Translations under genes and position numbers: made by a program
In this document: positions 1-33,567 of the stretch, piece by piece
Numbering within the stretch: the stretch's first letter is position 1
Layout of the letters: the number at the start of each line of letters is the position of its first letter
From: Pseudomonadota bacterium
GTDB taxonomy: Bacteria > Pseudomonadota > Gammaproteobacteria > Burkholderiales > Rhodocyclaceae
Direction of reading: 5' to 3'
Length of the DNA: 33,567 nucleotides
NCBI GenBank assembly: GCA_018262095.1
Contig: JAGTRW010000043.1
Location: forward strand, 1 to 33,567
Notes under the pieces: model-generated
What the model was told of the DNA's origin: nothing
Databases searched by the model: none
What the model saw: the letters and a program-made list of their open reading frames with translations, nothing else

Positions 1-145
1 TCTACAGGGTTAAAGGTCGATCTCACAATCAACCTCTTACCATGACCACCCGCCTGCTTTCCACTGCAAACGCTTTTGCACACAAGTCAGCACACTACCC
101 ATCGGTTATCGTCAAAGGCAAGGAAGCATCTGGTTCGTGCGTGGC

Positions 146-937
146 CTATTTGCAATCGGCAGCTTGTCCGACTATCGGCCCCAAAGTCCTCAGTTCGCGC
201 AGCCGCTGATGCGCCTCGCTCTCTAAATCCACCGGGCTCTGATTCTTGGCCTGCAAGTAGTGGTGGACAAATACGTCCAGATACGCGGCTAGGGTTTGCG
301 CAGCACGCGGCTCGCTGGCTAACTCCAGGCAGAGCGCCGCCACTTCAGATGTGCAGTGAAGATCGTCGCGCTGGGAGCGCCGCAACTTGTAGCGCGAGGG
401 CTGATCAGGATTCAGGCTCAGCATCGGAAAGCCATCCAAATAAGGGCTCTTGCGGAACATCTTGCCCGCTTCAGCCCAAGTACCATCGAGCAAGATGAAG
501 AGCGGCCGTTTGTCGGGTACGGCGCTGCTAGCTTGCGCCAAGCCAGGTATTGCCTGCACCACCCGAGCTGCCTCCACAGATTCTCCTGGATAAACCACGA
601 GTGGCTGCCATTGGGGATCTGCCAGCAAGGCCAGCAAAGCAGGGTCAACCGCTGTTCGTGTCCATTCAAAAGCAAACGTGTCAGTCACCACATCGGCAAT
701 CAGCCAGCCCGTGTTGCTCGGCTTCAAAGCCTCAGTATCGCTCATGAGCAAACACATGCCCGCGCGCGTGGCCACCTTCGGGCGCAAGTTGCAAAGGCAA
801 TGGGTGATCGCCAGCCGGCAACCGGCGCAGCGCTCTTTTAGCCAGCCTCCGCGCGTTGAAAACGGTTTCGGGCTTCGCGCCAGGCGCGCCGTGCGCAGGC
901 GCGAGACGGCGTGTGGTGAGTCAATAGGATGGCGCAT
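146..937 (-). CDS. DTW-domain tRNA-uridine aminocarboxypropyltransferase
   Basis: This is probably the enzyme that transfers the 3-amino-3-carboxypropyl group of SAM to a uridine in the variable loop of tRNA (TapT/YfiP family). The family name motif is visible as D151-G-T-W154, preceded by a strand of hydrophobic residues. A zinc-type Cys cluster lies near the N terminus at C37, C40, C47 and C49. The Y-P-G-E and S-N-T-G signatures of the family are also present. I chose the ATG at 937 (263 residues) because the Cys cluster follows at the usual distance; an in-frame ATG at 1075 would add 46 residues that look like non-coding DNA. The gene is less GC-rich than everything to its right and lies next to an IS630 remnant, so this edge of the window may have a different history. 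The assignment rests on motifs; the exact tRNA position is inferred from the family. Confidence 0.85.
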   Translation of the reverse strand: MRHPIDSPHAVSRLRTARLARSPKPFSTRGGWLKERCAGCRLAITHCLCNLRPKVATRAGMCLLMSDTEALKPSNTGWLIADVVTDTFAFEWTRTAVDPALLALLADPQWQPLVVYPGESVEAARVVQAIPGLAQASSAVPDKRPLFILLDGTWAEAGKMFRKSPYLDGFPMLSLNPDQPSRYKLRRSQRDDLHCTSEVAALCLELASEPRAAQTLAAYLDVFVHHYLQAKNQSPVDLESEAHQRLRELRTLGPIVGQAADCK

Positions 938-1064
938 GTCAATGAGGTAATTGTGGCCGTCAAGCTTTGTATTTATTGCGGCAGGTGCCATTAAATGGAG
1001 AGCGCCTATGGTTGTAGGCTTTGCCTGCCAGTGGTCGTCCCTATTGCTCCGGCCCGATGAAGTA

Positions 1065-1257
1065 TCAAGCGGCATACCTGACGCGCTTGTCTTGGAAGTG
1101 GCCTATGACGCGCTCGGGATTTTGTTCCAACCGCATCATATGCGAATTGGCGGCCTCACGTAATTTGGCTTTGGTACGGACGCGAACCTGTTTGCCCATC
1201 GCTTGCTTGAGATCGGCATCGAGGCGCTCTTCCGGGTTGAGTTGCGGGCTATATGAA
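1065..1257 (-). pseudogene. IS630-family transposase, C-terminal remnant
   Basis: The reverse strand encodes the last 60 or so residues of an IS630-type DDE transposase. It opens with S-Y-S-P-Q-L-N-P-E-E, the block carrying the third catalytic acidic residue. This continues through a Lys/Arg-rich helix (D-L-K-Q, R-T-K-A-K-L-R-E) to the usual family ending R-Y-A-A and a TGA stop at 1065-1067. The N-terminal HTH and the first two catalytic Asp residues are missing, and the homology begins one or two bases after the stop codon of the neighbouring metallo-beta-lactamase gene. The element is therefore truncated and cannot transpose on its own. Clear terminal inverted repeats were not found. Confidence 0.75.
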
Positions 1258-2670
1258 CTACAGCGTGACATACTCGCCGCGCTGCGGCACGCGTACCGCG
1301 GTCCAGCCCAGCTGTTCGCCGATGGCCTGGGCGAAGGCGGCGGCGGCGAGCGCTTCGCCATGCATCACGAAGGTCTGCCTGGGCGGCGTTTTAAAACCGC
1401 GCAGCCAGGCGAGCAGCGACGCCTGGTCGGCGTGCGCCGAGAGGCCGCCGACGGTATAGATGCGCGCGCGGACTGGCACCGGCTGGCCGAAGAGATGGAC
1501 CAGCCGTGCGCCGTCGACCAGCCGCCGGCCGAGCGTTCCGGCGGCCTGAAAACCGGCGATCAGGATGCTGCACTCGCTGCGCGGCAGGTTTTCGCGCAGG
1601 TGGTACTTGATCCGTCCGGCCTCGCACATGCCGCTCGCCGAGATGATGACCGCGCCGCTGCGGATCTCGTTGAGCGCTTTCGAATGCTCGACGTCGGCGA
1701 CGAATTCGATCTTCATCTGCTCCGGGTGCGCGCGTACCCAGGCGATCAATTCGTTGGCCTGGGTGTCGAGCAGTTCGGGATGGTCGAGCGTGATGCGCGA
1801 CGCTGAATTGGCCATCGGCGAGTCGACATAGACCTTGAGCGGCGAGAGGCGCTTGCGTTGCACCAGGTCGGCGAGGATGCAGATGATTTCCTGCGTGCGG
1901 CCGACGGCGAAAGCCGGAATGATCAGGTTGCCGTGGGTGGCGCGGGTGCGCTCGACGGCATCGACGATTTCGTCCTCGGTTTCGGGCAACGGACGGTGGG
2001 TGCGGTTGCCGTAGGTCGATTCGATCAGCAGCAGGTCGGCTTGCGCAACGACTTTTTCGGGGTCGTTGAGCACCGGCCGATCGAACATTCCGAGGTCGCC
2101 CGAGAAGACCAGCTTGCGCGCGCGGCCGTCGTCATCGACGTCCACTTCGAGCCACGCCGAACCCAGGATGTGGCCGGCGTCGTGGAAACGGACCTTGACC
2201 GTCGGTGCCGCGCTGATCGTTTTGCCGTAGGCGACCGGCCGCAGCAACTGCAGCGCCGACAGCGCCTGCGCCACCGTATAGAGCGGCGCGGCAACGCCAC
2301 GCTCGCTGCTGCCGCGCCGATGCCGATGGCGCAACTGCCACTCGACTTCCTTCTCCTGAATGTGCGCGCTGTCTGGCAGCAACACCTCGAGCAGGTCGAC
2401 GGTCGCACCGGTGGCATAGACCGGGCCGCGGAAGCCGAGCACCGCGAGCCGCGGCAACAGCCCCGAATGGTCGATGTGCGCATGGGTCAGCAGCACGAAG
2501 TCGATCTGGCGTGCGTCAAAGCCGAAGTTGAGCGCCTGCAGGTTCTTGGCGCGCGCTTCCGGCCCGCCCTGGAACATTCCGCAATCGACCAGGAAGCGAA
2601 CGCCACCGACTTCGACCAATGTACATGAGCCGGTCACCTCGCCGGCAGCGCCTAGAAAACCGAGTCGCAT
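1258..2670 (-). CDS. beta-CASP metallo-beta-lactamase (RNA-specificity MBL-fold hydrolase)
   Basis: A 470-residue protein of the CPSF73/YSH1-like branch of the metallo-beta-lactamase fold, presumably a zinc-dependent ribonuclease in the cytoplasm. The zinc motif H63-x-H65-x-D67-H68 sits in the sequence L-T-H-A-H-I-D-H. Further metal and core motifs follow: S-G-D-L-G, E-S-T-Y-G-N-R, the beta-CASP block with P-A-F-A-V-G-R-T-Q-E, I-S-A-S-G-M-C-E-A-G-R, and the C-terminal L-S-A-H-A-D and H-G-E motifs. The start at 2670 is preceded by GGAGAC at good spacing; an ATG 18 codons further upstream lacks this. All core motifs are present, so the enzyme should be active. The natural RNA substrate in bacteria is not known. 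Confidence 0.9.
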   Translation of the reverse strand: MRLGFLGAAGEVTGSCTLVEVGGVRFLVDCGMFQGGPEARAKNLQALNFGFDARQIDFVLLTHAHIDHSGLLPRLAVLGFRGPVYATGATVDLLEVLLPDSAHIQEKEVEWQLRHRHRRGSSERGVAAPLYTVAQALSALQLLRPVAYGKTISAAPTVKVRFHDAGHILGSAWLEVDVDDDGRARKLVFSGDLGMFDRPVLNDPEKVVAQADLLLIESTYGNRTHRPLPETEDEIVDAVERTRATHGNLIIPAFAVGRTQEIICILADLVQRKRLSPLKVYVDSPMANSASRITLDHPELLDTQANELIAWVRAHPEQMKIEFVADVEHSKALNEIRSGAVIISASGMCEAGRIKYHLRENLPRSECSILIAGFQAAGTLGRRLVDGARLVHLFGQPVPVRARIYTVGGLSAHADQASLLAWLRGFKTPPRQTFVMHGEALAAAAFAQAIGEQLGWTAVRVPQRGEYVTL

Positions 2671-2745
2671 GCTTGTCTCCCGTAATCGATGACCGAGCAT
2701 GAACCGGATGCGCGCGCAATGCAAACGCCGGTGTTCAATTTTGCC

Positions 2746-2774
2746 AAGGGCTTCGCCAGGCTCAGCCCGAACGG
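2746..2774. repeat. REP-like intergenic repeat unit (single copy)
   Basis: The stretch contains GGCTTCGCCAGGCTCAGCCC followed by GAACGG, which closely resembles the 'TTCGACAGGCTCAGCCCGAACGG' type dispersed repeats common between genes in beta- and gammaproteobacteria. Only one copy is seen here, in the 122-bp gap between the MBL gene and the next gene. The identification is from recall of the motif, not from copies in this window. Confidence 0.4.
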
Positions 2775-2792
2775 GTCAATTGATCAGCGGCG

Positions 2793-3323
2793 CTAGAGTC
2801 GCCGGCACTTGATCCGGCCCAGCGCCGCCGCGCCGATCAGGCGCAGCAGCGGCGGCGACGGCGCCCAGCAGCCGCCCTGGACGACGAAGCGATTGGCGGC
2901 ATCGACCACGGTCCCGGCGCTCCTCGATTCGGCAATCGCTGGCACCAGACCGAGTTCGGCACAGGCGCGCTGATGGCGCTCGAACGCTTGCGCGTCAAGA
3001 CCGCCCTGTTCGTCAAAGACGAGAATGTCGAATGTGCTCCAGACGACGCGAATCGGCCGCTGGTCGACCACTTCGACGGCGACGTCGCTCATGCGTATCC
3101 GGCTTGCGGCAAAGCGCGGCAGTAAGTGCCTTGCTGGCGCCTGCAGCATCAGCTCGAAGGTCCGCCTCGGCAGCCGATAGAGTGCGTCGTCCCGGTCGAG
3201 AACGAACATTCGGCACGATAGCCGCAGTGGCGCGCCGTCCGGCGCTTGCCGCGATGCTTGCGCTCCGGGCGCGGTCGAAGCGCCAGGCAAGGAGCCTGCA
3301 TCGTTATCGATCTGTAAGAACAT
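2793..3323 (-). CDS. hypothetical protein
   Basis: A 176-residue soluble protein of unknown function. There is no signal peptide, membrane segment or motif I recognise. The first ~38 residues are low-complexity (Ala, Gly, Pro, Ser, Gln) and the conserved-looking part starts at M39 (M-F-V-L-D-R-D-D). The true start may therefore be at 3209, giving 138 residues. The body has alternating hydrophobic and charged segments and ends in a basic Lys-Cys-Arg-Arg-Leu tail. The reading frame has the GC-rich third-position pattern of the neighbouring genes, which supports real coding. It is transcribed in the same direction as the MBL gene but separated by 122 bp including a REP-like unit, so they are not clearly one operon. 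Confidence 0.55.
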   Translation of the reverse strand: MFLQIDNDAGSLPGASTAPGAQASRQAPDGAPLRLSCRMFVLDRDDALYRLPRRTFELMLQAPARHLLPRFAASRIRMSDVAVEVVDQRPIRVVWSTFDILVFDEQGGLDAQAFERHQRACAELGLVPAIAESRSAGTVVDAANRFVVQGGCWAPSPPLLRLIGAAALGRIKCRRL

Positions 3324-3502
3324 CGCTCATGCCCCCACTTCAGATCTGTTTTGACGTACTGCCGTCAGTGCACCGCGAAATAGTACTGCATGTCAGCGTC
3401 CTTGGGCAGATTACCGTGATCGTCGGTCGTTAAGCCCGGTAGCGCGACGTTTGCGCAGCAAATGGTGTCTAATGGCGGCTCGAATTGCTGCCGATTGATG
3501 CC

Positions 3503-3811
3503 ATGTCCGACGAGAACCAGATCCTGATCCCCCAGTCCTTCATTGCGCTCTATCTCGATCCCGGACGGTCGCGGCCCAATGCGCCGCGCGACGAGGTCGC
3601 CGGCCGTTACGAACTGTGCGAGGATATGGCCGGTCTGCTCACCGAACACGCGCAGACGATGGTTTTCGAGCAAGGCGCCGGCGAGGCGCAGGTGCTGCTG
3701 CGCTGCCGTCAGAGCCTGCTCGCCGAAGCGTCGGTGTTTTCCGAGCCGGAGGCCGACTGGATCATCTCGCGGCTCGCCGAACTACTGGGCTGGGCGCTGC
3801 CGTCCCCCTGA
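3503..3811 (+). CDS. small conserved hypothetical protein
   Basis: A 102-residue acidic soluble protein. It begins M-S-D-E-N-Q and contains a conserved-looking N-terminal block (I-P-Q-S-F-I-A-L-Y) and a C-terminal helix (I-I-S-R-L-A-E-L-L-G-W). I recall similar small proteins of unknown function in many Betaproteobacteria, sometimes labelled as ATPase-associated without good reason; no ATP-binding motif is visible. The ATG at 3503 is chosen over an in-frame TTG at 3485. No strong ribosome site is seen. The next gene, the M16 protease, starts 84 bp downstream on the same strand. Confidence 0.7.
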   Translation: MSDENQILIPQSFIALYLDPGRSRPNAPRDEVAGRYELCEDMAGLLTEHAQTMVFEQGAGEAQVLLRCRQSLLAEASVFSEPEADWIISRLAELLGWALPSP

Positions 3812-3895
3812 TGGTGCCTTAAGATGACTCCTTTGATCGACGCCTACGCAGCGCATTCCCGATCCCCTCCATTCCGACCAAGAGTATTCATCACC

Positions 3896-6619
3896 ATGAT
3901 CCGTCTTCGCCAACTCATCGTCCTGCTGTTCGCCGTTCTCGTCCCGATCGCGCCCGCCGCTGCCAAGCCTGCCGCGCCGCTGGCTCAGCTCGACGCGCAG
4001 GCAGCCGGCTTTTCGTCGTACGTGCTGGCCAACGGCTTCAAGATCATCCTGCTGCCGTTTCCGTCGGCCGCCAACGCGCGCGTCGAACTCGTCGTCAAGA
4101 CCGGCAGCAAGCTCGAAGGCTACGGCGAAACGGGGATGGCGCATCTGCTCGAGCACATGCTGTTCAAGAGCGCCGGTAAACGCACCGACCTCAAGAGCGA
4201 GCTCACCGCGCTGGGCGCCAACTGGAACGGAACGACCAGCGTCGACCGAACCAATTTCTACGAGACGGTCGCCGCCGACCCCGCCAAGATCGACGAAGCG
4301 ATCCGCATCGAGGCCGACCGCTTGATCCGCGCGAGCTTCACCAAGGAGCACCTGGCGAGCGAAATGAGCGTCGTGCGCAACGAGCTCGAGCGCGGCGACA
4401 GCGATCCGGGCAGCCTGGTGATGCGCGCGCTGCAGCGCCAGAGTTTCTTCTGGCACGGCTATTCGCGGCCGACCATCGGCGCGCGCAGCGACATCGAGGA
4501 CGCGCCTTTTTCGGCGCTGCAGGCTTTTCACGACAAGCACTACCGTCCCGACAACGCGGCGCTGATCGTTTCCGGCAACTTCGAGCCGCAGCGCGTGCTG
4601 GCGCTCGCCAGCCGCTTGTTTGCGCAGGCGCGCAACCCGGCCGCACCGAAGATCGCGAGCTGGACGCGCGAGGAGACGCGCGCGACGACCAACCGCAGCG
4701 AGATCTTCCTGCCGGCGGGCAAGACGATCGCCGCCAGCGCCTGGAAGTTGCCGGGAATCGGCGAGCGCCAGACCTACGCGCTCGACTTGGGCGTTGCCGC
4801 GATTTGCGACGAGGACTGGGGCAGCCTGCGCAAGGACCTGGTGATCGAGCGCAAGATTGCCGTTTCGGTGTCGTGCGGAACGCAGATCCACACCGACTAC
4901 AGCCTGCTGATCGCTTCGGCGAGCGCCGGGCAACAGGCCGACGCCGAAGCGCTCTCCACGGCGCTGCGCGAGCACGTCGAGGCCGCCGCCGCCAAGGGCG
5001 TGACGCAGGAGCAACTCGACCGCGCGCGGCTCACCGAGCTCAACGCTTACGAGCGGCTTGAAAATTCGCACGAGCAGCTCGCTTCGCTGATCTCGCAGGC
5101 CGAGGTCGCCGGCGACTGGCGCCTTTATTTCTGGCAGCGCGACATGGTGCGTGCCGTCGATCTTGACGAGGTCAACGCTGCGCTCAAGCGCTGGGCGGTT
5201 GCCGTCAATCGCAGCGACGTCTTGCTGCGCCACGCCGACGGCGTCGCCGCGCCGCAATTGCCGACCAAGCTGGCACCCGACGTCGGCACGCTGCTTGCGG
5301 GCAAGGACTGGCCGGCGATCACGACGCTTGCCGATCCGCTGCCTAATTCGGCGCGCGAACTGGCCAAGGCGACGATCAACATCGCGCTCGACGGCCAGCG
5401 CGCGCGCGCCGCGCTGATTTCGCGGCGAACGCAGGGCGACCGCGCGTGGCTCAACCTGGCCAACGACTACGGCAACGAGGCATCGCTTGCCGGCCGGCGA
5501 ACGGCGTGCAGCTTCGGCGATCAGTTGCTCGCCTACGGCGGCGCCGGACTCAACCGCGACCAGCTGGCGGCCAAGCTCGACGCGCTGCAGGCGCAATGGT
5601 CGCTGGGCCTCTCCGGCATCTCGATCGAGGCGCCGCGCCGCCACCTCAAGCAAGCGCTCGACCTGCTGCTCGCGGTCTGGGCGGCACCGGCCTTGCCCGA
5701 GGACGAGTTCAACCGGCTCAAGGCGGCGAGTATTGCCAGGCTCGAAGCATCGCTCAAGGACCCGGCGCAGGTCGCCGCCAACGCCGCCAGCCTGCGTTTT
5801 GACAATTACCCGGCCGGCCACCCCTTGCAGCCGCTCTCGCTCGAACAGCTGCTGGCGGAGGCGCGCGCCGTGACCTTCAATGAGGCGCGCGCCTGCGTCG
5901 CCGATTTTTCGGGGCTGGCGCAAGTGCGCCTGGCGCTGGTCGGCGCTTTCTCTGCTGCCGACGTGCAGGCGATGTGGGCGCGGGTCGACCAACTGCCGCG
6001 CGCCAAAATCGCCTACCAACGGGTTCGCGATCTGGAAGCGCCGCTTGCCGTCGATACCTCGCCGATCAAGGTCTCGATGCCCGAAAAACCCAATGCCATG
6101 GTCGCCGGATCGACGCTGCTCAGGATTACCGACGAGGCGGCCGATTTCCCGGCGCTGCGCATCGCCGTCAAGATCCTCGGCGGTGACGCCGACAGCCGCA
6201 TCTGGACCCGGCTGCGCGAACGCGAGGGCTTGGCCTACGGCGCCGGCGTCGGTCTCTCCGGCAATTCCTTCGATCCGCGCAGCCGGCTCGCGCTGCAGGC
6301 GAGCGCCGCCAGCGACAAGGCCGAGGCGGCGCTCAACGGCTTGCAGGACGAGCTGGCGCGCGCGCTCAAGGACGGCTTTACGGTGGCCGAAGTCGAGCGC
6401 GCCAAGCGCGCCTGGCTGCAGGAACGCAAGACCTCGTTGCGCGACGAACGCTCGTACGCGGCGAGTCTCGCGCTGGGACTGTACAGCGGGCGCGACTATG
6501 CCTGGCTGGCGCAGTACGACGACAAGATTGCGCAGCTCGACGCGCCGCAGGTGACGCGCGCCTTGCGCAAGTACCTCGCCGACGCGCCGCTGGTCTGGGC
6601 GATCGGTCGCGGCGACTAA
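3896..6619 (+). CDS. M16 family zinc metallopeptidase, secreted (pitrilysin-like)
   Basis: A 907-residue two-module M16 peptidase, expected to degrade peptides in the periplasm. The start at 3896 gives a typical signal peptide (M-I-R-L-R-Q then a hydrophobic run ending A-P-A-A-A-K); the ORF extends 24 codons upstream without signal character. The inverted zinc motif is H83-L-L-E-H87, with the third ligand likely E163 in R-N-E-L-E-R-G, about 80 residues later as in the family. The C-terminal half has the second M16 domain including the R-E-R-E-G-L-A-Y-G motif near residue 780. The length fits single-chain proteases of this class. The stop codon overlaps the stop of the convergent IclR gene by two bases, so the two messages must end inside each other. 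Confidence 0.92.
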   Translation: MIRLRQLIVLLFAVLVPIAPAAAKPAAPLAQLDAQAAGFSSYVLANGFKIILLPFPSAANARVELVVKTGSKLEGYGETGMAHLLEHMLFKSAGKRTDLKSELTALGANWNGTTSVDRTNFYETVAADPAKIDEAIRIEADRLIRASFTKEHLASEMSVVRNELERGDSDPGSLVMRALQRQSFFWHGYSRPTIGARSDIEDAPFSALQAFHDKHYRPDNAALIVSGNFEPQRVLALASRLFAQARNPAAPKIASWTREETRATTNRSEIFLPAGKTIAASAWKLPGIGERQTYALDLGVAAICDEDWGSLRKDLVIERKIAVSVSCGTQIHTDYSLLIASASAGQQADAEALSTALREHVEAAAAKGVTQEQLDRARLTELNAYERLENSHEQLASLISQAEVAGDWRLYFWQRDMVRAVDLDEVNAALKRWAVAVNRSDVLLRHADGVAAPQLPTKLAPDVGTLLAGKDWPAITTLADPLPNSARELAKATINIALDGQRARAALISRRTQGDRAWLNLANDYGNEASLAGRRTACSFGDQLLAYGGAGLNRDQLAAKLDALQAQWSLGLSGISIEAPRRHLKQALDLLLAVWAAPALPEDEFNRLKAASIARLEASLKDPAQVAANAASLRFDNYPAGHPLQPLSLEQLLAEARAVTFNEARACVADFSGLAQVRLALVGAFSAADVQAMWARVDQLPRAKIAYQRVRDLEAPLAVDTSPIKVSMPEKPNAMVAGSTLLRITDEAADFPALRIAVKILGGDADSRIWTRLREREGLAYGAGVGLSGNSFDPRSRLALQASAASDKAEAALNGLQDELARALKDGFTVAEVERAKRAWLQERKTSLRDERSYAASLALGLYSGRDYAWLAQYDDKIAQLDAPQVTRALRKYLADAPLVWAIGRGD

Positions 6620-7398
6620 GAACGGTGGCCGAGCTGGCGCGATAGTTCGCGCGCCGTATCGCCGATCTGTTGGGCGAGCGGTACAAAGCGCTCGGCGGCA
6701 ATGTCGAGGATCGTTCCGACCGCGCTGAGCGCGGCGACGACATGGCCCTGGGCGTCGAGCACCGGCGCGGCGACGCAGCGGATATTGGCGATGTCCTCTT
6801 GGTCGTCGGACGCCCAGCCGCGCGCCTTGACTTCGCGCAGATGCGCGCGAAATGAATCGGCGTCGACGATGGTGTTGGCGGTTTTGCGCTGCCAGTCGTG
6901 GTGCGCCAGGATGGCGTCGAGTTCGGCCGGCGGCAGCCAGGCCAGCAGCACCTTGCCAAGCGACGAGCTGTGCAGCGACAGGCGCTTGCCGACCCAGGTG
7001 TTGACCCGGATTTCGCGGTTGCCTTCGACCTTGAGCAGGTAGACCGCTTCGTCGCCTTCCATCACGCCCAGGTGGCAGGTCAGTTGCACGTCCTGCGCCA
7101 GCTGCTTGAGCGCGGGTAGCGCCAGTTCGTTGAGCTGGCGCTGATTGGCGGCGATCGAACCGAGTTCGAACAGCCGCAGCCCGAGCACGTAGCCGCGGTT
7201 GCTCTGCATCTGCAGCGCCCCCAGTCGGCACAGCGTGGTCACCAGGTGATGGCAACTGCTGCTTGGCAATCCGAGTCCGGTTTTGATCTGAGAAAAGCTC
7301 AGGCCGGGTTGTTGCGCGACCAGTTCAAGGATGGCGAAGCCCTTGCTCAGCGCCGGGGCGACTGACTTTTCGGGCGCTGCAGGTGAAGATTCCGACAT
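6616..7398 (-). CDS. IclR-family transcriptional regulator
   Basis: A 260-residue regulator with an N-terminal winged helix-turn-helix (around residues 15-75, with L-S-F-S-Q-I-K and S-S-S-C-H-H-L-V-T-T-L) and a C-terminal effector-binding domain of the IclR type. The ribosome site is GGGAG upstream of the ATG. It is transcribed away from the DapA-superfamily gene at 7691. The 292-bp space between them holds a good sigma-70 promoter for the aldolase gene and overlapping inverted repeats of the size used by IclR proteins. It is likely a local repressor of that gene; the effector, perhaps a sugar-acid intermediate, is unknown. Confidence 0.92.
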   Translation of the reverse strand: MSESSPAAPEKSVAPALSKGFAILELVAQQPGLSFSQIKTGLGLPSSSCHHLVTTLCRLGALQMQSNRGYVLGLRLFELGSIAANQRQLNELALPALKQLAQDVQLTCHLGVMEGDEAVYLLKVEGNREIRVNTWVGKRLSLHSSSLGKVLLAWLPPAELDAILAHHDWQRKTANTIVDADSFRAHLREVKARGWASDDQEDIANIRCVAAPVLDAQGHVVAALSAVGTILDIAAERFVPLAQQIGDTARELSRQLGHRS

Positions 7399-7530
7399 GC
7401 TTGATTGACTCCCGGTTGATCAAAACGCAATCTAAACCACAACGACTCAACGGGCACAACGAAAAGCGTCGGTTTTGGGGACTCTATTCCTCACCCGCTG
7501 GGTGACTCGCAAAAAACGATTTGGCTTATT

Positions 7531-7567
7531 GTTTTTTCGTCGTGTTCGTCGTGTCCGCCGTGGTTAA
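7531..7567. repeat. candidate dispersed repeat (CGTCGTGTTCGTCGTGTCCG type)
   Basis: On the reverse strand this reads TTAACCACGGCGGACACGAC followed by GAACACGACGAA. This resembles the 'AACCACGGAGGACACAGAG' type of short intergenic repeat found in many proteobacterial genomes. Internally it is a near-tandem of CGTCGTGT / CGTCGTGT / CGCCGTGG. An open frame crosses it but looks like noise. Confidence 0.35.
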
Positions 7568-7609
7568 CTGCTTTTTCCTAGTTGATGACTGCGGCGCGCG
7601 TCCGGTCGC

Positions 7610-7638
7610 TTGTCAGCGTCAGACCGTCTGCCTATACT
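7610..7638 (+). promoter_or_regulatory. sigma-70 promoter of the DapA-superfamily gene
   Basis: A -35 element TTGTCA (7610-7615) and a -10 element TATACT (7633-7638) are separated by exactly 17 bp; each differs from consensus at one position. Transcription would begin near 7645, about 46 bases before the ATG at 7691. The ribosome site AGGGAG lies just before that ATG. Confidence 0.7.
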
Positions 7639-7651
7639 ATCCCATTCATGG

Positions 7652-7673
7652 TACGGATGTTCCGTATGTGGAA
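7652..7673. promoter_or_regulatory. putative IclR operator (two overlapping inverted repeats)
   Basis: Two perfect inverted repeats overlap just downstream of the predicted transcription start: TACGGA-N3-TCCGTA (7652-7666) and TTCC-N6-GGAA (7660-7673). IclR-family proteins bind short palindromes of about 15 bp with TTCC/GGAA-like arms. The position would block the start of transcription. Assignment to the adjacent IclR gene is by proximity. Confidence 0.55.
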
Positions 7674-7690
7674 TTATTTAGGGAGAAAAC

Positions 7691-8602
7691 ATGTCGATCG
7701 ATCGCTTGCGTGGTGTCATTCCGCCGGTTCCCACAATGTTCAACGACGACGGCAGCTTCGCTGCGCAGGGCATGGGGGTTCTCATCGACCGCCTGCTGGC
7801 GTCGGACATCGACGGCTTCCTGTTTCTCGGCAGCGCCGGCGAGTTCGCTCAGCTCTCGCACGCTGCGCGCAAGGACATCGCCGAATTCTGTGTGCGCCGC
7901 GTCGCCGGCCGCCGGCCGGTGATCATCGGCACCGCGTCGTGCTCGACCGCCGAAGTGATCGACTTGAGCAAGCACGCGGGCGCCATCGGCGCCGACGCGG
8001 TGATGGTCGTCAACCCCTACTACTCGCTGCTCTCGGAAGATCGCCTCTACACGCACTATCGGCAGATCGCCGAAGCGTCGCCGTTGCCGGTGCTGCTCTA
8101 CAACTTCCCGGCGCTCACCGGCCAGGATCTCTCGGTCGATCTGGTCGCGCGCCTGGCCAACGACTGTCCCAACATCGTCGGCATCAAGGATACCGTCGAT
8201 TGCCTGAGCCACATCCGGCGGATCATCCTCGAAGTCAAGGGCGCGCGCCCCGACTTCCTGGTCTTCTGCGGTTACGACGAATACATGGTCGATACGCTGC
8301 TGCTGGGCGGCGACGGCGTCATTCCGGCGACGTCGAATTTCGCCCCGCAGGTCAGCTGCGGCATCTACCGTGCCGTGCGCGCCGGTGATTTCGCCGCGCT
8401 CAAGGTGCTGGTGCCGCAACTAGCGCGGTTGCAAAAAATCTATTCGCTCGACGTTCCGTTTACCGGCTTGATCAAGGAAGCGATCCGCCTGTGCGGTGCC
8501 GACACGCCGGCCGCCGTGCTGGCGCCGGCGACGCCGCCCGATGCGCAGACCAGGCAGCGGCTGGTCGCCATCCTCGAACAAGTCGGCGTCTTGTCGGCCT
8601 GA
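7691..8602 (+). CDS. DapA-superfamily aldolase/lyase (dihydrodipicolinate synthase family)
   Basis: A 303-residue class I aldolase of the DHDPS/N-acetylneuraminate lyase superfamily. The Schiff-base lysine is K166 in V-G-I-K-D-T. The catalytic tyrosine is Y137 in L-L-Y-N-F-P, and the carboxylate-binding loop is G47-S-A-G-E51. True DapA enzymes have G-T-T-G-E and an Arg after the Tyr; here the loop is G-S-A-G-E and the Arg is absent (Y-N-F-P-A-L-T-G). This points to a 2-keto-3-deoxy-sugar-acid aldolase or a related lyase, not lysine biosynthesis. It is preceded by a strong promoter, a palindromic operator and a divergent IclR gene. It seems to be transcribed alone, so substrate and pathway stay open. 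Confidence 0.85.
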   Translation: MSIDRLRGVIPPVPTMFNDDGSFAAQGMGVLIDRLLASDIDGFLFLGSAGEFAQLSHAARKDIAEFCVRRVAGRRPVIIGTASCSTAEVIDLSKHAGAIGADAVMVVNPYYSLLSEDRLYTHYRQIAEASPLPVLLYNFPALTGQDLSVDLVARLANDCPNIVGIKDTVDCLSHIRRIILEVKGARPDFLVFCGYDEYMVDTLLLGGDGVIPATSNFAPQVSCGIYRAVRAGDFAALKVLVPQLARLQKIYSLDVPFTGLIKEAIRLCGADTPAAVLAPATPPDAQTRQRLVAILEQVGVLSA

Positions 8603-8613
8603 TCGTTGCCGTC

Positions 8614-8632
8614 GGGCCAAGATCGGTGGCCC
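8614..8632. terminator. weak stem-loop after the DapA-superfamily gene
   Basis: GGGCCA (8614-8619) and TGGCCC (8627-8632) form a 6-bp stem with a 7-nt loop, 12 bases after the stop codon. No T tract follows on the + strand, so this is at best a weak terminator or mRNA 3' end. Confidence 0.3.
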
Positions 8633-8762
8633 CGAAAATCATGCTCAATGGAAGAGTCTGGTGCTTTGCCGCGCAGTAGGTTTATAGTGAGCGGCGAGAA
8701 CTGCGCGGCGGCCCCGGCGTGCCGGGGGCGTTGCCAAGACCAACGCGTTGAAAGGGGGCACC

Positions 8763-9137
8763 ATGAAAACGGCAATCCTGCGAGGCAGCGTCCTTTTGGC
8801 CGCGACCGTTCTGCTGACGGCCTGTGGCCAGAAGGAAATCAGCTACCAGGCCGACGTCCAACCGATCCTCAAGCAGTACTGCCTGGAATGCCACGTCGAG
8901 GGCGGCGACGGCTACGCCAAGAGCGGGCTGTCGATGGCCAGCCACGAGAGTCTGCTGAAGGGAACCAAATTCGGCAGCATCATCAAGCCCGGCGACGGCC
9001 TCGGCAGCGTGTTGATTCAGCTCGTCGAAGGGCGCGCCGATCCGTCGATCAAGATGCCGCATGGCAAAGCCGCGATGCCCAAGGACAAGATCGAGGTGCT
9101 CAAACAATGGGTGGTGCAGGGCGCCAAGAACAACTGA
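8763..9137 (+). CDS. c-type cytochrome lipoprotein
   Basis: A 124-residue exported lipoprotein with one haem c site. The N terminus is a lipoprotein signal (hydrophobic run ending L-L-T-A-C-G). The mature part begins with I-S-Y-Q-A-D-V-Q-P-I-L and then C-L-E-C-H, the C-x-x-C-H haem motif. The likely distal ligand is the Met in K-M-P-H-G near the C terminus. This pattern is that of the short cytochrome domain found in planctomycete-type cytochromes (PSCyt1-like). The start at 8763 is preceded by AAAGGGGG; an ATG five codons upstream is less well placed. It is followed by a strong terminator, so it is probably transcribed alone. Electron partner unknown. Confidence 0.85.
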   Translation: MKTAILRGSVLLAATVLLTACGQKEISYQADVQPILKQYCLECHVEGGDGYAKSGLSMASHESLLKGTKFGSIIKPGDGLGSVLIQLVEGRADPSIKMPHGKAAMPKDKIEVLKQWVVQGAKNN

Positions 9138-9160
9138 CGGTCAGCGTTGCTCTCCCACAC

Positions 9161-9186
9161 AAGCCCGCCGCGCGCGGGCTTTTTTT
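9161..9186 (+). terminator. Rho-independent terminator after the cytochrome gene
   Basis: AAGCCCGC (9161-9168) pairs with GCGGGCTT (9174-9181) around a 5-nt loop, followed directly by a T run up to 9186. This is a textbook intrinsic terminator. Confidence 0.9.
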
Positions 9187-9357
9187 GAGCGACGCTCAGC
9201 CGCTCGCGCTCGCCTGGATTAATTTGCGCGTCGGATGAATTTTTCGCGGAGGCGCTTCTCTAACCGGGGTTCGTCCGCCGGCGATTGCTCTTTGCGCCCG
9301 GATCAGAACCGTTTGTTGTCGATGTCCGACCCTCTAGACGTGCCAAAGGAGACGCTC

Positions 9358-9744
9358 ATGAATAGACTCAAACTGACGCTCGTACTGCTCGGATTGGCGA
9401 CCCTCGCCGCCTGTTCTTCCTACGCCACGCGCGCTGCCGCGCCGGTCACGGTATCCGGCGAATTGCTCACCGCCAGCAATGGCATGACGCTCTATACCTT
9501 CGACCGGGACCCGGTCGGCAGCGGCAAGAGCGTCTGCAACGCTGGCTGCGTGGCCAATTGGCCGCCGCTGCTGGCGACCAGCAGCGACGCCGCGAGCGGC
9601 GACTATAGCGTGATCATCCGCGACGACGGCAGCCGGCAGTGGGCGTTCAAGGGCAAGCCGCTCTATTACTGGGCCAAGGACCAGAAACCGGGCGACAAGA
9701 CGGGCGACGGCATCAATCAGGTCTGGCATGTCGCCCGGCCCTGA
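9358..9744 (+). CDS. 'secreted repeat' lipoprotein (COG4315 type)
   Basis: A 128-residue lipoprotein with signal peptide and lipobox (L-A-T-L-A-A-C-S-S). The mature protein has the secreted-repeat pattern: G-M-T-L-Y-T-F-D-R-D, C-x-x-x-C followed by W-P-P-L, and R-Q-W-A-F-K-G-K-P-L-Y-Y-W. The function of this family is not known; members are often near redox or cell-envelope genes. The start at 9358 is supported by AAAGGAG; the frame stays open 41 codons upstream but without a signal peptide there. It is separated by 38 bp from the lectin-like gene and may share a transcript with it. Confidence 0.85.
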   Translation: MNRLKLTLVLLGLATLAACSSYATRAAAPVTVSGELLTASNGMTLYTFDRDPVGSGKSVCNAGCVANWPPLLATSSDAASGDYSVIIRDDGSRQWAFKGKPLYYWAKDQKPGDKTGDGINQVWHVARP

Positions 9745-9782
9745 GTCGCCGCTTGCCGCTGTATTCAAATAAGGAGGGGAAT

Positions 9783-10457
9783 ATGAAGCACCAGTTGAAG
9801 AAAACCTTGCTCGCGGTCGCCGTCGTCGCCGCTGTCGTCCTGGCGCCCGCAGTCCTTGCCGAGCCAAGCGCAGCGACCAAGAAGATGAGTTTTTTCGTCA
9901 CCAGTGTCGGCTCGGGCAAGGGCGGCGATCTGGGCGGGCTGGCCGGCGCCGATCAACACTGCCAGGCGCTGGCGCAAGCCGTCGGCGCCGGCCAGCGAAC
10001 CTGGCACGCCTACCTTTCGACCAGCGCGACAGCGACCTCTCCGGCGGTCAATGCGCGCGATCGCATCGGCGCCGGTCCCTGGTACAACGCCAAGGGCGTG
10101 CTCATCGCGCGCAACGTCGACGAACTGCACGTTGATAATCATCTCAACAAGCAGACGGCGCTCACCGAGCAGGGCGAGGTGATCAACGGCCGCGGCGACA
10201 CGCCCAATACCCACGACATGCTGACCGGGTCGGATGCGCAGGGTCGCGCTTTTCCGGGCGACACGGATACCACCTGCAGCAACTGGACGAGCAGCGCCGA
10301 CGGCTCGGCGCAGGTCGGCCACCACGACCGCACCGGACTCGACAGCAAGCCGCCCGCCTTGTCGTGGAACCACTCGCACCCGTCGCGCGGCTGCAGCATC
10401 GAGGGACTCAAGAGCACCGGCGGCAGCGGGCTGTTCTATTGCTTCGCGGTCAAGTGA
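9783..10457 (+). CDS. exported lectin-like protein
   Basis: A 224-residue protein with a cleavable signal peptide (basic M-K-H-Q-L-K-K, a long Ala/Val core, cleavage near V-L-A-E). The mature part is a compact Cys-containing domain beginning M-S-F-F-V-T-S-V-G-S-G-K-G-G-D-L-G-G-L. It has conserved-looking W-H-A-Y-L-S and P-W-Y-N-A-K-G segments and several Cys (H-C-Q-A, T-C-S-N-W, G-C-S-I-E, F-Y-C-F) that could form disulphides. Similar bacterial proteins are usually named 'lectin' for resemblance to C-type-lectin/endostatin folds. Ligand unknown. The ribosome site AAGGAGGGG is strong. Confidence 0.75.
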   Translation: MKHQLKKTLLAVAVVAAVVLAPAVLAEPSAATKKMSFFVTSVGSGKGGDLGGLAGADQHCQALAQAVGAGQRTWHAYLSTSATATSPAVNARDRIGAGPWYNAKGVLIARNVDELHVDNHLNKQTALTEQGEVINGRGDTPNTHDMLTGSDAQGRAFPGDTDTTCSNWTSSADGSAQVGHHDRTGLDSKPPALSWNHSHPSRGCSIEGLKSTGGSGLFYCFAVK

Positions 10458-10468
10458 TGCGGCGCCCG

Positions 10469-10486
10469 CGGCGGGGAAACCCGCCG
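10469..10486. terminator. GC-rich hairpin between convergent genes
   Basis: CGGCGGG (10469-10475) and CCCGCCG (10480-10486) form a 7-bp stem closed by a GAAA tetraloop, 11 bases after one stop codon and 6 before the stop of the convergent methyltransferase gene. There is no strong T tract, so it may only stabilise 3' ends on both strands. Confidence 0.45.
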
Positions 10487-10491
10487 TCGAT

Positions 10492-10986
10492 TCAGTCGGC
10501 CGGGCTCGATTTGCGCTGCGCCTTGGCCAGGCGGTCGTAGAGCACGACATTGACCGTGGCTGCGAGGTTCATGCAGCCGTGGGTCGGGACGTAAATGATG
10601 TCGCGGCACCACGACGTGATATTGGACTGCAGTCCGCCGTCTTCCGGGCCGAAGATGTAGAAGGCTCGTTCCGGATGCTGGTATTCGGTGAGCGGCTTGG
10701 CGTCCGGGTGCACCTCGATGGCCACCGGAATGCAGCCGAAGGGGATCACTTTCCGCAGATCGTCGACGCCGATCAACGGCAGTTGCAGATGGACTTTCTT
10801 GGTGTCGGTGCGAAATTCATTGGCGCGCTCGTAGCGCTTGCCGGTGTAAAAAACGGTGTTGACGCCGTAGCACCCGGCGGCGCGCATGATCGAACCGACG
10901 TTCTCGGGGCCCTTGGGATTGTCGAGTCCGATGCACGAATAGCCGGTGTAGGTTTTGATCGCTTGGTTTCTGGTGATGGTTTCCAT
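10492..10986 (-). CDS. SpoU/TrmH-type SPOUT RNA methyltransferase
   Basis: A 164-residue SAM-dependent RNA 2'-O-methyltransferase with the knotted SPOUT fold. Motif 1 is P-E-N-V-G-S-I-M-R-A-A, motif 2 is F-G-P-E-D-G-G-L, and motif 3 is I-Y-V-P-T-H-G-C-M-N-L-A-A-T-V-N. The short length and lack of an N-terminal RNA-binding extension place it with TrmH/TrmL-like single-domain enzymes. In motif 3, C-M-N-L-A-A-T replaces the more common S-L-N-V-S; the catalytic Asn is kept. Start at 10986 (ATG) is chosen because the conserved protein begins there; an ATG 12 codons upstream adds nothing recognisable. The target RNA cannot be told from sequence. Confidence 0.88.
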   Translation of the reverse strand: METITRNQAIKTYTGYSCIGLDNPKGPENVGSIMRAAGCYGVNTVFYTGKRYERANEFRTDTKKVHLQLPLIGVDDLRKVIPFGCIPVAIEVHPDAKPLTEYQHPERAFYIFGPEDGGLQSNITSWCRDIIYVPTHGCMNLAATVNVVLYDRLAKAQRKSSPAD

Positions 10987-11137
10987 GGTGGTCTTTAGCT
11001 GTTTTCCGGCAATGCATCGCAACGATCCGGTCAGGGTCGGTCGTCCCCCGCTTTCAGGCGATGAGGGTGTATCGTAACGAATTTTTGATCGGGCCTTGTC
11101 TATTCAAGCGGGGCCCTTCGCTGCAGGAGAGTGTGTG

Positions 11138-11842
11138 ATGAACGCAAAAAAAGTGGCGATAGTGACCGCCGCGGGCAGTGGTATGGGCGCCGCGGCAGCG
11201 CGCAAACTCGCCGCCGATGGCTTTGATGTTGCCATTCTATCCTCGTCCGGCAAGGGCGAGGCGCTGGCCAATGAACTGGGCGGGATCGGAGTGACCGGAT
11301 CCAACCAGTCGAACGAGGATCTGCAGCGACTGGTCGACCAGGTGGTCGACGCGTGGGGTCGTATCGACGTGCTGGTCAACAGCGCTGGGCACGGCCCCAA
11401 GGGGCCGCTGCTGGAACTCTCGGACGACGACTGGCACAAGGGTTTGGACGTCTACCTGCTCAACGTCGTTCGTCCGACCCGGCTGGTCACGCCGATCATG
11501 CAGGCACAGAAATCGGGCGTGATCATCAATATCTCGACCTTCGCCGCGTTCGAACCCGATCCCGTTTTTCCGACATCGGGCGTGTTCCGCGCGGGGCTTG
11601 CCGCGTTCGCCAAGCTGTTCGCCGACCGGTACGCGGCGGAGAATATCCGCATGAACAACGTCCTGCCGGGATTCATCGACAGCCGCCCGGAAAAGCCGGA
11701 ATTTCGCGAGCGGATTCCGCTCGGGCGCTACGGCACGGCGCAGGAGATCGCCGCGGTGATCGGCTTTCTGGCTTCCTCCGGCGCCGGCTACATCACCGGA
11801 CAGAATCTGCGCGTCGACGGCGGCATTACCCGTTCGGTGTAG
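11138..11842 (+). CDS. SDR-family protein with atypical active site
   Basis: A 234-residue Rossmann-fold short-chain dehydrogenase/reductase. The cofactor loop reads T10-A-A-G-S-G-M-G17 (usual T-G-x-x-x-G-I-G), followed by N81-S-A-G84 (usual N-N-A-G) and N109. The catalytic serine S133 is present (N-I-S-T). The canonical Tyr-x-x-x-Lys is missing: by alignment with the usual Y-S-A-S-K-A-A, this protein has S147-G-V-F-R151. The C terminus has the expected G-Q-N-L-R-V-D-G-G. It may have lost classical dehydrogenase chemistry or use another proton relay. It is divergent from the SpoU gene and convergent with the LysR gene, ending 12 bp from it. The ribosome site is AGGAG. Confidence 0.85.
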   Translation: MNAKKVAIVTAAGSGMGAAAARKLAADGFDVAILSSSGKGEALANELGGIGVTGSNQSNEDLQRLVDQVVDAWGRIDVLVNSAGHGPKGPLLELSDDDWHKGLDVYLLNVVRPTRLVTPIMQAQKSGVIINISTFAAFEPDPVFPTSGVFRAGLAAFAKLFADRYAAENIRMNNVLPGFIDSRPEKPEFRERIPLGRYGTAQEIAAVIGFLASSGAGYITGQNLRVDGGITRSV

Positions 11843-11854
11843 CGCGATCGTCGG

Positions 11855-12781
11855 TCAGCTAGCCAGGCTGATCGGCGCCGGCCAGCGCCGGTCGATGCGC
11901 GCGATGATCATTTCTGAGCACAGGCGGCGCAGGGTCTGCACGTAGGGATTGGCGTTGAGGAACGACGCTTCGCCGAAGTAGATCGGGATCTTCGGCAGCG
12001 CGCTCTCCAGGCTGACCGAGGCGATGTCCTTGTCCTGCGTGTCGTTGCACCAACTCGGGATGATGGCGAAGCCCAATCCTTCCTTGACGCAGCGCTTGAC
12101 GCTCGAACAGCCTGACGTCGATACGGCGATATGCGGCTCCCGATCGTCATGCTTCAGGAAATCGAGCGCCAGATTGCGCAGCGTCTGACCCGGCTCGTAA
12201 GTGATGAACGGCCGGTCTTTTCCCCACGCCGCAATGTCGGTGGGGCGGGGCGGCGCACCCCAGGCGCGCGGGTAAACCAGCGTCAGGTGAAACGAGCAGA
12301 TCAGGTGCTGCGGGACGACTTCGTCGCCGAAATAGCGCTCGCTCATGCAAACGTCGAGGCTGCCGTCCTTGATCAGATCAGAGAGGATCGTGTCGCGCTC
12401 GTAGGCCAGAACCTCGACGTCGGGATGGATTCGATAAAAGGCGGAGAGTATCGACGGCAGCAGATAGTAGAAATACGCCTGCGGCAGGCCGATCCGGATC
12501 ACCGGACGCTCCTTGTCGACGATGAAGCTCAGACGCGCCAGCATGGTCTCGAGTTCCGGCTGCAACAGCCGGTACAGACTGCTGCCGCGCTCGGTCAGCG
12601 CGACCGTCTTGGCGCCTTGATCCGATTTGACCAGTCGTTCGCCAATCAATTGTTCGAGCCGGCGCACATGGTTGGCCGCCGATTGATAAGACATATTGAG
12701 CTTGCGCGCGGCAGCCGAAAACGATCCGTCCTGGGCGACGACGAAGAAGGTCTGAATCAGAGTCAGGCTCGCTTTTTTCAT
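11855..12781 (-). CDS. LysR-family transcriptional regulator
   Basis: A 308-residue LysR regulator. The N-terminal helix-turn-helix covers about residues 5-65 (F-S-A-A-A-R-K-L-N-M-S-Y-Q-S-A-A-N-H-V-R-R-L-E), and the rest is the periplasmic-binding-like effector domain. The ATG at 12781 follows GGAAG and matches the family start; an upstream ATG at 12838 adds 19 unlikely residues. It is transcribed away from operon A (13158), separated by 376 bp with several palindromes, the classic layout for a LysR protein that controls its divergent neighbour. It is the best candidate to act on the leader modules before both operons of the catabolic locus, probably as a substrate-responsive activator. Confidence 0.93.
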   Translation of the reverse strand: MKKASLTLIQTFFVVAQDGSFSAAARKLNMSYQSAANHVRRLEQLIGERLVKSDQGAKTVALTERGSSLYRLLQPELETMLARLSFIVDKERPVIRIGLPQAYFYYLLPSILSAFYRIHPDVEVLAYERDTILSDLIKDGSLDVCMSERYFGDEVVPQHLICSFHLTLVYPRAWGAPPRPTDIAAWGKDRPFITYEPGQTLRNLALDFLKHDDREPHIAVSTSGCSSVKRCVKEGLGFAIIPSWCNDTQDKDIASVSLESALPKIPIYFGEASFLNANPYVQTLRRLCSEMIIARIDRRWPAPISLAS

Positions 12782-12858
12782 ATTCTTCCGTTCTGCTGGG
12801 CAAATTGTCGACTTTCGAATAGAAGCGAGCGAGATCAACGCCAGTTTCGTGCCATTTC

Positions 12859-12872
12859 TTCAAGTGCTTGAA
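12859..12872. promoter_or_regulatory. palindrome in the LysR-operon A intergenic region
   Basis: TTCAAG-TG-CTTGAA is a perfect 14-bp dyad 77 bases upstream of the LysR start codon. Its size and place fit an autoregulatory LysR site, but the T-N11-A core cannot be assigned with certainty. Confidence 0.4.
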
Positions 12873-12896
12873 AGCATGAGAATCGCGCGTCTCGCA

Positions 12897-12922
12897 GATC
12901 GGTCTCTAGCGAAAAACCGATC
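12897..12922. promoter_or_regulatory. inverted repeat GATCGGT-N12-ACCGATC
   Basis: Seven-base arms (12897-12903 and 12916-12922) are perfect complements. This lies in the 376-bp intergenic region (12782-13157) that otherwise holds no convincing gene; a 60-codon open frame here on the + strand has no ribosome site. Could be an operator or a remnant. Confidence 0.3.
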
Positions 12923-13053
12923 GATGTTGGTGCGGTTCATGGCGCCGGCGCATCAATTTGGTGAGGTCGCCTCGGCGCGCAACGCGGTCTTTCTCGTGAA
13001 AAGACAGGTCACCAAGCATGGCCTTCCATAGGACTTTGCGAGAACACGATAGT

Positions 13054-13120
13054 TGCAAAAAAACAGACAAGCAGACGCTGTTCATTTGTATCGACGGATC
13101 AATCGCCCGGCCGTAATCTC
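13054..13120 (+). promoter_or_regulatory. leader module copy 1 (promoter/activator region of operon A)
   Basis: This 67-bp stretch aligns without gaps to 16802-16868, with about 47 identical bases by hand count. The conserved blocks are TGCAAAAAAAC at the left, TTCATTTGTATCGAC in the middle and TAATCTC at the right. A weak sigma-70 reading is possible with TCGACG (13091-13096) and TAATCT (13114-13119) at 17-bp spacing. The two left blocks would then sit near -65 and -40, where LysR activators bind. The operon A start codon follows 37 bases after the module. Confidence 0.6.
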
Positions 13121-13157
13121 GCCACATCAAATCACCACGCCCAATGAACCGAAACCC

Positions 13158-14318
13158 ATGTCTGCTGCGCAAAACTCTCCTCGTGTTGTCGTCATCGGCG
13201 CTGGAATCGTCGGCGCGGCGACGGCCTATTATCTGACCCGAGCCGGGGCGCAGGTGACCGTCATCGACGCGCTGACGCCGGCGGCCGGGGCCTCGGGCGC
13301 TTCCGACGGCGCCGTGTCGGTGGCGACCAAACGACCCGGCCCGATGATGCGTCTGGCGCGCGAGGCGCGCAGTCTCTACGGCGCGCTCGAGCGCGACGGC
13401 GTGCTGTCCGGTTTGTTTCATCGTCGTTCGACCTATCTGTTTGCGCGCACCGCCGAGGAGGTCGCCTTGCTCGAGAGCCATGGCGCTGACCTGGCGAACG
13501 AAGGCGAACGCGTGATTGCGCTGACGCGCAACGATCTGCTGGCGCGGATTCCGGGTTTCGGTGCCGCCATCCTGGCCGGACTCGAAGTGCCGGATGACGG
13601 TCACGCGCTCGGCTATCAGGTGGTCAATCGCTTGCTCGCGCAAGCCGGTGTCGTTGTTCGCCGCCATTGCCCGGTACGCGGACTCAGCATCGCGCAGCGA
13701 CGCGTGGTCGGCGTCGAAACCGACGATCAGCAGATTGCCGCCGACGTGGTGGTGGTCGCCGCCGGACTCGGTTCGAGCCCCTTGATGGGAATCGACGACG
13801 TGCTGGTCCCGCGCAAGGGGCAACTGATCGTCACCGATCGTGCTTCGACCAAGGGCGCGGCGCTCCCCGGGCCGCTGATGTCGGCGCGCTATCTGGTCGC
13901 CAAGCGAGCGGCCACGCCGGGGCAAAGCGGCGTCAGTCTGGTCATCGATCCGCTGCGCACCGGCCAGTTCCTGATCGGCAGCAGCCGCGAGGAGGGCTGT
14001 GCCGACCGCCAGACCGACGCGCGAACGGTCGCCGCGATTTTGCGCGACGCGCTCGAGGTCTACCCGGCGCTCGCGCGCCAGCGCGTGATCCGGACTTTCG
14101 CCGGCGTGCGTACGGCGACGCGCGACGGCCTGCCGATCGTCGGCCACCACCCGCAACTCGCGGGGCTGGTGATCGCCACCGGCTTCGAAGGCGACGGCAT
14201 CTGCCTCGGCCCCTTGATGGGCGCAGCGGCAGCGCGCCTGGCCTGCGGCCTTGAGGCGCAAATCGACATCGACTTTCTGACCCCCAAACGTTTTCCGACG
14301 CCGGCTATGGCGACCTGA
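13158..14318 (+). CDS. FAD-dependent amino/imino-acid oxidoreductase (DAO family; OoxB/HcnC/D-hydroxyproline dehydrogenase beta-like)
   Basis: A 386-residue flavoprotein of the D-amino acid oxidase fold. The N-terminal FAD site is V-V-V-I-G14-A-G16-I-V-G19, and the C-terminal FAD/substrate block is G-V-R-T-A-T-R-D-G-L-P-I-V-G with the final G-F-E-G-D-G-I. The length and lack of a signal peptide fit the catalytic beta subunit of multi-subunit amine dehydrogenases, which oxidise a C-N bond and pass electrons to partner subunits. The small 2Fe-2S protein (16977) and the FAD/NAD protein with a BFD-like tail (17239) in the sister operon are the expected partners. First gene of operon A. The substrate (D-amino acid, D-hydroxyproline, opine or sarcosine-like) cannot be read from the sequence. 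Confidence 0.85.
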   Translation: MSAAQNSPRVVVIGAGIVGAATAYYLTRAGAQVTVIDALTPAAGASGASDGAVSVATKRPGPMMRLAREARSLYGALERDGVLSGLFHRRSTYLFARTAEEVALLESHGADLANEGERVIALTRNDLLARIPGFGAAILAGLEVPDDGHALGYQVVNRLLAQAGVVVRRHCPVRGLSIAQRRVVGVETDDQQIAADVVVVAAGLGSSPLMGIDDVLVPRKGQLIVTDRASTKGAALPGPLMSARYLVAKRAATPGQSGVSLVIDPLRTGQFLIGSSREEGCADRQTDARTVAAILRDALEVYPALARQRVIRTFAGVRTATRDGLPIVGHHPQLAGLVIATGFEGDGICLGPLMGAAAARLACGLEAQIDIDFLTPKRFPTPAMAT

Positions 14319-14407
14319 AGCAAGGCCTGTCGGCATTTCCAGTGGATAGCGGTTTCGTGCGTTGCAGTCGGCGCAGGGAGCTTCGCGTCAATCAACCAAG
14401 GACTCAC

Positions 14408-15778
14408 ATGACATCAAATGTAATCAAGGTGCTCAACCCGTACTCCGGAATTTGCGTCGGCACGGTGGTCGCCGCCGACACCGCGGCGGTTGCTGCGGCA
14501 ATCAGTTCGGCACGTCGCGCCTGGCGCGAGTTTCGCTACTCGACACCGATCGAACGCAAGACGCTGCTCTTTGCGCTCGCCGAGCGTGTCGGAGAAAATG
14601 CCGAGGGCCTGGCCAGGATGATCTCGGGCGAGGTCGGCAAGACCATTGCCGAGGCGCGCAACGAGGTGCGGCGAGCGCAAAATACGCTGCGTCTTTCCGG
14701 CGAGGCGGGTCTGGTGCTGCATGGCGAAGTGTTGTCGTGCGCCGTCGTTCCCGGCGCCGCCGACAAGAGCGCGGCGCTGACTTTCGAGCCGGCCGGCGTG
14801 GTCGGCGCGATCACACCGTTCAATTATCCGCTCAACCTGCTCTGTCACAAGCTCGGTCCGGCGATCGCCGCCGGCAACGCGCTGGTCGTCAAGCCGTCGC
14901 CCAAAGCGCCGCTGACCGCCGCGTGGCTTGGCCGGCTGGCGCAGCAGGCCGGATTTCCGAGCGGGCTGGTGACTATCGTCGATGGCTATGCCGACACGGC
15001 AGTCGCGCTGGCGACCGGCGACATCGACATCCTGAGCTTTACCGGCGGAACGGCGGCCGGCCTCGCGCTCAAGAATGCGTCGGGCCTGGTGCGCTGCCTG
15101 ATGGAGCTGGGCGGCAACGATCCGCTGATCGTCATGCCCGACGCCGATCTCGAGCGCGCGGCGCGCACCGCGCTCGCCCAGCGCATGGAAATCGCCGGCC
15201 AGAGCTGCGCCGCAGCCAAGCGGCTCTATCTGCACCGCGACATTCACGACCAGATGATCGGTCGCCTGAGCACGCTGCTTGCCGCGATCCGCACCGGCGA
15301 TCCGGCCGAGGAAAGCTGCGAGATGGGGCCGGTGATCGACGAGGCGGCGGCGGCTGAAGTCGAAGCCAGAGTGCGCGGCGCGATCGCCCTGGGCGCGCGC
15401 TGCGTCGTCGGCGGCCAGCGCCGCGCAACGCTGTTCGAACCGACGCTGCTCGACGACGTTCCCGAAACGTCGGCGCTCTTCCAAAGCGAGACCTTCGGCC
15501 CGGTGATTGCCGTGCGCCGCTTCGACTCGCCGGACAGCGTGATCGACGAATTGGACGCCAGCCCGTACGGCTTGCAGGCGGGAATTTTCACCAACGACCA
15601 TGCGCTGATCAGGCGCCTCGCGCGCGAGCTGCGCGTCGGCGGCGTGATGGTCAACGAAGGGCCGGACTTCCGTGCCGAGAACGTTCCGTTCGGCGGAATC
15701 AAATCGAGCGGTCTGGGCCGTGAAGGCGTCCATGTGACGCTGCGCGAAATGAGCAATCTCAAAGTAGTGATCGACTAA
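14408..15778 (+). CDS. NAD(P)-dependent aldehyde dehydrogenase
   Basis: A 456-residue aldehyde dehydrogenase. Active-site residues are N139 (P-F-N-Y-P), K162 (V-K-P-S-P), E233 (M-E-L-G-G) and the nucleophile C267 in G-Q-S-C. The C terminus P-F-G-G-I-K-S-S-G-L-G-R-E-G is typical of the lactaldehyde/phosphonoacetaldehyde-type branch. The usual F-T-G-S-T-x-x-G reads F-T-G-G-T-A-A-G. The start at 14408 follows CAAGGA; 22 extra upstream codons look untranslated. Second gene of operon A, 89 bp after the FAD oxidoreductase. In this context it probably oxidises the semialdehyde released by the lyase/dehydrogenase step to a carboxylic acid that enters central metabolism; the exact aldehyde is inferred, not seen. 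Confidence 0.9.
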   Translation: MTSNVIKVLNPYSGICVGTVVAADTAAVAAAISSARRAWREFRYSTPIERKTLLFALAERVGENAEGLARMISGEVGKTIAEARNEVRRAQNTLRLSGEAGLVLHGEVLSCAVVPGAADKSAALTFEPAGVVGAITPFNYPLNLLCHKLGPAIAAGNALVVKPSPKAPLTAAWLGRLAQQAGFPSGLVTIVDGYADTAVALATGDIDILSFTGGTAAGLALKNASGLVRCLMELGGNDPLIVMPDADLERAARTALAQRMEIAGQSCAAAKRLYLHRDIHDQMIGRLSTLLAAIRTGDPAEESCEMGPVIDEAAAAEVEARVRGAIALGARCVVGGQRRATLFEPTLLDDVPETSALFQSETFGPVIAVRRFDSPDSVIDELDASPYGLQAGIFTNDHALIRRLARELRVGGVMVNEGPDFRAENVPFGGIKSSGLGREGVHVTLREMSNLKVVID

Positions 15779-15796
15779 GCGATGAAAGGAATCACC

Positions 15797-16717
15797 ATGC
15801 AGCAATCTTCTTTGCGCCAACGTTTGTCGGGCGTCTTTACCGCGCTCGTCACCCCGATGCAAGACGGCGCGCTCGACCTCTCCGCTTTCGAACGTCATGT
15901 CGCGGCGCAACTCGATGCCGGAATACACGGCCTGGTGCCGGTCGGAACCACCGGCGAAGCGGCGACGCTGAGCCGCGCTGAAATCGCGCAGCTCATCGGC
16001 TCGACGGTTGCGCTGGCTGGCGGGAACGCCTTTGTGATGGCCGGCGTCGGTTCGAATTCGACGACGACCACCATCGACAACGCGCGTCACGCCGCCGATC
16101 TTGGCGTCGACGGCCTGCTCGTCGTCACGCCCTATTACAACAAGCCGTCGCAGAACGGTTTGTTCGACCATTTCGCGGCAGTGGCGGCGGCGGTCGACTT
16201 GCCGATCACGCTCTACAGCGTTCCCGGCCGCACCGGCGTCGAGCTTGCCGCGCCAACCGCGGCGCGGCTGGCGGCGGCCTGCCCGAACATCGTCTCGATC
16301 AAGGAAGCCGGCGGACGCTGCGAGCGCGTCAGCGAATTGCGCCTCGCCTGCGGCGCCGACTTCGTCGTGCACTCGGGCGACGATGCGCTGACCTTGCCCT
16401 TTCTGGCGCTCGGCGCGGCGGGCGTGATCAGCGTCGCGTCCAACCTGCTGCCGCGCGAAATGGTTCGCCTCTACGACGCCTGGCAGGCGGGTGATTGCGC
16501 CTTGGCGTTGAGGCTGCACGAGGGGATTTACGACCTGCTGCGCCACCTCTTCATCGAGAGCAATCCGGTTCCGGTCAAGGCGGCGTTGGCCGCCGCCGGG
16601 CTGATGTCCGCCGAGGTCAGAGCGCCGCTTGGCGCGCTCACGACCGACTCACAGGCGGCGCTCAGGCAGAGCCTGACGCGTTTCGAAGAATGGCGCGGCG
16701 TCTCCGAACAGCCATGA
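15797..16717 (+). CDS. DapA homologue (4-hydroxy-tetrahydrodipicolinate synthase family), catabolic paralogue
   Basis: A 306-residue class I aldolase with the full set of DHDPS residues: G50-T-T-G-E54, Y113-Y-N-K-P, Y140 followed by P-G-R145-T, and the Schiff-base K169 in V-S-I-K-E-A-G-G. By residues it could make dihydrodipicolinate. However, it sits as third gene of a catabolic operon 18 bp after the aldehyde dehydrogenase, so a lyase or deaminase role is more likely (for example a pyrroline-4-hydroxy-2-carboxylate-deaminase-like step) or the reverse aldol of the pathway. The start at 15797 has AAAGGA six bases upstream; an ATG at 15782 is less well placed. It is not closely similar to the family member at 7691. 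Confidence 0.88.
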   Translation: MQQSSLRQRLSGVFTALVTPMQDGALDLSAFERHVAAQLDAGIHGLVPVGTTGEAATLSRAEIAQLIGSTVALAGGNAFVMAGVGSNSTTTTIDNARHAADLGVDGLLVVTPYYNKPSQNGLFDHFAAVAAAVDLPITLYSVPGRTGVELAAPTAARLAAACPNIVSIKEAGGRCERVSELRLACGADFVVHSGDDALTLPFLALGAAGVISVASNLLPREMVRLYDAWQAGDCALALRLHEGIYDLLRHLFIESNPVPVKAALAAAGLMSAEVRAPLGALTTDSQAALRQSLTRFEEWRGVSEQP

Positions 16718-16760
16718 GCGCGAGCGTCGCGGCGGCGGCCGGCAAAGCGTATCGCGCTGC

Positions 16761-16785
16761 GCGAGCGCGGCGATGGCGCGCTCGC
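16761..16785. terminator. 9-bp perfect hairpin between operon A and operon B
   Basis: GCGAGCGCG (16761-16769) pairs perfectly with CGCGCTCGC (16777-16785) around a 7-nt loop. It lies 43 bases after the dapA-like stop and 16 bases before leader module 2. There is no T tract, so it may be a 3'-end stabiliser or a Rho-assisted terminator that separates the two transcription units. Confidence 0.45.
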
Positions 16786-16801
16786 CTGGGCGACGCCAGC
16801 C

Positions 16802-16868
16802 TGCAAAAAAACGCACAAGTTCACCGCCTTCATTTGTATCGACTTGCCCAAACCCCGACGTTAATCTC
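16802..16868 (+). promoter_or_regulatory. leader module copy 2 (promoter/activator region of operon B)
   Basis: A gap-free match to 13054-13120, with the same blocks TGCAAAAAAAC, TTCATTTGTATCGAC and TAATCTC. TCGACT and TAATCT are again separated by 17 bp. The first start codon downstream, that of a 23-codon ORF, is 40 bases away, compared with 37 in operon A. The conservation in an otherwise unrelated intergenic region suggests common control of both operons. Confidence 0.6.
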
Positions 16869-16908
16869 ATCGTCGAGAGCGTGTCGGTTTTCACTGAGAG
16901 AAAAAGCC

Positions 16909-16980
16909 ATGGTCCTGAATCGCTATCGTCATCAACTGCCAGCCAGCGAAGCGTTGGCCCTGGCGGCTGCGTTCAAATGA
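16909..16980 (+). CDS. 23-codon leader ORF overlapping the Fe-S subunit start
   Basis: The ORF begins M-V-L-N-R-Y-R-H-Q-L-P and ends A-L-A-A-A-F-K before TGA. Its ATG lies at nearly the same distance from leader module 2 as the first gene of operon A does from module 1. It is preceded by a purine-rich GAGAGAAAAAG. Its stop codon overlaps the ATG of the next gene (AAATGA), which itself has no ribosome site of its own. This fits translational coupling. Whether the peptide has a function, or only delivers ribosomes, is open. Confidence 0.5.
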   Translation: MVLNRYRHQLPASEALALAAAFK

Positions 16981-17246
16981 GCGGCACGCTCTACTGGATG
17001 GGCGACGCCGTGGCCTTCCGTGCGGGCGAGACGGTTGCGGCGGCGCTGCGCCGCAGCGGCATCGACGACTTCGGTCCGGCGCTCGGCGAGCTGCGCGCTC
17101 GCTATTTTTGCGGTATCGGCAGTTGCCAGGCCTGTCTCGTTTCGCTCAATGGCGATTCGCTGATCGAGGCTTGCCTGACGCCAGCGCGCGAAGGCATGCG
17201 TTTGAGCGCCGCCTTGCCGCTCGCCGAGGAGCACGGCCATGAGTGA
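16977..17246 (+). CDS. (2Fe-2S) ferredoxin-like subunit (HcnA / D-hydroxyproline dehydrogenase gamma-like)
   Basis: An 89-residue small iron-sulfur protein. The plant-type 2Fe-2S ligands are C45-G-I-G-S-C50-Q-A-C53 and C66. The N terminus (F-R-A-G-E-T-V-A-A-A-L) matches the fold seen in the small subunits of hydrogen cyanide synthase and D-hydroxyproline or opine dehydrogenases. The ATG at 16977 overlaps the stop of the 23-codon ORF. Its own 3' end overlaps the next gene by 8 bp, so the Fe-S and FAD/NAD subunits are made in tight coupling. It should pass electrons within the heteromeric complex. Confidence 0.85.
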   Translation: MSGTLYWMGDAVAFRAGETVAAALRRSGIDDFGPALGELRARYFCGIGSCQACLVSLNGDSLIEACLTPAREGMRLSAALPLAEEHGHE

Positions 17247-18558
17247 GCCCGACGTTCTGGTGGTCGGCGGCGGCCCGGCCGGTGTCGCCGCGGCGATTGA
17301 ACTCGCGCAACTGGGCCTGACCGTGACGCTGGCCGAACAAGGCAGCCGTCTGGGGGGAGCGATCCACCGTCAATACGTCGGCCAGGGCGAGAGTCCGTTG
17401 GCGATTCCCGGCCGCCATCGCCGCCACTGGCAAGGGCTTGCGCTGGGGCTGGCGAACGCCGGCGAGCGCATCCGGGTCATGGTCGAAGCGGTCTTTCTTG
17501 GCGTCGACGGCGACTCGCGATTTCTGCTCGACGACCGCCGCGCCGGCAAGGTCATCGGCCTGTCGCCGAAGGCGGTCGTCCTGGCGGTCGGCGCGATCGA
17601 ACGCATCGTTCCGCGTCCAGGCTGGGAGCTTCCCGGCGTGACCACCGCCGGCGGCATGCAGCTGCAGCTCAAGGAAACCGGCGAAGCGCCGACCGGCGCG
17701 ATTCTGATTGCAGGCAACGGGCCTTTGCCGCTGGCGCTGGGGGCCCAACTGGCCGCCGCCGGCAACCCGCCGCTGGCCATTCTCGAGCGCGGCGAGCCGT
17801 GGCGTGCGGCGCTGCGCCATCCCGCGGCTGCGGTCGCTGGCCTGCGCTCGCCGGCGCACGTCGCCGAGGCCGCCGGCTACGCGCTTCGCCTGGCACGCGC
17901 CGGCGTACCGTACCGCAGCGGCTGGAGCGTCACGGCGATCGAGGCGCTGCGCCAAGGTCTGCTGGTCAGTTGCCAGCACGTCAGTGGGCGAACGATGCAG
18001 CACCGCGTTGCCCATCTCGCGTTGCACGACGGTCTGGCCACCAATAGCAGCGGATTGCCGGCGCCCGTCGTCGACGGCGTTGCCATCGTCAGGGCCGGCG
18101 ATTGTCGCGAGGTGCTCGGTGCCGACGCGGCGATTAGCGATGGCCTGCGCGCCGCGCGAACGATTGCCCGGCAGCTCTGCCCGGCGGCGCCGCAGCGCGA
18201 GCTTGCGCGCGACTTCGAGCGCGAGCTCGCGGCGGCGCGGCGCATGCAGCGCTCGATCCAGACCTTGTGCCGGGCGGCGGATTGGCCGATCGCGCCGGAC
18301 ACCGTCGTCTGTCGCTGCGAGGGCTTGCGGCGCAGCGACCTCGATTCGCTGCAGGGCGCGTCGTCGGCGCGTGAAATCCGCCTGCTCGGCCGGTTCGGAA
18401 TGGGCGCCTGCCAGGGGCGTTCGTGCCTGGCCAGCGTCAAGGCGATCACTGCCGAAGCCGGCGCTTCATTCGACATCACGGTGGCCGACCCGGTCGTTCA
18501 GCGCTGGCCGCTGCGCCCGGTTTCGGTGGTTGCGCTGGCCGCCTTCAGCGACGTCTAG
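17239..18558 (+). CDS. FAD/NAD-dependent oxidoreductase with BFD-like Fe-S tail (OoxA/HcnB/alpha-subunit-like)
   Basis: A 439-residue flavoprotein with two Rossmann motifs: V-V-G10-G-G12-P-A-G15 at the N terminus, and a second dinucleotide site around residues 153-170 (I-L-I-A-G-N-G-P). The C-terminal tail has four Cys, C358-R-C360 and C391-Q-G-R-S-C396, the spacing of a bacterioferritin-associated-ferredoxin-type [2Fe-2S] domain. This architecture is that of the alpha subunit of opine oxidases, HcnB and D-hydroxyproline dehydrogenase. With the 2Fe-2S protein upstream and the DAO-type protein in operon A, a complete three-subunit enzyme can be formed, though its genes are split over two operons. 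Confidence 0.87.
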   Translation: MSEPDVLVVGGGPAGVAAAIELAQLGLTVTLAEQGSRLGGAIHRQYVGQGESPLAIPGRHRRHWQGLALGLANAGERIRVMVEAVFLGVDGDSRFLLDDRRAGKVIGLSPKAVVLAVGAIERIVPRPGWELPGVTTAGGMQLQLKETGEAPTGAILIAGNGPLPLALGAQLAAAGNPPLAILERGEPWRAALRHPAAAVAGLRSPAHVAEAAGYALRLARAGVPYRSGWSVTAIEALRQGLLVSCQHVSGRTMQHRVAHLALHDGLATNSSGLPAPVVDGVAIVRAGDCREVLGADAAISDGLRAARTIARQLCPAAPQRELARDFERELAAARRMQRSIQTLCRAADWPIAPDTVVCRCEGLRRSDLDSLQGASSAREIRLLGRFGMGACQGRSCLASVKAITAEAGASFDITVADPVVQRWPLRPVSVVALAAFSDV

Positions 18559-18577
18559 AAAGTTCCTTTTTATCAAC

Positions 18578-18591
18578 CGGCAATTTTGCCG
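18578..18591. other. small stem-loop before the substrate-binding-protein gene
   Basis: CGGCAATTTTGCCG folds to a 5-bp stem with a 4-nt loop, 19 bases before the ATG at 18611. It could affect processing or stability of the transport part of the message. It is weak and has no true T tract. Confidence 0.3.
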
Positions 18592-18610
18592 TTCTCTTTC
18601 GGAGAAGACC

Positions 18611-19462
18611 ATGCAACAAGAAAGCAGACGTAGGTTCACGATGAACGTGCTTGCCCTATCCGCAGCCGCCTGTTTTTCGGGTACGGTGCTGGCCCAGGGG
18701 AACACCGAGGCCACCTCGACCTGGGACCGCATCGCGGCGACCAAAACGATACGCATCGGCGCGGTTCCCGGCGCGCCGCCCAACTACCAGAAGGACCCGG
18801 CCACCGGCGAGTGGAGCGGAATCATGATCGACCTGGCCAAGAACCTGGCCGCCAAGCTGAACGTTCGCCTGGAAATCCTCGAGACGACCTGGGGCAACTC
18901 GATCCTCGACCTGCAGACCAACAAGATCGACATTTTCTTCGGCCTGAACCCGACGCCGCAGCGCGCCGAAGTCATCAACTTCTCCGATCCGCTCTATCAG
19001 AACGCCTATAGCCTGATCGCCAAGAAGGGCTTCAATCCGAAGACCTGGGACGAGCTCAACAAGCCGGAAATCACCATCGCCGTCGACGTCGGTTCATCCT
19101 ACGACAACCTGGTCACCGCGATGTACGACAAGGCCAAGATCCTGCGCTTCGAGAAGTCCAACGACGCCACGCTGGCGGTGCAGACCGGCCGTGCCGACGT
19201 GCAGCCGCTGGTGGTCACGGTGTCGACCGGAATCGTCAAGAAGAACCCGAACATCGGTCATCTGGTCGTCCCCGAACCGGTCAAGGCCTCGAGCAGCAAC
19301 GCCGGATTCCGCAAGGAGGCGAGCAAGCAATGGGTGAACTACGTCAATAGCTGGATTGCCGAGACGCGCAAAGCCGGGACCGTCAATACCATCGTGCTGA
19401 CCAATCTGGACAAGCTGATGGGAATCAAGCGCAACGAGATCCCGGTCATCGTCAATTTTTGA
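18611..19462 (+). CDS. polar amino acid ABC transporter, substrate-binding protein
   Basis: A 283-residue periplasmic binding protein of the HisJ/GlnH family (SBP_bac_3). The N terminus carries S-R-R-R-F-T-M followed by a hydrophobic core ending V-L-A-Q, so it resembles a Tat-type signal. The mature part shows the family pattern: T-I-R-I-G-A-V-P-G-A-P-P, then G-I-M-I-D-L-A-K, and D-I-F-F-G-L-N-P-T-P-Q-R-A-E-V-I-N-F-S-D-P. The permease and ATPase genes follow. Because it lies in the same operon as the amine dehydrogenase subunits, it probably captures the substrate or a related amino acid. Ribosome site CGGAGAAG. A stem-loop with T run follows the gene. Confidence 0.92.
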   Translation: MQQESRRRFTMNVLALSAAACFSGTVLAQGNTEATSTWDRIAATKTIRIGAVPGAPPNYQKDPATGEWSGIMIDLAKNLAAKLNVRLEILETTWGNSILDLQTNKIDIFFGLNPTPQRAEVINFSDPLYQNAYSLIAKKGFNPKTWDELNKPEITIAVDVGSSYDNLVTAMYDKAKILRFEKSNDATLAVQTGRADVQPLVVTVSTGIVKKNPNIGHLVVPEPVKASSSNAGFRKEASKQWVNYVNSWIAETRKAGTVNTIVLTNLDKLMGIKRNEIPVIVNF

Positions 19463-19473
19463 TCCGCTGCGAT

Positions 19474-19527
19474 CGCTTCGGTCCGCTCATGGCGAGCGAT
19501 GCTGATCGGATCGAAGCGCAGTTTTTT
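19474..19527 (+). terminator. intrinsic terminator (or attenuator) inside the ABC transporter operon
   Basis: CGCTTCGGTCCG (19474-19485) pairs with CGGATCGAAGCG (19507-19518), giving 11 Watson-Crick pairs and one G-U pair. Two bases later comes a run of six T (19522-19527). Inside the loop a second hairpin (CGCTC-atggc-GAGCG, 19484-19498) would compete with the long stem. This would reduce expression of permease and ATPase relative to the binding protein. Confidence 0.65.
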
Positions 19528-19562
19528 GACTTGAGTGGATTCGTCCCAATCCAGGAGATAAC

Positions 19563-20219
19563 GTGTACCAATGGAATTTTGCCTTTCTCGTTGACTTCCG
19601 CGGCTTGTTGCTCAGCGGCGTCCTGTACACGCTGGGCTATACCGTCTTGTGCATCGTACTGGGGCTGCTGTTCGGGCTCATTGCGGGAATCGGTCAGCTG
19701 TCGCCGTCGAAGTGGATCAACTCGCCGCTCAAGGCGTATGTCGAGATCTTTCGCTGCACGCCGGTGCTGATCCAGCTGATCTGGTTCTACTACGCGCTGC
19801 CCAGCCTGCTCGGCATCGAAATGTCGGCGTCGACCGCGGCGATCCTGGCGCTCTCCTTGTACGGCGGCGCTTTCTATTCGGAGATCATCCGCGGCGGCAT
19901 CATCTCGATCGACCCGGGGCAGCCGGAAGCGGCGCGCGCGCTGGGTATGACCAAGTTCCAGATCATGCACCGCGTCGTCCTGCCACAGGCCTTGCGGCGC
20001 ATGACGCCGCCGCTGCTCAACCAGTCGATCATGCAGCTCAAGAACACTTCGCTGGTGTCGGTGCTGGCGCTGCCCGACCTGGTCTACCAGGGCCAGCTGA
20101 TCGTCCATGAGACGTACCGGCCGCTCGAAACCTATACGCTGATCGCGCTGATCTATCTGGCCATCCTGCTGCCGACGACGACGCTCGTCAAGCGACTCGA
20201 GACGCGCACTGCACTATAA
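19563..20219 (+). CDS. polar amino acid ABC transporter, permease
   Basis: A 218-residue inner-membrane permease of the HisM/GlnP family with about five membrane segments. It contains the typical sequence E-I-F-R-C-T-P-V-L-I-Q and the ATPase-contact loop (E-A-A-R-A-L-G-M-T near residue 130, followed by P-Q-A-L-R). The start is GTG at 19563, six bases after AGGAG, and no in-frame ATG fits. Only one permease gene is present, so it should work as a homodimer. It lies behind a strong stem-loop and before the ATPase gene. Confidence 0.93.
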   Translation: MYQWNFAFLVDFRGLLLSGVLYTLGYTVLCIVLGLLFGLIAGIGQLSPSKWINSPLKAYVEIFRCTPVLIQLIWFYYALPSLLGIEMSASTAAILALSLYGGAFYSEIIRGGIISIDPGQPEAARALGMTKFQIMHRVVLPQALRRMTPPLLNQSIMQLKNTSLVSVLALPDLVYQGQLIVHETYRPLETYTLIALIYLAILLPTTTLVKRLETRTAL

Positions 20220-20247
20220 ACCCCGCAACTTGCCTATGGATAAGCTC

Positions 20248-21051
20248 ATGACCGAAGCGATGATTGAAATTGACGGATTACACAAGCAGTTTGGCGACAA
20301 CGTCGTGCTCAAGGGAATTTCGATGCGCGTCGCCAAAGGCACGGTGGTCGCCCTGATCGGATCGTCGGGTTCCGGCAAGTCGACGCTGCTCAGATGCATC
20401 AATCTGCTGACGATCCCCGACGCCGGATCGGTTCGCGTCGGCTCTCACGTCATGACCTATTCGGGTGATAGCACCCAGTTGCCCAAGGATCGCGAGCAGG
20501 CGGCGTTTCGCGCCAATACCGGGATGGTCTTCCAGCATTTCAACCTGTTTCCGCACATGACCGTGTTGCACAACGTGATGGAAGGCATGGTGACGGTGTT
20601 GCGCAAGCCAAGGGCGCAGGCTGAACAAGAGGCCATCGCACTGCTTGAGAAAGTCGGCCTGCGCGACAAGGCCGGTGAGTTCCCGCACTGCCTCTCGGGC
20701 GGGCAGAAGCAGCGCGTGGCGATCGCGCGTGCGCTGGCGATGCAGCCGCAGGTGATGCTCTTCGACGAGGCGACTTCAGCGCTCGACCCCGAACTGGTCG
20801 GCGAGGTGCAAGCGGTGATGCGCGCGCTCGCCGACGACGGCATGACGATGATCATCGTCACGCACGAGATTTCGTTTGCCCGCGAACTGGCCGACGAAGT
20901 CGTCTTCATGGGCGACGGCGTCGTCGTCGAAAGCGGACCGGCCAAGGACGTCATCGACAACCCCCGGCAGAGCGCGACGAGGCTGTTTCTGTCGCGCTTC
21001 AACGGCAAGTCGCCCGGCCGCGATGAGTCGCCTCGGGTCAACCGCTGCTGA
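20248..21051 (+). CDS. polar amino acid ABC transporter, ATP-binding protein
   Basis: A 267-residue ATPase of the GlnQ/HisP family. Walker A is G-S-S-G-S-G-K-S-T, the Q loop is in M-V-F-Q-H-F-N-L-F-P-H, the signature is L-S-G-G-Q-K-Q-R, Walker B is V-M-L-F-D-E-A-T-S-A-L-D, and the switch His is in V-T-H-E. The start is uncertain: ATG at 20248 has GGATAAG upstream, while ATG 20236 and TTG 20230 are in frame and also possible. It closes the transport module with the genes at 18611 and 19563. Confidence 0.93.
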   Translation: MTEAMIEIDGLHKQFGDNVVLKGISMRVAKGTVVALIGSSGSGKSTLLRCINLLTIPDAGSVRVGSHVMTYSGDSTQLPKDREQAAFRANTGMVFQHFNLFPHMTVLHNVMEGMVTVLRKPRAQAEQEAIALLEKVGLRDKAGEFPHCLSGGQKQRVAIARALAMQPQVMLFDEATSALDPELVGEVQAVMRALADDGMTMIIVTHEISFARELADEVVFMGDGVVVESGPAKDVIDNPRQSATRLFLSRFNGKSPGRDESPRVNRC

Positions 21052-21087
21052 GCCGGCAGCCTAGCCTTTTCAATATTGGAGTTAGCC

Positions 21088-22185
21088 ATGTCTACTCAAT
21101 CGTCCAAACGCAATGTCCTGGTCGTCGGCGCCGGCAGACTGGGGTCGGCGATCATCAGGCGCCTGCAGGCCAGCGAAAACTATGGCGTCAGCATCGCCGA
21201 TCCGCACCGTGAGACCTTGCAGAGGAACCGAGCGATGGGGGTTGAAGGCGTCGAGCTGTGCGGAACGCAATATTTGCCGATCCTCAAAAACGCCATGCAG
21301 AACGTCTCGGCGGTGATCTGCGCGGCGCCCGATTTTGTCGCCCTCGACGTCGCGCGCGCCGCGCTTGAATGCGGCTGCCATTACCTCGACGCTGCGGAGA
21401 ACCCGGCGACACGCAGTCAGATCGGCGCGCTCGCCGCGGGCGCCGGGTCGGCTTTCGTCCCGGGCTGCGGGCTGGCGCCTGGTTACGTCAGTTCGCTGGC
21501 GGCCGAGGTCTTGCGCGAAGCCGGGCCGGGCGCCGAAATCACGGTCTATGTCGGTGCCTTGCCGAAGCAGCGGATCAATCGCCTCGGCTACGGAAACATG
21601 TGGGGAATCGACGGCCTGATGACCGAATACACGTCGCCGTGTCGCGCCATCCGCGCTCGACAGATCGTCGATCTGTTGCCCTTGTCCGAGCTCGAGGATT
21701 TCCATTTCAAGGGAATGAAGTTCGAAGCGTTTACCACCGCCGGAACGCTCGACGATCTGGTGCAGTCGAACGCCGGTCGGGTCAATGGCCTGGCCTTCAA
21801 GACGATACGCTATCCGGGCCATCTCGATTACATGAAGCTGCTGATCGACGACCTCGGCTTGGGCGCCCGTACCGCGATGCTCAAAAGCCTGCTGCTCAAC
21901 GGACTGCCCAGGGTCGATGCCGACCAGCTGATCGTCTGCGTCGAAGCGCGCGCGGCAGCCGGCACCGATCTTCCGCTTCGCCGCGAACTGCACTTCACGT
22001 CGACCGAACTGCCCGGCGGGCAATCCGAAAGTTCGGTGGCGAGCGTTTCGGCTGATCATGTCTGTTCGGTGATGGATCTGCTGTGCGGCGAGAGCCTGCC
22101 GGCGCATGGGCTGCTTTCGCATTCGGAAATCAGCTTGGGCACGCTGTCGCAAAGCGTCTTTTTCAAACCGCTCGATCAAGGCTAG
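21088..22185 (+). CDS. saccharopine-dehydrogenase-like oxidoreductase
   Basis: A 365-residue protein of the saccharopine dehydrogenase / L-lysine dehydrogenase superfamily. The NAD(P) site is V-L-V-V-G-A-G-R-L-G-S near residues 10-20; then come C-G-C-H-Y-L-D-A-A and P-G-C-G-L-A-P-G-Y, a conserved family motif. The rest is the C-terminal substrate domain. Family members oxidise or reduce secondary amines of the saccharopine type, which are themselves opine-like (N-carboxyalkyl amino acids). The gene follows the ABC importer by 36 bp with ribosome site TTGGAG and is probably the last gene of operon B. In this setting it may process the opine or imine intermediate. Inference; the substrate is unknown. 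Confidence 0.82.
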   Translation: MSTQSSKRNVLVVGAGRLGSAIIRRLQASENYGVSIADPHRETLQRNRAMGVEGVELCGTQYLPILKNAMQNVSAVICAAPDFVALDVARAALECGCHYLDAAENPATRSQIGALAAGAGSAFVPGCGLAPGYVSSLAAEVLREAGPGAEITVYVGALPKQRINRLGYGNMWGIDGLMTEYTSPCRAIRARQIVDLLPLSELEDFHFKGMKFEAFTTAGTLDDLVQSNAGRVNGLAFKTIRYPGHLDYMKLLIDDLGLGARTAMLKSLLLNGLPRVDADQLIVCVEARAAAGTDLPLRRELHFTSTELPGGQSESSVASVSADHVCSVMDLLCGESLPAHGLLSHSEISLGTLSQSVFFKPLDQG

Positions 22186-22360
22186 AGAGGCCACCGCCGG
22201 GCGCCGCGTCGAGCGGCAATCCTGGCGTGTTGCGGCGCAGAACCCGCGTGCTTGCTGGCGTCTACGGCCGGGGGGTCGAAGACGGCCGTGTTCATTGGCG
22301 CGCAGCGATGCGCAATTGCGTTACCATGACGATCGCCCAATCTCAAAGAAAGCCGATTCC

Positions 22361-23428
22361 ATGAGCACGCTATTCGACCCGCTCAACGCCGGTGCGCTGA
22401 CCTTGCCCAATCGCCTGCTGATGGCGCCGCTGACGCGCTGTCGCGCCGGCGCCGAGCACCTGCCGAACGCGCTGATGGCGCAGTACTACGCGCAGCGTGC
22501 CAGCGCCGGGCTGATCGTCGCCGAGGCGACGATGGCGATCGAGGGCAATTCGTCGTTCTGGATGGAACCTGGAATTTACAATGCCGCCCAGGTCGCCGGC
22601 TGGCAACTGACGACCGCTGCCGTGCATGCGGCGGGCGGCCGCATCGTGCTCCAGCTCTGGCACGGCGGGCGCGCCTGCCACCCGCTGCTCAACGGTGGCG
22701 CGCAGCCGGTGGCGCCCAGTCCTTTGATGATCACCGGCGACGAGGTACGCACGCCGCAGGGCAAGCAGCCCTACGTCGTTCCGCGTGAATTGCGCGACGA
22801 CGAACTGCCGGCGATCGTTGCGGGCTTCGCCAAGGCCGCCGAAAATGCCAAGGCGGCGGGCTTTGACGGCGTCGAAGTGCACGGCGCCAACGGCTACCTG
22901 CTCGACGAATTCCTGCGCGACGGCGCCAACCAGCGCGTCGGCCGCTATGGCGGCAGCGTCGACAACCGCGCCCGGCTGATGTTCGAAGTGATCGAAGCGG
23001 TGAGCCGCGTGTGGGGCAGCGATCGGGTCGGCTTGCGTCTGTCGCCGCTCAACAGCTACAACAGCATGATCGACAGCGACCCGATCGGCCTTTCGACCTG
23101 GCTCGCCAAGCGGCTCAACGACTTCGACCTCGCCTACCTGCATCTGATGCGCGGCGATTTCCTGCAGCAACAGCGCGGCGACGTGATGACGCCGGTGCGT
23201 GCCAATTACCGCGGCGTGCTGATCGGCAATATGGGCTACACGGCCGTCGAGGCCAGCGCCGCGATCGCGCAGGGCAAAGTCGATGGCGTCGCCTTCGGCA
23301 CCGCTTTCCTGGCCAATCCGGACCTGCCGGCGCGGATTGCGGCCGGCGCGCCGCTCAATGCGCCGCAGCCGGCGAGCTTCTACACGCCGGGGCCCGAGGG
23401 CTATACCGATTATCCGTCGTGGTCGTGA
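22361..23428 (+). CDS. Old Yellow Enzyme family alkene reductase
   Basis: A 355-residue FMN-dependent ene-reductase of the NemA/OPR type, reducing C=C bonds next to carbonyl or nitro groups with NAD(P)H. Features are the N-terminal barrel start (N-R-L-L-M-A-P-L-T-R-C-R), L-Q-L-W-H-G-G-R, and the substrate motif V-H-G-A-N-G-Y-L-L-D-E-F-L. In that motif the first H and N bind the carbonyl and Y is the proton donor. The block R-Y-G-G-S-V-D-N-R-A-R-L follows. Start at 22361; the ribosome site is poor (AAAGAAAG). The 175 bp before it hold no clear promoter. The thioredoxin-like gene begins 9 bp after it. Confidence 0.9.
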   Translation: MSTLFDPLNAGALTLPNRLLMAPLTRCRAGAEHLPNALMAQYYAQRASAGLIVAEATMAIEGNSSFWMEPGIYNAAQVAGWQLTTAAVHAAGGRIVLQLWHGGRACHPLLNGGAQPVAPSPLMITGDEVRTPQGKQPYVVPRELRDDELPAIVAGFAKAAENAKAAGFDGVEVHGANGYLLDEFLRDGANQRVGRYGGSVDNRARLMFEVIEAVSRVWGSDRVGLRLSPLNSYNSMIDSDPIGLSTWLAKRLNDFDLAYLHLMRGDFLQQQRGDVMTPVRANYRGVLIGNMGYTAVEASAAIAQGKVDGVAFGTAFLANPDLPARIAAGAPLNAPQPASFYTPGPEGYTDYPSWS

Positions 23429-23437
23429 TCGGCGATC

Positions 23438-23845
23438 ATGGGCTTGGAACAAGAGGCTGGCAAGGCCGGGGAGAATCCGGCGGAGCAAGGCTTCGTCGTG
23501 ATCTGCCTGTGCGCGCAATGGTGCGGCACCTGTCGCGACTATCGCGCCGGGTTCGATGCGCTGACGCCTGAGTTTCCGGGAATCCGCTTCAGTTGGCTCG
23601 ATATCGAAGAGCAGGCTGACGCGCTCGGCGACCTCGATATCGAAAATTTTCCGACGCTCTATATCCGGCGCGGTGACTCGGTGCTCTTCTTCGGGACGAT
23701 GCTGCCGCATCTGGGCAATTTGCGCCGCTTGATCGAGACCTTTCTCGAACAGACGCCCGAGCAAAGCCGGGATTATGCGCGCTCGACGCCGGAGCGCGCC
23801 GGCTGGCAGGACGATCCGGATCTTCGCGAGCTGGGCGGCCGGTGA
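23438..23845 (+). CDS. thioredoxin-fold protein
   Basis: A 135-residue cytoplasmic protein with the redox motif W28-C29-G-T-C32 and the cis-proline loop N-F-P-T-L-Y-I. A further Cys pair lies just before it (C23, C25). There is no signal peptide. The C-terminal tail is long and charged compared with thioredoxin. It lies 9 bp after the Old Yellow Enzyme and 36 bp before the sensor kinase; a redox-linked role with the first is plausible but unproven. Confidence 0.82.
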   Translation: MGLEQEAGKAGENPAEQGFVVICLCAQWCGTCRDYRAGFDALTPEFPGIRFSWLDIEEQADALGDLDIENFPTLYIRRGDSVLFFGTMLPHLGNLRRLIETFLEQTPEQSRDYARSTPERAGWQDDPDLRELGGR

Positions 23846-23881
23846 ATCCTGTGCGCCCAGCGAGAGCGCCGGCCGGGTTCT

Positions 23882-26407
23882 ATGAACGATAGAGCGGCGC
23901 TCGTCCGCGGTTGGACGACGCGCTGCCTGCTCGCCGGGTCGGTCCTGGTGTTGCTGCTGCTGTTGGCGTTCCAGCTCGGCTTGAGCTACCTGGATCAGAT
24001 CCGCAGTGCCGAAGTCAGCACGCGCAACCTGGCGGCGATCCTCGACGCGCGACTCGAGGCGACCTTGCGTCGCACCGATGCCGATCTGCAGGCGCTGGCC
24101 CGTGAAATTCCGGTCGCGGCGCTGAACCAGAAAGCGGTCGCGCGTTACGCGCCGCGCATCAACCCTCGCCTCGACAGCAGTTTGCTCAACATGAATGAAA
24201 TGGCCGGCTATCGCGTTCATGACGCCAATGGCGACACCCTCTATGCGTCAGGCAAGGTGCATCGCACACCGGTCAACATCGCCGGCCGCGCGTATTTCCA
24301 GCGGCTGCGCGACGATCCCTCGGCCGGGTTGGTGTTCTCCGACGTGGTCGCCAGGCGCAGCACCGGCAGGCCGGTGCTGGTCGTCGCGCGCGCCTTGCGC
24401 GATCGCCAGGGGAAGTTCCTGGGCATCGTCAATGGCTTGGTCGAACTCGAGTATTACCGCAGTCAGTTCAAGGCGCTCGACCTCGGCATGCAGGGAATCG
24501 TTGCGCTGCGCCGCAGCGACAGCCAGGCGCTGGTCGTCCGCGTACCGGAACTGCCGGGCGGGGCGAACGCGGCGCTCTCGCCCGATCATCCGGTCGTCAG
24601 ACGCCTGGCTTCGGGTGAACAGGCGGTGACGTTGCACTATGCGGCTGAGCCTGACCATGTCACGCGCATCATGGGGATTCAGACGATGTCGAATTTTCCC
24701 TTCTATTTCGCCGTCGGCGTCGGCCAGGATGAAGTGCTCGCCGGCTGGCGTCAGCAGGCGCTGGTGGTCGGCGTAAGCACGCTGTTGCTGCTCGGGCTGT
24801 TCGCGGCGCTGCTCTGGCGCTTGTGGACCATGCGTCGGCGCGAAGCGGTGATGCTCTGCTCTTTGGCGCAGAGTGCGGCGCAGTTTCGCAAGCTCGCCGA
24901 GATCGTTCCGGTGGGAATCTGCCACCTCGATGTCGATGGAAAATACACCTACGTCAACGGGCGTCATCTCGAACTGACCGGTCGCAGTCGTGACGAGCTA
25001 TTGGGGCAGCACTGGTCGACCTGCTTGCATCCAGACGACCGCGTGGCGATCGGTGGTTCGTGGGGAAAACCGGGCACGATGGTCGGTACCCTGGTCGCCG
25101 AATATCGCTTTGTTCGCCCCGACGGGCAATTGATCCATGTGCTCGGCGAGCTTTGCGACGAGGTCGAGGCGGACGGTCAGGTGCAGGGCTACCTCATCGC
25201 GCATACCGATATCACCCGGCGCCGCGAAATCGAAGCCGAGCTGCTGGTCGCCAAGCAGCAGGCGGAGCGGTCGAATCTCGACAAGACCCATTTTCTGGTG
25301 GCGGCCAGTCACGACCTGCGCCAGCCGATCCAGGCCATCAACCTGTTTCGCGACGCGCTGGGTCGAACCGCGCTGTCCGAAGAGCAGCAAACGATTTCGA
25401 ACTTCCTCGCCTTGTCGGTCCATTCGCTGGGTGAAATGCTCTACGCGCTGCTCGACATCTCAAAGCTCGATGCGGGCCAGTTCAAACCGCAAATGAGAGC
25501 GGTGTCGGTCGACGAACTGTTCGCCGCAATTGACGAAGCGTTTTCGCCATTGGCGCTGAGCAAAGGGCTGCGCTTCAAGCTCTTCTCTCCGCTCAAGGGA
25601 CTGCTGCTGCTGACCGACCCCGGAATCGGCTTCAGCGTGCTGCGCAATCTGATCGACAACGCGTTCAAATACACCGACGTCGGCGGCGTTCTGGTCGGCG
25701 CTCGCCAGCGCGGCGGCCGCGCGATCATCCAGGTCTGGGATACCGGCATCGGCATTGAATATTCGTTGGGCCAGCAGATTTTCGACGAGTGTTTTCAGGT
25801 CAACAACGGCTCGCGCGACCGCAGCAAAGGACTGGGGCTGGGCCTGTCGATCGCGCGACGCATGGCGCAATTGCTCGGCGGAGAACTGCGTTTCCGTTCG
25901 CGACTCGGCCGGGGAACAGTCTTCGAGGTCAGCCTGCCGCTGGCCAAAGATTCGGCGGTGGTGACCGTCGCGGGCGCTGAAGACGGTCGATCGTGCGCGC
26001 CAGAGGACGGTGCCGTGGCCCTCCTGCGCGGTTGCCGCGTGGTGGTCGTCGAGGACGATGCGATGGTCGCCAAGGCGATCGAGATCGCTTTGCAGAATGT
26101 GGGTGTCGACGTCGCAGTTTTTGCCGACGCCGAGCAGGCGCTGGCCTGGCCGGGAATTCTCGGCGCCGCTTTTTACCTTTCCGACTTCACGCTGCCCGGC
26201 GCCAACGGTCTGAGCTTGCTCGATGCGCTCGAACAACGTTCGGCGTCGCCGATCAGTGCCGCGCTGATGACCGGTGAAACCTCGCCGCAGCTGCTCGGTC
26301 TGATGCGCGCATCGTGCTGGCCGGTGCTGGTCAAGCCGGTCGGTCTGTCGAGTCTGCTGGCGCTGATGCAGCGTGCGCTGGTGACCCGGGCAGTGATCGC
26401 GCGTTGA
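23882..26407 (+). CDS. hybrid sensor histidine kinase / response regulator
   Basis: An 841-residue membrane sensor. Order of parts: membrane segment at about 12-34; a periplasmic Cache-like sensor region up to about 290 (with F-S-D-V-V-A-R-R-S-T-G-R); a second membrane segment at about 293-314; a PAS domain at about 330-445. Then come the HisKA H box with H477 (A-S-H-D-L-R-Q-P) and the ATPase domain with N-L-I-D-N-A-F-K-Y-T, D-T-G-I-G-I and G-L-G-L-G-L-S. The C-terminal receiver has acidic E-D-D, phospho-acceptor D768 and the Lys in V-K-P-V. All key residues are present. No separate regulator with a DNA-binding domain is adjacent; the NarL-type regulator at 31468 is 5 kb away. The ligand may be a small organic acid or amino acid, as for other Cache sensors. 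Confidence 0.93.
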   Translation: MNDRAALVRGWTTRCLLAGSVLVLLLLLAFQLGLSYLDQIRSAEVSTRNLAAILDARLEATLRRTDADLQALAREIPVAALNQKAVARYAPRINPRLDSSLLNMNEMAGYRVHDANGDTLYASGKVHRTPVNIAGRAYFQRLRDDPSAGLVFSDVVARRSTGRPVLVVARALRDRQGKFLGIVNGLVELEYYRSQFKALDLGMQGIVALRRSDSQALVVRVPELPGGANAALSPDHPVVRRLASGEQAVTLHYAAEPDHVTRIMGIQTMSNFPFYFAVGVGQDEVLAGWRQQALVVGVSTLLLLGLFAALLWRLWTMRRREAVMLCSLAQSAAQFRKLAEIVPVGICHLDVDGKYTYVNGRHLELTGRSRDELLGQHWSTCLHPDDRVAIGGSWGKPGTMVGTLVAEYRFVRPDGQLIHVLGELCDEVEADGQVQGYLIAHTDITRRREIEAELLVAKQQAERSNLDKTHFLVAASHDLRQPIQAINLFRDALGRTALSEEQQTISNFLALSVHSLGEMLYALLDISKLDAGQFKPQMRAVSVDELFAAIDEAFSPLALSKGLRFKLFSPLKGLLLLTDPGIGFSVLRNLIDNAFKYTDVGGVLVGARQRGGRAIIQVWDTGIGIEYSLGQQIFDECFQVNNGSRDRSKGLGLGLSIARRMAQLLGGELRFRSRLGRGTVFEVSLPLAKDSAVVTVAGAEDGRSCAPEDGAVALLRGCRVVVVEDDAMVAKAIEIALQNVGVDVAVFADAEQALAWPGILGAAFYLSDFTLPGANGLSLLDALEQRSASPISAALMTGETSPQLLGLMRASCWPVLVKPVGLSSLLALMQRALVTRAVIAR

Positions 26408-27184
26408 CTAGCGGCGGCGCTTGCGGCTGCGCGGCTGTCCGCGCTCGAGGATTTTTTGCGCCGTGCGGTCAAGTTCGACGGGGTGGGCCGCTTCGAGCTG
26501 GCGCAAGCGCTCGCTCAAGGTCGCCAAGGACGGCGGGAAGTCGCCTTCCTTGCCGGCAAAGACGATCTTGTTGTCGCCCTCTTCGGCTTCGACGACGACC
26601 GCCTTGCCGCCAAACGAATCGCTGATGCGCGCGATATAACTGCCGTAGCCGGTATCGTCGGCGCACAGGTTGACGACCAGCACGCCGCCCGTGCGCAGCG
26701 CATTGTGGCAATCGTCGTAAAAAGCGGCGCTGCACAGCTGGCGCGCCTGTCCGTTGCGATCGAAACCATCGACCAGCAGCACGTCGAAGCCTTCTGCTTC
26801 GTCGGCCGCGCGGCGAACGAAATCGGCGCCGTCGGCGCAGACAATGCGCAAGCGCGCGTCGTCGTCGGGAATGCCAAACTGGTGGCGCAGCGCGATCACT
26901 TCGGGCGATATTTCAATCGCCGTGAACTCGGCGTCGGGCAGGCGGCGGCGACAGTATTTGACCAGCGATCCGCCCCCCAGTCCGATCATCGCGATGCGCA
27001 AGGGCTTGGGCTGGAAGAGCAGGAAACCCATCATCGTTCGCGTGTAGTCGAGCACCAGGCGTTCGGGGTCGGCCTTGAGCATGCGGCTCTGGATCGTCGG
27101 AAAGCCGAAGTGCAGCGACAGTTCGCCCTCTTCTTCGAGGACCTGCGGCGATGCGGTGGAGTCGTTCGTGAGGTCGGTGAGCAT
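26408..27184 (-). CDS. spermidine-synthase-like methyltransferase-fold protein
   Basis: A 258-residue protein of the spermine/spermidine synthase fold. The nucleotide-binding motif is M-I-G-L-G70-G-G-S-L, with the acidic residue of the following strand in A-I-E-I-S-P-E. A second acidic site is D-G-A-D-F. It is shorter than typical SpeE and lacks clear putrescine-site signatures, so aminopropyl transfer is not certain. The C terminus is very basic (R-S-R-K-R-R-R). The gene starts directly after the stop codon of the convergent sensor kinase, with no spacer, and is divergent from the PEPCK-like gene. Confidence 0.82.
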   Translation of the reverse strand: MLTDLTNDSTASPQVLEEEGELSLHFGFPTIQSRMLKADPERLVLDYTRTMMGFLLFQPKPLRIAMIGLGGGSLVKYCRRRLPDAEFTAIEISPEVIALRHQFGIPDDDARLRIVCADGADFVRRAADEAEGFDVLLVDGFDRNGQARQLCSAAFYDDCHNALRTGGVLVVNLCADDTGYGSYIARISDSFGGKAVVVEAEEGDNKIVFAGKEGDFPPSLATLSERLRQLEAAHPVELDRTAQKILERGQPRSRKRRR

Positions 27185-27390
27185 GGCGCATTATCGCAGC
27201 CGGCACGCCACTTTCGCGAGTCATTTAAACCTTTCGGGTCGCTACTGGTCACATATTGCGCAGGCGGCGTCCGGCGATCGTTGTTCGCCGCACCGTCGTC
27301 GTGACGTTCTGACGCTGAAATTCTCCGGTGAAAAAATGGAACGATATTTCGATTTCATTGGCGCCGGGCCGGAAATCGTTCCTCTCAGGT

Positions 27391-27396
27391 TATACT
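27391..27396 (+). promoter_or_regulatory. -10 element of the PEPCK-like gene
   Basis: TATACT at 27391-27396 would give a transcript start near 27403 and a short leader before the ATG at 27430. No good -35 element is visible, so an activator may be needed. The rest of the 245-bp divergent intergenic region shows no clear operators. Confidence 0.45.
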
Positions 27397-27429
27397 GGCG
27401 ATGCTCAATTCAATGTAGGAACTGCAAAA

Positions 27430-30400
27430 ATGGATACTGGTTTGAACTCCCCCGTTGCCCCGTCGGATATCGCCGCCGAAGACCTCAACGCGGCGATCAA
27501 TCTGCGCCTCGCGTTGCTTGGCCTGCCGCTCGCGGCCGGCGCGGAGGAAGCGCCGATCACGCGCCTGATGGCGCCGATCCTCGCCCGCCAGCGCGAGTTG
27601 AGCCGTCGTCTGTCCGATCGGCTGTGCCCGGCGGATACCCGGATTCAGAGCTTCCTCAAGGAGTATCTGGCCGACGTCGGTCCGGCGCCGCAATTGCCTG
27701 GACGCAGTCTGGTGCTCGATCAGGCGGGGCTGGCGCGCGCCATGTCGTTGCCGGCCGCTGGCGATTTCTTCAAGTCGCCGCTGCTTTCGAGCTATCGCCT
27801 GCGCAACGGCGTGCTGCACAATCCGGCCAACGACCGGCGCACCACCGCCGGCGTTTTTCACATCGCCGAGGGCGGTCTGCCGGTCCCCGACGACAAGCTG
27901 GCGGTTCCCAAGCTGACTTTCGCGAAGCTGCTGGCGATGGCGCTCAACCCGCCGCCTGACTCGCTGCAGTTGCCGTTCACCGCCGGCCAAGCGGCGCCCG
28001 CGATGTGCTTCGTGTCGCTGCTGCTGCGTCCGCTGGTGGTTCCCGCCGTGCCCGGCTTCACCACCGAGAAGCGAATGGAAACGCGTTTCTTCGTTCCCGG
28101 CGGGCTGGTCGCCAACCTCGATTTCGTCGAAAGCATCTTCGGCAACGCCGGCGATCCCTATTTGCCGGAGAACGACGCGTCGCTCGACCCGGACAGCTGG
28201 ACCGGCCATACCGGCTGCGTGATTCTGGCGCCGCACCTGACGCATGTGCCCAAGCACCTGCTCGGCCTGCCGCACTGGGACGCGGCGACGCCGCTGCAAC
28301 GCCGCGATGGCATGTGCTACAAGAGCGAGAGCGAGCTCTATAACGGCGGCAACGCCTTCAAATTGTGCGCGCGCGACGCGCGCGGGGTGATCTTGACGAT
28401 CATCGCCGACAATTATTTCGGTTACTGCAAGAAGGAAATCAAGACCCAGATCAGCTATTCGGCGAATCTTTTCGGTTCGGCCGAGGAGGAGCACTCCGGC
28501 GGCGCGCTCGTTTTCCCGAGCTATAACGAGGGGCTCGAGTACACCGACCTGACGGCCGGCGATGCCTATTCGCTGGGCGACGTGCTGGCGCGCGACGGCG
28601 ACCGTTTCGCTCTGCAGCCGCAGGGCCACGCGCTCGACCGCACGCTGCCGCAGGTGGTGCTGGTTCCCGAGAAATCGACCTTCAGTCTGCGCACGCAGAC
28701 CGTGTCGTGGCCGAGCGCCGATGGCCAGACTTCGTCGATCAAGCTGCTGGCGGGAAAGACCTATATCGGGCCCAACGGTTACCGCATGCAGATGGAGCCG
28801 CCGAATGCCGAGCGTCGGCAATGGAGCCTGGTCGGCACCTCGGCGGACGTCACCGTCTGCCACAAGCCGAGCACGGTTTCGGGGGGCGGCAAGTCGGAGA
28901 TTTCGAAGGCGATCTCCGACGCCATCCTGGTCGGATCGGTTTACGTCGCCGATTTTGAGAAGGACATGGATAGCGTGACCGAAATTCTGGCGCGCGACTT
29001 CTCCGACCGCTTCTGCGATCCGGAAAAGAACGGCATCGACCATCGCCTGATTCTCAGCGCCGAGCGCTCGATGGGCAGCGTCATCAAGCTGCTGACGCCG
29101 TCGACACGCGACTACAACGACGACTACAACGCGTGGTTGCGCGCCATCCCGCAACACGTCAAGGAGCTGGTTTTCGTCGTCAAGCGCTTTCACCGGCCGG
29201 AATGGGGCGATGACTGGCGCAGCCATTATTCGCTCGATACCATCAACGGGCGTCCGGGCAACTCGCTCAAGCTCGACGGCAGCAAGCTCTATGTCAATAC
29301 GCTGCGCGTCGGCTTCGAGAAAGACGGTTCGTGGCGCGTTTTTGGCCTGCGCCACGACTTCCACCCGGCGATCAAGGTGCAGACCGAGGACGACATCACG
29401 GCCAGCGTCGTCGCCCCGGGGGGCGAACCCGAAGCGCTGTCGCGCAAGTACGTGCAGAACTGCGAGTACCGTCTGTTCCAGCGCCCCGACGACGCGATCC
29501 ACCGCGGTTATGACCGGCAGGCCGAGGCCGATATCGCGCAGCCGGGCAATTTCATTTCCAACTTCGAGCCGCTCGACGGCGATGATGCGCGCGAGCTGGT
29601 CGACGACGCGATCGGTTTTGGCGAGTTTACCGCGCCGATGCAGCAGCTGATCGCCGCCGCCGCGCAGGCGCCCGCCGCTTCGTCGCCGGCCTATTTCGTT
29701 TCGTCGGCGCACCCGCGTCTGGTCGGCGGAAAGCCGTCGAAGAATCCACGTTATCTGCAGCTGCGTTCCGATATCGCCTGCCCGCAGGAGACGGCGATCG
29801 CCGACCTGGCGATGCGCCTCTACCGCCGCCAGCCGACCAGCGCGCCGCTGATCACGCCGGTGCATGTGGTCGCCGCCGGCCGCCGCAACAATCCTCCGGA
29901 GGACGGCATCCACGCGCTCTGTCCATACAATCCGCTGCACTACATGGAATTGCCCGAGCTGTTCATCGAGTTCATCAGTTCGATGACCGGAAAATCGCCG
30001 TCGACCACCGGTGCGGGCTCCGAAGGCGCGCTGACCAAGGGGCCGTTCAACGCGTTGCCGGCGATCATCGACCTTAACGCGGCCTTCGTCTCGTTTGCCC
30101 TGACCGGCTACGACGGCTGGGTTTCGTCGGCCGGCTATGTCGGGCCCAATGTGCGCGTCGATCACGACGTCAGTCTGCTGATCCCCGAGATGTTCGCGCG
30201 CATGCGCCCGAGCGAGCGCGACGCCAAGAACCTGATCGCCCGTGGCGCGCTCGAGCGCGTCGCCGACTTCGAGCACCGCGGTCAACCGGTTCTCGCCAGC
30301 CGTCTCGGTTATCGAATGACGGCGCGTCTGGCGAGCGTCTACTTCGGACGCATCTTCCTGCATCCGCATGCGGTGTTCACCGATGAGATGCTGCGTCCGG

Positions 30401-30849
30401 AACTCCAGGACATGGATATCTTCGCCGACGGCGTCGCCAACATCGTCGCCACCCATCAACGCGTCGCCGAAAGCTATTTCACCGACGGCAGCATTGCGCT
30501 GGCCTGTCCGCCGCTCAAAGCCTTGCTCGAGATCATGGCGCACGGCAAAACGGCTGAAGGCCTCGGGCTGGAGGCCGACGCGGTGCGCTCGCTGTTTACG
30601 CGTGAAAGCGTGTTGGCCAGCGACTGGTACGCCGCGCGCCTCGACGCCAAACAGCATGCGGACGAGGCGCGGGTCAAGAGCGCGATGGCTGCGCTCTACG
30701 ACTTTCTCGATCGCCCCGGCAACTCGGGCGTGGCTCAGCGGCTCGGGCTCGCGGCGCGTCGCGCCGAGGTCCAGGCCGAGCGCGTTCGCGTCGGCTCGGC
30801 GGAATATCGCGCCGGACTGGTCGGCACCCTCGGCCTGCAGCCGCTTTGA
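27430..30849 (+). CDS. very large PEPCK-like protein, probable pyrophosphate-type PEP carboxykinase
   Basis: A 1139-residue soluble protein. A loop S484-G-G-G-K488-S-E-I-S resembles the kinase-1a phosphate loop of PEP carboxykinases (usually S-G-T-G-K-T-T-L-S). Other conserved-looking blocks are D-N-Y-F-G-Y-C-K-K-E-I-K-T-Q and S-A-E-R-S-M-G-S-V. The length and the altered loop fit PPi-type PEPCK, described from Propionibacterium and Entamoeba, which forms oxaloacetate and PPi from PEP, CO2 and phosphate. Recognition is by recall, not alignment. The ATG at 27430 follows TAGGA and a good -10 element; an in-frame ATG at 27328 lies upstream of that promoter. In a PHB/polyphosphate-type organism such an enzyme would connect PPi to anaplerosis. 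Confidence 0.65.
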   Translation: MDTGLNSPVAPSDIAAEDLNAAINLRLALLGLPLAAGAEEAPITRLMAPILARQRELSRRLSDRLCPADTRIQSFLKEYLADVGPAPQLPGRSLVLDQAGLARAMSLPAAGDFFKSPLLSSYRLRNGVLHNPANDRRTTAGVFHIAEGGLPVPDDKLAVPKLTFAKLLAMALNPPPDSLQLPFTAGQAAPAMCFVSLLLRPLVVPAVPGFTTEKRMETRFFVPGGLVANLDFVESIFGNAGDPYLPENDASLDPDSWTGHTGCVILAPHLTHVPKHLLGLPHWDAATPLQRRDGMCYKSESELYNGGNAFKLCARDARGVILTIIADNYFGYCKKEIKTQISYSANLFGSAEEEHSGGALVFPSYNEGLEYTDLTAGDAYSLGDVLARDGDRFALQPQGHALDRTLPQVVLVPEKSTFSLRTQTVSWPSADGQTSSIKLLAGKTYIGPNGYRMQMEPPNAERRQWSLVGTSADVTVCHKPSTVSGGGKSEISKAISDAILVGSVYVADFEKDMDSVTEILARDFSDRFCDPEKNGIDHRLILSAERSMGSVIKLLTPSTRDYNDDYNAWLRAIPQHVKELVFVVKRFHRPEWGDDWRSHYSLDTINGRPGNSLKLDGSKLYVNTLRVGFEKDGSWRVFGLRHDFHPAIKVQTEDDITASVVAPGGEPEALSRKYVQNCEYRLFQRPDDAIHRGYDRQAEADIAQPGNFISNFEPLDGDDARELVDDAIGFGEFTAPMQQLIAAAAQAPAASSPAYFVSSAHPRLVGGKPSKNPRYLQLRSDIACPQETAIADLAMRLYRRQPTSAPLITPVHVVAAGRRNNPPEDGIHALCPYNPLHYMELPELFIEFISSMTGKSPSTTGAGSEGALTKGPFNALPAIIDLNAAFVSFALTGYDGWVSSAGYVGPNVRVDHDVSLLIPEMFARMRPSERDAKNLIARGALERVADFEHRGQPVLASRLGYRMTARLASVYFGRIFLHPHAVFTDEMLRPELQDMDIFADGVANIVATHQRVAESYFTDGSIALACPPLKALLEIMAHGKTAEGLGLEADAVRSLFTRESVLASDWYAARLDAKQHADEARVKSAMAALYDFLDRPGNSGVAQRLGLAARRAEVQAERVRVGSAEYRAGLVGTLGLQPL

Positions 30850-30852
30850 ATC

Positions 30853-30884
30853 GCCGGCGCTGAAGCGCGGCGGGCCGCGCCGGC
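30853..30884. terminator. GC-rich stem-loop between convergent genes
   Basis: GCCGGCGC (30853-30860) pairs with GCGCCGGC (30877-30884) around a 16-nt loop, directly after the PEPCK-like stop codon and before the PhaM-like stop. No T tract; likely a shared 3'-end structure. Confidence 0.4.
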
Positions 30885-30907
30885 GGCTCGCCAGTTGCTC
30901 GCGCGGG

Positions 30908-31348
30908 TCAGGACGACTTCTTGCCGGTTTTTGGCGCGGGGGCGGGCGCCGGTTTCTCCATCGCCTGCTGCATTTGCGTTTGGATCTGCTGCATCAGCGC
31001 CCACGGCCACAGCGTCGACTGCAGCGGGTCCGGCGTTTCGTCCTTGGCGCCGGCTTCTTTCGCCGACTTGGCCGCGGGCGTTGGCGTCAGTTGCTCTGGA
31101 TTGATGCTGGCCATCGCGCGCACGGCCTTGAGTGCGCTGCACTGCATCTCAAGCGTCTGGATGGTCATCTGCAGCATCGACAGATTCATCTTGAGCCAGC
31201 CCTCGACTGCCTTGAGGTCGACCAGCCGTTTTTCGATTTCGTCGACGTCAAAGGTCGGCGTGACCATTCCAGGCAGCGAAAATCCCATCTTGCCCCACAG
31301 GTTCTGGGCGAATTCCAAAGGGTCGTTTGTTTGTTTGCTGTCCGGCAT
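30908..31348 (-). CDS. phaM: PhaM-type polyhydroxyalkanoate granule-associated protein
   Basis: A 146-residue protein with the characteristic N-terminal block of betaproteobacterial PhaM: D-P-L-E-F-A-Q-N-L-W-G-K-M-G-F, then P-G-M-V-T-P-T-F-D-V-D-E-I, D-L-K-A-V-E-G-W-L and L-Q-M-T-I-Q-T-L-E-M-Q. These form an amphipathic helical region. The C-terminal third is Ala/Pro/Lys-rich (P-A-P-A-P-K-T-G-K-K-S-S), similar in kind to the DNA-binding Ala-Lys tail of PhaM but shorter. In Ralstonia, PhaM activates PHB synthase and ties granules to the nucleoid. A strong ribosome site (GGAGG) precedes the ATG. It is divergent from the response regulator gene. Confidence 0.82.
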   Translation of the reverse strand: MPDSKQTNDPLEFAQNLWGKMGFSLPGMVTPTFDVDEIEKRLVDLKAVEGWLKMNLSMLQMTIQTLEMQCSALKAVRAMASINPEQLTPTPAAKSAKEAGAKDETPDPLQSTLWPWALMQQIQTQMQQAMEKPAPAPAPKTGKKSS

Positions 31349-31407
31349 GGCGGACCTCCTTCATAAGGCGTCGGATTATCTTCGGGCCAGGCCGTGCTAT
31401 TTGTGTG

Positions 31408-31423
31408 CCAAGCCCGGGCTTGG
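31408..31423. promoter_or_regulatory. perfect 16-bp palindrome upstream of the response regulator
   Basis: CCAAGCCCGGGCTTGG is a perfect dyad with no spacer, lying 59 bp from the PhaM start and 44 bp from the regulator start. It falls between TTGTGT (31401-31406) and the GTTAGA region, where a promoter spacer would be. It may be an operator or form a hairpin in RNA. Confidence 0.45.
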
Positions 31424-31467
31424 TGTTAGAGTACACGTTCATCATAACGCCACTTGCATTCGCCACC

Positions 31468-32118
31468 ATGACCAAACTCATCGTTGTCGAAGACCACGCT
31501 TTGGTTCGGGAAGGTCTTGTCCAGACCTTGCGTCAGATTGAGGAAGGCGTCGAGATTTTCGCGGTGGCCGATAGCATGGGGGCCAATTCGCTGCTCGAGC
31601 AGGAGTATCAGTTCGACCTGATGGTGCTGGATCTGGGCCTGCCCGGACTCGACGGACTTTCCTGCCTGAGAACCTTCCGTCAGCAATACGCGGCGATGCC
31701 GGTGGTGATCCTGTCGGCCTACGACGACGCCAATACCGTGAGCAAGGCGATGAAATTCGGCGCCGCAGCCTTTGTACCCAAGACCTGTTCGAGCGACCGC
31801 TTGCTGACCGTCTTGCGCGAGGTGCTGGCCGGCGAGATCGTCGCCCCGGATGCCTTGTTGAGCGCCAACGTCTCGGATGTTTCGCGGCACAAGCCGGTCG
31901 GTGCGCAGAGCAAGCCGTCGGATTTCGGCTTGTCGAAAAGGCAGGCCGAGGTGCTCGGTCTGATGGCGCGCGGCAAGTCCAACCGCGACATCGCGACCTT
32001 GCTCGGCTTGACCGAAGGCACCGTCAAGATTCACCTGACCGCGATCTTCAAGGTGCTGGGGGTGGCCAGCCGGACGCAGGCGATGGTGGTGGTCGCCCGC
32101 CGCGGTATTCGGCTCTAG
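31468..32118 (+). CDS. NarL/LuxR-family response regulator
   Basis: A 216-residue two-component regulator. The receiver has the acidic pair V-E-D-H, phospho-acceptor D55 (M-V-L-D-L-G-L-P-G), the switch Ser in I-L-S-A-Y and the Lys in F-V-P-K. The C-terminal LuxR helix-turn-helix begins L-S-K-R-Q-A-E-V-L and contains S-N-R-D-I-A-T-L-L-G-L-T-E-G-T-V-K-I-H-L. The ATG at 31468 is supported by the domain start; the frame is open 47 codons upstream through the palindrome. No kinase gene is adjacent, so the partner is unknown; the hybrid kinase at 23882 is a possible but distant candidate. Confidence 0.93.
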   Translation: MTKLIVVEDHALVREGLVQTLRQIEEGVEIFAVADSMGANSLLEQEYQFDLMVLDLGLPGLDGLSCLRTFRQQYAAMPVVILSAYDDANTVSKAMKFGAAAFVPKTCSSDRLLTVLREVLAGEIVAPDALLSANVSDVSRHKPVGAQSKPSDFGLSKRQAEVLGLMARGKSNRDIATLLGLTEGTVKIHLTAIFKVLGVASRTQAMVVVARRGIRL

Positions 32119-32127
32119 TTGACCGGC

Positions 32128-32946
32128 TTAGCGTCGATAGCAGTAGAGGCAGGTCTGCCGGCCGTCATCGACTTCGATCACGGCGCTCGCTTCAACGTCC
32201 GGAACGGGGAAGCTGTTGCTGATGAACACGCTGCCCGAGACCATTTCGCGTTGAGCCTTGGCCCATAACTCGGACATCGGCTCGGGCGACAGGAAGGCAT
32301 AAACGACGTCGTAGGGCGCCAGGTCGAGCTGCCAGATGTCGCCCCAACGCCAGCGGCAGTTGGCCAGTCCGGCGGTGCGCAGGTAGCCGATCAGCCAGGT
32401 CGCCGGAGCGTTTTCGACGCCGGTGAATTGCGTTTCGGGTCGCGTCTTGGCGAGCGGGCGAACGACGCTGCCGATGCCGGCGCCGAGGTCGACGAAGTGC
32501 GCGCCAGGGCGATCCGCAATCAGCTCGGCGAGCGCCGCCGCCGTCTCGCTGTTCGACAAGTAGAGCGGGATGCGGCCGCTGATCGCGCCGCGATAAACCA
32601 GCAGCATCAGGATCAAGGCCAGCAGGAACCAGCCGGGGTCGATCGCCAGCGCGGCAACTCCCCAGGCGGCCGGCGCGAACAGCGCGTGGATCAGCCGCCA
32701 CCACCACGGTTGGCGCGCAAGGCTGGCGATCAGCAACGCGACGCCGCCGATCGCGAAGGCGGTTTCCGGCCAAGGCAGCGCTTCGTTGCGGATACCGAAA
32801 TACGGCCAGGCCAGCGAGAGCACGGCGAACGCCGCTGCGCACTGCAAGGCGAGCTGTCTGAAATGCTGCCGCTGCGGGCTTGGCGAGTCGCTGTCGGCGT
32901 CGGGGGCGGGTGATGGCAAAGCGTGGCTCCAGTGGTTTTCGGGCAT
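32128..32946 (-). CDS. membrane-anchored class I SAM-dependent methyltransferase
   Basis: A 272-residue protein. About three hydrophobic segments (roughly residues 30-50, 62-77 and 86-119) precede a Rossmann methyltransferase domain with motif I F-V-D-L-G-A-G-I-G-S at 151-160. Then come the E in V-E-N-A-P and the D-V-V-Y-A-F-L-S block. The C terminus has C-L-Y-C-Y-R-R. Similar proteins in Betaproteobacteria are annotated as class I methyltransferases of unknown substrate. The start at 32946 (ATG) is preferred; an ATG at 33018 would add 24 residues. It converges with the response regulator gene, 9 bp apart. Confidence 0.82.
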   Translation of the reverse strand: MPENHWSHALPSPAPDADSDSPSPQRQHFRQLALQCAAAFAVLSLAWPYFGIRNEALPWPETAFAIGGVALLIASLARQPWWWRLIHALFAPAAWGVAALAIDPGWFLLALILMLLVYRGAISGRIPLYLSNSETAAALAELIADRPGAHFVDLGAGIGSVVRPLAKTRPETQFTGVENAPATWLIGYLRTAGLANCRWRWGDIWQLDLAPYDVVYAFLSPEPMSELWAKAQREMVSGSVFISNSFPVPDVEASAVIEVDDGRQTCLYCYRR

Positions 32947-33057
32947 TGTATCCGGTGGCACGCCGGGGTGCTCGGCAAGGTCTCGTATAAAAATAGCGGA
33001 AATGCTGTATTTCGGCATGCTTTCTGCTACAATGCTGCCCGGCTCGAAAAAAAGTGT

Positions 33058-33086
33058 TTGACAATCCTTTGTTGGGGCGTCAAAAT
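33058..33086 (+). promoter_or_regulatory. promoter of the tRNA-tuf operon
   Basis: A perfect -35 TTGACA (33058-33063), a 17-bp spacer and -10 CAAAAT (33081-33086) lie just before tRNA-Tyr. A second possible -10, TACAAT, lies upstream at 33028-33033. Strong promoters are expected for this stable-RNA and elongation-factor operon. Confidence 0.75.
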
Positions 33087-33101
33087 TTTCGGTTCCGAGT
33101 T

Positions 33102-33186
33102 GGAGGGATACCCAAGTGGCCAACGGGATCAGACTGTAAATCTGACGGCTCTGCCTTCGAAGGTTCGAATCCTTCTCCCTCCACCA
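33102..33186 (+). tRNA. tRNA-Tyr (GTA)
   Basis: An 85-nt class II tRNA with long variable arm. The acceptor stem is GGAGGGA / TCCCTCC, the anticodon GTA is at 33136-33138, the T loop is TTCGAAT and the 3' CCA is encoded. Confidence 0.97.
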
Positions 33187-33232
33187 AGAATATCGCTGCA
33201 AGTGGTCGGTTGTGCTTCGGGTAAATGGTTGT

Positions 33233-33306
33233 GCGGGTGTAGCTCAATGGTAGAGCTGAAGCCTTCCAAGCTTAAGACGAGGGTTCGATTCCCTTCACCC
33301 GCTCCA
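33233..33306 (+). tRNA. tRNA-Gly (TCC)
   Basis: A 74-nt tRNA with acceptor stem GCGGGTG / CACCCGC, anticodon TCC at 33265-33267, TTCGATT T loop and encoded CCA. Confidence 0.97.
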
Positions 33307-33343
33307 CGCAGCAGGTTGTGGCTGTGAAATTGGCAAGCAAGAT

Positions 33344-33418
<75 letters not shown>

Positions 33419-33451
33419 GAATTTGTGCACCGAAGGTTTTTTAACATCTAA

Positions 33452-33567
<116 letters not shown>

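Follow-up and report, generated by a model that had tools for sequence, protein, structure and literature searches.

Among the closest described systems, the trans-4-hydroxy-L-proline pathway (LhpA/B/E/F/C; S. coelicolor SCO6289-6293) employs a DAO/2Fe-2S/FAD dehydrogenase, a DapA-family enzyme and an aldehyde dehydrogenase, in the order of steps given in a published account (PMC6608401). Opine oxidase (OoxAB) and the HcnABC systems show the same dehydrogenase subunit make-up as the locus described below and an SBP_bac_3 importer. To our knowledge, they contain no DapA, DapB, aldehyde dehydrogenase (ALDH) or saccharopine-dehydrogenase-like enzyme (SDH). Lysine synthesis by the diaminopimelate (DAP) route (LysC, Asd, DapA, DapB) draws on families that recur in the cluster described below, very likely with the same intermediates. 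DAP is a cell-wall amino acid that also occurs free in seawater, and for its catabolism one published route was found, in Thalassospira and others, in which LysA decarboxylates external DAP to lysine; its authors leave room for other routes (PMC9602339).

The window, the whole stretch of 33,567 nucleotides that was analysed, carries a locus that resembles these systems in part (Table 1). All genes that a first-pass annotation had named between positions 13,158 and 22,185 are present on the forward strand where it placed them, and the DAO, Fer2_4 and FAD/NAD proteins, the last with its CxC...CxxxxC tail, are indeed the parts of a dehydrogenase of the DAO/HcnABC/OoxAB type. Each of the tail cysteines, C358/C360 and C391/C396, is found in no fewer than 97% of 80 homologues, and the DAO is 61%, 49% and 48% identical to those of Chelatococcus, Martelella and Ensifer, respectively. 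We also agree that the locus matches neither of the two templates, hydroxyproline or classical opine: unlike the hydroxyproline pathway, the locus has a DHDPS-type DapA (DapA2), a DAO placed elsewhere in the tree, an added SDH and no Pro_racemase, and its relatives add a DapB.

Table 1 Features of the locus
Feature	Position	Strand	Basis or remark
LysR-family regulator	11855..12781	-	PF00126, PF03466; divergent from DAO; start codon uncertain
Upstream element, copy 1	13054..13120	+	core TTCATTTGTATCGAC at 13081-13095
DAO-type FAD dehydrogenase, putative catalytic subunit	13158..14318	+	PF01266, 203 bits
Aldehyde dehydrogenase (ALDH)	14408..15778	+	PF00171
DapA2, DHDPS-type lyase	15797..16717	+	TIGR00674, 309 bits, cut-off 206
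Upstream element, copy 2	16802..16868	+	core TTCATTTGTATCGAC at 16829-16843; precedes second unit
2Fe-2S subunit	16977..17246	+	Fer2_4, 54 bits
FAD/NAD subunit	17239..18558	+	CxC...CxxxxC tail
ABC importer, overall	18611-21051	+	three genes
Solute-binding protein	18611..19462	+	SBP_bac_3
ABC permease	19563..20219	+	PF00528
ABC ATPase	20230..21051	+	scores highest with NCBIfam model TcyN (cystine type): 313 bits, below its cut-off of 406
Saccharopine-dehydrogenase-fold enzyme (SDH)	21088..22185	+	nearest to lysine-6-dehydrogenase type (structure model, tree)

The same gene set was sought in other genomes, as had been proposed, and a related cluster was found, with DapA2 present in 65 of 82 loci. 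These comprise the window, L038, L039, L041 and L042-L119, with near-duplicate pairs L038/L112 and L039/L108; the count leaves out two further loci that were inspected, L040 (S. meliloti pSymA) and L011. The 78 scan loci are the distinct stretches among the best 80 of 90 confirmed, and because they were chosen via two DAO peptide patterns, the DAO is present in them by construction. Genes were called by identity cut-offs with 60% coverage, and many-genome scoring covered nine candidates at E 1e-70. The 65 loci with DapA2 also carry the ALDH (63), the SDH (62, versus none of the 17 others), the LysR regulator (64) and a DapB (44) in the widespread order LysR / DAO-2Fe2S-FAD-ALDH-(DapB)-DapA-(SBP)-permease-ATPase-SDH-(racemase). 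Seven Rhodoferax-type loci are reduced to the dehydrogenase and importer or to the dehydrogenase alone, at least three loci without DapA2 stop soon after the DAO (L086, L097, L107), and 12 of the 17 searched genomes without DapA2 gave no match above 45% identity. Some relatives' clusters include a two-cysteine racemase. Inspection by eye of neighbour clusters occurring in at least three loci yielded nothing beyond local genes and transporters of a general kind. Genes confined to one or two loci each, namely Asd, aspartokinase and the extra DapBs, escaped that search. The cluster's genes carry single annotations such as dapA, FAD oxidoreductase and saccharopine dehydrogenase, and a search of the open-licence literature gave no account of the cluster.

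What might such a cluster do? We hypothesize that this cluster, which is common among soil bacteria, may serve to degrade a DAP-like amino acid by the first steps of lysine synthesis in reverse. The importer would take up an amino diacid of the DAP or piperidine-2,6-dicarboxylate kind, in which a D-type centre would be oxidised by the three-subunit dehydrogenase and an L-type centre possibly by an NAD-linked, lysine-6-dehydrogenase-like SDH, either giving tetrahydrodipicolinate (THDP); in some relatives the two-cysteine racemase could preset the stereocentre. DapB, from the cluster or the housekeeping set, would then convert THDP to 4-hydroxy-tetrahydrodipicolinate (HTPA), DapA2 would cleave HTPA to pyruvate and L-aspartate semialdehyde, and the ALDH, or Asd with aspartokinase, would turn the semialdehyde into aspartate. 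Synthesis is the normal direction of DapA and DapB, so a strong pull is needed for their reversal, and oxidation of the semialdehyde to aspartate would provide it. THDP and aspartate semialdehyde are indicated as intermediates by the DHDPS-type DapA, by the DapB or Asd with LysC of relatives, and by the lysine-6-dehydrogenase-like SDH; breakdown fits the presence of an importer, a divergent LysR and a non-phosphorylating ALDH. The substrate, direction and enzyme activities in this scheme, and the part played by the SDH, are inferred, and we hold the conversion of a DAP- or piperidine-2,6-dicarboxylate-type compound via THDP to pyruvate and aspartate only tentatively, slightly on the doubtful side of an even balance. 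Counting against it are the reduced Rhodoferax-type loci, the DapA2 loci that lack a DapB, the Tyr at position 159 of the cluster DapBs, the retention of N80 and Y106 in DapA2, the single Asd of the L061 genome bin and the outcome of a promoter scan. Marginally more doubtful is the broader proposal of a dedicated, horizontally spread proteobacterial operon that reverses these steps on DAP or piperidine-2,6-dicarboxylate from cell walls or soil, pulled along by the ALDH or by Asd and aspartokinase. If DAP is the substrate, the route would share the use of external DAP with the LysA route and differ from it in splitting the compound to pyruvate and aspartate. Were reversal of lysine synthesis true, it would make sense of a conserved cluster in which every gene has so far been annotated by itself, and DHDPS, usually seen as biosynthetic, could serve breakdown; the gene set offers a direct genetic test of the pathway.

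The SDH and the importer bear on the nature of the substrate. The SDH structure model (pLDDT 93.8) has as its best PDB match the L-lysine dehydrogenase 3abi (TM 0.81/0.84), and its fold neighbours include saccharopine and carboxyspermidine dehydrogenases. In the tree, the cluster SDH and the nearest other SDH family form separate clades (100/100) that have 43 conserved positions in common. That other family adjoins L-piperidine-6-carboxylate dehydrogenase in all three loci tested, and of the Lrp-like genes noted by eye beside it, the one searched (L034) matched no NCBIfam model at E 1e-30. Unlike in such lysine-type loci, the cluster SDH lies beside DapA, DapB and a different ALDH. THDP is the carboxylated form of the intermediate in the piperidine-6-carboxylate pathway. 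In the solute-binding protein, an Asp that we take to bind the alpha-amino group is absent in 75 of 75 cases (Val in the window copy), which disfavours simple alpha-amino acids, DAP among them, as the substrate. The same absence would suit breakdown of an opine or metallophore, an N-substituted amino acid that contains a 3-amino-3-carboxypropyl group and resembles nicotianamine or staphylopine, whose C-N bonds the dehydrogenase and SDH would cleave to free aspartate semialdehyde and perhaps pyruvate, with the ALDH, DapA and DapB as disposal; the SDH fold neighbours and the resemblance of the three-part dehydrogenase to opine oxidases point the same way. We nevertheless consider this explanation unlikely, since the SDH is nearer the lysine-6-dehydrogenase type, just one of the 62 cluster SDHs has the letters HEE, and getting rid of aspartate semialdehyde by way of DapA and DapB would use up pyruvate and reductant although an ALDH is at hand. 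HEE is the triad named for carboxyspermidine dehydrogenase in a published description (PMC10413350).

Breakdown through THDP would include a DapB step. DapB lies near DapA2 in 46 of 65 loci (the 44 called, plus L057 and L060 above the TIGR00036 cut-off) and is missing from the stretch in 19 of 65, the window included, whose own genome has one DapB outside the window. The Martelella cluster DapB has both DapB domains. In 42 of 44 cluster DapBs K163 is retained, which like SGT we take to be an expected DapB position, and in 42 of 44 Tyr replaces H159, presumably the catalytic His; for this latter reason the cluster DapBs could have another role. The 19 loci without DapB would need no reductase step if the substrate were already 4-hydroxylated (4-hydroxy-piperidine-2,6-dicarboxylate or 4-hydroxy-DAP), such that the dehydrogenase gives HTPA for direct cleavage by DapA. 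This would be the hydroxyproline pathway one carbon larger, and its step order does parallel that pathway in its published form (PMC6608401). It leaves no clear job for DapB in the other 46 loci, and we judge it improbable. We also know of no abundant natural source of such compounds, which counts against it further.

Whether DapA2 works towards cleavage, as reversal of lysine synthesis implies, can be considered from its residues and from the ALDH. All of T44, T45, Y107, Y133, R138 and K161, which we take to be the DHDPS catalytic positions, are retained in 65 of 65 loci. Among positions that we assume to be lysine-feedback or lysine-site residues, N80 and Y106 are likewise retained in 65/65, position 48 has changed from Ser to Ala in 65/65, and H53, H56 and E84 occur in 0/65, with housekeeping DapAs also varying at 53 and 56. 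DapA2 is of the lysine-pathway DHDPS type, with several lysine-feedback residues lost, and would act in the cleavage direction, with an ALDH predicted to oxidise aspartate semialdehyde. Only at L061 and L099 does a DapA2 locus lack the ALDH, and precisely there Asd and aspartokinase stand in line, a pair found in 0 of the other 80 stretches; the L099 genome has a second Asd elsewhere, and the L061 genome bin has a single Asd. Could the genes instead run forward, with DapA and DapB (plus LysC and Asd in two loci) building THDP for the SDH/DAO product? The loss of feedback residues is consistent with this, and the aspartokinase, Asd and DapA of L061 and L099, joined by a DapB in L099, would suffice for THDP synthesis. 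However, the ALDH in 63/65 loci would waste aspartate semialdehyde, and the importer and LysR suit uptake and breakdown, so we regard forward use as rather improbable, ranking it after the 4-hydroxylated substrate. Cleavage by DapA2 stays our preferred direction, and the cluster differs from lysine biosynthesis in consisting of paralogues with lost feedback residues, in carrying a non-phosphorylating ALDH at most loci, and in its importer and LysR. The window's second DapA-family gene, DapA1 (7691-8602), was excluded: it has Leu138 and Ser/Ala at 44/45 and adjoins an IclR regulator.

The misfit to the hydroxyproline template that had been noted is supported by zero PF05544 matches at E 0.001 in the window's own assembly (97.7% complete). 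The standard pathway was rejected on this ground, on differing DapA residues and on the DAO, which falls in a 79-row clade (91/89) outside of which lie the DAOs found beside Pro_racemase (L162, L165, L166), which group with the DAO of the own genome's C10 locus (97/88); these placements cover all but L105, L113, L116 and L119. A variant pathway for hydroxyproline or 3-hydroxyproline, its epimerase being unusual or absent, is very improbable, since, although the families act in the same order as at published hydroxyproline loci (PMC6608401) and one of seven Pro_racemase-linked DapA-family proteins (L160) is DHDPS-like in keeping R138 and Y107, as DapA2 does in 65/65, five (L162, L164, L166, L169, L172) lack both and L167 lacks R138 only, the own assembly has no Pro_racemase and the hydroxyproline-type DAOs lie outside the clade. 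Hydroxyproline-type loci, with Pro_racemase beside DAO/FAD genes, exist separately in three relatives, with subunits 29-32% similar. The C10 locus (DAO, FAD protein, DapA-family gene) was set aside as separate, its genes being 27-34% alike to those of the window.

The two-unit layout described earlier is real, and the 259-nt gap before the 2Fe-2S gene holds the second copy of an upstream element. Its reading as a meaningful design did not survive comparison: the window gene order occurs in 1 of 82 loci, the DAO and 2Fe-2S genes lie on one strand in 80 of 82, and just two loci set them far apart, by 2.66 kb in the window and by 1.46 kb in L096. The split was rejected as a key feature on account of this atypical standing. 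The suggested new route, for a substrate that resembles an opine or a D-amino acid, remains likely. The two element copies form a 67-nt direct repeat, 70% alike, and TTGTATCGA lies upstream of the DAO in 45 of 82 loci, with no exact copy there in 37. Both units stand behind one element whose core is also found upstream of the DAO elsewhere; the window therefore holds one regulon, a rearranged form of the widespread cluster cut into two units. The LysR relative, called in 71 of 82 loci and mostly divergent from and adjoining the DAO, probably controls this regulon, and the element is its putative operator; a promoter scan showed no sigma-70-like site at either copy. The element's shared-letter pattern gave two real matches versus a mean of 0.00 in 100 window shuffles, and a 40-nt pattern with at most three mismatches has two matches across the 4.8-Mb assembly and none in the backward control. 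With at most two mismatches, the 15-nt core occurs at four further places in the own genome versus one in the backward control.

All nine reported genes are present in the window, which is one entire contig (G000:C24) of a 4.8 Mb assembly of 82 contigs, and every one lies on the + strand. The order runs from the DAO-type FAD dehydrogenase subunit (DAO) through an aldehyde dehydrogenase (ALDH) and a DHDPS-type lyase (DapA2) to the 2Fe-2S protein, FAD/NAD protein, solute-binding protein, permease, ATPase and a saccharopine-dehydrogenase-like enzyme (SDH), with a divergent LysR gene upstream of the DAO gene. An old-yellow-enzyme-type reductase gene lies immediately 3' of the SDH gene, downstream of the set; the gene calls for the 81 other loci include nothing related to it. 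The same genes, closely spaced, were found by tblastn on plasmids Chelatococcus pCO-6 and Martelella pMM593, and 78 loci, mostly of alpha- and betaproteobacteria as judged from titles, came from named genomes scanned with a DAO alignment. The search for this gene set in other genomes, proposed by the first-pass annotation, thus recovered it with varying content across 82 loci: DAO in 82 (by construction of the scan), FAD protein and 2Fe-2S protein in 80 each, binding protein 75, permease 73, ATPase 71, LysR 71, DapA2 65, ALDH 64, SDH 62, DapB 44 and a racemase in 17. The racemase belongs to PF01177 and has two cysteines in 17/17, a pair typical of PLP-independent racemases. SDH was called in 62 of the 65 loci with DapA2 versus none of the 17 others, at least three of which end early. 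The most frequent order, DAO-2Fe2S-FAD-ALDH-DapB-DapA2-permease-ATPase-SDH, is seen in 31 loci, and two near variants in 11 and 10. The division of the dehydrogenase between two operons is therefore real in the window but untypical, this order occurring in 1/82 loci. The only other locus with a large gap is L096, with 1.46 kb between the DAO and 2Fe-2S genes.

How are the two window units connected? A 67-nt element precedes each of them, the copies being 70% alike, and a 40-nt pattern of their shared letters (≤3 mismatches) matches these two places only in the whole assembly, while the backward control gave none. Across the 1.67 Mb of the 82 loci the core TTGTATCGA has 49 occurrences, compared with an average of 3.3 (maximum 16) for 60 shuffled 9-mers of the same letters. 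In each of 45 loci one same-strand occurrence sits 58-121 nt ahead of the aligned DAO start, three more fall between LysR and DAO on the opposite strand, and the last is window copy 2; the exact core is absent upstream of DAO in 37/82 loci. The element that the cluster carries before DAO is therefore repeated before the second window unit, and the two units probably form one regulon. The element is a putative LysR operator; neither copy gave a hit in a scan for sigma-70 promoters.

Coordinates of features in the window and in two further loci
Feature	Locus	Position	Strand
IclR gene and divergent DapA1 gene	window	6616-8602	
Upstream element, copy 1 (before DAO gene)	window	13054-13120	
DapA2 gene	window	15797-16717	+
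Upstream element, copy 2 (before 2Fe-2S gene)	window	16802-16868	
SDH gene	window	21088-22185	+
Old-yellow-enzyme-type gene	window	22361-23428	
Dehydrogenase locus with two racemases	L059 (Mesorhizobium sp. 1M-11)	4144-18074	
Second DAO locus of the window's genome	L011 (contig C10)	7257-12884	

The standard hydroxyproline pathway, compared here with the available part of PMC6608401, is rejected for the window cluster on three grounds. First, the first-pass annotation had held that an epimerase would count against a new route, and Pro_racemase has no match in the window's own assembly (97.7% complete), with matches over the cut-off in 8/10 relatives searched. Second, among 15 stretches fetched around 16 of the 21 listed Pro_racemase matches, seven DapA-family proteins were found: five lack both R138 and Y107 (L162, L164, L166, L169, L172) and that of L167 lacks R138, residues that are both present in all 65 DapA2 proteins. 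The seventh, in L160, has both. Third, a DAO/FAD pair accompanies Pro_racemase in three stretches from three genomes (L162, L165, L166), 29-32% alike to the window's, and the three hydroxyproline-type DAOs group with the DAO of the window genome's own contig C10, outside a 79-row clade containing the window (91/89); the tree, which has long branches, gives cluster rows L105, L113, L116 and L119 no firm place relative to these DAOs. L160 (Trinickia, G493:C4) stands apart among the hydroxyproline-type loci inspected, with its DHDPS-type gene less than 2 kb from the Pro_racemase gene.

We propose instead that the dehydrogenase and SDH would yield tetrahydrodipicolinate (THDP), which corresponds to the lysine-6-dehydrogenase product in carboxylated form, that DapB and DapA2 run backwards would convert it to pyruvate and aspartate semialdehyde, and that ALDH, or aspartate-semialdehyde dehydrogenase (Asd) with aspartokinase, would then give aspartate. 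The best evidence for the last step comes from L061 and L099, the sole DapA2 loci without ALDH, both of which have Asd and aspartokinase directly after SDH, followed by a sodium/solute symporter; neither enzyme was found in the other 80 stretches. L099's genome has a second Asd elsewhere, and the L061 genome bin has only the cluster copy. This replacement suggests that ALDH converts aspartate semialdehyde to aspartate.

Nine DHDPS-family matches were found in the window's genome, the best, on contig C79, being likely the housekeeping dapA, with DapA2 among the rest. The DapA2 proteins form a single group adjoining housekeeping DapAs (86/85). T44, T45, Y107, Y133, R138 and K161 are retained in 65/65, as are N80 and Y106; position 48 is Ala in 65/65, and H53, H56 and E84 occur in 0/65, against S48 and E84 in 4/4, H53 in 2/4 and H56 in 3/4 of four housekeeping-type controls (own C79, L121, L124, L128). 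A Martelella-like DapB is present in 44/65 DapA2 loci and another DapB over the TIGR00036 cut-off in L057 and L060. K163 is found in 42 of the 44 cluster DapBs, and His159 is replaced by Tyr in 42/44. The remaining 19 DapA2 loci are without DapB, and the window's genome has one elsewhere. The importer, putative LysR control and non-phosphorylating ALDH favour breakdown. The equilibrium of DapA and DapB opposes that direction, and the altered DapB histidine, the 19 loci without DapB and a residue change in the binding protein count against the mechanism.

That protein has the carboxylate Arg in 75/75, and at the usual Asp position carries Thr (63), Val (11) or Ala (1). Asp stands there in four of five aligned chains of known structure, the fifth, a dehydratase, also lacking it. 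The replacement of Asp favours a cyclic or N-substituted ligand, e.g. piperidine-2,6-dicarboxylate, over diaminopimelate (DAP). The predicted SDH fold (pLDDT 93.8) matches L-lysine dehydrogenase 3abi first, then saccharopine and carboxyspermidine dehydrogenases; the HEE triad of the last, as given in the accessible portion of PMC10413350, has its letters in 1/62 cluster SDHs. The closest proteins found outside the cluster, from 15 loci, form a clade separate from the cluster SDHs (100/100, tree without outgroup), with 43 positions in common. They have an aldehyde dehydrogenase neighbour in 6/15 short loci, and in the three tested its best match was L-piperidine-6-carboxylate dehydrogenase at 659-720 bits versus a 730 cut-off, the genes being cut by the locus end. 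Marine DAP users, in the part of PMC9602339 available, convert DAP to lysine via LysA, in a study that leaves room for further routes; the route proposed here would lead instead to pyruvate and aspartate. Searches of the open-licence literature turned up no paper recognisable as dealing with this cluster, a result that is no proof of absence.

No DAO match at 1e-70 was found in 198 other genomes of the window's family, which suggests that the locus was gained horizontally. Its importer is nearest to Rhodoferax-type loci (median identity 70-73%), which are without ALDH, DapA2 and SDH, whereas its ALDH and DapA2 are nearest to Bosea, Chelatococcus and Paraburkholderia (medians 67-70% and 64-65%). 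By these similarities, the locus looks like a mosaic.

Several further loci were noted. The window's second DapA-family protein, DapA1, has Leu at the R138 position and is probably a separate lyase. In Sinorhizobium meliloti (L040, L100), a LysR-DAO-2Fe2S-FAD set without DapA2 is a relative of the cluster in reduced form, adjoining, by eye, apparent peptide-type ABC genes in L040 (pSymA). In L059 a related dehydrogenase is accompanied by two racemases, and inspection by eye adds a further ALDH, an SDR, a ThDP-enzyme-like gene and a DapA-family gene that does not resemble DapA2; the locus may encode a sister pathway acting on a different substrate. L011 pairs a DapA-family gene with a DAO and an FAD/Fer2_BFD protein, and genes recognised there by eye include a peptide-type ABC importer, an SDR and an iron-alcohol-dehydrogenase-like gene. 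It may be a distinct cluster of this genome for opine-like degradation.
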